IMG/VR virus record: IMGVR_UViG_3300033148_002122
Span: 52,753-116,752 of that record
Source: a virus
Reading direction: 5' to 3' (one strand)
Length of the DNA: 64,000 nucleotides
Each line of letters starts with the position of its first letter. Within the stretch, counting starts at the first letter, position 1. A program made the position numbers and the translations under genes. The notes under the pieces were generated by a model that did not search any database, was not told where the DNA came from, and saw only the letters and a list, made by a program, of their open reading frames with translations. Shown here in pieces: positions 1 through 64,000 of the stretch.

Positions 1-2
1 TT

Positions 3-3000
3 AAGGGTGTTCTAGGAACGGGGGTTGGTAGGCACAGTGTATCTAGGTATGATAAATTCTTGCCTAGTGATAGGAATTTTTTAGAAGAAGTTATTACTGA
101 AATTCGTAGGGAATTATCTACTCAAATTAGTGACACTACTTCTCTTCATCAACAAATAACCCAACAAGTATATGTTCCTAATACTAAGACATCTGCTGTT
201 AACGTTAACTACTTGCCTGTAGATTTTAGAGCAGCGGGTGAGTATAAACCTACTAATAGCCTTGATGGTCCTCTTGAGTTAAAATATGAAGGGTATATTA
301 ATAGAGTAATTGTACACCGTAATACACCTGGAATTGATGGCACAACAGCGATTAACGTTAAGATAGATGGAACAAGTATTTTGGATGGACTCATAACTAT
401 AGGATCTGATGAAACAGCAGCAACAGTAGTTACTGATTTTACATCAACATACTACGAAATTGATAGCAATCTAACGGTTGATATTATAGATGTTGAGGCA
501 AATGCATCCGACCTAATGGTTACTGTTGAGCTAGCTTTTCCATTCCAGTCTAATGTATTTCTAGCTAATTTTTCACTAACAGGCAGAGGAAGTATAACTG
601 AGAATCTAGATGGTTTCTTCATAGTACCATTCGAATCAGAGTGGAAATATTGGCAAGGAGTTACTGATTCTACTAGCTTAGGTCAGTACAGCATTACTGC
701 CCATAGACTGGATACAACTACTAGTGCCGGTCCAACAACTTTTCCTGCTCCTGGTGAAGCTAGTGCTAGTTTGAATGAAAACAGGATACAACCTGGGGAA
801 CTATTTAGTGTGTCTGTTAACGAGGTTCCTTCTTCCGGTGAAGATATGAGGGCAACACTTACGTTTAATAGAAGAATACCAGAGTACTATGCTATAATGG
901 ATTTTCAGGCGATGGGTAATTACTATGTAACAGAGAATGCTGATATAGCTCGATATATTCCAGAAAATATAACAATTAAGGATGTATACCTAACTAGATC
1001 AACCGGAGGAACAGATAATACATCTGTTTTCACACTTAATGATGATGGTGTTGAGATAGCTAGGGTATACATTGACAGCAGTACGGCTATTTATGATAGT
1101 ACAGGTTGTCATGTTTCACCAGAAGTTGAGGTGGCTGCTGGGTCTTACCTAACGCTTGATATTATTGGTGTTGAGGATGGGGTGCCATCAGACGCAAGAT
1201 GTATGGTTGTATATGATGTATCAATACCAACCACACCAATAGGTTTAGCCGATTCAACAGAAACGGCAGAACTTAGAAATAGCTTTATTTCACTGGACAG
1301 CAGTGTTGCAGACATATCGACTCATCTTGGTCTAGTTGATACTACAGCTTCAAACACACTGGCTAGTCTTAATAGTATTGATAGTACAGTAAGTGATATA
1401 CTTAGTAGACTAACTTTACTAGATACTACAGCGTCCCAACTAACTGATGAATACCTGGAGTTGGACGCTACTGTAGACTATATATTATATAATCAGTTGC
1501 TAAACAACAACTTATTGATTCAGTTTGGTAATGACCTAGATAGTTTTGATAGTACTTTGGCTGAGATGTCTGTAGGTCTTGGTATTTTTGATAGTACTAT
1601 ATCAGAGATGTCAGATAAAATTATTGAAATAGATAGTACAGCTTCTGAGATATCTTCTAGAATAAATATAATAGATAGTACTACTGCTGAAATGTCTATA
1701 AAACTTATAGCACTAGATAGCACTGTATCTGAGTTATCTGCTGTAGTTGGTGACACACCTGAATATGATTATGTTGACCTAGACACATCGTATGGAAAAC
1801 CTGTCCATCAACCTGGAAGGTTATTCTGGGATGACGATAATAAAACTGTTGCGATGTACACTGATAGTACTGAGGTTACACTACAGATAGGACAAGAGGA
1901 TTGGACTCGGGTTAAAAACGAAACAGGGAATACTATTGTTAATGGCAGGGCAGTAAATGTTGTTGGAGTAAATGGTAACGGCATACCTCTAGTTGATTTC
2001 GCACACGCAGGTGATAGTACATACAATCATTGTCATGGCCTAATGACTCACAATCTTGAAACTGGTAACATAGGTTATATGGTATCTCGCGGTATTATCC
2101 ATGATATTGATACTTCTTGGCTTTCTGCTGGTGATCCTCTTTATCTTTGTGATTCTACGGCTGGTCTGTACGGAACTACTATACCAACTGCTGCTGCGTC
2201 TGCTATACAGGAGATTGGTGTTGTTTTAGAATCAGGTGTTTCTGGATCTGCTCTAGTACATCCACACGCACCATCTAGAAATTCAGAACGAGCATTTGAA
2301 AGATCTTGGGCTATAACAAGTCTCAGTGGTGCGTCTGGAGACTACTACTTTGGTGGATTTTACAAACACGGTGGTACTCACGATGATTTTAGTGGAGTAG
2401 TTAACTTTGGAAGTGCTAACGTATCGTATGCTGCACATTTCTTTGTTGTTCTTGGTGCCTCTACTGTTGATGAGTTAACAATACATGTCACTGGAACATC
2501 TATAAACGACAACGGTGACAGAGCTACTAGTGACACTGAAGATATTGTAATTCCAACACTAACTTCTGTTAATGCATATTTCGAGACTAGTAAGAAGTGG
2601 TTAGGTCAAATTTCTGTAACTGTTACAGGTGGAACAGCGAAAGATTGTAATTATGGGTTCTCCAAATATTGGGATAACAATAATAACGCATTCCAACTAA
2701 TAGGTCTTGAAGTAACGGGGTTAGCTGGAGCGTCAGATACTGGTATAGAAATAAGATTGATTCATCACACTAGCTCTGGATGGACGTATAACGCAGGAAG
2801 TTCCGCTGTACCCGCAGTCTTGGCATCAATGTCTACTGACCACTCAACAGAGAGTAGGGTAGCTTCGGGTGAGGAATTTGCATGGAAACGTTCTAACTTA
2901 GATACGTCTGTAGCTGGTGGAGATTCTGAAGGAACAATCTTTTTTATTACTACCACGGTTAACGATGCCGTTGAAGTTGGAACAGCAATGATTAGAATTA

Positions 3001-3023
3001 TTACGGATATTACTAGCCAATAA
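3..3023 (+). CDS. Tail fibre / appendage protein, 5' end cut by the window
   Basis: The reading frame is open from position 3 to the stop at 3023, so the gene begins left of the window. The first possible initiator inside it, TTG at 60, lacks a good ribosome-binding site and the residues before it look like ordinary protein. Seen: beta-rich N-terminal parts, then a coiled coil made of eleven 14-residue units (1296-1757), a glycine-rich middle part and a beta-rich C-terminal domain. The tripeptide DST occurs 12 times, with many DTT/DSS variants. Beta domains separated by a coiled coil are usual in trimeric phage fibres, which is the basis for the call; I recognise no named family. It is first of seven co-directional virion genes, and the next start follows after 9 bases. 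Confidence 0.7.
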   Translation, partial: KGVLGTGVGRHSVSRYDKFLPSDRNFLEEVITEIRRELSTQISDTTSLHQQITQQVYVPNTKTSAVNVNYLPVDFRAAGEYKPTNSLDGPLELKYEGYINRVIVHRNTPGIDGTTAINVKIDGTSILDGLITIGSDETAATVVTDFTSTYYEIDSNLTVDIIDVEANASDLMVTVELAFPFQSNVFLANFSLTGRGSITENLDGFFIVPFESEWKYWQGVTDSTSLGQYSITAHRLDTTTSAGPTTFPAPGEASASLNENRIQPGELFSVSVNEVPSSGEDMRATLTFNRRIPEYYAIMDFQAMGNYYVTENADIARYIPENITIKDVYLTRSTGGTDNTSVFTLNDDGVEIARVYIDSSTAIYDSTGCHVSPEVEVAAGSYLTLDIIGVEDGVPSDARCMVVYDVSIPTTPIGLADSTETAELRNSFISLDSSVADISTHLGLVDTTASNTLASLNSIDSTVSDILSRLTLLDTTASQLTDEYLELDATVDYILYNQLLNNNLLIQFGNDLDSFDSTLAEMSVGLGIFDSTISEMSDKIIEIDSTASEISSRINIIDSTTAEMSIKLIALDSTVSELSAVVGDTPEYDYVDLDTSYGKPVHQPGRLFWDDDNKTVAMYTDSTEVTLQIGQEDWTRVKNETGNTIVNGRAVNVVGVNGNGIPLVDFAHAGDSTYNHCHGLMTHNLETGNIGYMVSRGIIHDIDTSWLSAGDPLYLCDSTAGLYGTTIPTAAASAIQEIGVVLESGVSGSALVHPHAPSRNSERAFERSWAITSLSGASGDYYFGGFYKHGGTHDDFSGVVNFGSANVSYAAHFFVVLGASTVDELTIHVTGTSINDNGDRATSDTEDIVIPTLTSVNAYFETSKKWLGQISVTVTGGTAKDCNYGFSKYWDNNNNAFQLIGLEVTGLAGASDTGIEIRLIHHTSSGWTYNAGSSAVPAVLASMSTDHSTESRVASGEEFAWKRSNLDTSVAGGDSEGTIFFITTTVNDAVEVGTAMIRIITDITSQ
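1296..1757 (+). repeat. 42-bp-period coding repeat: eleven 14-residue coiled-coil units
   Basis: Eleven consecutive 42-base units encode 14-residue blocks. Most begin with DST, DTT, DSS or DAT, followed by two heptads with hydrophobic residues at regular positions, for example DSTISEMSDKIIEI and DSTTAEMSIKLIAL. The sixth unit lacks the opening Asp. Ser is coded by both AGY and TCN codons, so the pattern is kept at protein level and is not recent DNA expansion. It is best read as a parallel, probably trimeric, coiled-coil shaft of about 154 residues. Confidence 0.8.
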
Positions 3024-3032
3024 GGAGCTAAA

Positions 3033-3626
3033 ATGACAACTTTTTATACGCTCGATTCTAGAGCTAAAATAATTCAAGTGCAGGACAGCACAGGAGGAGA
3101 TCCTTGGGATTCGACTAGCTGGCCTGAAGAAGATTCTACCAGTACCCAAGAGTCAACTTTTACTATAGAGGGGCACAGGGATAACGTACCCTACGCTGCC
3201 GAACCGTTTGATTCTACGGCTGTTTGGGAGCAACTACCTTGTATCTTCCAGTGTCCATCAGGGCATGTTGCGTATATTACTTCAGCAACACTTCTCTATT
3301 GGGTAGCTGATGCCGATGGTCAAAATTATGGTTCTGGAGACAGTACTTTCGGGTGGAGGGGTTTTGCAAACTTTAGATTCTACACAACGGGTATGCCACT
3401 AGATACCACTTCATCAGTATGGGCACCAACAAACGTGTTCCTGCCTGTGGTATGCAGTCAGGACAATCCTTATGGAAGTAAAACATGGCATTTCACAGAT
3501 GCAGCCCAGCCATTAAATAGACCATTACGTGCAGGAGAGTCACTTGATTTGCGAGTTCGTCCACATGATGGTCCTATAAATCACTGTCAGGCAATTTTTA
3601 CTGGATATTTAGTAGCGGAAGCGTAA
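3033..3626 (+). CDS. Small beta-rich virion protein (DST-rich)
   Basis: A 197-residue protein that I cannot assign to a family. It starts after AAGGAGC, 9 bases beyond the previous stop. The sequence is rich in aromatic and beta-forming residues and has no signal peptide or membrane segment. Its C-terminal part (GESLDLRVRPHDGP) has the look of a compact beta sandwich. DST appears five times in 197 residues, the highest density in the window. Its position between two fibre genes suggests a structural or fibre-associated protein; this is inference from context. Confidence 0.6.
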   Translation: MTTFYTLDSRAKIIQVQDSTGGDPWDSTSWPEEDSTSTQESTFTIEGHRDNVPYAAEPFDSTAVWEQLPCIFQCPSGHVAYITSATLLYWVADADGQNYGSGDSTFGWRGFANFRFYTTGMPLDTTSSVWAPTNVFLPVVCSQDNPYGSKTWHFTDAAQPLNRPLRAGESLDLRVRPHDGPINHCQAIFTGYLVAEA

Positions 3627-3643
3627 TATAAGGGGAGACTAAA

Positions 3644-6544
3644 ATGTATAACAATTGGTATGGTGAGACTGATTCTACTGTTTTGCTAGGGAATATCAGA
3701 GATGAAAATCCAGCACTTGGTGTTTCAGGTACTGTAGCTAACACGGACTTCTTTGCTACCTATATTGGTCAGCCACTTATTGATTTGGCTACGGTATTAG
3801 GTCCATCACCCTCACACGCCGCAAGCAATATTTATCGTGCTGGTGGCCGTGGTGGATTTCCACTAATACAGATTCCTTCTACATCTCCAGAAATTACTAA
3901 TGATACTGATAACAGATACTGTCAGTACGAAGAGGATATTGAATCTCTATTTACTACGGCAGATATTGGTAACGGAGATCAAATACTTGGGTCGTTTGCA
4001 GTAAGGTTTGAGGGCGTAGATTTCTTTGCAGAATGGAGTAATCTTACAGCGTATGAAACTGACAATGGTAAGTACGCAGTACATGTTGATAGAGAAAATC
4101 CAAATAGATCTTTTGGAACTATACCAAACTTCAATCTTACAGGATCTGATTCATCTAATTTTGAAGTATACTTTGAAAGAGGAGCAAGTGGTGGTGGGTC
4201 AGGACTTGCTGGTAATACTATAGTATTTGGTCCTTCTGGATCAGGCGCAGATTATTCTGATTGGAATACCATGCTTGCTTCTATTGAAACAAGTCTTGAC
4301 TCTACTAATCAGTATACTGTGTATGTGATGCCAGGGTTTTATGAAGTTTCAGATGCTACATGGAGTATTTTTGACATTAATGAGTATGATGGGTCAACAT
4401 ATAAACGAATGTTCTTTAAGAATCGTGTACCATCGTATCTTCATGTTGTAGGATTAAATAAAGATAGTGTTATATTTAATCTATCAACTAATTATTTTAA
4501 TAATGCACATAAACATGGATCGCCAACTTTGGATTCAACTACAGGAGGAATTAATCCGTCTGTATTCTTTGCTTCTCAATTTAGTTCTGTATCAAATCTA
4601 ACAATTAAGGTTAACAACGAATACGTTGCTCCTCCACCAGATTTTTTACTTCCAGTTCCAATAGCTTTTTATCCTGATTCTTCTACTGCCTATGTTAGTT
4701 ATTTTGAGGATTTTTTAGATATAGATTATGATAATTATATAGGAGCAACAGAGAGAAGTCCAGCCAAACTATTAAACTTGTTCTTATTCAGAGGAGAGAA
4801 CATAAACTTTGTTGTTAGTGGCTGGGGGAATTCAAACTCATGTGTATTTGCTGGTCATCACCGTTCAGCAGGATTAGTATCATCACAGGAAGCAGATTAC
4901 CCAAAATCTATTTATGACATCTTTCTTCTAGAAGGTGTTGATGTTTGGAGTAACTCATTTTTCTATTTTAACAGATGTAGTGTTAAAGATTCTCAGCAAG
5001 GTAAAGTTGGATTTGGACTTAACTACCATGATACAAACGGAATTAGTTCTAATGGTGAGACATTTTCTGCAAGCTATTGTAATCTTATAGTTGATAGTCT
5101 GTACTACGAGTTTGATATGATATTACCGGAAACAGAACATGCTGATTCTACGCACGGATGGGTTGTACCAAGTGCAAAGAAATTTGTAGTCAAGGTTGGT
5201 AAAGGTAGTATACCCTACGTAAAGATATTTAATAATTCTGTATTTACAGCTCCTAATTGTTTTGTTCCTAGTTCTGATTCAACATATCATCTTGGAAACA
5301 AGTTTAGTTTTTCATATACGGCACATATCCTAGATGGTTGGGAAAGTAATGAAGAAGTTTACCAACAGTATAGTGATTTTCCGTGTTTAGTATACGTTTC
5401 TAGCAACAATCAAATTGATCTATACTCTAATGACTTTAACAGAAAGTCTATACATTTTAATAACTGTGAGTTCAGAGTTACAGGACTAAATCACCCACAG
5501 CTTGGTAATGATAACCTTATTGATGGTGGAATAGGGGATATCCCCTATGTTGATACAACCGACTATATTTCTGAATTTTGTGTTGGAGTTAGTAGTCTTG
5601 GAGATGTAGACCTTGTATTTAACGGATGTAGATTTGAAAATCATATTGATTCTCCTTATTCTGGTTTGTTTGTAATAGGGTCAGACGCGAAGGTTTCCAC
5701 TTCATTGGATTCACTACCTATGCTAAACGAAGTACACCTTAATAACTGTACTGGAGAATCTATTGGCTACGGATTATTTAGTGTTTGTACTGGAAAAATA
5801 GAATCTATTGAGAGCTTTTATTCTAGGATTAACATATCTGGTGGAAGTTATACCTCATATAAATCTCCTATTGTAAAAACTACACACAGAAATTGGGAGT
5901 ACAACAGTTATAGCCCTGTAGACTATACAGGATTAAGAGTATACTCAAATGGTACAATATTTAGATACGCACCAGGACCACTGATTACAGGAAGTCTACA
6001 CACTAACGCAAGAAACGCTGCACCACTATGGCTTGATACAACTACTGTGGGTGGTGTATTTGAGTTTGACACTACTACTGATATGGCTGTATTTGAGAAC
6101 TGTTCATTTGGAACACCAAGTCTTAAGAATTATGCTGATATTGGTTACTTTGCGGCTCCAGGCGTATGGCTTGGTCTTGATAAAGACTTGGTTTCCGTGG
6201 ATAAGAACTATCAATTCGGAAGCATATTTATGTTTTATCAGGATAGCACATCCTGGTCTGAGGAGAGATTCCAGTTTAGTAACTGTACTTTCTCTAGCGG
6301 TATAATACCTCCGTTCAGATTAAACACAATATACTCCAAAGGAGATTTTGCTCCAGCACTTGTATCTGGATGTAGATTTTTTACTGATTCAACTATGAGC
6401 GATCTAATGTCAGAGAATTTATTAAACATAGATTCTGGTATAATAGGTATAACGACATACGACACGACTGATTTGGAAGTTACTGTGGATTCTAACTCTT
6501 ATAACCCCTTGTATATAAGGCATTATCCACGAATCTGGAGATAG
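3644..6544 (+). CDS. Tailspike-like protein with predicted right-handed beta-helix
   Basis: A 966-residue protein preceded by AAGGGGAG. After about 190 residues, NTIVFGPSGSGADYSDW followed by YTVYVMPGFYEVS resembles the entry to a pectate-lyase-like beta-helix. Beyond it come many short strand and turn units with repeated N-N-C or N-G-C steps (VHLNNCTG, FENCSFG, FSNCTF, VSGCRFF) typical of stacked rungs. Such folds are common in tailspikes that bind or cleave surface polysaccharide, but no catalytic residues could be identified, so enzyme activity is unproven. DST occurs seven times with extra DTT copies, as in the neighbouring virion proteins. Confidence 0.65.
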   Translation: MYNNWYGETDSTVLLGNIRDENPALGVSGTVANTDFFATYIGQPLIDLATVLGPSPSHAASNIYRAGGRGGFPLIQIPSTSPEITNDTDNRYCQYEEDIESLFTTADIGNGDQILGSFAVRFEGVDFFAEWSNLTAYETDNGKYAVHVDRENPNRSFGTIPNFNLTGSDSSNFEVYFERGASGGGSGLAGNTIVFGPSGSGADYSDWNTMLASIETSLDSTNQYTVYVMPGFYEVSDATWSIFDINEYDGSTYKRMFFKNRVPSYLHVVGLNKDSVIFNLSTNYFNNAHKHGSPTLDSTTGGINPSVFFASQFSSVSNLTIKVNNEYVAPPPDFLLPVPIAFYPDSSTAYVSYFEDFLDIDYDNYIGATERSPAKLLNLFLFRGENINFVVSGWGNSNSCVFAGHHRSAGLVSSQEADYPKSIYDIFLLEGVDVWSNSFFYFNRCSVKDSQQGKVGFGLNYHDTNGISSNGETFSASYCNLIVDSLYYEFDMILPETEHADSTHGWVVPSAKKFVVKVGKGSIPYVKIFNNSVFTAPNCFVPSSDSTYHLGNKFSFSYTAHILDGWESNEEVYQQYSDFPCLVYVSSNNQIDLYSNDFNRKSIHFNNCEFRVTGLNHPQLGNDNLIDGGIGDIPYVDTTDYISEFCVGVSSLGDVDLVFNGCRFENHIDSPYSGLFVIGSDAKVSTSLDSLPMLNEVHLNNCTGESIGYGLFSVCTGKIESIESFYSRINISGGSYTSYKSPIVKTTHRNWEYNSYSPVDYTGLRVYSNGTIFRYAPGPLITGSLHTNARNAAPLWLDTTTVGGVFEFDTTTDMAVFENCSFGTPSLKNYADIGYFAAPGVWLGLDKDLVSVDKNYQFGSIFMFYQDSTSWSEERFQFSNCTFSSGIIPPFRLNTIYSKGDFAPALVSGCRFFTDSTMSDLMSENLLNIDSGIIGITTYDTTDLEVTVDSNSYNPLYIRHYPRIWR

Positions 6545-6547
6545 TAT

Positions 6548-9500
6548 ATGAATAAACTTTCCTTTAAGTTATCTAGAAGAATAGACATTAATAGAGATTC
6601 ACAATTTATTAAGTGTGTTGAAACCCATAGTCTAGATAATACTATATATTATGAATTTTCTTACACTGAATCTAGTAGTGAGTATAGTTGGGCGTATAGA
6701 TACATAGAGGTAAAGGATAGTAACGTAGAAATTTCCATAAATAAATTACTTGAATTTAGTCTTATAGAGAGTGCTTCAATAGTAAATACTAATGACGAAA
6801 TGCTAGATATATCAGATAACGTTATAGCAGGGAGATGTCTCAGAACATGCTCTGGTCTTGCTGGTCAATACTGGGATGCCGCAGATATCTGGGGTGCTGG
6901 GTATGCCCAGGCTGTAACAGATTCGTCTGCTATGTTTTGTTTTAATCTAGTTGCAGGCTGCGCTGGTACTTCTTCTTCCAGTTACATAACAGGGTTAGTA
7001 GACTCAACCGTAACATTTATTGCTGGGTTTAGGGATCCGTTCTATACCCCTGAACAATTAACTGATTCAACCCATTATTTAGAACGTGCGGTATACTTCC
7101 CAACTAGATCTGTTGCACCAAATCATTCACTACAAAGGTATAAGGTTAGTGGAGTTGAATCGAGGGTTGAAGCCAATATACTATATATAGCTGCTGAACT
7201 TACGGAGGATGATGATACTGTGTTGTCTTCTACTGACGCACTATATAATCTTGGTATTAGATCAGGTATAGTATCAGATGGTATTCCAAATACAATATTT
7301 ATAGCCGGAATTTGTCATCATCTACACTGGTCAGCAAATAGTATTGATGGCTTGTGTATAGACGCTGATTACGAAAAGGGTGAGATGTTTATACCGGGAA
7401 CTTCTGTTAGGTCTAACTCTCTGGGGTGGAATATTGATGGTGTACAGGGTAAATCTGTAGGTATAGGTCAGAGTGATTCTACCGTAAATGTTGGTTTTGA
7501 GTTTGATGGTCTTACGTCTTATCCAGTTGAGCGATCAAGAATGGTGTTTGGGTCACAAGAAGGGAGTGGAATAGGTTTATTCCATCCAGATCTTGGTGGT
7601 GATGGTGATTCCACTCATGGTGTCTATCTGTATAACTTAGGATTAAATTCTGTTTTTGTTAATAATGCTAGAAAAATTCTTTACGGCGATGACTTACTAG
7701 GTTATACTGGACAGGGTTATAGCAGAGAACATGTGGAGGATTGGTCAATAGACGCAGGTAGTTCTTTTCATGTTATGAAAGTGTTTGGCATTGTTGGTGG
7801 AAGATGGAACGATAGCGGAACCCTTGGTGTAGCTCCTGGTTGTCATATGGACCCAGAATGTGTTAGAGGATATATCTTTGAATTAGTTGACTATGGCGTT
7901 GCTGACGTATATTCTTACTCACTAGAAAGTTCTTACCTATCAGACTACGGCACATTAACCTTTTATGATGTTGTTGGAGACACTGGTGCATACCCTATAG
8001 GGTCTGTAGCTAACTCCCTAACCGCTGGATACGCTGCTTCTAATGATGCTTGGTATCTTGTACCAGCATTTGGTAATGGTGGACACTACATTAATTTTGA
8101 TTCTGAAATAATAGGTATAAGTGCATTTTCTGTTTGGGACGGGACTAGTCCTGTGTATTCACACGGAGAGGCATTAACTTTTGTTTCTCCAGTACCTCAG
8201 TTAATTGCAGGTCCATACTATGATCCTAATGGTGCTACATTATTTGATAGTCATAGTTATGGTGAGTACGCAGGGCAGAGTTGTGCAACTCCTGCCGCTG
8301 CTGGTGGTATGTTATTATTAAAAGAGGCTAGACCAGAGCTATCTTATTTTGAGGCAAAGAATGTGCTTGCTAGTTCTTGTAGAAAGTTTCCAGACATGAC
8401 TGCCGAATCTGAGAATTGGCATCATCAGTTTGGTTATGGTAGACCGGATATGCTAGCAGCGTTTAATACAGATACAACAGAAACACCTTGTGCCCCACCA
8501 AGGGGGTTAATTGTTGATGGTGTTGGGAGAGATACACTGCTTTTTAGGTGGACAAACCCACACTACAAGCATTTTGAAAAAGTAAAGATATTAAGAAAAG
8601 ATGCTTTAGATCCAGGTACGTATGATACTTTTGCAAATTTACATAGTCTTTCTATCGAAGAACAGCCAGAAGGCATAGGCCAAGAAGAAAGTTTAGAATG
8701 GGTTGACACAATAACAACTTCCCCTCTTGGGTTGTCTGTTACCGATAGTACCTACTTTGGTAAAGTCCAACTGTATTTTGATTTTTGGGGCAGCAGCAGT
8801 TACATCAGTACGTTTAGTCACAATGGCATGGCCGAGTGGAATACCACGTACTATGATTTAATAAGCGCACCTGGAGATACTACGAGTAATGATTTCCCAA
8901 CGGGTATGCCAGAAGTTTATTTCAATTATGGTGGAACCGCACATGCTGCTATGTATGTTATTGATTCTACTGGTGACTGGTTTGGCTACTTCATAGACCA
9001 CATCCGCACAACCTGTGAGTACTTCTACGATCAAGGCAATCCCTTGTATGGTATTTTCCTTGATGATTTTGCTAATGTTATTAGTTGGTCCTACATTGTT
9101 GGTCCTGAGAAGACAAAAACATATGATCGTAATGGCGCACAAAATGATAGTTCTCATATATTCATAACTTGTCCCGAGTTATGGAGTTACTACATGGCTA
9201 GTGACTACTATCCGATATGGGGTGATGATAACTGGGAAGAAATGACCAAAACTGAACAGAAAGTTGTTACGATTCAGTGGTACTATGGTGTAATGAATGT
9301 CCAAATGGAGAGTCTAGAGCAGCAAGTGTGGGATATTATTAATAATTATTGTATACCTGACGGAAAGATGATTGTTAACGGTATTGGTAGAAGGCTCGAT
9401 GAGATAGGAGGGGGCCACCCCACGTATGGGAATTGGGTTCCAAGATACGGAACAACTAGGTTGTTCGAAGCCGCTGCCGAATTTGGTTATTCAAATCTTG

Positions 9501-11683
9501 AGGACATGGTTGGGGATGATGGTACAGGGAGTGATTACTACAAATCTAGATATTGCCACCCAGGTGATCAACTTCTTGTTTATTGCTTAGGCCCATCAAG
9601 AACATGGGGTGACTGGTCAGATGACTCGTTTGGTGAAGGTGAACGCAACTTACAACTTATTGCTGAGTTAGCAGAGAAAAGAAATGCATCGGTTGGTGTA
9701 GGGTATGCCGTAACCCCCTTTGATGGTGGAACAAGGCTTAGTGCTTTGTTTGATCCTAATGATGTAGATGACAGATGGCCTGGGTACATAAGTCCTAATA
9801 CTTATATGACTAACCACACAGACGGGGATATAGTTTATGAGGGAAATGCTAGTTTAGCTACTGATTCTCCAGACACTGGTGACTACAGATATTATATTTT
9901 TTCAAAAGATGTATGGGAAAACTGGAGTAGTAGTGGTATTGAGTTCGCATTTCCTTCAGCAAGAAAAGAAACAGAAGTAACATTCACTGTTTCTAGTTAT
10001 TCTTTTTACTATGGAAGCATTATTATATACGGGACGTTATCACCAGAAACGGACTTTGATATTGATCCTGCAAATGGTGAAACATTCTATAATGATTCAA
10101 CAGCAGTTCCACCACTTAGCCCCGGAGGTTTACCACATGGTTCTGGGTGGTATCTTGAAGGAAGTAGAGCCAGAGAAATATACCCAATACGCTATATAAA
10201 AATGTATGGCGAAGGCGACACAGATAGAGGCAAAGTAGAATACGTATCAATAACAGATAACTACATAGATAGCGATACTCTGTATGAAGGATTGGTTCTT
10301 AACTTTAAATATTTATCATTAAATGTTGGAAATACTAATGCGCTTGAACCTCATAAAGTAAGAACTATTGAGGATATTCCATATCCAAAACCAGATATTA
10401 ATGTTGGTAAAAATACGTGGCATACTACCTTTGATCCCTATGTAGATGCTACCGCTGTTTATGATAGCATAGAAAAATCAATTCAATTTTATATTGGGAA
10501 TATTAGAAACCCAATGGGTATCACAGATATTGAAATCTATAGGTATGACGGAGAGAATCCAACAGATTCAGACTGGCCTGAAAGAGCTACCTATACACTT
10601 GGCACTGATTCTACATCCATACACACATTCAAAGAAGTTTCGAACTACTTGCCTATAACTAGCTATAAAATTGTTCCTATTTCTGTCTATGGAGTTGAAT
10701 CGTCTGAGCCTTTTTATCTTCTTAACATTACAACTAATCCGATTAACCCACCAAGTGTAGAAAGTGGTGGTGTATTCGCAAATTTTGCGTCACTAATTAA
10801 TATGTCTCATGGATATGATAATGACATAATTTTTAACGTTAGAAAAAATGGTACTAACTATGCTACTGGAGTATTATCATCCAATAAGATAACTACGTTC
10901 TATGATATTTTTTGGCAAGAGGGTGATACATACGATATAAGAGCATACTACGATGGTTATTGGAGTGAGTACTCCGTAGTAATCGAACCTGTATGGGCAG
11001 GTATACAGACCGCTAATACTAACTTAGGTATTGAAGATGTGTATGATCATGTAACGCTTGGTAATAGTACGTGGGATAATTATTTTGATGTTAACTTTAA
11101 CCTACAGTTTACTGCCGCTACTAATAAGTTAGGAACATTTAAAATAGGCCAACCCGTGTGGTCTGGAACTGTTGGTGGATTCCAGTATAGAACAGTTGTT
11201 GTTCCTCTTTCCTACGGAGGTAAAACACAAGAATCTGCGTTAGCGGTTCCTCAGTTTGAGTTCTGGAATAGCCAAGCTGGCGGGGAGATGTTGTATAGGT
11301 TTGAGGTTAATCCTATAGAGTTTGAGTTTGAATTTGGTGTTCAGAGTAAGAGGATGTCAACACTAGATGGTCCAGATAAACTTCAGCTAAAATATCAGGA
11401 TCATGTACTCCGTAGTATGGTATGGAGAAACATACCACTTCAAAGATACGCCAAATTAGTGTCAATACTAAAAACATATATCAACGGTACTGTATGGCTC
11501 GATGCCAAGGACTTTACTATGCCAGTTAAAGGAGAATTTCCGTTTGTATACGCTGGCGGGTATAGATATCAGATACAAGTTGTTGACGTTATTATCAAGC
11601 CCATTGATGGCAAGGGAGTTCAAAGGGGAGACGTTGAATTGAAGTATAAGCTTATAACCTCTTCTGATTCTGGAGTTATATAA
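6548..11683 (+). CDS. Giant virion protein: subtilase-like domain plus glycoside-hydrolase-like domain
   Basis: A 1711-residue multidomain protein. Around residues 250-640 lies a peptidase S8 (subtilisin)-like region whose serine motif GQSCATPAAAGG places the candidate nucleophile at Ser578; I could not place the Asp and His with confidence. A fibronectin-III-like segment (about 645-700) follows, then a TIM-barrel-like region (about 740-1075) with acidic pair IFLDDF (Asp839/840) and VGVGYAVTPFDGG. That region matches the predicted lipoprotein at 51783-52778. Further beta modules and a C-terminal domain that may attach to the tail complete it. DST occurs eight times. The stop TAA overlaps the next ATG by one base. 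Likely a tail-borne enzyme acting on the host surface (inference). Confidence 0.65.
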   Translation: MNKLSFKLSRRIDINRDSQFIKCVETHSLDNTIYYEFSYTESSSEYSWAYRYIEVKDSNVEISINKLLEFSLIESASIVNTNDEMLDISDNVIAGRCLRTCSGLAGQYWDAADIWGAGYAQAVTDSSAMFCFNLVAGCAGTSSSSYITGLVDSTVTFIAGFRDPFYTPEQLTDSTHYLERAVYFPTRSVAPNHSLQRYKVSGVESRVEANILYIAAELTEDDDTVLSSTDALYNLGIRSGIVSDGIPNTIFIAGICHHLHWSANSIDGLCIDADYEKGEMFIPGTSVRSNSLGWNIDGVQGKSVGIGQSDSTVNVGFEFDGLTSYPVERSRMVFGSQEGSGIGLFHPDLGGDGDSTHGVYLYNLGLNSVFVNNARKILYGDDLLGYTGQGYSREHVEDWSIDAGSSFHVMKVFGIVGGRWNDSGTLGVAPGCHMDPECVRGYIFELVDYGVADVYSYSLESSYLSDYGTLTFYDVVGDTGAYPIGSVANSLTAGYAASNDAWYLVPAFGNGGHYINFDSEIIGISAFSVWDGTSPVYSHGEALTFVSPVPQLIAGPYYDPNGATLFDSHSYGEYAGQSCATPAAAGGMLLLKEARPELSYFEAKNVLASSCRKFPDMTAESENWHHQFGYGRPDMLAAFNTDTTETPCAPPRGLIVDGVGRDTLLFRWTNPHYKHFEKVKILRKDALDPGTYDTFANLHSLSIEEQPEGIGQEESLEWVDTITTSPLGLSVTDSTYFGKVQLYFDFWGSSSYISTFSHNGMAEWNTTYYDLISAPGDTTSNDFPTGMPEVYFNYGGTAHAAMYVIDSTGDWFGYFIDHIRTTCEYFYDQGNPLYGIFLDDFANVISWSYIVGPEKTKTYDRNGAQNDSSHIFITCPELWSYYMASDYYPIWGDDNWEEMTKTEQKVVTIQWYYGVMNVQMESLEQQVWDIINNYCIPDGKMIVNGIGRRLDEIGGGHPTYGNWVPRYGTTRLFEAAAEFGYSNLEDMVGDDGTGSDYYKSRYCHPGDQLLVYCLGPSRTWGDWSDDSFGEGERNLQLIAELAEKRNASVGVGYAVTPFDGGTRLSALFDPNDVDDRWPGYISPNTYMTNHTDGDIVYEGNASLATDSPDTGDYRYYIFSKDVWENWSSSGIEFAFPSARKETEVTFTVSSYSFYYGSIIIYGTLSPETDFDIDPANGETFYNDSTAVPPLSPGGLPHGSGWYLEGSRAREIYPIRYIKMYGEGDTDRGKVEYVSITDNYIDSDTLYEGLVLNFKYLSLNVGNTNALEPHKVRTIEDIPYPKPDINVGKNTWHTTFDPYVDATAVYDSIEKSIQFYIGNIRNPMGITDIEIYRYDGENPTDSDWPERATYTLGTDSTSIHTFKEVSNYLPITSYKIVPISVYGVESSEPFYLLNITTNPINPPSVESGGVFANFASLINMSHGYDNDIIFNVRKNGTNYATGVLSSNKITTFYDIFWQEGDTYDIRAYYDGYWSEYSVVIEPVWAGIQTANTNLGIEDVYDHVTLGNSTWDNYFDVNFNLQFTAATNKLGTFKIGQPVWSGTVGGFQYRTVVVPLSYGGKTQESALAVPQFEFWNSQAGGEMLYRFEVNPIEFEFEFGVQSKRMSTLDGPDKLQLKYQDHVLRSMVWRNIPLQRYAKLVSILKTYINGTVWLDAKDFTMPVKGEFPFVYAGGYRYQIQVVDVIIKPIDGKGVQRGDVELKYKLITSSDSGVI

Positions 11684-12213
11684 TGTTTGTAAAGACTGTA
11701 GCACACAGATTCATACTATATGATAGCACTACTGATTTGCAGGGTAATGATGCTCCACAGTGGGATTCTTTTATAAGGCTTTCTATTAATCCGTATTCAT
11801 ACAATGGATATACAGAAAGAGATTTAAATCAAGTTGATTCACTATTTGAGCCGCACGGCACACTAGTTGAAGAATCATATTTCAACTACAATCCTATAAA
11901 GTTGGAGTGGCGAAATATAGCTAAGTTTAAGTACTTTGATAAAGAACATGGTGATGTTATAGAGGGTGGTACTTATCCACAGTTTTATGAGTTAGTGTCT
12001 ATGATATACACGAATAGTGAAAAATATTATTTTCTAGATGATAGAGGGTATACTACTAGTCCAGATTTTACAGATTTAAAACATCCAAAGCAAGTGTTTA
12101 TAAAGGTAAGAGTAGACACTGTTGATATTAAGGGGTTTGCAACTGTTCCAGCACCTTATTTTCATGCCGTAGAGGTTATTCTTACACCTCTAGCAATTTA
12201 TACGAAGAATTAG
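11683..12213 (+). CDS. Hypothetical tail protein
   Basis: A 176-residue protein of unknown family. Its ATG overlaps the stop of the preceding giant gene (TAATG), which implies translational coupling. The sequence is mixed alpha/beta with no signal peptide, membrane segment or recognisable catalytic motif, and one DST near residue 12. Between two very large tail proteins, a small connector or distal-tail role is plausible, but this rests on position only. Confidence 0.55.
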   Translation: MFVKTVAHRFILYDSTTDLQGNDAPQWDSFIRLSINPYSYNGYTERDLNQVDSLFEPHGTLVEESYFNYNPIKLEWRNIAKFKYFDKEHGDVIEGGTYPQFYELVSMIYTNSEKYYFLDDRGYTTSPDFTDLKHPKQVFIKVRVDTVDIKGFATVPAPYFHAVEVILTPLAIYTKN

Positions 12214-12223
12214 GAGAAGGTAA

Positions 12224-15200
12224 ATGATTCCTGAAACAAATGAAACTAGACGGGACAAAGTATTTAGTCCTCATAGTATACCTATTGGTAGGGTAAAAAT
12301 ATACGACACTAAGTTTACTGTACCAAGTAATGGAATTGTTTATAGAATTTATGACCTAGGTTCTTCGCCTGGGTCAGATCCTACTTTGTACGATCCGTAC
12401 TATCCTGATAATAGTTATACCTTTATACCACTTTTAAATGCAAGTGTTGATACTGGTGGCAGGATTCATGTAATATTTGATGACTGGGAAACGGGTGTCG
12501 CACCAGCAGTATCAAGTGATTATTTTGCAACAGTTTACGAAGGTTACTTTTACGCCAGGGAAACTGGGACATACAATTTAAGGCTTGACTACCTTGGTGG
12601 AGTTGAGTTATACTTTGACACCGATACAGCACATGGTTTCAAATCAGAGGGATCAAGATCAGCGCATGACATAGAAACACTCACCCCACTTTATTCTGAT
12701 TGGAACAAAGAGTTAGAGACTTTTAATCCTATAGATCAGAGTCCACCACCTTATGAAGTTAGCCTAACTGCTGGTGAGTTCTATAAGTTTAGGCTTAAAT
12801 ACTGGAATAGAAGAAAGGAACTAAACGCTGTAGTACTTTCTTACTGTGACCCCAACGGGGACGGCACAACATACATACCATTCAGTGCAGGAAATTGTTC
12901 TGACTATCATTATAAAGCTACTGAGAATGAATACTTTTTAGAACCAACAACAGTGTTGTCAGTAATACAAATGAACGGCAATAGAACTGAAACAGATGCC
13001 GCTGCATACTCATTTACTGCCAGAGCTTCTGACACAGACTCACAGAATGCCTATAATGCTTCTCTAGATTCTTTTGGTAATATAAAGAAGGATATGCTAG
13101 TTAAGTTCCAGATAGGATACTCAACAAATAGTTACGGAGTAATAGCTTCTGAGGGTGATTTTATAACTAGATTTGTTGGTTTTGTGACTAGTGACATAAA
13201 CATTCACAGAGATAAGTATGGTGCTAACATTGTTTTTTCGTGTAATGACTTTAAGACAAGACTTATAACTTCACCTAATTTAAATTATCCAAATACTGCG
13301 TGTTATTTATACAATCAATTCTTTAACTTAGACAAGGACGGAGAACCAGACGGGTATACAAGGGTTAGGTTCTTTGACAGATGGCCTCTTGACAAGACAG
13401 TTAGAAGTTTATTAATACTTGGTGGTATTGACCCTGAATTAATATTTAAGAAGTATAGGTCTATCACAGTTGATAACACAGTTGAAGACACAATACTTAA
13501 TACCATTCATGTACAAGATATAGATCTTGATTCAAGAGATAGTTATGGTAGAATAGGTTATAATTTTTCTTGGCCGTTTGATTACGAGCCATTATGGTCG
13601 TTTAAGTTTGCTACAGATACAGTTAATGATATAATTAACGAGTTGTCAAAAAATTATGGGTTTAGGTTTACATTCTCAGTTGATGGCATACCAAACATTA
13701 CTTCTGTAGACTACTATAACTTTAATCCGTTACCTGAGTCTTATGTTGAAGAGAATTTTGTGTATAGTCAAGGTGCCTCTAACTTTCAATACTATGAGAT
13801 AGCTCCAGGCTCATCAGCAAGCTATCAGTTCTATGGTAAACGCGCAGACATAGTGTTTAAGAGGTCTTCAATTGCAGGTGGATTTAGAGTGTGGATTAGG
13901 AGTTATGTTAACAGCGTGTGGACTGGCTATACACTGGCTAAGACATTGTTTATTAACGGAGAGAAAACATATAGAGAAGACGGATTGTTTAATGCTGTAT
14001 TTCCTATAACATGGAACGTCAGGGACGGTGTTTATTCGTTATATGGTAGTAACCCCTGTGTTGCCAAGATATTACACGGATTAGACTACGGACTACATGA
14101 ATACAAGATTGAAGCAGTTGGTGAAGAATTCTATTTCGATGGAATAAGAAGTTATGTAATAGACAGCCACACACCTGTTAGGCAGTACTCTACAATAAAT
14201 CATATTCGTGATCTTAGTATTATTGATAATGTTAAGGATATGATAAATGAAGTGATTGTTGTTGGTGATAGATCTGGTCCAGACATAGGTGATTCTCAAG
14301 ATATCGCCAGTCACATACCTTCCAAGCATGTATTCTGGAGATCAATTGATATTCGTTCTCAGCTTGATCCGTCTTATAAATACTATCGTGGACGCAAGGT
14401 TCCAGTAATTATACATGAATCTAAGATAACTCAGAAGGACAGAGCCAGATGGTTAGCTGAGTACACTCTGGAAAGATACAGAACTGTTGCGTTGTTAGCC
14501 ACTTTTAGCGGTGCTGGCGATCCATATCTTGAAGTGTATGATCCTATTACGCTACAGGATATTAAGACTCAGTTTATTACACCAGATAAAACCTTGTGGG
14601 TAACGGGGTTTTCTGAAAGTTTGCGTAAGGGTGAGTACATAGTTAGTGATGTTCAAACTACTCCACGACCACCAATACCTAGTTTTATAAAGCAGGATAC
14701 GATATCTTCGATTATAGAAGATAATTATCCAGACAAGTTTATTGCTTTTGAAGAGATTGTATACACAGGTTCTTACAGTAGGTCTGGAACTACCACACTT
14801 GGTGAATACGGTGTGGATGAATATGGCGAGACATACTATGGAGGTAGAACACAAGAAACTTCTGGTATTGATTTTCAGAATAGAATACATTTTGATCCCT
14901 ATGCTGCTAGAGAAAATAGGGACAGTCTAACCTTTAAGTGGTCCCTCATGAAAAGGGGTTATCAATATCTAGAGGTATGGGATAGCAGAATATCAGATTC
15001 ATTCTCAGATCCATATGCTTCTTACGCTAGTGATGGAATAAATATTAATGCTGAAGCTGTTGATTTTCAGGACACAGAGCCTGGAAAACTTTTATCTGTA
15101 GTATACCTAAATAAAGAAGCTACTATGGATGAGCCAGGAGTGTACTCTGTTACCTGGGATACTATACATGAATCAACGGTTAAGAGTGATGCTAAGTGGG

Positions 15201-17320
15201 TTAAGCAAGGAAGATACAAACAGCCTTTAGACGAAGGTGAAACAGAAAATTCTGATACACACGGAACGGGTCCGTTGTTTGGTCCTAATGGTGGTAACTT
15301 CTTTAGTATGCCATCCCATGATGCTACAGGAGGAGAGACAGACGGTTATAACTGGCCTCACAGGTCTAGATCTTTACTATCATACTACCCGCTAAGAGTT
15401 AAGCACGTTTATATATCACCAGAAGGTGTTCTGAGTGAGTATTGGTGGGGTACACAGAGACTTAATCCAATGTATTCTGATTTTACTAATTCATTTCAGT
15501 ACTATATTCATACTCTACAAATTCCAAAAAGATTTAACATGAATTTTGATTTTGTTAGGATTAAGCAGGTAGATGATAGGTATGAGACACTACCTGACTT
15601 GTACGTTGATGGCTATTACAGTGAGGATCTAGTTAATGATAAAGATGATATAAATGATGCAGATGGTGCTTCATGTAATTCAAGTGATTTTCCAGGTGGA
15701 AGACAGCTGTATGTTACTGAACCAAACTACTACAAGAATTCAAAATTTGTAAATGTTACGTCTGATGAAGATCACAAGTTTGGTGTATACCTAACGTGCG
15801 AAAGACCTAATCAGCTAATAAATGTTACACACGCTTTCCTTGGGTATCTAAGTAAATTTATTGGAAGAATGCGTGTTACCAAGAGAGATATCGGTGGACT
15901 TGAAATTGGTGGGTTAGTCAGTAACATGACATTTAGTACAGGGTCTACCCCACATGAGGATTCTTGGATTGTGTCGGTAGAACACAGTGGATCCTTGTGG
16001 GATGCTGCAACCCTATTAGATGGTGAGGGTTCCGAAAATGAGTTTAACCTAAAAAGAATACATAATTTACAGGATCAGTACGGTCCTTTTAATGGTGACT
16101 ACGGTTGGAGAAGATTTGATTCTACAGTTAATCTTACTAGTTCCGTGAGTGACCTAGGTAACGTACTTGTACTTGATCTTGATTACGAGTCTAGTACCTA
16201 CAGCCCACTATTCAACGGGTTAAAGAGGTTCGGACATCACCCACTAGACAGTAGATATATGTTTCACCCAGCATGGATAGAAGGTAGATCCGAAACAGCT
16301 TGGATTGATAAACTAATGTTATCTCATCAAGCTAGCGGAATAGGTAGTGACTACGTAGCTTCTTTTTACAATGGGATGAAAACGTATACGGATGCAAAAC
16401 AAGACCATGGTAACTACGTAGTTCCTAAATCGTTGCATGAAATGTTTTATAACCTATGTACTAAGCCAAGAGAAGTTCTTAGTGGTAGTATAGCTAATGC
16501 TTCTACATACGGTGACGTAAATGCCTACGTAGACTTGTCTACTAAATTCCGTGATTATCTAGGGCAAGGAAATAATCCTGTTATTGAATACACAGGTAGT
16601 TTATACACTTGCTTTAGCGATCCAGATTATTGTAAAATGTATCAGGGTCTAAAACTTGTGCTATACATGCAGGTACTAGACGAAGGTGGTAGAGTCTATA
16701 GGGTTATTTCTGATGATGGGTTAGATCTAGATGATCCGTATCATCAGGCTACACTAGAGCATTCGTATACAGATGTTCTTGACCATATCCCTGATGAGTA
16801 TGGTCTGTTAGCCCTAAATCCAGACAGCCAGTATATTACTGATAACTTTTACGACAGATTTCCAACAGCTATTATAGGCAGAGCTAGTCTAAGTGGTCCG
16901 GGTGATGACACCTACTGTAAATTCTTTGACGATATTTCGTCTATTGATGAAGATAAAAGAGCTTTCTTTTGTTTCAGAGGAGACATAGAAAACTTTAATG
17001 TTGGGTGGCATTCTAACTACTTACATGCATTTAACAACGAGATAATTGATTTTAGTGTAGCTTTCAATATCTACTATAATTATATCCCAGGAGCAGAAGA
17101 GGCAGAAGCAGACGAATTTTGTGTGTCGAAGCAATTAAGTAGGTATAGGTATAACGTAATGACAAAGGAAGATCTTTATGACGAAAATCTTCATACTGGG
17201 TATTATAATACGATGCATAAAGGTTTTTGTTCAGATAGATTTTTTGCACTACATGACAGTGCAGTAGGTGTGGACGTAGCAGATTCTGGTGCTAACTTTA
17301 CAGCTTATAGGGGTAACTAA
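12224..17320 (+). CDS. Large tail hub / baseplate-like protein with N-terminal PA14-like domain
   Basis: A 1698-residue protein preceded by AGGAGAAGG. Residues of roughly 30-240 resemble a PA14 domain: VYEGYFYARETGTYNLRL, then YFKFRL-type strands (seen as FYKFRLKYWNRRKELNAVVL), the beta-barrel used for glycan binding in toxins and glycosidases. The following part (about 250-850) contains long beta segments and helices such as TVNDIINELSKNYGFRF that recall tail hub proteins, though I cannot name the family. The C-terminal half is aromatic- and Asp-rich without a recognisable domain. DST appears once only, unlike the first four virion genes. The stop overlaps the next ATG by one base. Confidence 0.55.
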   Translation: MIPETNETRRDKVFSPHSIPIGRVKIYDTKFTVPSNGIVYRIYDLGSSPGSDPTLYDPYYPDNSYTFIPLLNASVDTGGRIHVIFDDWETGVAPAVSSDYFATVYEGYFYARETGTYNLRLDYLGGVELYFDTDTAHGFKSEGSRSAHDIETLTPLYSDWNKELETFNPIDQSPPPYEVSLTAGEFYKFRLKYWNRRKELNAVVLSYCDPNGDGTTYIPFSAGNCSDYHYKATENEYFLEPTTVLSVIQMNGNRTETDAAAYSFTARASDTDSQNAYNASLDSFGNIKKDMLVKFQIGYSTNSYGVIASEGDFITRFVGFVTSDINIHRDKYGANIVFSCNDFKTRLITSPNLNYPNTACYLYNQFFNLDKDGEPDGYTRVRFFDRWPLDKTVRSLLILGGIDPELIFKKYRSITVDNTVEDTILNTIHVQDIDLDSRDSYGRIGYNFSWPFDYEPLWSFKFATDTVNDIINELSKNYGFRFTFSVDGIPNITSVDYYNFNPLPESYVEENFVYSQGASNFQYYEIAPGSSASYQFYGKRADIVFKRSSIAGGFRVWIRSYVNSVWTGYTLAKTLFINGEKTYREDGLFNAVFPITWNVRDGVYSLYGSNPCVAKILHGLDYGLHEYKIEAVGEEFYFDGIRSYVIDSHTPVRQYSTINHIRDLSIIDNVKDMINEVIVVGDRSGPDIGDSQDIASHIPSKHVFWRSIDIRSQLDPSYKYYRGRKVPVIIHESKITQKDRARWLAEYTLERYRTVALLATFSGAGDPYLEVYDPITLQDIKTQFITPDKTLWVTGFSESLRKGEYIVSDVQTTPRPPIPSFIKQDTISSIIEDNYPDKFIAFEEIVYTGSYSRSGTTTLGEYGVDEYGETYYGGRTQETSGIDFQNRIHFDPYAARENRDSLTFKWSLMKRGYQYLEVWDSRISDSFSDPYASYASDGININAEAVDFQDTEPGKLLSVVYLNKEATMDEPGVYSVTWDTIHESTVKSDAKWVKQGRYKQPLDEGETENSDTHGTGPLFGPNGGNFFSMPSHDATGGETDGYNWPHRSRSLLSYYPLRVKHVYISPEGVLSEYWWGTQRLNPMYSDFTNSFQYYIHTLQIPKRFNMNFDFVRIKQVDDRYETLPDLYVDGYYSEDLVNDKDDINDADGASCNSSDFPGGRQLYVTEPNYYKNSKFVNVTSDEDHKFGVYLTCERPNQLINVTHAFLGYLSKFIGRMRVTKRDIGGLEIGGLVSNMTFSTGSTPHEDSWIVSVEHSGSLWDAATLLDGEGSENEFNLKRIHNLQDQYGPFNGDYGWRRFDSTVNLTSSVSDLGNVLVLDLDYESSTYSPLFNGLKRFGHHPLDSRYMFHPAWIEGRSETAWIDKLMLSHQASGIGSDYVASFYNGMKTYTDAKQDHGNYVVPKSLHEMFYNLCTKPREVLSGSIANASTYGDVNAYVDLSTKFRDYLGQGNNPVIEYTGSLYTCFSDPDYCKMYQGLKLVLYMQVLDEGGRVYRVISDDGLDLDDPYHQATLEHSYTDVLDHIPDEYGLLALNPDSQYITDNFYDRFPTAIIGRASLSGPGDDTYCKFFDDISSIDEDKRAFFCFRGDIENFNVGWHSNYLHAFNNEIIDFSVAFNIYYNYIPGAEEAEADEFCVSKQLSRYRYNVMTKEDLYDENLHTGYYNTMHKGFCSDRFFALHDSAVGVDVADSGANFTAYRGN

Positions 17321-20300
17321 TGGCTAAAGACGAAATTATTAGAAGTCAAAGAAAACAAGTTAACAAGCAAATAAAAGAACATCTAGGATCAGGCAATCTA
17401 GTTGACTTCTCTGACAGGAAAAATACTTCTGCAATAATTTATAGTGAAAATATACCTGATGTTCCAGTTCAGCATGTAGACAAGCTGTTATGGAGAGGGT
17501 ATTGGTTTATCTATGAGCAACCTGGAGTCTACGTACCAAGCCCAAGCAGCATAGAAACATACGTTGAAGTGTCAGTGAATGACCCTACTAACTCGCAGTC
17601 TAGTATGATTTCGCAAGAGCCAGATGGTGGTAAATTCTTCTATGAATTTATTTATTCTGGTAGCGATTACAATGAATACAGGTATGTTAACCTAGGTGTG
17701 TACACAACATTTATACCCGCTGTAACTGGTGCTATTCCAATTACTTTTGCTGCTTCTGTTGGAGACAGAGTTGCGTTATATCAAGATGGTATACTCCTAA
17801 CTAACGGCTACTCACAGAATGGTGGTCGTGTTACAGCTAGTATTAATTTAAGAAAAAATACAAGAACTACGCTGTCCCTACAGTTTTATTCACCAAGTTA
17901 TAAGGATGAGGACTCTCCTCTGTCTAGATTTGCTAGAATATATACTAATATTGCGAACTACGTACTAGCCTACGGTGATGCCAAACCTGATACGCCAACA
18001 AACTTGACTGCAATTGCTAGCGACGAGGGCAATAGAGTTACATGGAATATATCATCATCTACCGCACAGTATGTTGCAGGCACAGAGGTGTATCATCAAC
18101 GTGAGGATGACAACAGCTTTCATCTATCGGGGATAGTCGAAGGCTTAGAAACTGAGTTTATTCATAATAAGGATATATATGATCATTTTCCCAACGGAGA
18201 TCTTGAGTATTCACCAATCCAGATTCATATAGGTGGAGGAAGTTGGGAATACGAAAGTATATTTATTGAAGGATACGGAAACGTACACTCACTACATCTT
18301 TCTCACACTGATAATGGTTGGGAAAACTATGCCTACTCTGCTGACCAAAATGAATTCTTTAGGTGGAGATTTGGTTCTGATGATGATATTCCTCTTCAAG
18401 CCGACTGTGGTATTTATCTATATCACGTAGATAACAGAGGTGATAGCATAGGAGAGCTAAGAAGTCATGCATCTGACTATGCTCTTGAATTTCCTACCGA
18501 TACATTTTTAGACGATAGATCACTAGAGGGAATACTAGATGATGTACTAGATTGTCCAAATTCTAGTGGTTTTTGGTGTTTGGCCTTAAACCCAAATGAA
18601 GTTAGTGCCGGAAGTGAATCAGATAGACATTTTGCACTCGGTATTGATGACATAATTATAAATGGTAACTATGACTACAGACTTACTTTCCAGTCAAGAC
18701 TTGCCTTAACGGGTAAGTATGATCCTGTGAATGGTTTTGAAGATTATAGTGAGGATGATGCATACGCAGAAGCTAGCCCAACAGTCTATTATAAGGTTAA
18801 GGCAGTTGTTGATAACTCATATATAGTAGAGGACGATTCCTGGGTTGCTCTAGGAACTGTTTTACCATCACTTAACGGGTGGGGATTTAACTCTATGGTT
18901 GCAACGGCAGAGGACATGACTGCCGCTATTGTTGAGCTAATACCAGAGGGTAGTGTGTTTGTTGTTTCAGCCATACAGTTTAAGTTCTCGTTATTAGACG
19001 ATGAACTAGACTATGATTCTGTTAATGACAACATGTACTATAAGATGTGGCTACTCGGAGGTGTTGACTTATTCCCTGTTCAGGGAGCAACCCTTGAGTC
19101 AGGGGTGGAATATACTTACAAAGTTAGACACTTTACTAACGGCCATATACTAAGTGAATACTCAGACACTGTGTCTGTTGTTGCTGTTATGCCACAGGCA
19201 CCTACATCTGTTGACGTTAACATGATTGACGTAGAGGCAGATACTAAATGGAATAATATTACACCGCTTGAGGTTGTAGTTAGTTCCTTGTCTGAGTTAC
19301 AGACAATACCAAGACTTGAAATGAAGCATACTGGTTCTTCAAATATTTATGGAGCGTCCTATATTGAACCCGCTGGTCCTGATGGCTGGGTTTCTGTTCC
19401 TGTAGGTGCTATTACTGAGGGGATGTCAGATCCAGACCACCTACACACTAAGTGGACAATTCAGGCACAGCACATGAAGGACATGGGGTTCTGGGCAGAG
19501 TGGTTATACTATACCGGACTTGACTTTCCATCAGAAATTACAGACTATTATAGTCACCAGTTCACCCAGCACGATAGGTATGAGTTTAGAGTAGTTGCTT
19601 CCCCCGTTGGGGAAGAAGTAATAGACATAGAACATCTATTCTATGCTGTGTATGACACAGAACCACCTTCTTGCTATGTTGAGGTAACAGATCTGTATAG
19701 TAGACTGAGTAGTAGCATAGATGGCTATGTACTACACGGTGGTAAGTCTCTGTTAGAGAGTCCCAGTAGTAATAGTTCAGAGATTACAGTAAGATTTATG
19801 CTTAAAATTCCAGAAACAACCACTATAACTGGTCTGAGTGCTGAGTATGACTGGAGAGCAGATGGATCTAAATTTAGATACCTAATAGTTAAGAACATAG
19901 GAGTAGATTTACACAAACCTATTTCACTCCTTGAGTACGAGTGGGATCCACTTACTACGTATATTTACGGAGGTTTTGGATCTAGTACTGTGCAAGAATA
20001 CTATGAAGATAACTTTGTTGACTACTACGGTAATACGGTATCAAGCTATGATCATGATTATGTTTATGGTCTAAAACTTAATGAAGATTATGATGAGTGG
20101 CACGAATACAATCGTGACACTGTGCATGAGGTTTCATTTACTCTTGAAGCCGATGACGTACTAATAGGTGTTGATATCTATATTGAAGTTGAAAATTCAA
20201 TAGGAGAAAGATTCGAATATGGTTTATACGCTATTGATCTATCTAGTATTTATGAAAATTATTTGTACAAAACTACTTCATATATTTCGTCGCTAACTGG

Positions 20301-23300
20301 CTACAAGTTTATTGAAGATATTATTAAGCCTCATAATCCAATACAGTCTCCAGCTAGTGGTGGAGTTATTAACAAGTGGTCAACGTATGAAAAGGCTAGA
20401 ATTAGTTCAGTAAATCCTATAACACTTCCCGAAGAAACTGCATGGAATGGTGATACCATAGCCATAACGGGTACTGGACTTGACTATTATACTTACCCAT
20501 TCTCACCCATACTGTACCACACAGAAGGGGATTCTGCTTGGGATAATTATTCAGCACAAGCCTATAACCTATTTCCAAATCCTATACGTGCTATTACAGT
20601 AAACAAGGCAACAGAAACTATTTATTTTGGTGGTCCGATAAAACTAGATAATGAATATCCAGAAGAGTGGGCAATACTGGGTAGTAAGCAACCAGGAGTA
20701 GGAAATAGTGTTTCCTATTTTTCGCTATCTGGTTATGAGAGCGGAACGCTATACTCACTAGAGTATTACAACGACAACATACACATTTTTGGTGACATAG
20801 TAGCGTCTGGGTTTGGTGCCCTAGGAGATAATGTAGGGTGGAGACTTGATAACAACGGTTTTTTGTCTGGTGCGGCAGCCACTCCAACAGGTTGGGAACC
20901 AAAAGCTAGAGGATCTTTCGTACATAGTGATACTATTTATGTATGTGGTGGGGAAACTGAAGGGTGGGTTGGTACATTAATTCCCGATTACGTAACTGGC
21001 GGTGATTACATTAGTGTATTACACAGTCATGGCGAGATACCATATCCAGTAAATGACGTTATTACCGTGGGCAACATGATAATAATAGCTGTTGGTAACA
21101 CAGATGGAGGAAATACTTACGGAAATATAATGATAAGTATTGACGGAGGTTTTACCTTTGAGTATGTGTATTCAGGTAGTTTCAACGGATCGGTTCAAAA
21201 ACTACAAGAAGGTGGTGTTGGAGAGTATGTTTACATCGGTGGGTTATTCGACACACATACTATTCTAGGTTCTAACTATGGAGGAGCCGCAAGATTACAA
21301 GTAATTAACGAAGTACAATTATCCTCACCAGAAACAATGGGTACAGGCCCAGGGGCAACTCCAGAAGTATTTGGTTGTAAGTTACACACTAATGAGTACG
21401 ATAAATATATTTATTATTTTGGTAGAAGGATATTAAAAAGATGGAATGTACAGACAGAATTATGGGAGGACCACCCAGTTAGCGTAGCTGGTTTTAATGC
21501 GTTTTCTTATGTACATGATATGCATACGTATGACTACAACTTACAGGGTGCTTTGCTTCCACCAGATTTTAGAAGAGTTTATGAAGAACTAAACGGTTCA
21601 CCTCCAGATTGGCCTGCTTGCCAGGGTCCATTTTTATGTATGTTCATAGGTGAGTTACCTAGTTTGTATTCAGATCCTGTTGAGTATCCATTCTTAAACC
21701 AAGCATTTATATCTAGTAGAACTGCCAGTACTGCTGGTATTGTCGGGAATGCTATTGATGGATTTGTTTTTAGATTAGCAAATCCAGCCATAACAGATAG
21801 TTATCTAAGATACTTAGGAGACTCCCAGTACGGACCACCATATTCAGATCCTTCTGAATGGAGGTATATAGATAACGGGTATGAATATGCCAAGCGTGTT
21901 AGTACCTATGTAGTCAGGCATTTTAATCCGAGTAGCGTATTAACGTCTGTTGAATTTTTAGATGATTACGTAAGAGCAGCCGTATCACCAGTGTCACCTG
22001 ATAGTGATATATGGAATAACTGTAGAAGACCCGGATATGGTTCTGAGCTTCCGGCTACTACGCATGTGGCTACACCTGGAAGTAATTCAGTGTATGATAT
22101 CTTTAATGCTGCTGGAATATTAGTAACACCAAAGATTTCTCCAGTTAGTAATCTATTTGCGTTTATGCTAGACTGTCCCCCAGGAGTTGATGTTAATGAC
22201 TGGGAAGCCGAAGGTGGTAGTACAGTTACAATGCTGTGTTTCCCAATGAGTGACACAACTGGGGCACAGTATAATGATCCAGATGGCTTAATGTCACTTG
22301 GAGAACTAAACCCAGGTAGACTGGCTGTTATTGGTGGTATAGAATTACAAGAAACTATTACACCTACAACTGACTACCTGCATATATCATCCAGAAAAAA
22401 TACAAAAGTTAAAGAATTATCAGGATATCTTGGTTCACTAAATGATAGACAGGCTAGTGTGTATACACCTATTCCTGGGTTTATTCCGACCTACTCTCTA
22501 AAGCATATGACTAATCAAAGTTCTATACTTGAGAATGCTACTGTGGTATACTCATCGTTGTTTAACTCCGGTTTAATCGTGGACACAAACCTAGATAGTA
22601 CTAGCGGTTCTTATTCGTTTGGCCCAAGAGTTGCTACTGATGAAGAAAACCAAAGAATTGAAAATCATACACTCATAGTAACTGACCTGGGTGAGTCCTA
22701 TATTAAAAGCGAATTTGGTGCAAAGAGCTATGACTTTAATCCCTTTGATGACGTTGTTGATCCTGCTACTGGTGACGCAGCACACATTAACAGGTGGTGG
22801 GGAGGATCTCAGTATAACATGGCTTCTAATGAAGATATACTGGATTCAAGGATGACTATCATGCATGGTAGTCACCAGTTACACTTATTCTCTTGTATTA
22901 AACGGGATTCCGCTGGGTCTACCATCTCACTACAAGGGTATCGTGAGTTTGATTACATAAATAATCCAACAGGAAGGTTGACACCAAGTGGAAATGCTGT
23001 TATACTAGACCCACCTGGAACATTCCAGGCAGTGTACTACGATGTTCTCCCAAAAGTTTCTGGGGATGGTTTCTACCTAGTAACCTGTCGTGGTCCTAGT
23101 CCCTATGACTCTGTTTCTAATAGTAGTGGTGGTGTTGAAGAGGATAACTGGAGTTTCTATTTCCACGACTATAGTTTTAACACTGGTGGTGGGATAACAC
23201 ATCTGTCATCAACCAAGTTTAACTTTACCCTAGATGGTCAAACAGCTAGAGAGAGTTGGGGTGTGTATGGATTCAGAGAGCCATCTCTAGCCTGGGTTGG

Positions 23301-24042
23301 GTATGACTCTAACCATGTACCAATAATCGCAATGTCTTTTGTAATAGACTATGGGTATCACAGTGATACGTATGACGATTCGTTAGTATACGAGTCTAGA
23401 ATTTCGTTAACACTAGTAAAAGCAACAGATTGGACATTCAAGACAACAAGAGGATACAGTCCTTATACTGGGGTTCCTGTAGTTTATATAGTAAGGATAG
23501 TTTCACCATCATCATTTCCTCCTGAATGGGAAGAGACAGGATATGCAAGATTTGCTGGGTATGGCCGACACTATTCTCCACAGATATGGACAAACTGTAT
23601 TATTAAGAACGGTGATATAAGTGCTACTGCTACAACTATTCATGTTCCCTATATTATAAACAATATAGATCTAGATTCTGACTACGAGGGTCAGCAACAT
23701 AGGTGGAACTCAGGAAAGACTAGACAAATTGATGCCTTTGGTCATGTTCATTACTGTGTCCGTAAGTTTGACTCAGTTGGTGAAGAAGATGATTTTGAAA
23801 ACTTAGTTCCTTATGGTGAACAATTTAGGTCTATGGGTATTAACGGAGGCCAATTTGTGTGTGACCAGGATAACTGGGGTAATGTTGTAGTTGGATACAC
23901 TACAAAACCGGATGCTGACAAAATGAACGAATACAACTATGACAAGCTATATCCACAGTATAGAATACTAAAGATTGAGAGAGTAATTAATAATATGATA
24001 GACATAGATATGGCTATTCCTATTATCCCAGATAGAATGTAA
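17320..24042 (+). CDS. Giant tail fibre / receptor-binding protein with FN3 and propeller-like regions
   Basis: At 2240 residues this is the largest gene in the window. A fibronectin-III-like module starts near residue 223 (PDTPTNLTAIASDEGNRVTW). Later, roughly residues 1080-1420, repeated short units with IYFGG, VYIGGLF, YFGRRILKRW and alternating beta strands look like a propeller or kelch-type region. No signal peptide or membrane segment is seen. Only one DST occurs. It closes the virion operon and is followed after 10 bases by a glycosyltransferase gene. Length, modular beta architecture and position suggest a fibre or adhesin; the receptor cannot be inferred. Confidence 0.5.
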   Translation: MAKDEIIRSQRKQVNKQIKEHLGSGNLVDFSDRKNTSAIIYSENIPDVPVQHVDKLLWRGYWFIYEQPGVYVPSPSSIETYVEVSVNDPTNSQSSMISQEPDGGKFFYEFIYSGSDYNEYRYVNLGVYTTFIPAVTGAIPITFAASVGDRVALYQDGILLTNGYSQNGGRVTASINLRKNTRTTLSLQFYSPSYKDEDSPLSRFARIYTNIANYVLAYGDAKPDTPTNLTAIASDEGNRVTWNISSSTAQYVAGTEVYHQREDDNSFHLSGIVEGLETEFIHNKDIYDHFPNGDLEYSPIQIHIGGGSWEYESIFIEGYGNVHSLHLSHTDNGWENYAYSADQNEFFRWRFGSDDDIPLQADCGIYLYHVDNRGDSIGELRSHASDYALEFPTDTFLDDRSLEGILDDVLDCPNSSGFWCLALNPNEVSAGSESDRHFALGIDDIIINGNYDYRLTFQSRLALTGKYDPVNGFEDYSEDDAYAEASPTVYYKVKAVVDNSYIVEDDSWVALGTVLPSLNGWGFNSMVATAEDMTAAIVELIPEGSVFVVSAIQFKFSLLDDELDYDSVNDNMYYKMWLLGGVDLFPVQGATLESGVEYTYKVRHFTNGHILSEYSDTVSVVAVMPQAPTSVDVNMIDVEADTKWNNITPLEVVVSSLSELQTIPRLEMKHTGSSNIYGASYIEPAGPDGWVSVPVGAITEGMSDPDHLHTKWTIQAQHMKDMGFWAEWLYYTGLDFPSEITDYYSHQFTQHDRYEFRVVASPVGEEVIDIEHLFYAVYDTEPPSCYVEVTDLYSRLSSSIDGYVLHGGKSLLESPSSNSSEITVRFMLKIPETTTITGLSAEYDWRADGSKFRYLIVKNIGVDLHKPISLLEYEWDPLTTYIYGGFGSSTVQEYYEDNFVDYYGNTVSSYDHDYVYGLKLNEDYDEWHEYNRDTVHEVSFTLEADDVLIGVDIYIEVENSIGERFEYGLYAIDLSSIYENYLYKTTSYISSLTGYKFIEDIIKPHNPIQSPASGGVINKWSTYEKARISSVNPITLPEETAWNGDTIAITGTGLDYYTYPFSPILYHTEGDSAWDNYSAQAYNLFPNPIRAITVNKATETIYFGGPIKLDNEYPEEWAILGSKQPGVGNSVSYFSLSGYESGTLYSLEYYNDNIHIFGDIVASGFGALGDNVGWRLDNNGFLSGAAATPTGWEPKARGSFVHSDTIYVCGGETEGWVGTLIPDYVTGGDYISVLHSHGEIPYPVNDVITVGNMIIIAVGNTDGGNTYGNIMISIDGGFTFEYVYSGSFNGSVQKLQEGGVGEYVYIGGLFDTHTILGSNYGGAARLQVINEVQLSSPETMGTGPGATPEVFGCKLHTNEYDKYIYYFGRRILKRWNVQTELWEDHPVSVAGFNAFSYVHDMHTYDYNLQGALLPPDFRRVYEELNGSPPDWPACQGPFLCMFIGELPSLYSDPVEYPFLNQAFISSRTASTAGIVGNAIDGFVFRLANPAITDSYLRYLGDSQYGPPYSDPSEWRYIDNGYEYAKRVSTYVVRHFNPSSVLTSVEFLDDYVRAAVSPVSPDSDIWNNCRRPGYGSELPATTHVATPGSNSVYDIFNAAGILVTPKISPVSNLFAFMLDCPPGVDVNDWEAEGGSTVTMLCFPMSDTTGAQYNDPDGLMSLGELNPGRLAVIGGIELQETITPTTDYLHISSRKNTKVKELSGYLGSLNDRQASVYTPIPGFIPTYSLKHMTNQSSILENATVVYSSLFNSGLIVDTNLDSTSGSYSFGPRVATDEENQRIENHTLIVTDLGESYIKSEFGAKSYDFNPFDDVVDPATGDAAHINRWWGGSQYNMASNEDILDSRMTIMHGSHQLHLFSCIKRDSAGSTISLQGYREFDYINNPTGRLTPSGNAVILDPPGTFQAVYYDVLPKVSGDGFYLVTCRGPSPYDSVSNSSGGVEEDNWSFYFHDYSFNTGGGITHLSSTKFNFTLDGQTARESWGVYGFREPSLAWVGYDSNHVPIIAMSFVIDYGYHSDTYDDSLVYESRISLTLVKATDWTFKTTRGYSPYTGVPVVYIVRIVSPSSFPPEWEETGYARFAGYGRHYSPQIWTNCIIKNGDISATATTIHVPYIINNIDLDSDYEGQQHRWNSGKTRQIDAFGHVHYCVRKFDSVGEEDDFENLVPYGEQFRSMGINGGQFVCDQDNWGNVVVGYTTKPDADKMNEYNYDKLYPQYRILKIERVINNMIDIDMAIPIIPDRM

Positions 24043-24052
24043 AGGAAGTGGT

Positions 24053-24694
24053 ATGAAAATTTCTGTGTTACTGCCTATGCGTGATTCAGATAGTGATTCT
24101 GTGGATGGGCTAAGGACTTTGATAGAGAATAGAACAGGCGATAATGAACTTGAGATACTGTTTGGTGTAGATAGAGATGATGACTCATGGAAACAGGTTA
24201 CGGCTATGCTGGATGAGGAGTTTCCTGAAATTGAGTACGTTGTATGCGTTACCAAGCAATTTGGATACACTAGCCTGTATGAGTACATGAACCGATTGGC
24301 AGCGTTGTCAACAGGTGATTGGCTTATGATGTGGAATAATGATGTCTACATGATAGGAAAAACATGGGACTTAGGTATAAATAAAGACTTATTTAAGTTG
24401 TATTACCTACAGTCTGATAATCAGTGTGAATTTCCTGTGTTTCCGAGAAAATGGTTTGAACTTACAGGAAGAATCTCTTTGTCTAGGCATTGTGATTCGT
24501 GGATGTTATACATAGGAAGAGAAATTCTTACAAAGGAGGGTGCCGTGCTATCTGAGTTACCAAACTCTAGGGTTAATCACCTGAAAAAAGTAAAACAAGT
24601 GTATGATAATAAACATTTTAAGGACTTAGCCAGTGAGAGAAATATTGATAAGAACAGGATTGTGGACTACTTAAAAAGTGAGGGACTAATATGA
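24053..24694 (+). CDS. Glycosyltransferase, GT-A (family 2-like)
   Basis: A 213-residue protein with the GT2-like N-terminal strand MKISVLLPMRD, a second strand ending FGVDRDDD, and LSTGDWLMMWNNDVYM, where the D-containing cluster could be the metal- and nucleotide-sugar-binding site. It would transfer a sugar from a nucleotide-sugar donor in the cytoplasm; donor and acceptor are unknown. A good ribosome-binding site (AAAGGAAG) precedes it. Its last four bases overlap the start of the nucleotide-sugar dehydrogenase (ATGA), tying the two into one operon. Confidence 0.65.
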   Translation: MKISVLLPMRDSDSDSVDGLRTLIENRTGDNELEILFGVDRDDDSWKQVTAMLDEEFPEIEYVVCVTKQFGYTSLYEYMNRLAALSTGDWLMMWNNDVYMIGKTWDLGINKDLFKLYYLQSDNQCEFPVFPRKWFELTGRISLSRHCDSWMLYIGREILTKEGAVLSELPNSRVNHLKKVKQVYDNKHFKDLASERNIDKNRIVDYLKSEGLI

Positions 24695-25941
24695 ATATAG
24701 GTTTTGTAGGGCTTGGTAAACTAGGACTACCGTGTGCGCTAGCTATTGAGGGCAAGGGTCATACTATTTACGGTACTGATACTAACCAGGATGTCATTAA
24801 GAATATAGTATTTAAGCAAATTCCGTATAAAGAAGAGGGTGCCCAAAAAGCTTTGACTAATGCAGAACATCTTTATCTTTCTGAATTACCAGCTATTGTT
24901 GAGAAGTCAGATATAATTTTTGTTCCTATTCAGACTCCACATCAACCTGAGTACGAAGGTTGTGTTCGTATTCCAGATGACAGAATAGACTTCGACTATA
25001 CTTGGTTAAAGGCAGGCGTTAAAGAACTATCTGATGAGATAGGCAAGCAGGGTGTAGACAAGATTGTTGTAATTATTTCCACAGTACTTCCGGGTACTAT
25101 TGAGAGAGAGATTAAACCATTACTTTCTGATCATGTAAAGCTATGTTATAATCCATTCTTTATTGCAATGGGAACGTGTATGCAGGATTTTCTTCATCCT
25201 GAGTTCATACTTATGGGTGTAGACGATGAGTATGCTGCACAAAAAACAACTGAATTCTATGCCACGATTACTGATGCTCCTGTTCAGCAAATGAGTATTG
25301 CTAGTGCAGAGTTGGCGAAAGTTGCATACAATACATACATTGGTCAAAAGATTGTCTTTATTAATGCCATGATGGAAATATGTCACAAGACTGGTGCCAA
25401 TGTTGATGACATTACCAGGGCAATCAGATCGGCCAATAAGCGAATCATTAGCCCAGCATATCTAGAGGGTGGAATGGGGGACGGTGGCGGCTGTCACCCA
25501 AGAGACAATATTGCACTTTCTTGGCTGGCTCGTAAGCTCAATCTTAGCTATGATTTATTTGAGTCTGTTATGGAATGCCGTGAGAAACAGACAGAGTGGA
25601 TAGCTAGTATGGCCTTTGATGAGGCATCAGCTAGAGAATTACCGATAGTTATTCTTGGTAAATCGTTTAAGCCTGAAAGTAATATTGAGACAGGAAGTCC
25701 AGCACATCTTCTTCGCAATATAATTACTGAGATAGACCCAAACCAGCCTAAGATGTGGGATCCACATATTGATGGTCTTGAGTTATCAAGAGAAATAATG
25801 TTTACACCCGCAGTGTTCGTTATTGCCACGAAGCATAAATACTTTGGCAGCCTAGGCTTTCCTACAGGGTCTGTTGTCATTGATCCATGGCGTTACATAC
25901 AGGATCAGGATGGGGTAGATGTAATTAGATTAGGAGAATAG
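24691..25941 (+). CDS. UDP-glucose / GDP-mannose dehydrogenase family protein
   Basis: A 416-residue protein of the family that oxidises C6 of a nucleotide sugar to a uronic acid in two NAD-dependent steps. Seen: N-terminal Rossmann motif GLGKLGLPCA, the central dimerisation helices, and the catalytic cysteine motif GGGCHPRDN with Cys268, the counterpart of GGSCFPKD in characterised members. C-terminal VILGKSFKPESNIETGSPA corresponds to the conserved GLAFKPNTDDxRESPA region. Length is normal for the family. Which nucleotide sugar is used cannot be decided. It overlaps the upstream glycosyltransferase and is one base from the radical SAM gene, so product use in a surface glycan is likely. Confidence 0.88.
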   Translation: MNIGFVGLGKLGLPCALAIEGKGHTIYGTDTNQDVIKNIVFKQIPYKEEGAQKALTNAEHLYLSELPAIVEKSDIIFVPIQTPHQPEYEGCVRIPDDRIDFDYTWLKAGVKELSDEIGKQGVDKIVVIISTVLPGTIEREIKPLLSDHVKLCYNPFFIAMGTCMQDFLHPEFILMGVDDEYAAQKTTEFYATITDAPVQQMSIASAELAKVAYNTYIGQKIVFINAMMEICHKTGANVDDITRAIRSANKRIISPAYLEGGMGDGGGCHPRDNIALSWLARKLNLSYDLFESVMECREKQTEWIASMAFDEASARELPIVILGKSFKPESNIETGSPAHLLRNIITEIDPNQPKMWDPHIDGLELSREIMFTPAVFVIATKHKYFGSLGFPTGSVVIDPWRYIQDQDGVDVIRLGE

Positions 25942-25942
25942 A

Positions 25943-27346
25943 ATGGGATTAAAGGAAAAGATGCTAGAGAGTAAGGTAGTTCTTATTTCTTTGCCAGTTC
26001 CTTTTGCGGATGAGCCAGCAATGAACCCACCACTTGGGCTTTGTTATATAATGAGCTATCTAAAGGAAAAAGGAATTAAAAATGTTGAAATAGTAGACTA
26101 TGCGTTATCAAATGACTATGATTTCTTTGACTCAAAAGAATACCTAAAACTTTTACCGTCAGATGCTGACTACTATGGTGTTTATTGTACTACCTCACAG
26201 TTTCACTGGCTTCATGAAGTAAGTGATTATCTTACAAAGAAAACACAAGGGGTTATAGTTGCTGGTGGTCCTCACCCAACTACTATGGCGCAGCAGACAA
26301 TGCTTGACACAGAAGTTACGTTTGTTGTAAAGGGTGATGGTGAGGAACCAATGTATAGGCTTATAAGAGGAGATGACTATGAGGATATTCCTGGTTTATG
26401 CTACTGGAGTTCCAGGGGTGTTACTGAGAATGCTCATAACGTTCATAGTAAATTAGATTCATTGCCTTTCCCAGAGAGATACAAACTAGAAGAGTATAAA
26501 CGTAGGATAGAGGGTGAAAAGGCAGCACACATTGTTACGCTTAGAGGGTGTCCGTATAACTGTGCTTTCTGCGATAGGCTTTCTGTTGGGCGAAAGATGA
26601 GATACAGAAGTATTGATAACGTACTTCAGGAAATGGATTATATTATAGATAACTACGGTATTAAAGCCTTTGTTATTTATGACGATATCTTTACTCTTAA
26701 GAAGGACAGAACACTTGAATTCTGCGAAGCGTTTAGGCAACGTGATATAAAATGGAGATGTTGGGCTAGGGCTGACCTAGTTGATCGTGACATACTTCAG
26801 TCAATGAAAGACTCAGGAATGGTAAGTATTACATTTGGTATAGAGTCTGGAGATGACCATGTACTTAAGAGTATGCGTAAGGGTACAACGGTAGAAAAAA
26901 ATAGGAATGCGTTACTCCTGTGCAAAGAGCTTGGCATTCCTGTTAGGTGTAGTCTTATGTATGGCAACCCTGGTGAATCCAGGGAATCAATCGAGAATAC
27001 TATTAAGATGATAGAAGAAACTCAGCCTGACGAATGGAACTTGGCTGTGCTACAGCCTATCCCTGGATCAGATATCTGGTATCATCCAGAACAGTTTGGT
27101 ATCAAGTTTGATAAGCAGAGAGTAATTGACCAGCAGTTTCAGATGACTAATCGTTTTGCAGATAGTGGGATTGGTGATATATGGATTGCACTAGAGGGAA
27201 CGTCTGACGAAGAGTTCTCATGCAATCTAAAGTATTTTGTTGAAGAGTTGGAAAGGGTGTGTCCAAGGACTAAGATTCAGGACACCATTCAAACAATAGA
27301 TGTTTGTAAGGTAAAGGAGAAAGATGAACACTCAATACAGGATTGA
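25943..27346 (+). CDS. B12-binding domain radical SAM enzyme
   Basis: A 467-residue protein. The N-terminal part (about 10-150) looks like a cobalamin-binding Rossmann fold (PPLGLCYIMSYLKE, VVAGGPHPTTM). The radical SAM core carries the 4Fe-4S motif CPYNCAFC with Cys203, Cys207 and Cys210, then VIYDDIFTLKKDR, ITFGIESGDD and MYGNPGES, all typical of the BchE-like branch. Members methylate or rearrange unactivated carbons in lipids, cofactors and natural products; the substrate here is unknown. It sits between a nucleotide-sugar dehydrogenase and NAD synthetase and overlaps the latter by 23 bases. Confidence 0.85.
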   Translation: MGLKEKMLESKVVLISLPVPFADEPAMNPPLGLCYIMSYLKEKGIKNVEIVDYALSNDYDFFDSKEYLKLLPSDADYYGVYCTTSQFHWLHEVSDYLTKKTQGVIVAGGPHPTTMAQQTMLDTEVTFVVKGDGEEPMYRLIRGDDYEDIPGLCYWSSRGVTENAHNVHSKLDSLPFPERYKLEEYKRRIEGEKAAHIVTLRGCPYNCAFCDRLSVGRKMRYRSIDNVLQEMDYIIDNYGIKAFVIYDDIFTLKKDRTLEFCEAFRQRDIKWRCWARADLVDRDILQSMKDSGMVSITFGIESGDDHVLKSMRKGTTVEKNRNALLLCKELGIPVRCSLMYGNPGESRESIENTIKMIEETQPDEWNLAVLQPIPGSDIWYHPEQFGIKFDKQRVIDQQFQMTNRFADSGIGDIWIALEGTSDEEFSCNLKYFVEELERVCPRTKIQDTIQTIDVCKVKEKDEHSIQD

Positions 27347-28121
27347 CAAGATAACTGACTGGTTACTAGATTATTATCACCAGACAGGAAGAGACTTTGT
27401 GGTTGGTGTTTCTGGTGGTGTGGATTCTGCCGTTGTGAGTACACTGTGTGCAATGACTAGCGTAAGAACATGGGCAGTTAGTATGTCATTTAATGGAAGC
27501 ATACCAAAGCTGGCTGAAACACATATTACTAGTCTTCAGAAAGAATATGATAATGTTATTCCAGATTATATTTATTTAGACGATATATATAAAAAGTTCA
27601 ATGAGAAATTTGGATCCCTAAGTGGTATATCAGGAGTAAATTTAAAGTCAAGGTTAATGATGTGTGCTTTATATACATTATCGTCTGAGGTTGGTGGCTT
27701 AGTTGTTGGAACTGGTAACAAAGTTGAAGACCTAGGTATTGGTTTCTTTACCAAGTACGGTGATGGCGGTGTGGATCTGTCTCCTATTGGAGATTTAATG
27801 AAAAGCAGTGTGTACGATATGGCTGCATACCTAAATATTTCAGACAATATAATTAAAGCCCCCCCAACAGACGGACTATGGGGGGACAGCAGAACAGATG
27901 AGGATCAGATTGGCACTAGTTATTTCCAACTTGAGTGGGCAATGCGAGAACCAGTGTCTACCGAATCCAACGAACGTGGAGAACCCAGATATATTAGAAA
28001 CGGTGCTGACTGTACAGTTCACTATACTAATGAACAGAAAAAAGCCCTGCGTATTTACGCAGAGCTAAGACAAAAAAATATGCATAAGATGAGTAGTATT
28101 CCGGTATGTAAATTTACTTAA
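27324..28121 (+). CDS. nadE: NH3-dependent NAD+ synthetase
   Basis: A 265-residue protein with the N-type ATP pyrophosphatase loop SGGVDSAV at residues 30-37. Downstream signatures are those of NadE: VVGTGNKVED, FFTKYGDGGVDLSPIGDL and PPTDGLWGDSRTDEDQIG. NadE amidates nicotinic acid adenine dinucleotide to NAD+ using ATP and ammonia. No glutaminase domain is present, so free ammonia is expected. The start follows AAGGAGAAAG inside the 3' end of the radical SAM gene. It is last in the rightward operon and its stop overlaps the convergent glycosyltransferase by 8 bases. A role in sustaining NAD+ during infection is inference. Confidence 0.88.
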   Translation: MNTQYRIDKITDWLLDYYHQTGRDFVVGVSGGVDSAVVSTLCAMTSVRTWAVSMSFNGSIPKLAETHITSLQKEYDNVIPDYIYLDDIYKKFNEKFGSLSGISGVNLKSRLMMCALYTLSSEVGGLVVGTGNKVEDLGIGFFTKYGDGGVDLSPIGDLMKSSVYDMAAYLNISDNIIKAPPTDGLWGDSRTDEDQIGTSYFQLEWAMREPVSTESNERGEPRYIRNGADCTVHYTNEQKKALRIYAELRQKNMHKMSSIPVCKFT

Positions 28122-29013
28122 GATATTCCCAAAATTCCTGAATTGAATCTTTATAATTGTCGGGGTTGCCTAGTTCGAAATCGAATGAGGCTGCTCCGAC
28201 ATTTTCATTTATAGCCAAGTTGCATCCACACAGAGCGGCTTCCATAACGATCCTACCCATTGGTTCAATCCAGTTTGGTAGGTGGACTAGGCACTTTGTG
28301 TTGTTGTAAATACCAGGAAGCTCACTGTAGTCCACACTCTCTTTCCACTTCATACCGTAGTCTTCAACACCAATATCCATAGGGTTTTTACCGATGAAAA
28401 GCACATTAGAAGGCTCTGCATTCACATCTTCTAGGAACTTCAGTGTGTTGAGTATACCCTTGGCAGGTAGCAGAGGAGCTACATACAGGTAGTCAATTTT
28501 TCTGTCAGCAAACTCTTTGTTATTAAACAACTTAGTGTTTATTGTAGGACGAATAACGTGTGATTTGTTTGCCATATCTACATAGGGTAGTAGTGAAAGC
28601 ACTGTCTTGGCATGGAGAGGAGACAGGAAGAACAGTCGTTCTGCCTTCTGATACAACTCCGCAGATTCTGGGTGACAGTGCTGTTCGCACTCGGCGTTAC
28701 ACGGCAGATAATCCTTTTTGCACACATCTACGTATGCGTTATCAAACTTGAAATACTTCTTATGCCTAAGCTTTTCACTCAGCCATTCCTTACTAAATCC
28801 TGGCTGTCCAGGTAAGTTAAAAACATCACAAAAAATATTAAAATCTGCATCATTATTATAATCGTATGTATTATCAGGTGTTATAATTTTAAGATTTTCC
28901 ACGGGTCCGAAGGGTCCGGTTCCCCACGTAAGAAGTTCTCTCATTATGGCCTCACCACCACCTGATGCAGTAGGTGAGTACGGGTCAATCCTAGCCAAGT
29001 AATTAATCTTCAT
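28114..29013 (-). CDS. Glycosyltransferase (GT4-like)
   Basis: A 299-residue protein beginning MKINYLARIDPYSPTASGGG, the N-terminal donor/acceptor cleft pattern of GT-B enzymes. Near the C-terminus ALCGCNLAINENVGAASF resembles the GT4 region where an E-x7-E motif contacts the nucleotide sugar, and VHLPNWIEPMGRIVMEAAL supplies E-P-x-G-R-x-x-x-E-A. The protein is shorter than many GT4 enzymes (about 350-400), so parts of the N-domain may be reduced. It opens on the minus strand and its end meets nadE tail to tail. Acceptor unknown; surface glycan modification fits the neighbours. Confidence 0.75.
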   Translation of the reverse strand: MKINYLARIDPYSPTASGGGEAIMRELLTWGTGPFGPVENLKIITPDNTYDYNNDADFNIFCDVFNLPGQPGFSKEWLSEKLRHKKYFKFDNAYVDVCKKDYLPCNAECEQHCHPESAELYQKAERLFFLSPLHAKTVLSLLPYVDMANKSHVIRPTINTKLFNNKEFADRKIDYLYVAPLLPAKGILNTLKFLEDVNAEPSNVLFIGKNPMDIGVEDYGMKWKESVDYSELPGIYNNTKCLVHLPNWIEPMGRIVMEAALCGCNLAINENVGAASFDFELGNPDNYKDSIQEFWEYLK

Positions 29014-29221
29014 TAGCTACAAGTCCTTTCTCATATCCTTCGTCATACCCTTCTGATTTTCCTTGTTCGAAACCTTCTCTGTATCCCTCATTTATTTGTT
29101 CTTTTAAACACTTTACACACATATCTACGTCCACAAAAAGATCTTTATCGTTATCGAGGCTTACTCTAAAATCCAGATCACTCATGCAGTCCGTGCATAA
29201 AACACTATATACTACTGGCAT
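29003..29221 (-). CDS. Small zinc-ribbon-like protein with GY-rich tail
   Basis: The ATG at 29221 is preferred because GTGAGG lies six bases upstream; a GTG four codons earlier is possible. The protein has two CxxC pairs (CTDC and CVKC), likely one zinc site. Its tail repeats Gly-Tyr/Phe with charged spacers (GYREGFEQGKSEGYDEGYEKG in outline, periodic every four to eight residues). Function unknown. Its stop overlaps the downstream glycosyltransferase by 11 bases. Confidence 0.6.
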   Translation of the reverse strand: MPVVYSVLCTDCMSDLDFRVSLDNDKDLFVDVDMCVKCLKEQINEGYREGFEQGKSEGYDEGYEKGLVANED

Positions 29222-29222
29222 G

Positions 29223-29450
29223 TTATACCTCACTCTCTAGCTTTTCATTAATTTCTAGTGCCTGTTGAATACCACAGTGTACCGCATCCTCTATAACTGA
29301 TTGTAATTCATAGTAGTATCCTGTATGTGGTAGGATGAATCCTGTTGTGTCATTCCAGTTATCAAAGATATTCAGTGCCCTACGTACTGCGTTATCAACT
29401 TTACCTTGTTTCATTCTATATTTTTCTTGAAGTAATTTGATGTTGTCCAA
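29223..29450 (-). CDS. Hypothetical protein
   Basis: A 75-residue protein starting at TTG (29450), with a weak GGAG about 14 bases upstream. It is mostly helical, with no cysteines or membrane segment and no recognisable family. It overlaps the preceding small gene by 35 bases and ends directly before the zinc-ribbon gene, whose ribosome-binding site lies in its last codons. Compact spacing supports it as a real gene. Confidence 0.5.
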   Translation of the reverse strand: MDNIKLLQEKYRMKQGKVDNAVRRALNIFDNWNDTTGFILPHTGYYYELQSVIEDAVHCGIQQALEINEKLESEV

Positions 29451-29583
29451 CGTTAATCAATGACTCCAGAATTTCTGCAATAGATTTCCCAGAAATACTT
29501 ATGTTTGGAATATCTCTAGTCATTGTAACTGTTGTTCCCTGTGATATAATTTTTATTGATAATTGTGTATCCGCAGAAGACAT
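29416..29583 (-). CDS. Small hypothetical protein (55 residues)
   Basis: ATG at 29583 follows a strong GAGGAGGAATA ribosome-binding site and overlaps the stop of the upstream nuclease gene (TAATG). The product begins MSSADTQLSIKIISQGTTV and contains a beta-type first half and a helix (SIAEILESLINV). Composition resembles short DNA-binding or regulatory phage proteins but no family is recognised. The coupled start is the main evidence that it is translated. Confidence 0.6.
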   Translation of the reverse strand: MSSADTQLSIKIISQGTTVTMTRDIPNISISGKSIAEILESLINVGQHQITSRKI

Positions 29584-30068
29584 TATTCCTCCTCTATTGA
29601 AACCGTGGCATTACATTTGGTCTGGTGTACATAGTGCCTTACGCTCATGCCTTGGGCCTCAACCTTTGGCATTCTTCTCAGCAGGGATACCAATACTGAT
29701 ATTTCACCCTCAATTCTTCTGGAATCAAATGGTTTTGCCTCACGCACACACCTGACTCCACCTCTGGGACCAACCCTAATGATTCCCCAAAACTCTGGAA
29801 CCTCACTGTCCTTAAACGCAGACTCTGGACCAAAGTAATATCTATACATACCCATTCCAAGCCCAGGCCATTCTCTGAAAGGTTTTTTAGAATCTGATAG
29901 AAAGTCAGATCGGTTTGCCTTGCACTCAACTATAGCAGATATTCCCCACGGGGAGAACCCTATTGCGTCTGGTTGTTCAAACGCTGACGTAACAATCTCA
30001 GTCGCTACGACTGGGTATTTTTTCTTGAGGAATATCGCTGCCTTTTCTACTAGTTCATCGTGTGTCAT
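29583..30068 (-). CDS. PD-(D/E)XK-type nuclease-like protein
   Basis: A 161-residue protein whose N-terminal half has the core of a restriction-nuclease-like fold: a first helix, then PDAIGF, a beta strand and SAIVECKANRSDFLSD, giving the Asp...Glu-x-Lys metal site. Length fits a single-domain nuclease. It may process DNA ends, branched DNA or host DNA; the target is unknown. It starts within the stop of the next PD-(D/E)XK gene (TGATG), so two nucleases and an exonuclease are co-translated here, suggesting recombination or genome processing. Confidence 0.6.
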   Translation of the reverse strand: MTHDELVEKAAIFLKKKYPVVATEIVTSAFEQPDAIGFSPWGISAIVECKANRSDFLSDSKKPFREWPGLGMGMYRYYFGPESAFKDSEVPEFWGIIRVGPRGGVRCVREAKPFDSRRIEGEISVLVSLLRRMPKVEAQGMSVRHYVHQTKCNATVSIEEE

Positions 30069-30895
30069 CAGAAAGTATCGTCATCATGGGTATCCTCTAG
30101 GGCATCCATCATTAACTGCTGGTCCTTAAGTGTATAGCACACCTTTTTAAGATCACAGTATCCACATTCCCAATTATCATAGGGAAGTACTGGAGGAAGC
30201 ATTTCTTTCCAGTCATCGTCTTCTGCCTCAAGAGCGGGTTTAACGGCTTTGATATATCTTTCAATTTCTTGTTCAACCTCTGCCATATCCATTAGCTTGG
30301 CCTTGCCAATCTTCCAGCCGTCCATACTCAGGTAGAATATCTTTATGTTCTGGATGTCAATAACAGTGTCTCCAACTTTCTTACCCTTGGTAAGCCAGCG
30401 ATAGATATTACCCTGAACCTTGTGCTTAATGTATGCGTACTGGAATGCCGGGAGCTTTCCAACAGACTTGTAGTCGTATAGTGTCTGAGTATTTAGGTCT
30501 ATGAAATCAAATCTTCCTGTAATTTTTACTCCAGCAAATTCTTTTTCAAATCTGATCTCAGCCGTTTCGTTCTTTGTGCTGTCTACATACTTCTCAAACA
30601 TATCGTGGAACATAGTTCCTCTAATGGCAGGAATGGTACTGATTGGGTCGGCTCCCCATTCATACTTTTGTTCAAGCACTGTTTTTCTAGGGCAACTACC
30701 AACCTTGGAGGCTGAGTATGGACTACGTTCTTTGCTATCCCGCCATGTCTGGTGGATTAATCTTATCAATGGTGCAGTAAGTTGACACGGATTTTCTCCA
30801 GTCTCTACGCACTCAAGACATTTCTCCATTGTCATAACCTCAAAAGAACCCTTTCCTCTAGGTCTGCTACTACAATGTATTTTAGTTACTGGCAT
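30068..30895 (-). CDS. Cas4/RecB-like PD-(D/E)XK exonuclease with probable iron-sulfur cysteines
   Basis: A 275-residue protein of the RecB/Cas4 nuclease type. Seen: an early Cys (GSCPRK), a conserved His (RGTMFHDMFEKYV), the metal site GRFDFIDLNTQTLYDYKS (Asp, then Asp-x-Lys), a QxxxY-type motif in QGNIYRWL, and a C-terminal cluster WECGYCDLKKVC. The first Cys plus the C-terminal three are the usual Fe-S set. Such phage enzymes act as 5' exonucleases in recombination. No Cas1/Cas2 or repeats are nearby, so a CRISPR role is not suggested. It overlaps the DEDDh exonuclease by 14 bases. Confidence 0.8.
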   Translation of the reverse strand: MPVTKIHCSSRPRGKGSFEVMTMEKCLECVETGENPCQLTAPLIRLIHQTWRDSKERSPYSASKVGSCPRKTVLEQKYEWGADPISTIPAIRGTMFHDMFEKYVDSTKNETAEIRFEKEFAGVKITGRFDFIDLNTQTLYDYKSVGKLPAFQYAYIKHKVQGNIYRWLTKGKKVGDTVIDIQNIKIFYLSMDGWKIGKAKLMDMAEVEQEIERYIKAVKPALEAEDDDWKEMLPPVLPYDNWECGYCDLKKVCYTLKDQQLMMDALEDTHDDDTF

Positions 30896-31523
30896 TATTC
30901 AACCTCATTATTTGATTAAGTCTTTCCATTATTTTTATTGTCATGAGTACATCAACGTCTGATGCGTGGGCACCCTCTTCCCAAACATCTAGGTGCATAG
31001 CCATAGTTTCTAGCTTAAAGTTTGGAGGCTCGGTTATAAAGCCAAGAACGTGCGCCCACTGAGCAAGCTGTAATACATCAAGGTAACGATAACTGAATCC
31101 GTGTGTCCAGCGTCCAACGTGTTTGTTTCTCTCAAACAAGAAGTGCAAGAATCTTTTGTCAAATACTACGTTGTAGCCACACAGAAGTCGGTAGCCGTCA
31201 CCAGTAGTGCTGCGTATCCAGTTAACTAAATTCTGTAGTGCTTGGTCCTCTGGTATACCCCGCCATGACTTATCTAGAGTGATACCTGTAATTTCTAATG
31301 CTTCTTTTTCAATCCTTGCCCACGGTTGCCTAGCTATTTTCGTTTCAAAGTTGTTGGGTTCAATCTCAAACGTATACGCAGGCTTGCCTCCATCCTCATT
31401 CTCAGATACACGTTTTCTGTTGACTACAGAGGCACTGATAGTTAGTATTTGATTCTTGGATGGACTTGTTTTTCCACTTGTTTCTACATCTAGGACAACC
31501 ATTGTGTTCCAGTTTTCAGCCAT
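30882..31523 (-). CDS. DnaQ-like DEDDh 3'-5' exonuclease
   Basis: A 213-residue protein with ExoI motif LDVETSG (Asp, Glu), ExoII GYNVVFDKRF (Asp) and ExoIII HASDVDV (His, Asp), the full DEDDh set for two-metal 3'-5' exonucleolysis. ATG follows AAGAGGTTAAT. It may proofread for the phage replisome or trim ends; no polymerase gene is visible in this window. It is the first of three nuclease genes in an overlapping run. Confidence 0.85.
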   Translation of the reverse strand: MAENWNTMVVLDVETSGKTSPSKNQILTISASVVNRKRVSENEDGGKPAYTFEIEPNNFETKIARQPWARIEKEALEITGITLDKSWRGIPEDQALQNLVNWIRSTTGDGYRLLCGYNVVFDKRFLHFLFERNKHVGRWTHGFSYRYLDVLQLAQWAHVLGFITEPPNFKLETMAMHLDVWEEGAHASDVDVLMTIKIMERLNQIMRLNNASN

Positions 31524-31537
31524 TATATTAACCTCTT

Positions 31538-31762
31538 TTATTTTTTCTCAAACCATATATAGGGTAGGTAGTCCCTAAGTGTCTTGATTGTACTGGGCTT
31601 CAGCTTGGCCGCGATGAAGTGCATTTGCATTTCTCTAGCGTAGTGGGTATCATACGCAGCAAGCTCGGAGGCAAATCCAGTAAAGAAAGCAGCCTGTTCT
31701 TCGTCTGACAACACAGCAAGTTTGGCACCCAGAAGATCCCATTTAATGCTGATTACTTCCAT
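31538..31762 (-). CDS. Hypothetical protein
   Basis: A 74-residue protein. ATG at 31762 with TAGGAGG upstream is preferred over the GTG one codon earlier. It contains LSDEEQAAFFTGFASELAAYD, a helical pattern seen in many small phage proteins of unknown function. No cysteine pairs or membrane segment. It lies 15 bases upstream of the DEDDh exonuclease gene in the same operon. Confidence 0.6.
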   Translation of the reverse strand: MEVISIKWDLLGAKLAVLSDEEQAAFFTGFASELAAYDTHYAREMQMHFIAAKLKPSTIKTLRDYLPYIWFEKK

Positions 31763-31805
31763 CACTAACCTCCTATAGTATACACAATGATTGCGTCTAC
31801 AACCG

Positions 31806-31994
31806 TTATAGACTGATTCGTGTGTTCCAGGCTTTTGGATATTCTTTTCCAGATACCCCTGTTTTTTCTAGCCAAACAATAAGCCCTTGTGCTGGGCACT
31901 GACCGTCTCCGTATGGATGTTCCATAAAGTTGAACCCTAGAGATTTTTCAAGTTCTAACCCACAGAATGGACACGGCTTTAGCTTCTCGTTCAT
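31806..31994 (-). CDS. Lar-like zinc-ribbon protein
   Basis: Start chosen at 31994 (MNEKLKPCPFCG); it overlaps the upstream stop by ATGA. The product has LKPCPFCG near its N-terminus, one further cysteine (GQCPA) and ends in AWNTR, the pattern of restriction-alleviation (Lar) and similar phage zinc-ribbon proteins, in which the W-N-T-R end is conserved. Whether it modulates restriction is not shown. It marks the left edge of the G+C-rich block. Confidence 0.6.
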   Translation of the reverse strand: MNEKLKPCPFCGLELEKSLGFNFMEHPYGDGQCPAQGLIVWLEKTGVSGKEYPKAWNTRISL

Positions 31995-32506
31995 GGGGCA
32001 TCCTTTAAAAAGGCACGGGTGCGGCAGTGCCAGCACACCCTCGACGGACAGTCGGCAGGGTCGGTACATTCGCAGTACTCATCAACGGCCTCCTCCTCCA
32101 ACAACTCCATCGCCCTGTCCAGCTTGGCGCTGAAGTAGCTGGCCTTCTCGCGGAGAGTTTCGGTGATGTTGTGCGTCTCGGACATAAGGCTGTCGTACCT
32201 GTTGTGCCAGAGGTGTGCCGTCTCTTGTGCGGTGTCCAGCTTGGACTGGAGGGTGATGATCTCTCGCCGGAGCGGCTTGGTTGCTTTTATTCGCTGTAGC
32301 CTCTCCACCTCTGCCTGGAGGGTGTCACGCTCCTTGGCATACTCATCGTTGTAGTCATCTATCATCCCGTAGAGGCTACCCACTTCAGCCTGGAGGGCTT
32401 CGAGCATGGCGGCGGCGGCGTAGCCGGAAGCAAAATGTCCCTTATCATCGGAAGTTCTGCATTTTGTCGCCATCTCCTGCACCTCATCAGGTGGGTAGTG
32501 CTTCAT
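31991..32506 (-). CDS. Coiled-coil hypothetical protein (G+C-rich island)
   Basis: Start chosen at 32506 (MKHYPPDEVQ) because GGAGGAG lies just upstream; about 171 residues. It is mainly coiled coil, with LEALQAEV and LQAEVERLQ repeats, then LREKASYFSAKLDRAMELLEE, and a cysteine-rich end (CECTDPADCPSRVCWHC) suggesting zinc binding. It is a paralogue of the gene at 33800-34252: both begin with a PPDEVQ region and share two near-identical DNA blocks. G+C content is far above the surrounding genome. Function unknown. Confidence 0.6.
   Translation of the reverse strand: MKHYPPDEVQEMATKCRTSDDKGHFASGYAAAAMLEALQAEVGSLYGMIDDYNDEYAKERDTLQAEVERLQRIKATKPLRREIITLQSKLDTAQETAHLWHNRYDSLMSETHNITETLREKASYFSAKLDRAMELLEEEAVDEYCECTDPADCPSRVCWHCRTRAFLKDAP
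32112..32156. repeat. Direct repeat, copy 1 (G+C-rich island)
   Basis: About 45 bases encoding the LREKASYFSAKLDRAM segment are repeated without visible change at 33939-33983. A second shared block (32380-32416 with 34105-34141) encodes the EALQAEV segment. Near-identity at DNA level points to recent duplication or recombination between the two coiled-coil genes. Confidence 0.8.
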
Positions 32507-32688
32507 GGCTTCTCCTCCTCTGCCCTGTCTTTTCTGGCAAGCATCCCGCGCACTCGCCGCCATGTTATTGTGAAGTGCCTACTATCTCCATGAGGACCGG
32601 CGTAGATTTCTATGCCTTTTGTGTCTTCGTAATACCAACAGTCATGGCATGGATCATATGGGCTCCGCTTCAGGTGCTTATTGCTCAT
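32503..32688 (-). CDS. Small hypothetical protein with paired cysteines
   Basis: A 61-residue protein beginning MSNKHLKRSPYDPCHDCWYYED. The single CxxC pair plus nearby His could bind a metal. It ends in the ATGA overlap that starts the coiled-coil gene. Arg/Gly-rich composition and high G+C match the island. No family recognised. Confidence 0.55.
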   Translation of the reverse strand: MSNKHLKRSPYDPCHDCWYYEDTKGIEIYAGPHGDSRHFTITWRRVRGMLARKDRAEEEKP

Positions 32689-32716
32689 GCTCTCTCCGCT
32701 GGTAACTCATATCCCA

Positions 32717-33244
32717 TCACTTCTCCTCGGGGTTAGGGTGTAGGGTGGCACGGGCGTGAGCCTTGAGAGCAGGGATTCCTGTCGGCCTTCCGCACTTACA
32801 TCTGTTCGTATCCCCGCAAGCGCCAGCAATCCAGTCCAGTGCCTCCATGGCTCGGTCTAGCTTCCCGTCCGACTTGCCACGCCGAGCGCCCTCTGCCACA
32901 AGCTCCTTGGCCGCCATGTCACGCTCGGCCTTGGCGTCAGCTACAGAGTTGCGTTCTTCCTGCACCTCCATGGTCAAGTCGTTGCAGTTCTCCACCGCCT
33001 CTCTCGCTAGGGCAATGGCTTCGTGGATAGCAACGATGAGTTCGCGGTCTGGAGTCGTGGCGTCGATGTTGGGCTGGCCGTCCGCGTCATTCCCCGGCAT
33101 CAGCACATGCCGCCCCTGGCCCTGCTCACCCTTCGGGGCCAGCCTCCACCAGCTACAGCCATTTAGCCACTCCCACGGCCCCGGTGTCGCCGCATCTCTC
33201 AGTGCCTCCAGCTTCTCCAGGCGTTCGGTGAGGTTAGGCATCAT
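32717..33244 (-). CDS. Hypothetical protein with AATPGPW motif
   Basis: Start taken at the ATG pair at 33244/33241, preceded by GAGGAGG. The N-terminus (LEALRDAATPGPWEW) carries the A-T-P-G-P-W motif common in phage and prophage proteins of unknown function. A helical middle follows, then KLDRAMEALDWIAG, which echoes the duplicated segment of the two coiled-coil neighbours, and a C-terminal GDTNRCKCGRPTG. It overlaps the upstream small gene by 11 bases. Confidence 0.6.
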   Translation of the reverse strand: MMPNLTERLEKLEALRDAATPGPWEWLNGCSWWRLAPKGEQGQGRHVLMPGNDADGQPNIDATTPDRELIVAIHEAIALAREAVENCNDLTMEVQEERNSVADAKAERDMAAKELVAEGARRGKSDGKLDRAMEALDWIAGACGDTNRCKCGRPTGIPALKAHARATLHPNPEEK

Positions 33245-33401
33245 CGGCCTCCTCAATTTCCCTGACCATCTGCGCCATGAGCTTTTTCTGCGCTAGCGTC
33301 AGTCGCTCGTAGAACCTGACGGCTCCCAAGGCTTGATAGGCGTACTCGGCATGGTAGAAGTACATGGCGGCGACTTCTACTTTGCTCGGGGCTTCACGCA
33401 T
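33234..33401 (-). CDS. Small helical hypothetical protein (55 residues)
   Basis: Start chosen at 33401 (MREAPSKVEVAAMYFYH) because GAGGAGGAGAG lies directly upstream; the longer open frame beyond it runs antisense-like through the zinc-finger gene and is not credible. The product is helical, rich in Ala, Glu and aromatic residues. It overlaps the upstream gene by 8 bases. Function unknown. Confidence 0.55.
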   Translation of the reverse strand: MREAPSKVEVAAMYFYHAEYAYQALGAVRFYERLTLAQKKLMAQMVREIEEADDA

Positions 33402-33813
33402 CTCTCTCCTCCTCTGTGGGCTGGCAGGCAGGGCAGGGAACTTGTCTCTTGATATCTCCAAGGCGAGGCGGTTCGCCAGGTAAATGGATGACATGGTACT
33501 CGGGGACGACCTTGCTTCCCCCGCACTCGCTGCATGGCTGGCAGGCGGGGCAGGCAGCCATGAGCCCAGTGAATGGTTCGCGGTGCTGCTTAGCACCGTT
33601 GCACAGGCTACACGGCTCCCCGTCTTTGGTGTCGATCTTCTCAAGGATCGCTTGCTTGAGGTACACGCAAAGGTCCAAGGCTTCCTCGTAGGCGTCCTGA
33701 AGGGCGTCTCTGCCGTTGTGCGTGGTCAAGGGCTCCCCGTACTCGGTGGCACCTTTGGCAATACGAGCAGCGAGGTCAGCTTGCACTAACGGCAGCACTT
33801 CAATCCTTTCCAT
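33394..33813 (-). CDS. Hypothetical protein: N-terminal helical domain plus double zinc-ribbon
   Basis: A 139-residue protein. The N-terminal part (IAKGATEYGEPLTTHNGRD, then DAYEEALDLCVYL) resembles all-alpha NTP pyrophosphohydrolase-like phage proteins, where paired Glu/Asp residues bind metal; this is tentative. The C-terminal half has CSLCNGAK, CPACQPCSECGG and CPACQP, a DnaJ-type pair of zinc ribbons. The combination is unusual. It overlaps both neighbours and shares the island's high G+C. Confidence 0.5.
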   Translation of the reverse strand: MERIEVLPLVQADLAARIAKGATEYGEPLTTHNGRDALQDAYEEALDLCVYLKQAILEKIDTKDGEPCSLCNGAKQHREPFTGLMAACPACQPCSECGGSKVVPEYHVIHLPGEPPRLGDIKRQVPCPACQPTEEERDA

Positions 33814-34252
33814 TTCTACCCTCCTTGGCGTCAGGCGCTTCGCTGTCGAGGCGGGAGAGGGCAGCGTTCAGATTAAACCAGAACAAACTATTCCCTGGTG
33901 CTGAACTCAGCGTTATCGCCGCCTCCACCACCTCCATAGCCCTGTCCAGCTTGGCGCTGAAGTAGCTGGCCTTCTCGCGGAGAATCTGTTCCTGTTCGCA
34001 GTGTGTGGCGTTTTCTTCGCCCAGCTTGGCCTGGAGGGTGTCAGCATGGCGCGTGATGGCGTCGCATTCATCTCGGCGCTCCCTGAACTTCCCGCTCAGC
34101 CTCTCCACTTCAGCCTGGAGGGCTTCGAGCATGGCGGCGGCAGCGACCAGTCCCTCGCAAGTAGCCTCGTCGAACATGGGCTGTAATTCTATCGCCAGTG
34201 CGCGGAGTGCCCTTGTGGTTACCTGCACCTCATCAGGCGGGTAGCTAGGCAT
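33800..34252 (-). CDS. Coiled-coil hypothetical protein, paralogue of 31991-32506
   Basis: A 150-residue protein beginning MPSYPPDEVQ, with LEALQAEVERLS, a long coiled coil and LREKASYFSAKLDRAMEVVE. The last segment and the LEALQAEV segment are nearly identical in DNA to the paralogue about 1.8 kb away. Unlike it, this copy lacks the C-terminal cysteine cluster. Its start adjoins the stop of the upstream gene by one base. Function unknown. Confidence 0.6.
   Translation of the reverse strand: MPSYPPDEVQVTTRALRALAIELQPMFDEATCEGLVAAAAMLEALQAEVERLSGKFRERRDECDAITRHADTLQAKLGEENATHCEQEQILREKASYFSAKLDRAMEVVEAAITLSSAPGNSLFWFNLNAALSRLDSEAPDAKEGRNGKD
33939..33983. repeat. Direct repeat, copy 2 (G+C-rich island)
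   Basis: Second copy of the roughly 45-base block found at 32112-32156, in the same reading frame of the paralogous coiled-coil gene. Confidence 0.8.
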
Positions 34253-34695
34253 TATGCCTCTCCTTTTTTATTTGTTGGTTTAAACACTAGGGCTTCCCTG
34301 GCAATAACTGTTGCGGTTGAGACTGGGGATTTTCCTAGTCCAACAATAATTTCGTAGTGCTTAATGATGGCCTCCAGTGCTTCACGATAGTGCAGAGTCT
34401 CTATAGAAAAATCAATCTCACGCAGATTTGCTGCGTGTAGTAAACTCCGCAACTGACTAATTTCTTTCTGGTTCGCTTCTGCTACGTCTTTCCAGTACCA
34501 ATGTGTTAAACCCTTGCCACCAACGGCAAGTACACGCAGCTTTCTAACTTCTTTCGCAAGTACGTGCAGGGCATCTGCCATGCTGGAAGCATATTCATAT
34601 AAATTACTATGGCCTTTGCGTGAGGATTCGGCGTGATCTTGGGCACGACTTGCTACTGTAAGAGCTTCGTTCACTTCCATTGGTTGATTAGTCAT
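34252..34695 (-). CDS. Hypothetical helical protein
   Basis: Start chosen at 34695 (MTNQPMEVNEAL), overlapping the upstream stop by 8 bases; about 147 residues. Mostly helical, with a run of Ala/His/Glu-rich segments and no cysteine cluster or membrane segment. Base composition returns toward the AT-rich norm, so this gene marks the right border of the island. No family recognised. Confidence 0.5.
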   Translation of the reverse strand: MTNQPMEVNEALTVASRAQDHAESSRKGHSNLYEYASSMADALHVLAKEVRKLRVLAVGGKGLTHWYWKDVAEANQKEISQLRSLLHAANLREIDFSIETLHYREALEAIIKHYEIIVGLGKSPVSTATVIAREALVFKPTNKKGEA

Positions 34696-34999
34696 CGGGA
34701 TCTTCTTTCTTTTTCCCACGATTCATCTTGGTAGCGTTTTGTTTTCTTGCGTATAGTATACGCTGGGATTCATTTTTATTGGCTTTCCCACTGTCTGATC
34801 CAAGTCTAAAGGGATATAGTGTACACGTTTTTGACGGACAATCCTTAACGTCTTTGGTTGATCCACCCGCACATTCGAAACAGAATGCATGAATAGCAAG
34901 TTTACGTGTGTGACCACGGTTTTTGTACCACGTAAGTCTTCTCTCAAATTTTTCTAATTCTTCATCTGCTTTTTTATCTTTTCGTTTTTTAACAGGCAT
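34688..34999 (-). CDS. Phage zinc-binding protein, CxxC...C..C-LYPFR type
   Basis: A 103-residue basic protein with FCFECAGG, then VKDCPSKTCTLYPFRLGS, a four-cysteine site of a form I recognise from many uncharacterised phage proteins. Both ends are Lys/Arg-rich, consistent with nucleic-acid binding. It is first after the strong terminator at 35016-35039, so its own promoter may lie in the short gap; I see no clear promoter there. Confidence 0.65.
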   Translation of the reverse strand: MPVKKRKDKKADEELEKFERRLTWYKNRGHTRKLAIHAFCFECAGGSTKDVKDCPSKTCTLYPFRLGSDSGKANKNESQRILYARKQNATKMNRGKKKEDPDD

Positions 35000-35015
35000 A
35001 TTTCCCCTAAAAGCA

Positions 35016-35039
35016 ACCGCCCCCCAGAGGGGGGACGGT
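35016..35039 (-). terminator. Rho-independent terminator-like hairpin
   Basis: A six-base C/G stem continues, across one bulged A, into four more pairs (ACCG...CGGT) around a three-base loop. On the minus strand it is followed by GCTTTT. It lies 9 bases past the stop of the gene at 35048 and is the clearest terminator in the window. Confidence 0.75.
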
Positions 35040-35047
35040 CTTTTGGT

Positions 35048-35371
35048 TTACCAGCGAGGCCAGCGAACTCCGTTGTAGGCATGACTAACCTGAATAAAGT
35101 TACGCTTCTGTGGACGTTCCGTAACCTTAAATACTACCTCAGTACCACGCATTCCACTCATATTAGCAGCCACGTAGTTACTCTCACGAAGTCTACGTGC
35201 GGCTCGTTCATACGTTTTACCCAATCGGGTAATACCCTTCTTGTTCCAGTACTCTGCACACTTTGTGCGTACCTGACTGTTAGTGTATGACTTCTTATTA
35301 GTAGCTCTAAGCCACTCGTTAACAAGAGTCTCGCTGTTGGTTTTGTTTGTGAAAGTCTTTCGTCTAGCCAT
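35048..35371 (-). CDS. Small basic hypothetical protein
   Basis: Start chosen at 35371 (MARRKTFTNKTNSE) because TAGGAGAAACT precedes it; 107 residues. It is Arg/Lys-rich with a helical N-terminal half (LVNEWLRATNKKSYTNSQV) and a beta-type C-terminal half ending in WPRW. Composition suggests nucleic-acid binding, but no family is recognised. It is followed immediately by the strong terminator at 35016-35039. Confidence 0.6.
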   Translation of the reverse strand: MARRKTFTNKTNSETLVNEWLRATNKKSYTNSQVRTKCAEYWNKKGITRLGKTYERAARRLRESNYVAANMSGMRGTEVVFKVTERPQKRNFIQVSHAYNGVRWPRW

Positions 35372-35439
35372 AGTTTCTCCTAATCCTAGTTTATAAACTG
35401 TAATCCCCATCCTGTTATACCGGTGGCACTGGGGTGATG

Positions 35440-36033
35440 CTACCAGAATTCTCTACCGACTCCAATCGTATAGCCTCTGTGATCTGCTGCTAAGTATACC
35501 ATGTTCCTCCAGATATGTCCAGTAAAAACTGCACCGTAGTGGAAGTTTTCTTCATCCCATGTTCGTCCTAGGCCAATACCTAGCGAGAACCTAACGATCT
35601 TGGGGTCAGCAAATCTAAGTTCTCCACCAAAGACTTGGCTACAACGTACCTCAAGCGGCACGGGCTTCCAGCTAAAGTCAAAGTACTGGGGTCCAGTGTA
35701 GTACGCGAGATTCAACTCACCGTCTTCAAGTAGTGTATCAAGTCTTGCAACGTTTGTCAACAACAAAGTTTCAACCACAGTGTGTGTGAAGCTATCTACG
35801 TAGGTGTGTACAACACTCACGGTTTCAATCCTAGCTGGTAGCCATCTCTCTACAGTGTGTTCAACCTGAAGTGTATCGACTATAGTAACTACACTATCTG
35901 CATAGATATAAACTACCTCAAGTTCTTTACCCGACTCTATTCCAGACAGAAATGCCAAAGCTAGGCCAATCACAAAGAATATTGTCCATGCGCCTTTGGT
36001 TTTATTTAACTTATTTTGCAAGAAGTTCAGCAT
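35440..36033 (-). CDS. Membrane-anchored hypothetical protein
   Basis: Start chosen at 36033 (MLNFLQNKL). One N-terminal membrane segment (TIFFVIGLALAFLSGI) is followed by a long beta-rich domain whose last third (FSLGIGLGRTW, AVFTGHIW, YTIGVGREFW) has alternating aromatic strands ending in a C-terminal Trp, a pattern seen in outer-membrane beta proteins. A single anchor and periplasmic domain are possible; an inner-outer membrane bridging role is speculative. Overlaps the upstream gene by 23 bases. Confidence 0.5.
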   Translation of the reverse strand: MLNFLQNKLNKTKGAWTIFFVIGLALAFLSGIESGKELEVVYIYADSVVTIVDTLQVEHTVERWLPARIETVSVVHTYVDSFTHTVVETLLLTNVARLDTLLEDGELNLAYYTGPQYFDFSWKPVPLEVRCSQVFGGELRFADPKIVRFSLGIGLGRTWDEENFHYGAVFTGHIWRNMVYLAADHRGYTIGVGREFW

Positions 36034-36304
36034 GGGCAAACCTTTCCTCACATTTTATTATTCCGTAGGTTGAATACCTAGGAAATTCTTTAAATGGTTG
36101 TGACTCCCATACTTGGTTCATAGTACAAAATATACGCTTAAGGAATATTAGGGCATCTTCTACGCTATGAAATATATCTGTGTTGTACGTTCCGTTATTG
36201 CCTCTAAATTCAGCTACCCATTTATTATCTTTTTCATGTGGTTTTTCCCATATAATGTAGGTATCTCCATCAGGAAATACTTTTATCCATGCCCCAAGTT
36301 TCAC
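36011..36304 (-). CDS. Hypothetical protein
   Basis: A 97-residue protein with MKLGAWIKVFPDGDTYIIW at the start; compact alpha/beta, no cysteine cluster. ATG overlaps the stop of the sugar-kinase gene (ATGA), so it is co-translated with it. Function unknown. Confidence 0.5.
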   Translation of the reverse strand: MKLGAWIKVFPDGDTYIIWEKPHEKDNKWVAEFRGNNGTYNTDIFHSVEDALIFLKRIFCTMNQVWESQPFKEFPRYSTYGIIKCEERFAHAELLAK

Positions 36305-37254
36305 AGCTTCTCCATTACTTCATCTAGTTCTACTGGATTAACTCCAAATTTAGTTACTGAGATCTCAGCTATTTTTTGTACAAGACCAAGTTTACTCTCT
36401 CTGTCTTCCTGTGGTTCATACGGAGTAAGTAACAGGGCAGCAGCGGCAGTCACTGTGTCACCAGCACCACACGCATCCTGTACGTGAACCTTATCGGCTG
36501 GTATGGTTGCTAGATAGTTGAAGTGCTTGTCAATATACCACATACCTTTATCACCTAGTGTAACAAGTGTATTACACGTAGCTTCTTTATACATCTGTAT
36601 GTATGCTTCCCACTCATAAGTATTAGGTGTGTACACTACTTCAAGATTGTCACTTCCTGCCTCTAGCCTATACCTCTGTTTTGAATCAATTATAAAAAAC
36701 ATCTTTTTTCTTGTGCTATGTTTTGATAGCAATCTATACAACGAGTTAATAAAATCTTGATTTGTCCCAGACTTACCATAGTCTGATAGGATTACCGAAT
36801 CTGGTCTATTCTGATCCAGGTAGTAGTCTATCTTATACATAATATTCATTACTTCAGCCTGAGTCATCTCGCCATACTTGTGTTCTTCATCTAGTCGGCA
36901 AACGTGGTGTCCGTTGCACACTATTCTTGTTTTTACTGGGGGTCTAACGTCATGCACATTTATAGCTACAAAAGGAAAATCAAATATAGACGTTGTATGC
37001 CCAGTCAACGAACACATGACAGGCTTACCACCAAGTGCATGGATTGTCTTTGCTACGTTGGTGGCACCGCCATCGGCTTCCCACTTTTTTATAGTACCTC
37101 CAATTACAGGCACTGGTGCCTCTGGGGATAACTTTGACTCCGTGCCTTCAATGTATTTGTCAATGATGTGATCACCAATTACAAGTATATTCTTATTACT
37201 TGAATCACTGAGATACTTACTGGTTTTCTCGTAGCCTTCCTTACTAAAACTCAA
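36301..37254 (-). CDS. PfkB-family sugar kinase, HldE/RfaE kinase-domain-like
   Basis: A 317-residue protein starting at TTG (37254) with GGGAGA upstream. Seen: LVIGDHIIDKYIEG, then PVIGGTIKKWEADGGATNVA (the DGGAxNVA motif of ribokinase-type enzymes) and VQDACGAGDTVTAAAALLL, the D-x-x-G-A-G-D catalytic and ATP-binding motif. Overall layout is closest to the kinase half of HldE, which makes heptose-1,7-bisphosphate for LPS core; the nucleotidyltransferase half is absent. The next gene is a heptosyltransferase-like enzyme, which supports a heptose link. Confidence 0.75.
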   Translation of the reverse strand: MSFSKEGYEKTSKYLSDSSNKNILVIGDHIIDKYIEGTESKLSPEAPVPVIGGTIKKWEADGGATNVAKTIHALGGKPVMCSLTGHTTSIFDFPFVAINVHDVRPPVKTRIVCNGHHVCRLDEEHKYGEMTQAEVMNIMYKIDYYLDQNRPDSVILSDYGKSGTNQDFINSLYRLLSKHSTRKKMFFIIDSKQRYRLEAGSDNLEVVYTPNTYEWEAYIQMYKEATCNTLVTLGDKGMWYIDKHFNYLATIPADKVHVQDACGAGDTVTAAAALLLTPYEPQEDRESKLGLVQKIAEISVTKFGVNPVELDEVMEKL

Positions 37255-38497
37255 AATATTTCTCCCTCTCTCTGAATAGCTTATCCCTGTCCTGCCAAGT
37301 TTCTGTACCCCATTGTTCTTCTATTTTAGCTATTGAGTCCATAACTTCTTGCAATGAAATAGAATCCATCATTCTACAGACTTTTAATTCTGAATCACCA
37401 CAGTGTGACTGTGTTGGCAGAATATTGTTTGGTCCTGACTGAGTATGTTGTAGGCACCCATTAGGGAATGGCTCACACGTTCCTGGGTGTTCTAGCGTTA
37501 TGTTTCTGGGATAGTACTTGGTCCTAATCTTACCTGGGAATGGCCCATACAGACTAACACTAGGAGTGAAGGTAGCGGCTGCAACATGAACTATTGCTGA
37601 ATCAATTGTTACAACAAACTTTGCCTTAGCTACTAGAGCAGATGCGTACAAGAATCTCATCTGTTTCTGTCTAGCCTCTGACCACATTTCAGTCACAGAC
37701 CTAACTTTTGGGTGAACCTTACGTCCAACCTTGTCTTCAAAGTTGATAATCGCTGACTCAATCTCTGGGTGGTAGAATCCGTTGCCAAGGAATAACGTAT
37801 AGATGTCATACTTTTCTGAGATGGCATCAGCTAGCTCAATCATTCTAATGTAATCCCAATCCCTAACAATAGACGATGATTTAAATTGAATACAGGCGTA
37901 CTCCATAGGCTTTAAACCTATATTCATTCCTTTATTAACAACGTTTCTTGCTGTTTTAAAATATTCCATAGCCCCTGGATAATACGGAAGTCGTTCCAGT
38001 CCTACCAAGTCAATGCCTGCCAGTTGAGAAAATCTGTCAACAGCAGGAAGCTGATCTGGATCTGTATCGGCCTCAATTGTTCCCTCAAACTTAAGGTGAT
38101 AATCATGTGACATGATCGTATTCATACTAAGGGGTAAAACCATTGGGCTAGTTAGCCTACCAATATCTTCGTTGTCTTTCCATATGTCATGAAATCTTTC
38201 TGACGTAGCAACATTTATTGTAGCCTGTGGGTACTTCTGCTTAAGTTTATGTACTAGGCTACTAACAAATAGTAAGTCACCAAATCCACCAGTTCTCCAG
38301 ACTATTAGTTTCTTTCCATTTAAGTCCTCACCCTTGTAGGGCTTATAATAGTCATCAAATTTATCAAACCTTGTTATAGCAGCACGGTTAGAATCACTAA
38401 TCATTTTAGCCAAAGCGTCTGCGATTACATACGGGACACCCCGGCGCATACGGATTTCACCGTAGTGTGCGTCACGATTTAGCTCTAAAATTATCAT
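37244..38497 (-). CDS. Glycosyltransferase family 9 (heptosyltransferase-like)
   Basis: Start chosen at 38497 (MIILELNRDAHYGE) with AAGGAGTT upstream; about 417 residues. GT9 signatures seen: IVWRTGGFGDLLFVSSLVHK at the N-domain and VTIDSAIVHVAAATFTPSVS followed by LYGPFPG at the C-domain. Family members transfer heptose from ADP-heptose to LPS core. The C-terminus holds several Cys/His residues (CEPFPNGC, HCGDSELKVC), an uncommon addition. Overlaps the sugar kinase by 11 bases, and together they look like a small LPS-core cassette. Confidence 0.8.
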   Translation of the reverse strand: MIILELNRDAHYGEIRMRRGVPYVIADALAKMISDSNRAAITRFDKFDDYYKPYKGEDLNGKKLIVWRTGGFGDLLFVSSLVHKLKQKYPQATINVATSERFHDIWKDNEDIGRLTSPMVLPLSMNTIMSHDYHLKFEGTIEADTDPDQLPAVDRFSQLAGIDLVGLERLPYYPGAMEYFKTARNVVNKGMNIGLKPMEYACIQFKSSSIVRDWDYIRMIELADAISEKYDIYTLFLGNGFYHPEIESAIINFEDKVGRKVHPKVRSVTEMWSEARQKQMRFLYASALVAKAKFVVTIDSAIVHVAAATFTPSVSLYGPFPGKIRTKYYPRNITLEHPGTCEPFPNGCLQHTQSGPNNILPTQSHCGDSELKVCRMMDSISLQEVMDSIAKIEEQWGTETWQDRDKLFREREKYFEF

Positions 38498-38612
38498 TAA
38501 AAAACTCCTTAATCCGTTCCCAAACACAATAACCTAGTGTTCCCATACCAGCTACAACACTAGCATCTGCACACAAGTCTGAATTTAAAATATAGTATAG
38601 TATGTCATGCAT
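38472..38612 (-). CDS. Small hypothetical protein (46 residues)
   Basis: ATG at 38612 has GGAGTAG just upstream, inside the last codons of the 3D-domain gene. The product starts MHDILYYILNSDLCADASVV and is moderately hydrophobic. It overlaps the start of the glycosyltransferase by 26 bases and carries that gene's ribosome-binding site. Spacing and signals support translation; function unknown. Confidence 0.5.
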   Translation of the reverse strand: MHDILYYILNSDLCADASVVAGMGTLGYCVWERIKEFFNDNFRAKS

Positions 38613-38614
38613 AT

Positions 38615-39112
38615 CTACTCCAGATGGTCTTTAAATATTATAGATACTTCTTTTTCTTGTACTCCGTGTATAAGCGCAGCCTGTCTGTCATTCATTCTCA
38701 AGTCGATATGAAGTTCTGCCGATCTACGCATAGATATTCCTGTGTCATCCGCTTCATACGGAGAGCCATCAATAATAACTATGGATCCATACGGTATTCT
38801 GTTAGGGTCTACCGCTACTCCAGGTAGTGTAGCATCCTTGCCCGTTGCTGTCAAGCCATCATCAAAGGGATAGCAGCTAATACTGTCAGGTGTGTACGCA
38901 GTGATCAGGGCGTTTACCTTGGCTACAGGGTTAATAATTAGGGTATCAATACCACACGCCTTTAGTGAATCAACAGCATTTTCTAACACATTTAATTCTG
39001 TTTCTATGTTATTAAACTGTGTTCTATATTTATTGTCTGTCATAGTTTTTCCCATACCAATTCCAGCCAAGAACCAAGCACACGAAATTAAAACAATTTT
39101 TGTCATAGACAT
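38615..39112 (-). CDS. 3D-domain (Asp-Asp-Asp) cell-wall protein with N-terminal anchor
   Basis: About 165 residues. An N-terminal hydrophobic segment (IVLISCAWFLAGIGMG) could be a signal anchor. The C-terminal half matches the 3D domain of lytic-transglycosylase-like wall proteins: TAYTPDS, TATGKDATLPGVAVDPNRIP, EADDTG and IDLRM supply the conserved Asp residues. Such domains act on peptidoglycan, so a role in lysis or entry is reasonable. ATG at 39112 overlaps the upstream stop (TAATG); ATG at 39106 is an alternative. Confidence 0.75.
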   Translation of the reverse strand: MSMTKIVLISCAWFLAGIGMGKTMTDNKYRTQFNNIETELNVLENAVDSLKACGIDTLIINPVAKVNALITAYTPDSISCYPFDDGLTATGKDATLPGVAVDPNRIPYGSIVIIDGSPYEADDTGISMRRSAELHIDLRMNDRQAALIHGVQEKEVSIIFKDHLE

Positions 39113-40026
39113 TACCACACCCCGGCATCTTTAAGCATCTTTTTTACCACGGCAGAACAAGTATACAGTTCGTGTATTTCTTTATAACCCTGCATAACAA
39201 TGTCTTCCCATTGCTTTGCAGTAATGTCTGCAATCTTATCCTCAATCATTTTGTGATCGCCATTGAATGTAATACAGTTTTCGCCATCCCGCCACATACT
39301 AATAAAATGTAGGGGAGCATCGTCAGCTACCTCAATTATAGGCACAGACCTACCAAGTATTTCATAGTGTCGTTGGCAATCCCAACCAGCACCCTTCGGT
39401 GATAGTACGTACTGAGAGTTACTTAGGGCACCAAAATAATCTATTCTATTACTATACTTTTTCACTGGATAATGTCTCGCCAGTTCCGATCTGTTAACAC
39501 CGTGTTCAATTGTGAATGACGAATGAATACGATTTTCTCTCGCATCACGATTAACAGTATTCGCTCCTCCTGGCATCAGTGGAATTAGATGATCAGGAAG
39601 TCCAAAAGTAATTGGATAAACGTGTGGGATCTTTTCTCTGGGAACCACAGGTGTAAGTTCTCTCTTAAACATAGGCGGGGCACCGTAGTGCAGCGCAAGA
39701 ACATCATCGTCCTCACCATCCACATAGATATCTGCATTCTTTCTAATACGTCTGCAACTTAGGTTAACAACTAGATCAAAGTTTTCTGGCAGCATATTCT
39801 GTGACCTATCTATAGGATCCGTAATAAAGTATCTGGCATTCATTGCATACTCAGGTCTTGGATGAACCTGACCATCAAAGTCCTGATACAGTATAGCTTT
39901 TCGTGGATAATCAACTGCTTGTTCATTAAACAGAATTCTAAATCCATAGAGTAGATCATCCTGTAGATAATCTTGACCACCAGAAGTAAGTAGTAATATT
40001 TTAGATTTATCTGTCAACTTTTTCAT
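39112..40026 (-). CDS. Probable glycosyltransferase (exostosin-like C-terminal motif)
   Basis: A 304-residue protein. The region YFGALSNSQYVLSPKGAGWD followed by CQRHYEILGRSVPIIE resembles the donor-binding half of exostosin/GT47-like enzymes, where S-P-x-G-x-G-x-D...R-x-x-E contact the nucleotide sugar. The N-terminal half is not recognisable. It sits in the block with the GT9 enzyme and heptose-type kinase, though the 3D-domain gene intervenes. Acceptor and sugar unknown. Confidence 0.6.
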   Translation of the reverse strand: MKKLTDKSKILLLTSGGQDYLQDDLLYGFRILFNEQAVDYPRKAILYQDFDGQVHPRPEYAMNARYFITDPIDRSQNMLPENFDLVVNLSCRRIRKNADIYVDGEDDDVLALHYGAPPMFKRELTPVVPREKIPHVYPITFGLPDHLIPLMPGGANTVNRDARENRIHSSFTIEHGVNRSELARHYPVKKYSNRIDYFGALSNSQYVLSPKGAGWDCQRHYEILGRSVPIIEVADDAPLHFISMWRDGENCITFNGDHKMIEDKIADITAKQWEDIVMQGYKEIHELYTCSAVVKKMLKDAGVW

Positions 40027-41114
40027 TGTATCTCCAGTATAAAAGGTAAAACCTGTGTGTTAAAATCCCAGTCTGTATATTTCTTTCTTACCAAATCAAT
40101 TGTATCCCCGTGTGCGTGACATCCAAAACAAAAGAAAGAGTTAGTATCTGTGTATATATGAAAAGAAGCACGGGCATCATCGTGAAAAGGACACTGTGTT
40201 TTATATCCCCTTGGAAACTCATAAATTATTTTGTTACCAAAGATTGACTTAAACACAGATACTATGTTTTTGTCCTTAGCAGACTTAACTTTCTCAGTCA
40301 TCTGATTGGTATTGTCGTTGACTTTTTTCTTTTTTGAGTCCATCTCATACCATTTCTTACCCGCCTTGGTTTCTGAAAATTTGTAGAGATTCTGTCTAAC
40401 ATATTTTCCAAATCCTTCGTGATAAGACGAATTAATATCAGCATTATCAGGCAACCGAAGAATAGAAATGCGCTTATAAAGTCCATGTTTTGATAGCCTT
40501 CCTGCAAGTTTTACAGCCGCCTTCTGTCCCGATCTGTTTGCATCGTTGTCGAAGGCTATAATAATTTTCTTGTCAATGAAATAATCTAGGTAATGACTAT
40601 TCCAGTTAGTAACTCCTAGCAAACCAATAGCCTTGTACCCATTCTGTAGCAGGGTTAGGGTATCAATTGCACCCTCACAAATAAATATGTAAGAATCTTG
40701 TAAGTCGTTATCTGGATAAGAGATACCTATAGGATAGGCCAGAGGTATTCTTAGTGTCCAGTGAGGAGAGGCACCCTTAGCTACTAGTTCAGACCAAGGA
40801 AATAGTCTAACAGAATAACTAAATAACTGGCCGTCATTGGTGTACACAGGAAAGAAAATACCATCCAAAAGCATATGCTCTGACCTAGTAATGAATCCAA
40901 TTTCTACTGCCGCTTCTTTCTTTTCATTATCAAATAACGAATTGAATAATTCCTTGTCTTTATTTGTTAGGTATCCACATCCTGCTCTAACTAAGTAGTT
41001 AGTATCTAGTCCTCTGTCTTCTCTTATATACCTAAGAACATCAGGATCTGACTCAATATTTCTCATGTTAGACTGAGCAACTGTACTGATTAGTTTAAGT
41101 ACTTCATTTTTCAT
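40023..41114 (-). CDS. DnaG-type primase with permuted domains (Toprim core first, zinc domain last)
   Basis: A 363-residue primase. Residues 20-135 resemble the DnaG catalytic-core N-domain (RYIREDRGLD, IFFPVYTNDGQL). The Toprim motifs follow: CEGAIDTL with Glu147 and IIAFDNDANRSGQKAA with Asp189/Asp191. The CHC2-type zinc-binding motif, normally at the N-terminus of DnaG and T7 gp4, lies at the C-terminus: CPFHDDARASF (Cys308, His311) and FFCFGCHAHGD (Cys329, Cys332), after a charged linker at about 250-290. It would lay RNA primers for the DnaB-type helicase at 61108. It overlaps ThyX by 11 bases. The reversed order is the main oddity. Confidence 0.85.
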   Translation of the reverse strand: MKNEVLKLISTVAQSNMRNIESDPDVLRYIREDRGLDTNYLVRAGCGYLTNKDKELFNSLFDNEKKEAAVEIGFITRSEHMLLDGIFFPVYTNDGQLFSYSVRLFPWSELVAKGASPHWTLRIPLAYPIGISYPDNDLQDSYIFICEGAIDTLTLLQNGYKAIGLLGVTNWNSHYLDYFIDKKIIIAFDNDANRSGQKAAVKLAGRLSKHGLYKRISILRLPDNADINSSYHEGFGKYVRQNLYKFSETKAGKKWYEMDSKKKKVNDNTNQMTEKVKSAKDKNIVSVFKSIFGNKIIYEFPRGYKTQCPFHDDARASFHIYTDTNSFFCFGCHAHGDTIDLVRKKYTDWDFNTQVLPFILEIQ

Positions 41115-41775
41115 TATGTGTTAGTACCTTCAGTGCCTTGTCACCAAATTCACTAAATAGTATTCCTCTTTCAAATGTATTAATGGAGCCATAGACCATA
41201 GCCGCAAGTTCACGAATTTCCCACATGGCTCCCGCAGCTAGTCTAAGTTCAAAGAAGTTACGTAAACTCCTAGCGTTTATCGTCCACACGCATTCAAATT
41301 TTAGTGACTCAGGCATCTTGTGCTTAAACTTATCAGGTGGAATTCCATCTAGCCTTGCCTTGGTAATAATCTTCCATACATAATCTTTTTCTATTTCATC
41401 TAGTTCTGGGTGGGTTTTTACAAGATGATCCATCAATTCGATACAACTTAATTTCATCATTTTCTTTAGTGTAAACCGTGTTGACCTAACAGAAAAAGAT
41501 GATATCCTGTGACGCTCTAGCTCTAACAGTACAGCACGGGAGAAGCCTTGAATCTCAAACGTATACACCTTGTGTTCTAGTACACTCTCATGCTTACTAT
41601 CTATGATCCTTTTAAGAAGGGCACGGTCTTTGGGACCAATAACATAACCAGATGAGGGTTTCATTCCGCAGTCATCGTATGAGTCACTATTACCCATTGA
41701 ATCATAGCAGGTACGTGCTGCTATTACGCAGTTGTATAGGCTAGTTTCTCCCAAGATTTTTACCTGTTGTTCCAT
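41104..41775 (-). CDS. thyX: FAD-dependent thymidylate synthase
   Basis: A 223-residue protein with the ThyX signature RHR-x7-S (RHRISSFSVRS, residues 88-98). It makes dTMP from dUMP using methylene-tetrahydrofolate, FAD and NADPH. Flanking ThyX features are visible: HESVLEHKVYTFEI before the motif and FELRLAAGAMWEIRELA after it. Length is typical. It lies between recA and primase genes and complements the phage RNR and dUTPase in building the dTTP pool. Confidence 0.93.
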   Translation of the reverse strand: MEQQVKILGETSLYNCVIAARTCYDSMGNSDSYDDCGMKPSSGYVIGPKDRALLKRIIDSKHESVLEHKVYTFEIQGFSRAVLLELERHRISSFSVRSTRFTLKKMMKLSCIELMDHLVKTHPELDEIEKDYVWKIITKARLDGIPPDKFKHKMPESLKFECVWTINARSLRNFFELRLAAGAMWEIRELAAMVYGSINTFERGILFSEFGDKALKVLTHNEK

Positions 41776-41776
41776 G

Positions 41777-42772
41777 CTATTCCAATCCGAAATGATTCTT
41801 TAGCTTATCATAGATTGATGTTCTAAGTATAAGGTTTTCTTTAAGGTTCTTTCTTGCTTTTTCAATTCCTTGCCCAACGTGTTCGCCTTCGAAAGAGAAC
41901 CATGCACCCTTCTTCTCTAGTAACCCAGCTTTCTGGGCACACGCAAGTATATCGGCTTCGAAGTCTATGCCCTCACCGAAATAAATAGGGAACTCAACAA
42001 CTTTGAAGGGTGTTGCTACCTTATTCTTAACAACTTTAACCTTGGTCATTGAGCCTATAATTTCATCGCCACTCTTAATAGGGGTAATTCTTCTTATGTC
42101 AAGTCTAATACTAGAGTAGAACTTGAGTGCGTTACCTCCAGGCTGTGTTTCTGGATTGCCGTACATGACACCAATTTTCATGCGAATCTGATTAGTAAAT
42201 ATGAGACAGGTGTTACTCCCGTGTACTATCCCAGCGAGTTTACGCATAGCCTGACTCATAAGCCTAGCCTGTAGTCCCATGTGTGAGTCACCCATCTGAC
42301 CCTCAATCTCTGCCGCTGGGACCAGGGCAGCCACAGAATCAACTACTACTACATCAACACCACCAGACCTAATCAGAGCCTCTACAATTTGTAAAGCCTG
42401 TTCACCATTATTTGGTTGGCTAATTATTAGTTCATCAGATTCAACACCAAGTTTGGCCGCATATGCAGGATCAAGTGAATGCTCTGTGTCTACAAATGCA
42501 CAGATATCATCGTTTTTTTGTGCGTTAGATAGAATAGAAAGACAGAGAGTAGTCTTACCACTACCCTCTGGACCATAGATTTCTGTAATTCTTCCCTTGG
42601 GAATTCCACCAATACCAAGTGCCCGATCTAGTGAGAAACTTCCAGTAGGTATAGTATCTATGTCTTTTCTAAAGTTATCATCACCCAACTTCATTACTGA
42701 GTTGGCACCATACTCTTTGTTTATTTGTTTCATAGCCAATTCCAGGGCACTAATCTTATCTTCTTTTTTCAC
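41777..42772 (-). CDS. recA: RecA recombinase
   Basis: A 331-residue RecA. Walker [10 protein letters not shown] at residues 67-75, Walker [15 protein letters not shown], loop 1 [21 protein letters not shown] and loop 2 with [20 protein letters not shown] are all present. It forms filaments on single-stranded DNA and drives strand exchange in repair, recombination-dependent replication and possibly packaging of concatemers. The C-terminal region is shorter than in bacterial RecA. It is one base from thyX and overlaps the upstream small gene by 4 bases. Confidence 0.95.
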
Positions 42773-43065
42773 CTAGTCTCCCATTTTTCGTCTAGTCTTG
42801 TCCACTCTTCTGGTGCGTCACCAACGAACATCTCTTTTACTCTCCAGTTTAATCCATTTATGTTTCTTTTACTGATGTTACCTATCACGATGTGTTCACC
42901 AGCATAGTGTGAGAGAAGACATATATTTAGTTCTCCGTGTGATTTTCCATCTGATGCCGATGAATAGGTAGCGTTGTTGGCATGAACAGCCACAGGTAAG
43001 TCGGGTAGCTCAAGCAAAAGTCTAGCTAGTTCGTGAGAGCTTAGTCCGTATTTATTCTGTTCCAT
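42769..43065 (-). CDS. Hypothetical protein
   Basis: A 98-residue protein containing [21 protein letters not shown], a pattern seen in small phage proteins of unknown function. Its last bases overlap the recA start (ATGA). The ATG at 43065 is preceded by GGAGG. No catalytic motif or membrane segment. Confidence 0.6.
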
Positions 43066-43079
43066 TTATACCTCCAAGG

Positions 43080-43152
43080 TTGACGGGGCAGGAGTTGAAC
43101 CTGCAACATTCAGGACCAAAACCTGACGCTCTGCCAATTGAACTACCCATCA
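43080..43152 (-). tRNA. tRNA-Gln (anticodon TTG)
   Basis: A cloverleaf folds by hand: acceptor TGATGGG/CCCGTCA with discriminator A, D stem GTTC/GAGC, anticodon arm TCAGG-TTTTGGT-CCTGA giving TTG, T arm GCAGG-TTCAACT-CCTGC. No CCA is encoded. The first three bases are also the TGA stop of the upstream gene at 43150. Confidence 0.93.
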
Positions 43153-43482
43153 ATAATCCTCAAACATAATCTTATGCGTTTCTTCGGCAAGGAAATCTCC
43201 TTCACAAGTTCTTCTTACTACACCCTCAGTTCCAATAAGTTTCTTTCTGTCTGTTCCATTACCGTTTTCATAGGCAATGGCTTGAAAGGATCTTTCTGAC
43301 GGGTTGTCTAGTTCTATCTCTATCCATGAATTACAGTTAGGGCAGCTATTATAGCAGAAGCTAATCTCAAACGGAGTTAGTGTACTGAGTATACATGGAC
43401 CTTCTTTAGTTTGAAACCCCTGCACCTTAGCTCCACACTTAGGGCATGAACACTTAAAATTTACATTGTCATACATTCCCAT
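43150..43482 (-). CDS. Zinc-ribbon hypothetical protein
   Basis: A 110-residue protein starting MGMYDNVNFKCSCPKCGAKV, with a second pair CPNCNSWIEIEL; four or more cysteines suit a zinc ribbon. The middle (KEGPCILSTLTPFEISFC) is beta-rich. This form recurs in phage genomes without known function. Its TGA stop is the first three bases of the tRNA-Gln gene. Confidence 0.65.
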   Translation of the reverse strand: MGMYDNVNFKCSCPKCGAKVQGFQTKEGPCILSTLTPFEISFCYNSCPNCNSWIEIELDNPSERSFQAIAYENGNGTDRKKLIGTEGVVRRTCEGDFLAEETHKIMFEDY

Positions 43483-43483
43483 A

Positions 43484-44212
43484 TTATTCTCCTAGTTCTA
43501 ACCGCATTTTATTACAGTTCATACCCACATCTCTTGGTATTTTGTTTGATGATATACCACAATAAGTATACTTAACATCTGGACGAGTTTGTTTTGCAAG
43601 CTGGTACATATTTTTAAGTGACGTACCAACGTTGTACACGCCTGTAGCGTCTTTGTTAACTAACCTTGTAATAATATCTGCCATGACATCAACGTAATCA
43701 AAGTTACCAAACTGATCTGCCCAGGCATATTCATGGGGAAACGGCTTGGGCTTGTGTGTTCCCCTCAGAAGGAGATAGTTATTACTCTTGAGTTGAACGT
43801 ACCCGTCTGCCAATAGTTTTGTATACGTATACCAACTAGGATCATGCACAGGAACATCGTCTTCTGTTGCCTTGTTGTCAGAGCCTGCATAAATATAGTC
43901 AGTAACTATCTGTACTAACTTAATTCCCCAAGAGTTACAGAAGTCTACCAAGTCGGCAACACCTTTGTAGTTTATATCCCAATGATTTTGCTTGTCTTTA
44001 CTATAAGTATTCGTATTCGCAATACAATTAACTATCGTGGTGTACTTGGCATTCCAGGCAACCTCGTGATGACAATCCAGTAGTAACTGAGTCCATGTCT
44101 CTGGCTTAGTAATGTCTAGGCCATTGGTCTGTCTTGACAGGTTATCACACTTGAGCCACTTTGTCAACTCTTTTCCAAGAAGTCCGTTACCTAGTACCAC
44201 TATTTTTTCCAT
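43484..44212 (-). CDS. RmlD-like NAD(P)-dependent sugar reductase/epimerase
   Basis: A 242-residue extended-SDR protein: VVLGNGLLGKEL (NAD(P)-binding glycine motif), VNCIANTNTY, VTDYIYAGSDNKATEDD and the YTYTK catalytic Tyr/Lys motif. The TDYVFDG-like segment is characteristic of RmlD (dTDP-4-dehydrorhamnose reductase) and relatives. It is shorter than RmlD (about 290-300), so the substrate domain is reduced. The nearby aminotransferase suggests both make a modified nucleotide sugar; the exact product is not evident. Confidence 0.78.
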   Translation of the reverse strand: MEKIVVLGNGLLGKELTKWLKCDNLSRQTNGLDITKPETWTQLLLDCHHEVAWNAKYTTIVNCIANTNTYSKDKQNHWDINYKGVADLVDFCNSWGIKLVQIVTDYIYAGSDNKATEDDVPVHDPSWYTYTKLLADGYVQLKSNNYLLLRGTHKPKPFPHEYAWADQFGNFDYVDVMADIITRLVNKDATGVYNVGTSLKNMYQLAKQTRPDVKYTYCGISSNKIPRDVGMNCNKMRLELGE

Positions 44213-44364
44213 GATAGATATCCAAGACCATTAAGTACTTCGTTATACAGTAGCCCTATAAGCGTGGATACCATGAGGTATAGTATGTACGCCACAGCAA
44301 TCGCAGCCCAACCAAGGACCAATAACATAGGAGCTAGTGCTACCCACCACATTATGTCAGTCAT
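44200..44364 (-). CDS. Small membrane protein (54 residues)
   Basis: ATG at 44364 overlaps the aminotransferase stop (ATGA) and the frame runs to TAG at 44200, past the start of the sugar reductase. The product is very hydrophobic, with two membrane segments (WWVALAPMLLVLGWAAIAVA and YILYLMVSTLIGLLY) and a charged end. Lying between two nucleotide-sugar genes it might act with them, or it could be holin-like; no family recognised. Confidence 0.6.
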   Translation of the reverse strand: MTDIMWWVALAPMLLVLGWAAIAVAYILYLMVSTLIGLLYNEVLNGLGYLSWKK

Positions 44365-45473
44365 CTGTACACCTCATCAAAGTAGTTGTTAACCCAGTAG
44401 ATTACGTAGCTAATATCTTCGTCTGTCATTCCAGCGTGACAAGGTAGGCTAACTAGCTTGGGCCAAACACTGTCTGCCACGGGGAATGCTGTGTGACTAT
44501 TACTCTGTTTAAGAATATCATACTTATGCAGGGGCTTAAAGTGTACTGAGGTATGAATTTTTTTATCGGCTAGGTAGTTAATGAAAGGGCCACGAATATC
44601 CTGTGGAACCCTAACAGTATAGTACTGCACTGTTTCAGATAACGGGGGACGCTTAATAATACCATTAAGCTCTATGTTGTACCTGTCACGAATATGCCTA
44701 CGCCACTCTAGATTAGCAGGTAACTTCTTTAGCTGTGAAAGTCCAAGTGCAGCAATAAGGTCTATCATATAGTACTTATATCCTAGGACATCAACTTCGT
44801 AGTCCCAGGAATACCCAGAGTTGTTTTGAGTCCTAGACCAAGTAGAACTTACGCCAAACCATGTCATATCCTTCATCTTATTATACAGCCGTGTGTCATC
44901 TGTTGTTACCATGCCACCGTCACCAGTAGGCAGAGTCTTAACAGCCTGGAATGACCACACAGCTACGTCACCTTTTTTACCAGCACCGGGGACATAACAA
45001 CTATGGGCACAGTCCTCTAGTATGAAGCCGTTATAAAACTCTCGTATGCCATCAATATCTGCCGGAACTCCAGCAAGATTTACAGCAGTTACCATCTTGG
45101 TATTGTTTCGTCTAAGTTTCCTTACACTCTGTGGATCAATGTTTAGGTTAACTGGGTCTACATCTGCAAGTGTTGACGAACACATATTCCACAGTGGAAT
45201 AATTCCTGTGGCTATAAAAGAAATGGTTGGACTTATTACGTCCAGGCCCATGTCTAGTCCCATTGCCTTCATAACTAGGTCTTGACCATGAGAGTTGCTT
45301 GTTACGGCAATAGCGTGTTTGGCACCCACCATGCTAGCAAACTCTGCCTCAAACTGTTCAACCTTTGGACCCTTACCCCACCAACCACTATTTAGTACGT
45401 CAGTAACAGCCTGGATATCACTCTGATCGGCGTGTGGTTTAAGCAAGGGTAAAACCTTGTCCCTAATTTCCAT
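44361..45473 (-). CDS. DegT/DnrJ/EryC1-family PLP aminotransferase
   Basis: A 370-residue sugar aminotransferase-type protein. Seen: GKGPKVEQFEAEFA at the N-terminus, the cofactor-binding LEDCAHSC (Asp154) and the PLP lysine in SFQAVKTLPTGDGGM (Lys179). The family transfers an amino group from glutamate to a 3- or 4-keto nucleotide sugar, producing amino sugars for LPS or capsule. Length is normal. It is coupled to a small membrane protein and the RmlD-like gene downstream. Confidence 0.88.
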   Translation of the reverse strand: MEIRDKVLPLLKPHADQSDIQAVTDVLNSGWWGKGPKVEQFEAEFASMVGAKHAIAVTSNSHGQDLVMKAMGLDMGLDVISPTISFIATGIIPLWNMCSSTLADVDPVNLNIDPQSVRKLRRNNTKMVTAVNLAGVPADIDGIREFYNGFILEDCAHSCYVPGAGKKGDVAVWSFQAVKTLPTGDGGMVTTDDTRLYNKMKDMTWFGVSSTWSRTQNNSGYSWDYEVDVLGYKYYMIDLIAALGLSQLKKLPANLEWRRHIRDRYNIELNGIIKRPPLSETVQYYTVRVPQDIRGPFINYLADKKIHTSVHFKPLHKYDILKQSNSHTAFPVADSVWPKLVSLPCHAGMTDEDISYVIYWVNNYFDEVYR

Positions 45474-45843
45474 CTAAGCCTCCATGTTCATCAAATAATT
45501 CCTTAAGTCTTTCGTATTCTTTACGATCTTTTTCCTTTTTCTTTGAATCGTGTTCTAACTTTCTGGCTTTCTTTTTTAGTCTAGACTTTGCAGCCTTGGT
45601 TATTCTCTTTTCTGCCTCTTTCTCAGTTTCTAAGCGTTTCATATACACGTACCACACACGATAGGTATCCCTCCAGTCTTGCTCGTCCTCAAAATCTACT
45701 CTTCCTTCTATGTATTCTTCACGCTTAGTTATGTTGGTAAGAGCAATTATTATGCTTTCAATAGATCCTTCGGGATCAAAAGGAATACGTTCTTCAACTT
45801 CCATTAGTTTTACTAGGCTAGTACCTATTTTAACTCTTGTCAT
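45463..45843 (-). CDS. Lys/Glu-rich coiled-coil hypothetical protein
   Basis: Start chosen at 45843 (MTRVKIGTSLVKLM) because AGGAGGCAGG lies upstream. The first half is compact; the second is a highly charged helix (KKKARKLEHDSKKKEKDRKE) likely to form a coiled coil. Overlaps the aminotransferase by 11 bases. No family recognised. Confidence 0.6.
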   Translation of the reverse strand: MTRVKIGTSLVKLMEVEERIPFDPEGSIESIIIALTNITKREEYIEGRVDFEDEQDWRDTYRVWYVYMKRLETEKEAEKRITKAAKSRLKKKARKLEHDSKKKEKDRKEYERLKELFDEHGGLDGN

Positions 45844-45851
45844 CCTGCCTC

Positions 45852-46004
45852 CTAGTGTACTGTTTCTCTGTCTGCCATAAATACACATTCAATTATCCTA
45901 CCACATTTAGGACACTCAATATTCTGCATGTCAATACTTAGGACAAGTATTGGTTTATCCCTGTCTTCTAGGCATTCAAGGCATTGGTATATAAAGGTTT
46001 GCAT
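45852..46004 (-). CDS. Small zinc-ribbon-like protein (50 residues)
   Basis: ATG at 46004 is preceded by GAGGTAGT. The product has CLEC and CPKC pairs, a likely four-cysteine zinc site, in a 50-residue chain ending ADRETVH. It lies between the structured-RNA/tRNA unit and the coiled-coil gene, 8 bases before the latter's start. Function unknown. Confidence 0.6.
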   Translation of the reverse strand: MQTFIYQCLECLEDRDKPILVLSIDMQNIECPKCGRIIECVFMADRETVH

Positions 46005-46022
46005 ACTACCTCATTTATTAAA

Positions 46023-46113
46023 GGGAGTGCCGTTAACCCCGAACGGACGGCGCTACTAGCCTGCCCTACGGCAGAACCTAGGCAAAGGGGTTCTTTCATA
46101 GCACCTCACTCCC
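46023..46113 (-). ncRNA. Candidate structured RNA with tRNA-like ends and a pseudoknot
   Basis: This 91-base element follows tRNA-Val by three bases. Minus-strand pairings: a closing 7-bp stem GGGAGTG/CACTCCC; inside it GTGCTA/TAGCGC (six pairs, one G-U); a hairpin CTGCC/GGCAG; and, directly before the 3' closing strand, a 5-bp hairpin CCGTT/AACGG with a 7-base loop, exactly where a tRNA has its T arm. That loop (GGGGTT) pairs fully with AACCCC upstream, forming a pseudoknot. An alternative local hairpin AGAACC/GGTTCT would compete. It is not a standard tRNA and I recognise no family. The U-G pair favours the minus strand. Confidence 0.6.
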
Positions 46114-46116
46114 AGG

Positions 46117-46188
46117 TGTCGAATAGTGGGATCGAACCACTGACTTCTTCCGTGTAAAGGAAGCACTCTTCCTCTGAGTTAATCCGAC
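46117..46188 (-). tRNA. tRNA-Val (anticodon TAC)
   Basis: Acceptor GTCGGAT/ATTCGAC with discriminator A, D stem ACTC/GAGT, anticodon arm CTTCC-TTTACAC-GGAAG giving TAC, T arm AGTGG-TTCGATC-CCACT. Two bases with no terminator lie between it and the start of the structured-RNA closing stem. Four bases separate it from tRNA-Ile upstream. Confidence 0.93.
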
Positions 46189-46192
46189 AGGG

Positions 46193-46266
46193 TACAGGGG
46201 GTGGGACTTGAACCCACGACCAGCTACTTATAAGAAAGCTGCTCTTACCAACTGAGCTACCCCTGC
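46193..46266 (-). tRNA. tRNA-Ile (anticodon TAT)
   Basis: Acceptor GCAGGGG/CCCCTGT (first pair G-U), discriminator A, D stem GCTC/GAGC, T arm GTGGG-TTCAAGT-CCCAC. The anticodon loop CTTATAA gives TAT, which reads ATA. The anticodon stem contains one T-T mismatch. It is first in a unit driven by the promoter at 46275-46303. Confidence 0.9.
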
Positions 46267-46274
46267 ATACCCAG

Positions 46275-46303
46275 AGTATAGCAGGGGCAGCCTAGATTGT
46301 CAA
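46275..46303 (-). promoter_or_regulatory. Sigma70-type promoter for tRNA-Ile/tRNA-Val/RNA unit
   Basis: On the minus strand TTGACA (46298-46303), a 17-base spacer, then TATACT (46275-46280). The predicted start lies just before the tRNA-Ile 5' end at 46266. A perfect -35 and near-perfect -10 at optimal spacing make this a strong prediction for the host housekeeping polymerase. Confidence 0.8.
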
Positions 46304-46503
46304 CCATCGGCAGCGAGATCCTCCTGGTTTTCTTGCCATAGCCTATTGACTTCTGTGTGTAGTTCATTCAAGAAATCACCATCACACACAATTTCTTCAA
46401 CTAACAGGATAAAATCAATAATTTCAGCGTGTTCTAAACTAGTAGCAAGACTTTCAGCAATTTCAGTAAACTCAACATCCATACTTACTTTAACAAAGTT
46501 CAT
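46300..46503 (-). CDS. Small acidic hypothetical protein
   Basis: A 67-residue acidic, helical protein starting MNFVKVSMDVEFTEI. AAGGAGGG lies upstream and the ATG overlaps the preceding stop (ATGA). Its last codon region overlaps the -35 box of the tRNA promoter by four bases. Function unknown. Confidence 0.6.
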   Translation of the reverse strand: MNFVKVSMDVEFTEIAESLATSLEHAEIIDFILLVEEIVCDGDFLNELHTEVNRLWQENQEDLAADG

Positions 46504-46628
46504 CGCTTATGCCCTCCTTGACCCCTGTATTTCTTTGTACCCCTAGGCCATTTGCTATTGCGGCTAGCACCTTGACGAGTTTTTTTCTTGTGTCCACCTT
46601 TATAATTTGAATCTGATTCTCTAGCCAT
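46500..46628 (-). CDS. Small very basic protein (42 residues)
   Basis: ATG at 46628 with AGGGGAACC upstream; frame ends in the ATGA overlap with the next gene. The product is dominated by Lys, Arg, Gly and Ser (for example GGHKKKTRQGASRNSK) and could bind RNA or DNA. Coupling to the downstream gene supports translation. No family recognised. Confidence 0.55.
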   Translation of the reverse strand: MARESDSNYKGGHKKKTRQGASRNSKWPRGTKKYRGQGGHKR

Positions 46629-46639
46629 AATTGGTTCCC

Positions 46640-46810
46640 CTATTTATTGTTAACTGACCCAGTTAGTAATCCATTTAGTACCAGGGCTGCGAACCACGTT
46701 TTAAGTGTATAGGCAATACCTAGGCCAAACAGTGTGTTAACTGTCCACAGTGTTAAGAAGGGTGTAACTACTATAATCAATGCAACAAAAAATATCATTA
46801 AAAATCCCAT
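46640..46810 (-). CDS. Small two-segment membrane protein (holin-like candidate)
   Basis: ATG at 46810 follows AAGGAGATATGT. The 56-residue product has two hydrophobic segments: FLMIFFVALIIVVTPFL, then GIAYTLKTWFAALVLNGLL after a short polar turn, ending in polar GSVNNK. Size and topology are compatible with a holin or another small phage membrane protein, but no lysis gene adjoins it, so the role is unproven. Confidence 0.6.
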   Translation of the reverse strand: MGFLMIFFVALIIVVTPFLTLWTVNTLFGLGIAYTLKTWFAALVLNGLLTGSVNNK

Positions 46811-46821
46811 ACATATCTCCT

Positions 46822-47040
46822 TTAAGGCAACCCAAGAGGGAACACTGAGTCCGCTGAAAGTCTATCACATTTTGTACACTTACGCAAGTATCTTGGTGGT
46901 CCCGCTAGTTTTTTATCTTCACAGTGTGGGCAACAGTTTTTACTTCTTCTATAATGTGAAGGGCTAACACCATCCGTTAACCTCTTGACTATCTGGTAGT
47001 CATGTCCCCACCACCACCACCATTTGTTTCTACACTTCAT
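46822..47040 (-). CDS. Zinc-ribbon protein with a five-tryptophan run
   Basis: A 72-residue protein with ATTAGGAGGAG upstream. Residues 7-11 are five Trp encoded by a (TGG)5 tract. Later CCPHC and CTKC form a probable zinc site among basic residues. The Trp run near a zinc ribbon is unusual. Family not recognised. Confidence 0.6.
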   Translation of the reverse strand: MKCRNKWWWWWGHDYQIVKRLTDGVSPSHYRRSKNCCPHCEDKKLAGPPRYLRKCTKCDRLSADSVFPLGLP

Positions 47041-47060
47041 ACTCCTCCTAATAAATAAAA

Positions 47061-47150
47061 GATCCTCTAGCGAAGGGACTGCATCTTGGGCTTTATCAAC
47101 TAGTCTCAGCAGTCACCTAGAAATGCCTCGAATTCATGTGCTAGAGGATC
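47061..47150. ncRNA. Candidate structured RNA closed by an 11-bp stem
   Basis: A 90-base interval is bounded by a perfect 11-base inverted repeat (47061-47071 and 47140-47150, GATCCTCTAGC/GCTAGAGGATC). Inside it GACTGC (47077-47082) pairs with GCAGTC (47109-47114). It lies in a 139-base gap without a credible gene. No T tract follows either end, so it is not a simple terminator. Strand undecided; surrounding genes are on the minus strand. Confidence 0.5.
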
Positions 47151-47179
47151 AATGCCAGTCTTTCCTGGCAGTCACTAAC

Positions 47180-47407
47180 TCAGTTAGAATTTATGTGCTT
47201 CTTCACCTCAAGAAGCAGTTCGTGATTAAGTCCACGCAAGAAGCCAGTGCAGTCCTTATAGTTACGGATACGCTTGGCAATCCTACGTGCTTTATTCTTT
47301 GTACAGCGATTCTCACGGATGTAACGCTCGTACTTGTACTTCTTGGAGATGCAACGTCTGAGACATCTGCCTCCCTTTCGAAGATTCTGATTATCTTTTT
47401 TAGCCAT
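47180..47407 (-). CDS. Small basic cysteine-containing protein
   Basis: Start chosen at 47407 (MAKKDNQNLRKGG), with AAAGGTAGGTG upstream; a GTG three codons earlier is possible. About 75 residues, rich in Lys/Arg and containing four cysteines (GGRCLRRC, NRC, KDC). Its start codon lies in one arm of an inverted repeat, suggesting translational control. Function unknown. Confidence 0.55.
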   Translation of the reverse strand: MAKKDNQNLRKGGRCLRRCISKKYKYERYIRENRCTKNKARRIAKRIRNYKDCTGFLRGLNHELLLEVKKHINSN

Positions 47408-47456
47408 GTCAAACACCTACCTTTCTAGGTTATATTTGACATGACGTTCCTCCTAA
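47405..47456 (-). promoter_or_regulatory. Leader with start-codon inverted repeat and 5-codon upstream frame
   Basis: CATGTCAAA (47405-47413) and TTTGACATG (47435-47443) are perfect 9-base inverted repeats separated by 21 bases. On the minus strand the downstream arm contains the ATG of the gene ending at 47180. The upstream arm begins a five-codon frame (MSNIT) preceded by AGGAGGAAC and ending just before the gene's own ribosome-binding site. This arrangement could couple or attenuate translation. Confidence 0.4.
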
Positions 47457-47484
47457 TCTAAATGGAAACATTGTTTCTCCCTTA

Positions 47485-47676
47485 TTATTTATTAACAGTT
47501 TCAGACTCTATAAGTCTTGCTTTTATATGTTCTCTATATTCTGCAAGACTGTTAAGAACATCATCATCTAAAGCAATTTTTGTAGTGTTATCTTGTCCAC
47601 GTAAATCCAAAACAATATACCACCCATCATAATGTGCATAGACTCCATCACCTAAATACGTATCTTCCACATTCAT
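47485..47676 (-). CDS. Small conserved-type phage protein
   Basis: A 63-residue protein beginning MNVEDTYLGDGVYAHYDGWY, then IVLDLRGQDNTTKIALDDDV. The Y-L-G-D-G-V-Y-A and L-D-L-R-x-Q-D pattern is one I recognise from many phage hypothetical proteins. ATG closely follows the DUF362-type gene's end. No function known. Confidence 0.65.
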   Translation of the reverse strand: MNVEDTYLGDGVYAHYDGWYIVLDLRGQDNTTKIALDDDVLNSLAEYREHIKARLIESETVNK

Positions 47677-47677
47677 A

Positions 47678-48787
47678 TTACTCCTCTGGTATTCCTGTGC
47701 TTGTATTTACATTGACTGAAACGTAGTCTATTCCTTCATAGTGTAGATCCTTGGCACTAAACTCTCCTGGTACTAACTGGGATGCATACCTTGTGCCAAG
47801 TCCGTACTCATTCTGTGCAATATCCAAGAATGTGTTAAGCCATAGATAGTCACCTCTGTAGCTTCTCTCGTAGTTTATCACATCTGCTAGCACGTTGTCA
47901 AGAGAAAACGCATCACGCGAGAACATTAACGAACTCCATTCACCACCAGGAAACAAATCTTGGTACTGATAGGGTTCAAACTCATGGTATTCTTTAAGAT
48001 ATGTGTGCAACGCTGCCTCACAAATACATAGTTTTTCCCTGCTTTTAATTTCTGATAGGGATGAGAGATGAGCTATCTGTCTGTGCCTATCAATATGTAA
48101 GGACGAAGGAGTTTTAATTGTACCAAAGTGATTTTTCATAGCCCCTGTTATATAATCAGAGTGGCCTTTCATTAGATTTAGATTAATAAGATGATCAGCT
48201 TCCACTAAGTGTGTGGGTAGATACTGTATAGATCCGTTAGGAAATAAAATAGGCTGAGTATCCCAATGGGTTTCATTCTTGGTAATATATTCTACGCCAG
48301 GGTGTAGCAGTTCCCAAGGTGCTTGCCAAAAGCTTGCAATGTTTCTAACGGAGTCGTATACTTTAATGTTTTCTGGATCAACACCAAGGTCATTAATCAG
48401 TGATGATACAACAATGGAAGTCATTGTTACGGAAGTGTTTGGAAGGTGTTCTTCATAACAATTATGGTTAAGCTTTACCACAATCTTATCAAATGGTTGA
48501 TACCCAGTTAGTGCGTTCATCCATGCAGATCCTACATCAGTTTCTTCCGTTAGCTCCAGCATTCCACGATTAAAACTACGCAGCATTTGCCAATCATCAA
48601 TATAGTCTGACCACACACCTGTTGTGTAGTCCCAGGAATTCATTTCTGAATTGTATACTCTTACAACTCTGTTTGGGATTGGATTTGACACCACAAGGTT
48701 ATTCCTTGAGTCTTTACCTGCTGGGAATTTACACCCAACTAGTAAAGCAGCCAAACCAGTTATAAATTCTCTTCTTGTTGGTGTCAT
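47678..48787 (-). CDS. DUF362-type protein with Tat lipoprotein signal
   Basis: A 369-residue protein. The N-terminus TRREFITGLAALLVGCKF combines a twin-arginine motif (RREFI), a hydrophobic stretch and a lipobox (L-V-G-C), predicting folded export by Tat and lipid anchoring. The body resembles DUF362: IVVKLNHNCYEEH, TMTSIVVSSLINDLG and IKVYDSVRN, followed by HSDYITGAMKNHFGTIKTP, which match the family's KPN, TxPxVV and GxKN-type motifs. Family function is poorly known. A Tat signal is rare in phage genes. Neighbours give no pathway. Confidence 0.7.
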   Translation of the reverse strand: MTPTRREFITGLAALLVGCKFPAGKDSRNNLVVSNPIPNRVVRVYNSEMNSWDYTTGVWSDYIDDWQMLRSFNRGMLELTEETDVGSAWMNALTGYQPFDKIVVKLNHNCYEEHLPNTSVTMTSIVVSSLINDLGVDPENIKVYDSVRNIASFWQAPWELLHPGVEYITKNETHWDTQPILFPNGSIQYLPTHLVEADHLINLNLMKGHSDYITGAMKNHFGTIKTPSSLHIDRHRQIAHLSSLSEIKSREKLCICEAALHTYLKEYHEFEPYQYQDLFPGGEWSSLMFSRDAFSLDNVLADVINYERSYRGDYLWLNTFLDIAQNEYGLGTRYASQLVPGEFSAKDLHYEGIDYVSVNVNTSTGIPEE

Positions 48788-48793
48788 GTTTTC

Positions 48794-48937
48794 CTAGTCT
48801 TTAAATGGACTTTCTGTAGGTGAGTCATAGTAGTCTTGACAGTTATCAAGGTTTGTTAGGTAACAGCCTGCTATAATACCCATTAGTATTAATAGTGCTG
48901 TAGTTGTTAACGCCTGTCTTTCTTCTTTTTTATTCAT
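48794..48937 (-). CDS. Small lipoprotein candidate (47 residues)
   Basis: ATG at 48937; product begins MNKKEERQALTTTALLILMG and continues IIAGCYLTN, giving a lipobox I-A-G-C after a short hydrophobic segment. The predicted mature part has about 23 residues. Such short lipoproteins are seen as outer-membrane spanin subunits in phage lysis, but no partner is obvious. The ribosome-binding site is weak. Confidence 0.5.
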   Translation of the reverse strand: MNKKEERQALTTTALLILMGIIAGCYLTNLDNCQDYYDSPTESPFKD

Positions 48938-49109
48938 TAGTATTTTCTTTTAACTTTTCTCCACACCAACCACAGTAGTCTTGCCATTCTCCTAGGTAGG
49001 ATAGTCCATGAATGCAGGCTATATTAAATACGGCATTCATTTTAGGACTATTGTTCTTATACTTTTCACACGTACACACTCTTTCTGCGCGGTCTAGTCT
49101 TTTACTCAC
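48930..49109 (-). CDS. Small cysteine-rich protein (59 residues)
   Basis: GTG start at 49109 with AAGGGGAT upstream. Product MSKRLDRAERVCTCEKYKNN and later YCGWCGEKL: CxC plus CxxC, likely a zinc site. It overlaps the following small lipoprotein by 8 bases. Function unknown. Confidence 0.55.
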   Translation of the reverse strand: MSKRLDRAERVCTCEKYKNNSPKMNAVFNIACIHGLSYLGEWQDYCGWCGEKLKENTNE

Positions 49110-49131
49110 GCTATCCCCTTTACTCTGTAGG

Positions 49132-49212
49132 TACGCCGGAAGGGATTCGAACCCTTACACCCTAGGGCACGGGAACCTAAATCCCGCATGTCTACCGTTC
49201 CATCACCAGCGC
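49132..49212 (-). tRNA. tRNA-Leu (anticodon TAG)
   Basis: Acceptor GCGCTGG/CCGGCGT with discriminator A, anticodon loop TTTAGGT giving TAG, a long variable arm as expected for Leu, and T arm AAGGG-TTCGAAT-CCCTT. It lies 4 bases past the stop of the gene at 49217. Confidence 0.92.
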
Positions 49213-49216
49213 ATAG

Positions 49217-49420
49217 TCATTCAGTATCAACTATCTGATTTGTATTACTGTCAAGATAGGCAAACACTTTTTGCCACCGTTTCCCACTCCACATCTTTTT
49301 CTGCTTATTACTCATTGGAGTAGGAATACCGTTCTCACAGTGTTCATCCTCTATATGATTGTGTACCCATTTCTTGGATTTTTTACTCCATGTTCTCCAC
49401 ACAGTAATAGGGTATTTCAT
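49217..49420 (-). CDS. Small basic hypothetical protein
   Basis: A 67-residue Lys/Trp-rich protein starting MKYPITVWRTWSKKSKKW; GGGGAGGAG lies upstream. No cysteine pair or membrane segment. It is preceded by a long region with no gene and followed closely by tRNA-Leu. Confidence 0.55.
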   Translation of the reverse strand: MKYPITVWRTWSKKSKKWVHNHIEDEHCENGIPTPMSNKQKKMWSGKRWQKVFAYLDSNTNQIVDTE

Positions 49421-49717
49421 ACGGATCTCCTCCCCATAACGCCTTTGACTTTCCGGCCATTCTTACCAGCCTAATTCTAGGGCTAAGAAATAGCACAAAC
49501 CATCGGCACCAAATAACTTGTTTAGAAAAATACCAATTCAATTTAATTTCCTTGTTTAATTAACCCTCTGACCGGATTCCCCACCCGGCTCCTTGGTTTC
49601 TGTTACTTACACCATTTTTCAAACGTTACGACAGTCCACGTTGTGTATTGTGGTTTTTTATAACAGCATACCCTTCGTCATACTCAACTCAGTGCTGCCA
49701 CACCGCAGAGGGCTAGG
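49421..49717. other. 297-base stretch without a recognised gene
   Basis: Both strands were read: short frames end quickly and lack ribosome-binding sites. The stretch is AT-rich in its middle (around 49530-49565) and includes one short possible hairpin (AGCC...GGCT near 49470-49482). On the minus strand it would form the 5' leader of the gene at 49217 after tRNA-Ala. I see no clear promoter or known RNA motif. Confidence 0.4.
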
Positions 49718-49788
49718 TGGAGTCTAGGGGAATCGAACCCCTATTCCTGGTTTGCAGGACCAGCGTTCTACCTTTGAATTAAGACCCC
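49718..49788 (-). tRNA. tRNA-Ala (anticodon TGC)
   Basis: Acceptor GGGGTCT/AGACTCC has the G3-U70 pair that specifies alanine; discriminator A; T arm AGGGG-TTCGATT-CCCCT; anticodon arm CTGGT-CCTGCAA-ACCAG giving TGC. Position 33 is C where U is nearly universal, and the D stem has one mismatch. Its 5' bases include the TAA stop of the upstream gene. Confidence 0.85.
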
Positions 49789-50186
49789 TGCACACTCCTA
49801 ATATAAACATGTCCACCAACTGCTTCAATCAGTTTAGTAAATTCATCCACTGTAGTCCCTGCCTTTATTGCACTACTTGTGTCTAGCCACGAATGAGGCT
49901 TAAGCCAAGCCACGGCTCCTTTATTGATATCCTCAACAGAGTATACTGAGTTTCCACCAGTTGCCAGATCAGCAGGAGTATCAAACGGACCATCCCAGCC
50001 TATTTTTATGATCGTATCACTGGGTGGTCTATTATAGGGAGAACCTGCATTATGCTCATACGGTGCGTCATTCCAGTCATCACCCCACTGATCCTCAAGT
50101 TTTCCTGTTGTAAAGTATGCCCAGCAGCCTTCAACGTAGCACAGAATGTATTTTGGTAGTTTTTTTGGTATGTAACTTTGTCCCAT
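49779..50186 (-). CDS. Hypothetical protein
   Basis: A 135-residue protein starting MGQSYIPKKLPKYILCYVEG with AGAGGAAGAT upstream; alpha/beta, rich in Trp, Asp and Gly, with no cysteine cluster or signal. Its TAA stop lies 10 bases inside the tRNA-Ala gene, so the two transcripts overlap. Family not recognised. Confidence 0.55.
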   Translation of the reverse strand: MGQSYIPKKLPKYILCYVEGCWAYFTTGKLEDQWGDDWNDAPYEHNAGSPYNRPPSDTIIKIGWDGPFDTPADLATGGNSVYSVEDINKGAVAWLKPHSWLDTSSAIKAGTTVDEFTKLIEAVGGHVYIRSVQGS

Positions 50187-50205
50187 ATCTTCCTCTCTTA
50201 TTTGG

Positions 50206-50279
50206 TACGCTTGAAGGGATTTGAACCCTTAGCCTACGGCTTAGAAGGCCGTTGCTCTATCCTGTTGAGCTACAAGCGC
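50206..50279 (-). tRNA. tRNA-Arg (anticodon TCT)
   Basis: Acceptor GCGCTTG/CAAGCGT with discriminator A, anticodon arm ACGGC-CTTCTAA-GCCGT giving TCT (reads AGA), and T arm AAGGG-TTCAAAT-CCCTT. Eight bases separate it from tRNA-Leu upstream. Confidence 0.93.
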
Positions 50280-50287
50280 ATACTAGG

Positions 50288-50370
50288 TAGGGCTGGAGGG
50301 ATTCGAACCCTCAATCCATTATGGCATTCGATCTTAAATCGAATGTGTATGCCAATTCCACCACAGCCCC
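50288..50370 (-). tRNA. tRNA-Leu (anticodon TAA)
   Basis: Acceptor GGGGCTG/CAGCCCT with discriminator A, anticodon arm TTCGA-TTTAAGA-TCGAA giving TAA, long variable arm, T arm GAGGG-TTCGAAT-CCCTC. It is first of the Leu-Arg pair below the promoter at 50452-50480. Confidence 0.93.
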
Positions 50371-50451
50371 TTAAATTAATAAAAATTCTTCGTATCCATT
50401 AGATAGTTAAATGCGTATATATAGAAAGGGCATACTCAATTGCCTAGTAGT

Positions 50452-50480
50452 AGTGTACACCCTTAAGTAAAGGATGTCAA
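50452..50480 (-). promoter_or_regulatory. Sigma70-type promoter for tRNA-Leu/tRNA-Arg unit
   Basis: Minus strand TTGACA (50475-50480), 17-base spacer, TACACT (50452-50457). It points left to tRNA-Leu(TAA), about 75 bases away. Its -35 box ends one base before the ATG of the rightward HNH gene. Confidence 0.65.
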
Positions 50481-50481
50481 G

Positions 50482-50955
50482 ATGATACTTAGGAAATATA
50501 CAGAAAACCAACTACGTCAGGCTTGTTCTGATGCTACATCTATTAGAAATGTTTTAATTATACTAAATGTAGCACCTTATGGTGGTAATTATAAGACGTT
50601 TAAAAAAGCTATTAAATATTTTAGTATTGATACCTCACACTTTACTGGCTTATCTAGTAATAGAGGAAGATCATTTGGACACAGGCGACCAGTTGAAGAT
50701 TATCTCAGTAATAAGGTTAGTATTAAATCTTTTAGTTTAAAGCGTAGATTAATACTCGAAAATATATTTGATGCTACCTGTTCCAACTGTAACAACTCGA
50801 CTTGGTTGAATAATCCAATCCCTTTAGAGCTAGACCATATAAATGGAAACAATTTAGATAACTCTTTAGAAAATATACGCTTGTTGTGTCCAAACTGTCA
50901 TGCATTAACACCAACTTACCGTGGTAAAAATCAAAAACGTTCTAAAAGAAGCTAA
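50482..50955 (+). CDS. Free-standing HNH homing-type endonuclease
   Basis: A 157-residue protein and the only gene on the plus strand in the right half. It has the HNH core CSNCNNSTW, then LELDHINGNNLDNSLENIRLLCPNCH, with His, Asn and two zinc CxxC pairs. The N-terminal helical region (YTENQLRQACSDATSIRNVL) looks like a DNA-binding domain of phage homing endonucleases. Opposite orientation and lone position beside a tRNA cluster suggest a mobile insertion. It is not related in detail to the intein nuclease at 56391. Confidence 0.85.
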   Translation: MILRKYTENQLRQACSDATSIRNVLIILNVAPYGGNYKTFKKAIKYFSIDTSHFTGLSSNRGRSFGHRRPVEDYLSNKVSIKSFSLKRRLILENIFDATCSNCNNSTWLNNPIPLELDHINGNNLDNSLENIRLLCPNCHALTPTYRGKNQKRSKRS

Positions 50956-51027
50956 CGGGAGGAGGTGTATACCCTTCCACCACTCCCCCATATACTAGAT
51001 AGATAAGGTTATGATTTCGTCTTCTCC

Positions 51028-51243
51028 TTATGGCGCAATTCCTGTGTCCCACTCGTACATTTTATCCCCATTGTCATCAACAGGTTCTTCATAGAGTTCA
51101 ATGGTGTTGGCATACTCATCACCCATTAAAATCCTTAGAGTTTGATCAAGAACCCACTGTTTATGGTGTCCTCCGTCAGTTCCTCCATAGTTAAGAATAA
51201 TTTCTACTGCTTTTAGAATTCTATTTCCAGTATTCATACTCAT
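51028..51243 (-). CDS. Hypothetical protein
   Basis: Start at ATG 51243 with AGGTGG upstream; 71 residues, beginning MSMNTGNRILKAVEIILNYG. The sequence TDGGHHKQWVLDQTLRILMG resembles small phage proteins found near nucleotide-metabolism genes, but no function is known. Acidic C-terminal half. Confidence 0.55.
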   Translation of the reverse strand: MSMNTGNRILKAVEIILNYGGTDGGHHKQWVLDQTLRILMGDEYANTIELYEEPVDDNGDKMYEWDTGIAP

Positions 51244-51257
51244 CAACCACCTGTCTT

Positions 51258-51536
51258 TTAATCTGCTGTAGAATCTTTAGTATTATATCCAAACCATTTT
51301 TTATACATACTAGTTAGTAATTCATGTCTCTTACACGATTCACTAAAAGAAAGTGGAATTACTGCGTCAACACCACACATAGGGCACAACGCTGTTGTCT
51401 CACGGTCTATCCACTCCTTGATTTTACTTTGGTCAAACGTATCGCAACAATGGTAACATCCACACACGCTTGCATGTTCTAGAAGCATACGATGTCCACT
51501 ACTGAGATCTGCCAATCCCAAGAACTCATGTCTCAT
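51258..51536 (-). CDS. Zinc-binding hypothetical protein
   Basis: A 92-residue protein with CGCYHCCDTF and CPMCGVDAVIPLS, two CxxC pairs suited to one zinc ribbon. ACAGGTGG lies upstream. It lies between tRNA-Thr and another small gene in a minus-strand run. Function unknown. Confidence 0.6.
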   Translation of the reverse strand: MRHEFLGLADLSSGHRMLLEHASVCGCYHCCDTFDQSKIKEWIDRETTALCPMCGVDAVIPLSFSESCKRHELLTSMYKKWFGYNTKDSTAD

Positions 51537-51561
51537 AAACCACCTGTCCTTTCATTCTAGG

Positions 51562-51632
51562 AGCTAACGAGAGGATTCGAACCTCCATCAAGCGGGTACA
51601 AACCACTTATTCTGCCGTTGAACTACGCCAGC
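51562..51632 (-). tRNA. tRNA-Thr (anticodon TGT)
   Basis: Acceptor GCTGGCG/CGTTAGC with two G-U pairs and discriminator T, D stem GTTC/GAAT, anticodon arm AGTGG-TTTGTAC-CCGCT giving TGT, T arm GGAGG-TTCGAAT-CCTCT. It lies 7 bases past the -10 of its promoter. Confidence 0.9.
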
Positions 51633-51639
51633 ACTGGGG

Positions 51640-51668
51640 AGTATAGGCCACTCCCCTTTGTTTGTCAA
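51640..51668 (-). promoter_or_regulatory. Sigma70-type promoter for tRNA-Thr
   Basis: Minus strand TTGACA (51663-51668), 17-base spacer, TATACT (51640-51645). Identical boxes and spacing to the tRNA-Ile promoter at 46275-46303. The predicted start coincides with the tRNA 5' end. Confidence 0.8.
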
Positions 51669-51735
51669 CCCAAAATCCTGTTTTAATTTTTTTACAAAAC
51701 TTTAAGTCATTGAGGAGTTTCAGATCCGAAACTCC

Positions 51736-51802
51736 GTAGTAATTAGGCTAATTTCACTGTTTTTGTAGTAATTAGGCTAATTTCACTGTTTTTGTAGTAA
51801 TT
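51736..51802. repeat. Tandem 29-bp duplication at the end of the lipoprotein gene
   Basis: Two perfect 29-base units (51736-51764, 51765-51793) and the first nine bases of a third. The unit boundary covers the stop codon region of the gene ending at 51783, so the last codons are duplicated downstream of the stop. It probably arose by slippage. An imperfect hairpin GAGTTTC/GAAACTC lies just left (51714-51734). Confidence 0.75.
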
Positions 51803-52778
51803 TATAATAATTCGGCCAATTACGGGGGTCAGCCCATTTACTATTAATTGGGTATTGATATATACTTCCTCCCTGGTCGGGTGTAACTAGATACCCAAGA
51901 CTTACCCCTATTAAGCCATTACTCTGTGCGGCAATACGAGTTGCCTTCTTAAGATTTTCTAGTCCTTCTGGTGTTATGTTTCCTTGTGCATCTAGACCAA
52001 CAATACCAATAATATGCTGTTGTCCATCAAATAAATATCTGTCAGGATCTGTAATAAGGGTGTCACCATTTTCATTAACTACACCCACTAGACGATCCCA
52101 TGTATACCATTGATACCCAGCTTTTTCGTGGAATTTAACTGAACTAGGTAACACGGATCCAGTTCCATTAAACATAGCAATTCCATCTTTTCCTTTTTTC
52201 TTATAGACTTCGTAAACAACCTGTTCTTCTGCCTTCTTCATTTCCTTGGTCATCCACGCTATATTCGGATAGAAGGGCCAGCAAGTCTTAGCCACTACTA
52301 GTTCTTCCGGCGAATTTATCCAATGAGAACGATTAAAACTCCAGTCATCACAGAATGCTCCCAAAACTCCTAAATCCATGACGGTATAAATATAGGATCC
52401 AAATCTTTTATGCATTTCAGCATCCCAGGGATACAGGAAGAAAGATCTACCTGTAGTCCATTCAATTGGGTACTCAGGATACCCTAAGTCACCGGGACTG
52501 GGGTGCCAGTGTTCTGACCGTCCACTATACGCACTTGAGGCGTAGATGTCAAGGTACAGGATTGTTTTTTCATACAATTCTTCAGGAAGTTTAGCCCACC
52601 CAGAATGTCCAACCTCAATGATGTCGTATTGATTTAAGACTTCCATATCTAACTGATCGGTGTTGCTTTGATGCAACAAAATCATTGTTGTATACAACGC
52701 TGCGTCATGTTGAGGTATACAGTTCGATCCTAACACAAGGAGTGTCAGAAGAGCAAGTATACATGCAAATTTGTTCAT
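51783..52778 (-). CDS. Exported glycoside-hydrolase-like lipoprotein
   Basis: A 331-residue protein with signal LALLTLLVLGSNC, a lipobox-like end (L-G-S-N-C, weak) predicting Sec export and possible lipidation. The body reads as a TIM-barrel of the putative glycosyl-hydrolase (GHL15-like) type: TILYLDIYASS, GAFCDDW with an acidic pair, GIAMFNGTGS and GVSLGYLVTPDQGG. The same elements occur in residues about 740-1075 of the virion protein at 6548-11683. It follows the heparinase-type gene by 18 bases, so both are probably exported together to degrade a surface or environmental glycan. Confidence 0.65.
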   Translation of the reverse strand: MNKFACILALLTLLVLGSNCIPQHDAALYTTMILLHQSNTDQLDMEVLNQYDIIEVGHSGWAKLPEELYEKTILYLDIYASSAYSGRSEHWHPSPGDLGYPEYPIEWTTGRSFFLYPWDAEMHKRFGSYIYTVMDLGVLGAFCDDWSFNRSHWINSPEELVVAKTCWPFYPNIAWMTKEMKKAEEQVVYEVYKKKGKDGIAMFNGTGSVLPSSVKFHEKAGYQWYTWDRLVGVVNENGDTLITDPDRYLFDGQQHIIGIVGLDAQGNITPEGLENLKKATRIAAQSNGLIGVSLGYLVTPDQGGSIYQYPINSKWADPRNWPNYYKLLQKQ

Positions 52779-52796
52779 TTTATCCTCTTACTTTGG

Positions 52797-55145
52797 TTAT
52801 TTAAGGAAGTCTTCAAGATGATCAATCATACCCAGAAGAGTTGCGAGTGCAGGAGAATGACCCTCAATTTTACTTGTTTCCACAATCATCCAGTATCCAC
52901 TTAGGTCTGATGTGAGGGTATATAACCCGTTCTCTGTTGGGTGCCCTGACTCGATAAGTTTACCCTGATTGTATACTGAGTACTCTGTTGCAGGATTAAG
53001 GTTTGCGATAACGTGGTTCAAACTGCCTTCAACATCCTCCAGTTTGTACGAAGCACTTGCGGCAGACTCTCTATCCTTCAAGAATGAGAACACAGTGTTA
53101 TTCGCAAGCGTAACAACTCTAGTAGAGGTGCCTTTTATACTAACTACCTGAACTTTCTCGTCTCCTACATTTCCTGGCTGAAGTACTGTTGTAAAGAAGT
53201 TATCTGTCTGCTTGCCTTCTGTTCGGTATTCAAGTCTCCAGTTTCCACCCAGGTCGTTGTGGCTGTTAGGGTAGGGATCCCAGTTTACACCATTTACCCA
53301 GTACTCGTATCCAGGTCCACCTATCTTTTCTACACTAGTACCACTTGGAGACAGAACTGATATCCAGATCTGTCCGTTGTCTCCCTCAACTAGATAGCCC
53401 CCTTCTTGTGGGGTTGGCTCCCAGATCGAATGGTAGGTAATGTAGGTGTCGTAGTCCTCATTGGTAGTAACTACACGGTCAAATAGTACTATTAGACCGT
53501 CTGTGTGTGCTACTTCTCTCTCTACTACCTCCACCTTTGGTTGGTAGAACGCACCATATCCGTTTAGTTTGTTTTCAGGATAGGCGTCTTCCCACCCAAT
53601 GTTCATGTACGAATTCGTGTTGTTGGACAGGATATAGACTAAATCGTTTGTTTCTGATAGTTCTACAATATCTGCCGCATCGTGAAGATACTTTGGAAAT
53701 GTGTTTTCAATTTCGGTTGGAATCCAGCCATCAATTGGAGCATCTTCTAGAGTGTATTTGTAGCCCAGTCGTTGACCACCAGAGTTCTGGTACGTGGGAA
53801 CTGCCATATCCAACTGGTTCCATCCGTAGATTTCAAGCGTATCCTTCACCAGTGCTGTATTGTGGCCAATGGTTGCTTGATGGTAATTCAGAATATTGAT
53901 ACCGCCGCCACCATCGTATAGACCAGCATCTATAATAAGGCCATCACCATTCCAAGACACAAAAATGTTTCCATTATCATAGTGGTTTTGGTTGAACCAG
54001 ACTTGATTACCTGATCTAAACGTCCAGTAGAGTTCTGGTGGAGCCTGTGTATTATAGTCCGATCTATAAACGTATACCCCAGGCCATTCAGACAAGTATC
54101 CAAGAGGAAGATCAATATCCATTTCTTCTATCGAATAGTCTTTGAAGAGAAGTCCCCAATAAGAAAAATACCTGTCATCTCTGGCTGGATACCTATAGGC
54201 ACCAGGAGCTTCCGAAAACCATCGCTGGATCATCTTGGCTTCGTCTGAGTCTGGGAATCTTTCTTGAAGCATAAGACTTGTTAGAGCATCGTTATAGAAA
54301 TACCCGCCTCTTTTCTGTGCGTTGTGCCCGTGTTCTGTCCTATGGATATAGTCAGGATCATAGTACACTTGATGCAAGAACGCTTTCATCATGTTCTTTA
54401 CATAAGGAGCCTCATCAAATGTGTTTTTCCCGTATGCGTCTTCTGCTGCGATCATGTAGACTAAAGTGTTTTTCAGTGTACCAGAACCATAGTCGTTACC
54501 GCTTGGAAGGATTCCGTCTTTCCAAGTGGCTAGTGCGTCAGGTCCATAACCAAATAGAAATCTTGTTCTCTTCCAGCGTTCTTCTCCGCTTTCAATATAG
54601 ATATTAGCATCAGGGTTTTCTCCAGCAGTTGCCATACCCCAGAGAGGGGCACCCCAGATGGCCTTCTGATGACCGTTCATGTAAGGAACCGTCATGTAGT
54701 AATCCCAATCTTTCTGTTCAATCTCTGATGTCCAGGCAACTATGTCGGCCTTGATCAGATCGAATTCAGGGAAACCACTTAGCCAGTCATAGCATAAAGC
54801 CCATTTGTTGAAAAAAGGACCAGCGTTATTGAAGGTAACAGATACAGGACCAGAGCTAACATAGTCACTCAGGATGAGTACAGCCTCTAAGGCCGCATCT
54901 GTGTCATTGGTTAATCTGTACAGCATGGCCTTGGCAACAGCGCCGTCAATACTATTTCTGTCAGCACATCTCTGTACTTGTCTCCATTCGTAGGAATCCC
55001 CAGCAATGTGTTGTGTTTGAATCCTCTCGATTCTTTCCGGTGTAAGGAATAAACGAGGATGCGGGTTAAACGTTTGAGTTTGTGCTACGGAAGTAATTCC
55101 AATAAGGAATGCCGCCCCAACTATAAATAATTTTAAAAATTTCAT
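52797..55145 (-). CDS. Heparinase II/III-family polysaccharide lyase with signal peptide
   Basis: A 782-residue protein. Signal peptide KFLKLFIVGAAFLIGITSVA, likely cut after SVA. An N-terminal alpha/alpha-toroid-like half (residues about 40-340, e.g. ALCYDWLSGFPEFD, NGHQKAIWGAPLWG) precedes a beta-sandwich half with QNHYDNGNIFVSWNGDGLII and HQATIGHNTALV, the His-rich core of heparinase II/III lyases (PL12, PL15, PL21 type). These cleave uronic-acid-containing polysaccharides by beta-elimination. Export of a lyase that is not part of a tail is unusual for a phage. It is transcribed with the glycosidase-like lipoprotein. Confidence 0.75.
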   Translation of the reverse strand: MKFLKLFIVGAAFLIGITSVAQTQTFNPHPRLFLTPERIERIQTQHIAGDSYEWRQVQRCADRNSIDGAVAKAMLYRLTNDTDAALEAVLILSDYVSSGPVSVTFNNAGPFFNKWALCYDWLSGFPEFDLIKADIVAWTSEIEQKDWDYYMTVPYMNGHQKAIWGAPLWGMATAGENPDANIYIESGEERWKRTRFLFGYGPDALATWKDGILPSGNDYGSGTLKNTLVYMIAAEDAYGKNTFDEAPYVKNMMKAFLHQVYYDPDYIHRTEHGHNAQKRGGYFYNDALTSLMLQERFPDSDEAKMIQRWFSEAPGAYRYPARDDRYFSYWGLLFKDYSIEEMDIDLPLGYLSEWPGVYVYRSDYNTQAPPELYWTFRSGNQVWFNQNHYDNGNIFVSWNGDGLIIDAGLYDGGGGINILNYHQATIGHNTALVKDTLEIYGWNQLDMAVPTYQNSGGQRLGYKYTLEDAPIDGWIPTEIENTFPKYLHDAADIVELSETNDLVYILSNNTNSYMNIGWEDAYPENKLNGYGAFYQPKVEVVEREVAHTDGLIVLFDRVVTTNEDYDTYITYHSIWEPTPQEGGYLVEGDNGQIWISVLSPSGTSVEKIGGPGYEYWVNGVNWDPYPNSHNDLGGNWRLEYRTEGKQTDNFFTTVLQPGNVGDEKVQVVSIKGTSTRVVTLANNTVFSFLKDRESAASASYKLEDVEGSLNHVIANLNPATEYSVYNQGKLIESGHPTENGLYTLTSDLSGYWMIVETSKIEGHSPALATLLGMIDHLEDFLK

Positions 55146-55153
55146 ATATTCTC

Positions 55154-55492
55154 CTAATCTATTTTAGCTAAAGTGTTTAAGAATTGTGGTTCACCCTCAA
55201 AGATTTCTACACACTCAACTATCATTGCCCAAACCACAAAGCCATAAGTAGGATGATTCACAATACATGAATCGTTATCATCAAACCACTCAGGTAGTTT
55301 TCGTATTGCTGATGTTAAATTTTCTGCCGTAACAAAGATGTTATACTCGTTGCTATAGAGATGACTAGCTGTTTCTTGTATATGCTCACTTAACCATTCT
55401 TCGGTTACGTTATTTTTTTCCAAATGTTTTAATTCTTTTAATTTGTTTTTTGATTTATCCCAATCGGGTACAAATGTTACCTTGAATAACAT
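55154..55492 (-). CDS. Hypothetical protein
   Basis: A 112-residue protein starting MLFKVTFVPDWDKSKNKLKE. Its ribosome-binding site (AGGAGG) lies in the last codons of the RNR gene, so the two are coupled. Contains VTAENLTSAIRKLPEWF, a motif seen in small phage proteins that follow RNR or other nucleotide genes. No known function. Confidence 0.55.
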   Translation of the reverse strand: MLFKVTFVPDWDKSKNKLKELKHLEKNNVTEEWLSEHIQETASHLYSNEYNIFVTAENLTSAIRKLPEWFDDNDSCIVNHPTYGFVVWAMIVECVEIFEGEPQFLNTLAKID

Positions 55493-55493
55493 A

Positions 55494-58400
55494 CTAGCCT
55501 CCTATTGTACAGCTTTCACTGTCGCAGTATTCCTTTAATCCCTCATTATTTTCCTGTATAATTCCAGAGAAATCTAATTCACTAATTTTATTAGACATCT
55601 CTGTATATTCTTCTTGAGTTATGGCCTCATACGGGGCATCGGTGTACCCATGATCCCCTAAAGGCAAGAAACTCAATGACTTAACTCTGTCTTCATACAA
55701 CTCAAGTGCCCTACCTATGTCATCCCCTTCTTCTTTCTTAAACGTGGTTGTGTTACTCACAGCATTGTCTGCCCAGAATTCTTGCATTTTTGCTATATTT
55801 TCTAGCTGTTCCCACATCGTAACATCATACTTACTCTTGCTAAAATAAGGTTCTTTTACGGGAACGTCAATAACTACTGTGTTTTCGGGATCAGTGTAAT
55901 AGTCTCTAACTGTGTATCCTGCTTCAATAATGGAGGGCAGTAACACAGATTCCTTTGAAACAGTTATTCTCCTTATATAGTATTCAGATTCTGGATAGTG
56001 TATTCCAGGTGTAGCACCGGACAATAGACTAACAGTTCCACTTGGCTTAACTGTTGTAACCTTTAGACTTCTGGGGATACACAGCCAGTTAGAAAATTGT
56101 TTGTCAAGCTTTTTTATCCAGCCATAACCACGGTCACACCAATCTAGTGTTTCACGTATTCCATGTCTATTGAATGACTGAATTACACCACCTAGGCCCA
56201 AACCTATTCTTCTATTCTTAAGCATTCGGGCATTGGTTTCAGGCCAGTGAGTTTTTGTCAAGGTTACAGTTTTACAGTAGAGATAGGCTAGCTTAAGAGT
56301 TCTCTTAAACTCATCGTATGAATCGTGATTGGCTGGGAAGATTTCTGCTAAGTTGCACAATTCCGATGACTCAAGGAAAATCTCACCACATTGCAAGTTG
56401 TTTAGATACAACCACTTACGTTTTCCGTTAACTTTTGTACTAGCAAATCCACCGACAAAGAAGTTATGAAATTCGTCTACTGTTCCGTTATAGACTGTAT
56501 CCTTTCTCACAAGCTCCACAGACACAACGCGATGATTGAATGTCTCCGCTGCCGAAACTAGTCCCTTCCAAGAAGTGAATGGACTTCCTTTCCTAGCATT
56601 TTCTGGAGTTACACCTACATCTTTACAAGCTTTCCTCCACTCAGACTTTAGGGGCTGTCTTCCTAATTCAAACTTAACCTTTGTGAAAACAGATAGCTGA
56701 TCTTTCCGAAGAGTCTCTTTCCTATTTTTAAAAGCTTTATGTTGTCCCTTTCTCCTGTTGGCAATATGGCGGTCATTTGAGTTAGAACTAAGTACACCAC
56801 ATTTGACACACAAAGATTGTTCTCTTCTGCTGTAAGTAAGAATGAGTTTTTTCTCACACTTCTCGCATGTTTTTATGATTTTGACATTATTTCCAACAAA
56901 CTCACAATTGTACCCTTCACTTGTCCATTGCATATACTTTCTTACAGACCTTGGGTCTTTGTCACTAAATGTTTTAAATCCACAAACTGCCGCAGCGTAC
57001 TTCCCTAATCCTAGAATTCCACCTAGATGCTTTTCCCTCCATCCTGAAAAGTATTGAGGTAGACTATTCTGTTTAGCGTACTCCGTCCACTCTACCCGTG
57101 AAAATCTTCTACCTAGATCATGAGTTAAAATAATCGCGTGTTCTTTTAGCTCATCGTTAGTTACTCCTGAATATCTACCATTTAACTCCCCTGAGACTGA
57201 CTCAGACATGTTGTCATGGTACTGCTTCCACTTTTCATCAGACCACTCATGGCGTGCCCTTCGCATGGGGTTGTTATCGCCTCGTATCAACTCACCGTGT
57301 AGCTTATCATGATCTTGCTTTGTCATGATTTCTAGATTATCAGGAAAGTTGTTTTGAGCGTTTCGATCCTTATGGTGAACCACAGAACCTCTTGCTATGG
57401 AAATATTCTTATGAAATTCAATAATAGGTCGATGCTCTGTTCTGTTTCTCTCTGTAACACCGTTGTTTAGCCATAGATAATTCTGACTATTAGAGTTAGA
57501 CTTAGGGAAGATGTCTTTAATTGAAGCTTCAAACTTAGTTAGAATACGGAGGCTCTCTCCAGACTCCAATTCACTAGCTTTGACATAACCTCTATCATTA
57601 GTAAGAAATTTATGATCTTTGGTTACATCAAGGAAGTTGCCATCGTCTAGTGTAACCCTATAGATATCTTGATCATAGCCTGTAATCCTAGGATTCCTCA
57701 TGTATCGAACTTCTAGCTTTTCATTATCCCTATAACAGAATACAGGAACATCTATACCTTCTTCAGCAAGTACTTTGATGGGAACATTGCCTCTGCCGTC
57801 TGCGACATACACTAGTGTATCGCCCGACACACAAGGATTTGTTCCCTTAATCTCAGAATCTTCACAAACTTCACCCATTCGCCCATATCTTTTAGCATTC
57901 TCAAGCCATTGGTATCCTGGTTCACCCTGTTTCTTAGTATTCTCTACAAGATGTGTATAATTCATACCAATACCACAGGCTACGCTGTTGTTACTGCCGT
58001 ATCTGTGGCTTTTTAGCTTATCTTGGTCATGCTTTAACGTAATGTATTCTTCATCATGTGGGCTTCCCAGAGCCAGGGCAGCAGATCTACGAACATTACC
58101 AGCCACAACACATTTTGATATATAGTTCTCAAGATCAACTATATCACCAGATGACAAGGTTTCACCAATTCTTTCTGATAGGTGCTTGTCTATATTTTTA
58201 TGCAATTCAATCAGTGGCTTGGATCCGCTAGATGTTCCACCAAATCCTTTTATTGGTAGTCCTTCTTTTCTAATCTCGCTGTAATCAAATACAGGAATTG
58301 ATGAGCCAACAAAGTATCCAGACAAAATTAATCCTAGGGATTCAACCCAGCCTTCTCTACTGTCTGGAATTATGAAAGTAAGTTCACCGTTTGATTCTTT

Positions 58401-58928
58401 TGGTTCTTTAACCTTTAGCTTATCTGCTCCAAGAGTATCAAACCCAACACCAACACCAAGCATAAGGGCATCCATGATAAACTCATAGATATCCCGTCCT
58501 TTTAAAACTATATCCTCAGTACTAATCATCGCGCAGTTAAATAACCCAGCAGCAGTTCTATTACTTACGTAGTCAGAACCCATCATCCACAAGCCCCTGC
58601 CTGGGGGCAAGAACTTAAACTTCCACATAGCCTCAAACATAGCTTTTGCCGTGCGTTGTGCCCGTGAGTCATCCCAGGTTAATCCATTTTCTATAACATG
58701 ATCTTTTTGTAGTTGAAAAACTCCTTCTACGACTCTGCGTAGTGTTTCCCAATACTCTTCTGTTTCTCCATTTTCTTTTCTTCTTGAGTACCTAGTTTTA
58801 TAAGTGAGGTATCCAACCGGACCCCACTTAGGCTGTTTACCATCATATTGATTAACCCACGTATCTGATAGGTAAAATCTTCTATATACCTGTTGAACCA
58901 AATCCACCACTTCCTCTCGCAGTATCAT
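55494..58928 (-). CDS. Class II (adenosylcobalamin) ribonucleoside-triphosphate reductase with intein
   Basis: A 1144-residue precursor. N-terminal FYLSDTWVNQY and WGPVGYLTYKTRYSR, ATP-type helix and FNCAMIS (Cys131) match monomeric B12-dependent RTPR. The active-site NPCGEI is split: TNP ends at residue 365, an intein covers 366-846, then Cys847 GEI resumes. The C-terminus CDSESCTIGG holds the redox cysteines. The mature enzyme would be about 663 residues. It reduces NTPs to dNTPs with thiyl radical chemistry, independent of oxygen, and needs host or environmental B12. It overlaps dUTPase by 47 bases; the start rests on the ATG and on homology-like N-terminal sequence. Confidence 0.88.
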   Translation of the reverse strand: MILREEVVDLVQQVYRRFYLSDTWVNQYDGKQPKWGPVGYLTYKTRYSRRKENGETEEYWETLRRVVEGVFQLQKDHVIENGLTWDDSRAQRTAKAMFEAMWKFKFLPPGRGLWMMGSDYVSNRTAAGLFNCAMISTEDIVLKGRDIYEFIMDALMLGVGVGFDTLGADKLKVKEPKESNGELTFIIPDSREGWVESLGLILSGYFVGSSIPVFDYSEIRKEGLPIKGFGGTSSGSKPLIELHKNIDKHLSERIGETLSSGDIVDLENYISKCVVAGNVRRSAALALGSPHDEEYITLKHDQDKLKSHRYGSNNSVACGIGMNYTHLVENTKKQGEPGYQWLENAKRYGRMGEVCEDSEIKGTNPCVSGDTLVYVADGRGNVPIKVLAEEGIDVPVFCYRDNEKLEVRYMRNPRITGYDQDIYRVTLDDGNFLDVTKDHKFLTNDRGYVKASELESGESLRILTKFEASIKDIFPKSNSNSQNYLWLNNGVTERNRTEHRPIIEFHKNISIARGSVVHHKDRNAQNNFPDNLEIMTKQDHDKLHGELIRGDNNPMRRARHEWSDEKWKQYHDNMSESVSGELNGRYSGVTNDELKEHAIILTHDLGRRFSRVEWTEYAKQNSLPQYFSGWREKHLGGILGLGKYAAAVCGFKTFSDKDPRSVRKYMQWTSEGYNCEFVGNNVKIIKTCEKCEKKLILTYSRREQSLCVKCGVLSSNSNDRHIANRRKGQHKAFKNRKETLRKDQLSVFTKVKFELGRQPLKSEWRKACKDVGVTPENARKGSPFTSWKGLVSAAETFNHRVVSVELVRKDTVYNGTVDEFHNFFVGGFASTKVNGKRKWLYLNNLQCGEIFLESSELCNLAEIFPANHDSYDEFKRTLKLAYLYCKTVTLTKTHWPETNARMLKNRRIGLGLGGVIQSFNRHGIRETLDWCDRGYGWIKKLDKQFSNWLCIPRSLKVTTVKPSGTVSLLSGATPGIHYPESEYYIRRITVSKESVLLPSIIEAGYTVRDYYTDPENTVVIDVPVKEPYFSKSKYDVTMWEQLENIAKMQEFWADNAVSNTTTFKKEEGDDIGRALELYEDRVKSLSFLPLGDHGYTDAPYEAITQEEYTEMSNKISELDFSGIIQENNEGLKEYCDSESCTIGG
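56391..57833 (-). mobile_element. Intein with HNH homing endonuclease inside the RNR
   Basis: Residues 366-846 (481 aa). N-terminal splice junction CVSGDTLVYV is a typical block A with Cys1. Block F is VYNGTVDEFHNFF. The last residue before the extein Cys847 is Gln846 (sequence YLNNLQ|CGE), so the usual terminal Asn is replaced by Gln. An HNH motif VVHHKDRNAQNNFPDNLEIM lies near residues 516-535, followed by two copies of an S-x-x-E-W-x-x-(A/Y)-type DNA-binding repeat and a four-cysteine zinc motif (CEKCEKK, CVKC). Splicing is required for the catalytic Cys of RNR. Confidence 0.85.
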
Positions 58929-59325
58929 CTAGCTCATCGCTAGGCTCAATTATTATTAGTGGAACGGGAACAACTAGCATCTGAGCTATTTTGTCGCCTT
59001 TCTTAAATGTTACAGGCTTGTCAATGTTGTTGTTTTCAAACGCTACCTTGATTTCTCCACGGTATTGTGAATCAATTACTCCAGCAACAACTTCACATCT
59101 TGCGTTTGTTGACACACCACTTCGATCCCATATAATACCACACCATCCATTGGGTATTGCCAGGGATAACCCTGTACATACCTTACAGCTTCCGTTAGGA
59201 TCTATAATAGCGTCTTCATCAGCAAACAAGTCCAATCCAGCGTCAGTTACATACGCTTTTTCAGGTAGTTTTGCCGTATCAGTAAGTAATTTACACCTGA
59301 TAGTAACAGATTGTATATCAGACAT
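58882..59325 (-). CDS. dut: dUTP diphosphatase
   Basis: A 147-residue trimeric-type dUTPase. All five motifs are visible: DAGLDLFA, WDRSGVST, GVIDSQYRGEIKV, KGDKIAQML and RGSGGFGSTG. It hydrolyses dUTP to dUMP, feeding ThyX and keeping uracil out of DNA. ATG follows AAAGGGGTTGAT. Its 3' end overlaps the RNR gene by 47 bases. Confidence 0.95.
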   Translation of the reverse strand: MSDIQSVTIRCKLLTDTAKLPEKAYVTDAGLDLFADEDAIIDPNGSCKVCTGLSLAIPNGWCGIIWDRSGVSTNARCEVVAGVIDSQYRGEIKVAFENNNIDKPVTFKKGDKIAQMLVVPVPLIIIEPSDELDDTARGSGGFGSTGI

Positions 59326-59342
59326 ATCAACCCCTTTTCTTC

Positions 59343-59972
59343 TTAACTGTTTTTTTTCTTTTTCTTTGATGTCTTTTTTCGTCTAGACTTTAGGTTTATG
59401 CTATTATCTAGCAGTACCTTTTCGATGTCAACAGACTCAAAGATAGTTCCATTATATTTTTCACAGAAATAAATTACCATACCAATTGTGTCAAGCACAT
59501 GTGGATTTACCACTTCTTCCTTACGGGTTATATTTGTATTAACCAGTTTTTTTATGAGTAGTTCTTTCTGTGCATCATTTATTTTAGTTTTATTTGCTTT
59601 GGCTTTCTTATAGTGATCCCTAAGTATGTAGTACTGCCAACTTCTTGGTGCAATAGTTAGGTATCCCCTGCATCCAGAGTTTACTATGGCTCCCATGAGT
59701 GCGCCAAATATCTTAGCCAATGCGTGGCTTGTACTGGCGTTGACTCTTACTATAGGTGGATCCTCAATAAGAACTATGTAATTACCTTGTATTAACCCCA
59801 GTATAAACTTTGCATTAATTTCCAGGTCATAGTCGTGTTTTAACACACCGTGGTCAACTACTCTTATTTTTTTATTAGGTGTTATTGTACACACAGCCCA
59901 TCCAGTATTCCTGCACCCAGGATCAATAGATAAGATTGTTATCCCTTGTTTATTATTCGTAGAAATCGTCAT
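59343..59972 (-). CDS. RuvC-like Holliday-junction resolvase
   Basis: A 209-residue protein with LSIDPGCRNTGWAV (catalytic Asp17), a second acidic motif VLIEDPPI, the RuvC-type connector HALAKIFGALMGAI and C-terminal HVLDTIGMVIY with another Asp. A Lys-rich tail ends in KKKKK-like residues. It would cut branched replication intermediates, a usual step before packaging. AAGGAGTTAG precedes the ATG. It overlaps the small upstream gene by 20 bases. Confidence 0.8.
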   Translation of the reverse strand: MTISTNNKQGITILSIDPGCRNTGWAVCTITPNKKIRVVDHGVLKHDYDLEINAKFILGLIQGNYIVLIEDPPIVRVNASTSHALAKIFGALMGAIVNSGCRGYLTIAPRSWQYYILRDHYKKAKANKTKINDAQKELLIKKLVNTNITRKEEVVNPHVLDTIGMVIYFCEKYNGTIFESVDIEKVLLDNSINLKSRRKKTSKKKKKNS

Positions 59973-60120
59973 CTAACTCCTTATCGTCAATGTCTTCATA
60001 GTCTTCCCAATCGTCTTGGTTAGATCTAACGTAAGGTTGCTTAGGCTTGTTGCTTTTCTTCTTTTTCCTATGAGAACGATCATCTTCAGGACGAAACTTT
60101 GGTAGTTTATCCTTGCTCAC
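59953..60120 (-). CDS. Small charged protein (55 residues)
   Basis: GTG start at 60120 with TAGGAGGTAG upstream, 10 bases after the phosphoesterase stop. The product is strongly polar: a Lys-rich first half (SHRKKKKSNKPKQPY) and an acidic second half (WEDYEDIDDKELDDDFYE). Such bipolar proteins may interact with nucleic acid or with replication proteins; unproven. Confidence 0.6.
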   Translation of the reverse strand: MSKDKLPKFRPEDDRSHRKKKKSNKPKQPYVRSNQDDWEDYEDIDDKELDDDFYE

Positions 60121-60129
60121 ATCTACCTC

Positions 60130-61098
60130 CTACTTGAGCCAAAAATCAAAATCAGTAAGTTTTTCATCTTCAAAAATTACATACGGTCTTTCGTTCTTTA
60201 TCATTATGAAACCAGGAACCCACATTGGATGCGTTGACATCTGGTAGGCAAGGTATTCTTGTTTATTAGGATCTGCTAGACAACCACTTTCGGCAACAAA
60301 ATACTTACCCGATATATGAGTAGTTACTAGTGCGTGATGTGAGTGGGCGCTTATTACGTTCATCATGTACTTAGTACACAGATCTCTAGGAATATTACCA
60401 CGAATTCTGGAATAGTTTTCAGGGTGACAGATTAGTGTGTCCTCATACTCATCTCCTCTAACAAACATCATTGGATAATTTGATATATTTATGTTAATTC
60501 CTTCGTCTGCAACCTGTTGAAGTACCATTCTAAACATGGTTTTAAATGGAAGCTTCTTTTCTAGCTTTGTCTCTGAACGAATATCGTGATTACCACTGAT
60601 GATATCAATGGTAGTAAATTGTTCTCCGCATTTATTTAAAAATGCTGCACCAATATCTAGCTCATACTCTGTGTCATAGGCAGATATATTGTTAAGACTC
60701 TTGAATCTAGATAATCCTTTGAAGTCAAATAAATCTCCAGCAATTCTAAGTCTTTGTATACCATGTCTTTTAGCCAAGGCCAGCATTTTATTAGCCAACT
60801 CATGGTTATAGAATGGAAGGTGTACATCAGATATAACAATTGAGTCTTCGTATTCAAAGTCCATTATATCCGTATACTCCTCAACAAACGGAATGGGAAA
60901 ACCCTCATACTCTGGATCTAGCGAAAACTGTCCGTGTTTTGCAGCAAATCTGCTTGCGGCTTTCCTCAAAGCGTTTGGCGTTGCCATAATTTTATACTTA
61001 TTAAACACAAAATCAGATACAGTTGCCCATGTCATTTCTGGGCTATGTTCTTTTAGACTTACTATTTCAGCTAATAGTATATCACTATAGTTATTCAA
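60130..61098 (-). CDS. Calcineurin-like metallophosphoesterase with N-terminal HTH-like region
   Basis: A 322-residue protein. The metallophosphoesterase motifs are SDVHLPFYN, RIAGDLFD, ISGNHD, a later His (ICHPE) and AHSHHA, binding two metal ions. The first 55 residues (TWATVSDFVFNKYKIMATPN) look like a helix-turn-helix DNA-binding domain. Related phage proteins sit beside helicase genes and may be nucleases or phosphatases in replication. It lies 9 bases downstream of the helicase stop. Confidence 0.8.
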   Translation of the reverse strand: MNNYSDILLAEIVSLKEHSPEMTWATVSDFVFNKYKIMATPNALRKAASRFAAKHGQFSLDPEYEGFPIPFVEEYTDIMDFEYEDSIVISDVHLPFYNHELANKMLALAKRHGIQRLRIAGDLFDFKGLSRFKSLNNISAYDTEYELDIGAAFLNKCGEQFTTIDIISGNHDIRSETKLEKKLPFKTMFRMVLQQVADEGININISNYPMMFVRGDEYEDTLICHPENYSRIRGNIPRDLCTKYMMNVISAHSHHALVTTHISGKYFVAESGCLADPNKQEYLAYQMSTHPMWVPGFIMIKNERPYVIFEDEKLTDFDFWLK

Positions 61099-61107
61099 GT
61101 TATCTCC

Positions 61108-62418
61108 TTACTCTAATGATGCCGATCTTATTTCTCTAAAGGTCTGTACGTTTTTTATGTTCCTGGTAGTTATTTCTCCTATTGGTCCGTTTCTATACTT
61201 TGCCAGTGTAACCGTAGTCTCTGGCTCTGCATTTCTACGCTCCTCTCTAGGGGCAAACAGGAACATAACTTGATCAGCGTTAGACTCCAGTTCACCGCTG
61301 TCTCTCAAGTCACTAAGTCTAGGCTGTGACTCGTCTTCACGATCATCAATACCACGCTTAATCTGAGACAATAACATAACTGGAGTATGAATTTGCCCAG
61401 CCAGAATCTTTAGCATCCTTGCTACTCCACCAACTTTTTCATTACGGTTTCCAGTAACTAAATCATTGTTAACTAACTGGGCGTAGTCAACAATAATTAA
61501 ACCAAGTTTCTTTTCCAAGAACTTTAGTTTCTTTGCCTTGGCTAGAATGTCACTAAGGTTTACTGTCTGGGAATCATCAATAAATAACTTCCACTTAGAC
61601 ATTCTTTCAATCGTTGTCTTAATGTGTGTCCAATCATTAGCATCAAGTCCTTCACCAGTTTTTAAGTTTACGCTGTTGATTTGAGTAAGATGTGACAGAA
61701 TTCTATTAAACATCTGTTGTTTACTCATTTCTAACGAAAATATAACAACTGGCATCCCCATTTCTAGGTTGACAACTGCTGTCTGGAGTGCCCATTGTGT
61801 CTTACCCATAGATGTGGCTGCCGCTACAATACACAAATCATTATACTCTAGTCCACCCACTATAAAGTCATCAATTGAAGTATTTGTTATAGGACCATGA
61901 TTCACAACTGGTTTTCCATGAGAAGCATTTTCTCTAACATCGTCTAGAAACTTACTATACTCAGCCAAGTCAGCAACTAGGTTTGGCATGGCATCAGTGT
62001 CAGAAGTTAGCTGGATATCACTCAGCTTGCTTCCGTACTGTTCAACAAGTGCTTGTCCTGATGTCTTACCCTCTTCAACTTCGTATACAATGTTGTTACC
62101 AACATCTTTTAATTCTCTCAAAAACTTAACGTCATTCAACGACTTAACAAGAGATAGATACGATTCTCCAGGTGTACCACGGTTTATAATACTCTGGAGT
62201 GTACCCTGCTTATCTATTTCAGAAGAAAATATGGAAGGCACAATTATAGTTGTGCCCTCCTTATATTGACTGAGTATAAATCTAAAGATTTCCCTATGTA
62301 CCGGATCGCTAAAAGAGTTTTCTCGCAAGGCTATATCGTGACGAAACATTGTTTCTGGATTTCTAGACAGAATAGACAGTACATCAGACTCTGCCTCTAC
62401 GTTGTATAGATTTCTCAT
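61108..62418 (-). CDS. DnaB-family replicative helicase
   Basis: A 436-residue helicase. The N-terminal helical region resembles the DnaB N domain (residues 1-130). The RecA-like core has Walker A AAATSMGKTQ (about 199-207), VVIFSLEMSK, Walker B LIIVDYAQLV and LLSQIKRGIDDREDESQP with LRDSGELESNADQV. It unwinds DNA 5'-3' as a hexameric ring and would pair with the permuted primase at 40023. It overlaps the upstream gene by 4 bases (ATGA). Confidence 0.93.
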   Translation of the reverse strand: MRNLYNVEAESDVLSILSRNPETMFRHDIALRENSFSDPVHREIFRFILSQYKEGTTIIVPSIFSSEIDKQGTLQSIINRGTPGESYLSLVKSLNDVKFLRELKDVGNNIVYEVEEGKTSGQALVEQYGSKLSDIQLTSDTDAMPNLVADLAEYSKFLDDVRENASHGKPVVNHGPITNTSIDDFIVGGLEYNDLCIVAAATSMGKTQWALQTAVVNLEMGMPVVIFSLEMSKQQMFNRILSHLTQINSVNLKTGEGLDANDWTHIKTTIERMSKWKLFIDDSQTVNLSDILAKAKKLKFLEKKLGLIIVDYAQLVNNDLVTGNRNEKVGGVARMLKILAGQIHTPVMLLSQIKRGIDDREDESQPRLSDLRDSGELESNADQVMFLFAPREERRNAEPETTVTLAKYRNGPIGEITTRNIKNVQTFREIRSASLE

Positions 62419-62729
62419 ATGTTCTTAAAAATATCTCCTACGTTAATCTTGTCTGGAATGTCAACGCTATTAAGTAACTCTTTCTTGGCAATGCCCTGAA
62501 AATAGTTAAGAATTTCACGCATATTTCTAAGTTCAGGTTTCTTGCTCCAGGTTAGCACAGCTAGTGAAAACTGTTCAACTGCTCTCTTCATAATATCCAC
62601 GCCATAAATTTTACACATCTTTCTCACTCTGTTATAGTGTGAGGGTGTAAACTCAGTAAAACCAAGTTCTGGTATTACTTTCTCAAACAAATCTGCTAGT
62701 ATTTCATTATACTGATCCCTCAGATTCAT
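62415..62729 (-). CDS. Hypothetical protein upstream of the helicase (loader candidate)
   Basis: A 104-residue helical protein starting MNLRDQYNEILADLFEKVIP. Coupled by ATGA to the helicase and overlapping the upstream gene by 23 bases. Position suggests a helicase loader or replication initiator subunit, but I see no Walker motif and no recognisable loader signature, so this is inference only. Confidence 0.5.
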   Translation of the reverse strand: MNLRDQYNEILADLFEKVIPELGFTEFTPSHYNRVRKMCKIYGVDIMKRAVEQFSLAVLTWSKKPELRNMREILNYFQGIAKKELLNSVDIPDKINVGDIFKNI

Positions 62730-63555
62730 TATCAGTCTCCTTTAATTTTTCTGTAAGTGCCATAACCTCTCCTGTACCTAGTTCTTTCATCTTTGATACA
62801 GGTCTGCCCAACACTTCTGGACAGATAACATATAAGTCAGGTGCCTTCATCTTATGCTTTTTCATCACTACCTTTAGAGCTATTAAGGCATTTGTGTGCG
62901 TAACTAGGTCATCTTCTTTCAAGATAACTGGTGTTTCCTCTGGCTTTTTGGCCTCTGGTTCCGACTTACTATTTTTAATTACCTTCTTTATTTTCTTGCC
63001 TGACTTTTCGTTAGCAAGAGGATCAGAAATAAACTGACTACCTATTCCTATGTCAATTCCACATCTCTTTTTGGCATCAGCTTCCGCATTCTTCCACAGG
63101 GAAAGCACACCCTCTGCTGATAGGTCATACATTTCTTCACTAGGAATCTCTGAAATAGGTAAGCCCCTAAAGCCTTCCTTAAATCCTTTATTAGATAGGG
63201 ATTCAACGCCTTCTCTGATTATGTTAAACCCACACATTGGAATAACAAGCATTTCTCTAACTATAAAATGGTAGTCAATACCATCAAGTACCTTGTCAAC
63301 TCTGCGGGACAATTCAATAAAGTTGAATTCCGTGTGTCCAAAATATAGGTTAAGCAGGTTAATAACCTGTGTGATAGACACGTATTTATAGGACTCGTCT
63401 GGTGAATCCTGCGGAATAATTTCATTAATAGCGGCCTCAAATCCATCCATTGCCCCAGTTTCTAGCGTCTTATAATATAGGCTACTGGCTATTTCATTCG
63501 CTTCATAATCAGTATACTGAAGCCTCTCCCATACTGTTTCATACATTTTCTGCAT
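62707..63555 (-). CDS. Probable Rad52-like single-strand annealing protein
   Basis: A 282-residue protein. The N-terminal half contains YKYVSITQVINLLNLYFG and, later, KNAEADAKKRCGIDIGIGSQF, which resembles the A-x-x-D-A-x-K-R-x-x-x-x-x-G-x-x segment of the Rad52-type annealing fold. The second half is a Lys-rich linker and a small C-terminal domain. It would anneal complementary strands, alongside RecA. The assignment is moderate; a different phage replication factor is possible. Confidence 0.5.
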   Translation of the reverse strand: MQKMYETVWERLQYTDYEANEIASSLYYKTLETGAMDGFEAAINEIIPQDSPDESYKYVSITQVINLLNLYFGHTEFNFIELSRRVDKVLDGIDYHFIVREMLVIPMCGFNIIREGVESLSNKGFKEGFRGLPISEIPSEEMYDLSAEGVLSLWKNAEADAKKRCGIDIGIGSQFISDPLANEKSGKKIKKVIKNSKSEPEAKKPEETPVILKEDDLVTHTNALIALKVVMKKHKMKAPDLYVICPEVLGRPVSKMKELGTGEVMALTEKLKETDNESEGSV

Positions 63556-63913
63556 CTCCTCTTCTTAATACAAAAGATTGTAGCCCGTATTTCCTGGCTA
63601 GTTCAATCATCATCTTAGTTCCTCTGCTATTATTGTATGACAGGGCAACCAAGACATCTCCGTACTCAGCCATCTGTATATTCCTGAGATATCCTGCTTT
63701 TTTCCCGTGGGTATCCCAATCGGCTGGGAATTTCCTTACCGGGATTCCGTACTGGGCTGCAAACTGTTCGCCCATACGGTCCACGCCATAGGCACACCCA
63801 GATACTACCTCTGTAATTCTGGATATACCCAGGTTACTAAATGCTTTTTCAACAGCGTATTTAACATCTTCGTAGGTAAATCCCTTGCGACTACCTGCAA
63901 TAATTACCTTCAT
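63539..63913 (-). CDS. YspA/cpYpsA-related SLOG-family protein
   Basis: A 124-residue protein with the SLOG pattern: MKVIIAGSRKGFTYEDVKYA, VVSGCAYGVDRMGEQFA, VRKFPADWDTHGKKAGYLRN and the end LRRGDAENV. These Rossmann-like proteins bind nucleotide-type ligands; the exact ligand is unknown. Several SLOG members act as sensors or enzymes in nucleotide signalling. It overlaps the RNA-ligase-like gene by 4 bases (ATGA) and the downstream gene by 17. Confidence 0.8.
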   Translation of the reverse strand: MKVIIAGSRKGFTYEDVKYAVEKAFSNLGISRITEVVSGCAYGVDRMGEQFAAQYGIPVRKFPADWDTHGKKAGYLRNIQMAEYGDVLVALSYNNSRGTKMMIELARKYGLQSFVLRRGDAENV

Positions 63914-64000
63914 AGAAAGTCACAGGTTTTAATCTTGGCAATAATTCTTCTACCCGCTCTGCTAAACATTTCAATTTCTGGACGGATAACTAAGCCTTCA
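63910..64000 (-). CDS. RNA-ligase / nucleotidyltransferase, C-terminal fragment (cut by window)
   Basis: Only the last 29 residues lie in the window. They contain EGLVIRPEIEM and IAKIKTCDFL. The EG-x-V-I-R-P and K-I-K pattern is nucleotidyltransferase motif IV and V of the RNA ligase (Rnl2-like) and DNA ligase superfamily. The gene begins to the right of the window. Its stop overlaps the SLOG gene start (ATGA). A DNA ligase cannot be excluded. Confidence 0.6.
   Translation of the reverse strand, partial: EGLVIRPEIEMFSRAGRRIIAKIKTCDFL

Follow-up and report, generated by a model that had tools for sequence, protein, structure and literature searches.

A phage genome fragment encodes what is best explained as a DnaG-type primase with reversed domain order, in which the catalytic core (residues ~20-250) comes first, followed by a basic, probably helical connector and, at the C-terminus, by the CHC2 zinc-binding domain. 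The catalytic and zinc-ligand residues are intact, and the order of the two domains is rare among DnaG-type primases. The protein is probably a working priming enzyme, a reading to which a probability of about 0.8 is assigned. This zinc-last primase is known from one metagenomic contig only, the 116,752-base IMG/VR record of an uncharacterised phage; the window (the whole stretch of DNA that was analysed) covers 64,000 nucleotides of that record. The relevant features, with the evidence for each, are as follows:

40023..41114, minus strand: permuted DnaG-type primase, core then zinc domain (Pfam, PHROG, AlphaFold2)
40410..41045, minus strand: catalytic core of the primase, made up of a DNAG_N-like part (residues 24-105) and Toprim (residues 142-230), with E147, D151, D189, D191 and D226; coordinates drawn from the profile match to residues 26-235 (Pfam, invariant columns, Foldseek 3b39, 1dde and 5w33)
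40275..40367, minus strand: lysine-rich connector of the primase, residues 250-280, predicted to be mostly helical (AlphaFold2 secondary structure)
40026..40271, minus strand: C-terminal CHC2 primase zinc-binding domain, residues 282-363, with C308, H311, C329 and C332 (PF01807, AlphaFold2, Foldseek 1d0q)
41104..41775, minus strand: thyX, flavin-dependent thymidylate synthase, the upstream overlapping gene (Pfam Thy1, E=1e-36)
41777..42772, minus strand: recA, operon neighbour of the primase (Pfam RecA, E=5e-129)
61108..62418, minus strand: DnaB-type replicative helicase with N-terminal domain, the presumed partner of the primase (Pfam DnaB_C, E=1e-65; DnaB N-terminal domain, E=6e-9)

The primase gene (40023-41114, minus strand) is an uninterrupted open reading frame of the window with an ATG start and 363 codons, encoding 363 amino acids. 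A sequence-only reading had described this frame as a DnaG-type primase with a C-terminal zinc domain; its coordinates and strand proved right when the frame was re-read, as did its numbering of seven residues (E147, D189, D191, C308, H311, C329 and C332). Its statement that the gene is not split also holds, since both domains are carried on a single chain by one intact frame. The Toprim motif reads E147-G-x-x-D151 and D189-x-D191, and the CHC2 motif reads C308-P-F-H311 ... C329-F-G-C332. In profile searches, the C-terminal Cys/His cluster matches the primase zinc domain PF01807 at residues 302-355 (E=5e-13, 49.2 bits against a cut-off of 24.9, with the whole protein as query), and residues 271-363 alone match it with E=4e-14. 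The core matches Toprim_2 at residues 144-229 (E=1e-11) and, weakly, DNAG_N at residues 24-105 (E=1.5e-4, 22.3 bits, under the gathering cut-off of 26). Both halves of the protein are assigned to 'DNA primase' in PHROG (E ~2e-23), and all 13 PHROG matches are to DNA primase, primase/helicase or proteins of unknown function; the families matched by the zinc part carry the zinc domain at their N-terminus (profile positions 12-92). When PDB sequences were searched, the zinc part matched 2au3 (Aquifex primase) and 1d0q (a primase zinc domain), and the core weakly matched DnaG. In alignment with six canonical relatives, the columns of E147, D189, D191, D226, R34 and R103 are invariant.

The zinc domain is not a second copy of an N-terminal one. 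A search of the full 116,752-base record with E values up to 1 found no second CHC2 domain, and because this domain occurs once in the whole record, there is no N-terminal zinc copy in it; nor does the record hold any other primase core or zinc domain besides the zinc-last gene. Only ~24 residues precede the core of the primase, which has no N-terminal zinc domain. No helicase-binding domain was matched in the primase by Pfam, and the residues after the core are occupied by the connector, which would act as a linker, and by the zinc domain.

Structure prediction and fold comparison further support the identification made in the sequence-only reading. The AlphaFold2 model of the primase (mean pLDDT 80.2, pTM 0.63) was built from an alignment, A6, in which the tails of the core rows are misaligned onto the zinc domain. 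Both a DnaG-type core and a primase zinc domain were modelled and matched to solved structures. Residues 301-350 of the zinc domain reach a pLDDT of ~90-95, residues 250-280 are predicted as helix with a pLDDT of ~58-80, and residues 109-138 are poorly modelled. With this predicted model as the Foldseek query, the best 18 PDB matches are DnaG core structures (E 5e-10 to 5e-7; ~260-309 columns aligned, TM ~0.5), the fold of the DnaG RNA polymerase domain being present together with its N-terminal lobe. The zinc domain 1d0q follows at rank 19, aligned over 90 columns at 2.0 A, so that the best 19 matches are all DnaG-type primases. Similarity to the T4/T7-type structure is only weak (8dvf_H, E=1.6e-3).

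The primase starts inside the 3' end of thyX with an 11-base overlap, and its stop shares ATGA with the ATG of the next gene; by virtue of these overlaps, it is a normal member of a tight operon. The phage brings replication machinery of its own, with a DnaB helicase that has an N-terminal domain, a DNA polymerase A, and RecA and ThyX beside the primase. Given the helicase and the polymerase, the phage plausibly replicates with the zinc-last primase. The ~20 kb between the primase and dnaB is uninformative, in either direction, on whether the primase contacts DnaB.

Known primases offer the same parts in the opposite order. Bacterial DnaG shares with the zinc-last primase the CHC2 zinc domain and the Toprim core, including the acidic residues and the fold. 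However, bacterial DnaG runs from zinc domain to core to helicase-binding domain, whereas the phage primase runs from core to zinc domain, and the helicase-binding domain of DnaG was not detected in it by Pfam. T4 gp61 and T7 gp4 are phage primases that likewise combine a zinc domain with an RNA polymerase core and have a hexameric helicase partner, but both are zinc-first, and the present primase has no zinc domain at its N-terminus.

The rarity of the order was assessed in a census of relatives drawn from phages, plasmids, viral contigs and genome contigs. When all frames of 173 loci were scanned with two-domain profiles, the zinc domain came first in all of the 104 further open frames with both domains, a count that represents fewer independent cases than it suggests because many of these frames are closely related to each other. 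The sole zinc-last frames were those of the primase gene under study, which occurs twice because two of the loci were taken from one and the same position. No match covering 80% of the primase was found in 50,697 phages or 72,556 plasmids, and viral contigs yielded no relative when scanned with single proteins, namely the primase, DnaB, ThyX and DNA polymerase A. Degenerate profile and pattern scans returned zinc-first, zinc-only or core-only frames and no zinc-last frame. A core-then-zinc profile matched core and zinc domain separately in canonical genomes; in 396 genomes of one phylum searched with a colinear core-zinc profile, the matches listed cover the core (best 140 bits), and none among them spans both domains. 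Structure comparison found no viral model covering both domains well in core-zinc order, and no description of a zinc-last primase was found in the open-access literature. The parts of the primase are ordinary, and their core-zinc order had no counterpart in the collections searched. The zinc-first order that the sequence-only reading had ascribed to DnaG was borne out among the DnaG-type primases compared, and in the homologues compared the zinc domain comes first, either within one protein or encoded by a gene of its own upstream. As all relatives have the opposite order, the zinc domain of the phage primase appears to have moved.

Some other frames carry cysteine clusters late in the chain. 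One zinc-first primase (L190:6880-7995) has a further small Cys cluster (CPIC...CTVC) at its end, which is not CHC2. In addition, loci in viral contigs (L040:3500-4318, L021:3497-4318, L028 and L026) encode zinc-only proteins of ~190-275 amino acids with the primase CHC2 domain at the C-terminus, preceded by a probably helical stretch. These late zinc domains were considered as further zinc-last primases and rejected, as the core profile found no Toprim in frame.

In a 48-row tree of cores, the primase core joins compact plasmid, MAG and phage primases in a set of seven rows (support 96/92), a placement that is tentative because the core lies on a long branch. The core is highly divergent, its best identity to the nearest relatives being ~27-28%. 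Among these relatives, and within the same supported set, is the toprim protein WDT82702.1 of a Candidatus Manganitrophus plasmid (27-28% identity). At 341 amino acids, this protein is similar in size to the phage primase, which is also without a recognisable helicase-binding domain, but its zinc domain is N-terminal (residues ~12-85) rather than C-terminal. Since this plasmid member is so short and zinc-first, the zinc-last order can be explained simply as a permutation of such a compact primase. The source would most likely be a compact zinc-first primase of a mobile element or a split primase pair, and the zinc-last order may have arisen through duplication followed by truncation or through fission followed by re-fusion. 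A further-reaching proposal is that the gene is a natural circular permutation of a DnaG-type primase, passed down in a lineage of phages, that changes zinc-domain access (in cis or in trans), primer length or the arrangement of primase and helicase; this is offered tentatively, with the odds against it. The zinc domain favours neither a fused nor a stand-alone origin: its best score is 57.4 bits against stand-alone zinc domains and 58.2 bits against fused ones, and a special kinship with stand-alone zinc proteins is unsupported by these values.

The order could also stem from a recent read-through fusion of split-primase neighbours, a core gene and a zinc gene, in which case the modules would act independently in trans and their order would be without functional consequence. 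Such an origin is possible but doubtful, and it would only partly exclude the reading of a working primase with reversed domains. Split phage primases do exist, for example the gene pairs of mycobacteriophage cluster A and the zinc ribbons of jumbo phages, and they encode zinc domain and core separately, whereas the zinc-last primase joins both in a single chain, core before zinc domain. In jumbo phages, a primase zinc ribbon standing on its own has been reported (PMC7824862), and in three large phage records (G010, G011 and G012; loci L184-L189) the genes for core and zinc domain lie >17 kb apart. A fusion would also fit the position of Met272, ahead of the zinc domain, and the stand-alone core in L184, which begins at about the same place as the zinc-last primase. 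Conversely, the core of the primase clusters with the compact zinc-first primases rather than with the split cores of G010-G012, and in both tight split pairs seen (L004, from a mycobacteriophage, and L015) the zinc gene is upstream of the core gene. The bit scores of the zinc domain do not place it nearer to stand-alone domains than to fused ones, and no clear ribosome-binding site lies ahead of Met272. For this last reason, an internal start at Met272, similar to that of gp4B, was also dropped.

That the frame arose when metagenome assembly joined two distinct genes, one for a core and one for a zinc domain, is improbable. The order is seen on a single metagenomic contig and has no close relative in the collections searched to confirm it, but the gene is a single frame that overlaps its neighbours tightly on either side, and the record is without another core or zinc domain. 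Codon usage on the two sides of the gene correlates (r=0.95) and GC3 is similar in its halves (0.30 and 0.36), a uniformity across the region that argues weakly against a join. Toprim also occurs in OLD nucleases, RecR and topoisomerases, and the core is divergent, but the 13 of 13 PHROG matches, the best 19 PDB matches and the adjoining replication genes argue against a Toprim enzyme of another kind, for instance a nuclease of defence or repair, having gained a zinc domain like that of primases, and this last alternative is less probable still.

As a working zinc-last primase, the protein would prime DNA synthesis like other DnaG-type primases, together with the phage's own DnaB-type helicase. 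The zinc domain would hold the priming site on the template and the 5' end of the primer, and the Toprim core would add ribonucleotides. Because it is tied to the C-terminus of the core, the zinc domain would reach the active site by a different path, and it may serve that site in cis, or in trans between adjacent primase molecules on the helicase. That DnaG molecules act on one another in trans was reportedly described by Corn and colleagues in 2005. According to work on T4 and T7, the start site on the template is read by the zinc domain, which also keeps the 5' end of the primer while the core extends it. The zinc domain of T4 gp61 scans the template and retains the primer by its 5' triphosphate, and the 18-residue linker after this domain tolerates length changes, with changes of a few residues having little effect (PMC10359460). 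In light of the trans action and the small effects of the T4 linker, a primase whose zinc domain is attached at the opposite end of the core could still function. The order may affect primer length or helicase contact; the sequence-only reading had suggested an effect on contact with the template or with DnaB. The cis or trans pairing of zinc domain and core, and the role of the tether in primer length, are a standing question, and a natural enzyme whose tether joins the opposite end of the core offers a convenient way to test whether the connection matters. The usual parts in a new order would thus let biologists test whether order matters for starting DNA replication.

Several other genes of the window were also noted. 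A ribonucleotide reductase of 1144 amino acids (55494-58928, minus strand; Pfam RNR_Alpha and a B12-dependent insertion domain) is split by what looks like an intein carrying an HNH endonuclease. Sugar-related genes at 24691-25941 (plus strand), 36301-38527 (minus strand) and 44361-45473 (minus strand) encode UDP-glucose/GDP-mannose dehydrogenase, PfkB kinase, glycosyltransferase family 9 and DegT aminotransferase, and a 782-amino-acid protein (52797-55145, minus strand) has a Heparinase II/III-like match barely over the cut-off. Eight tRNA genes (Gln, Val, Ile, Leu, Ala, Arg, Leu and Thr) lie on the minus strand at 43078-51632.
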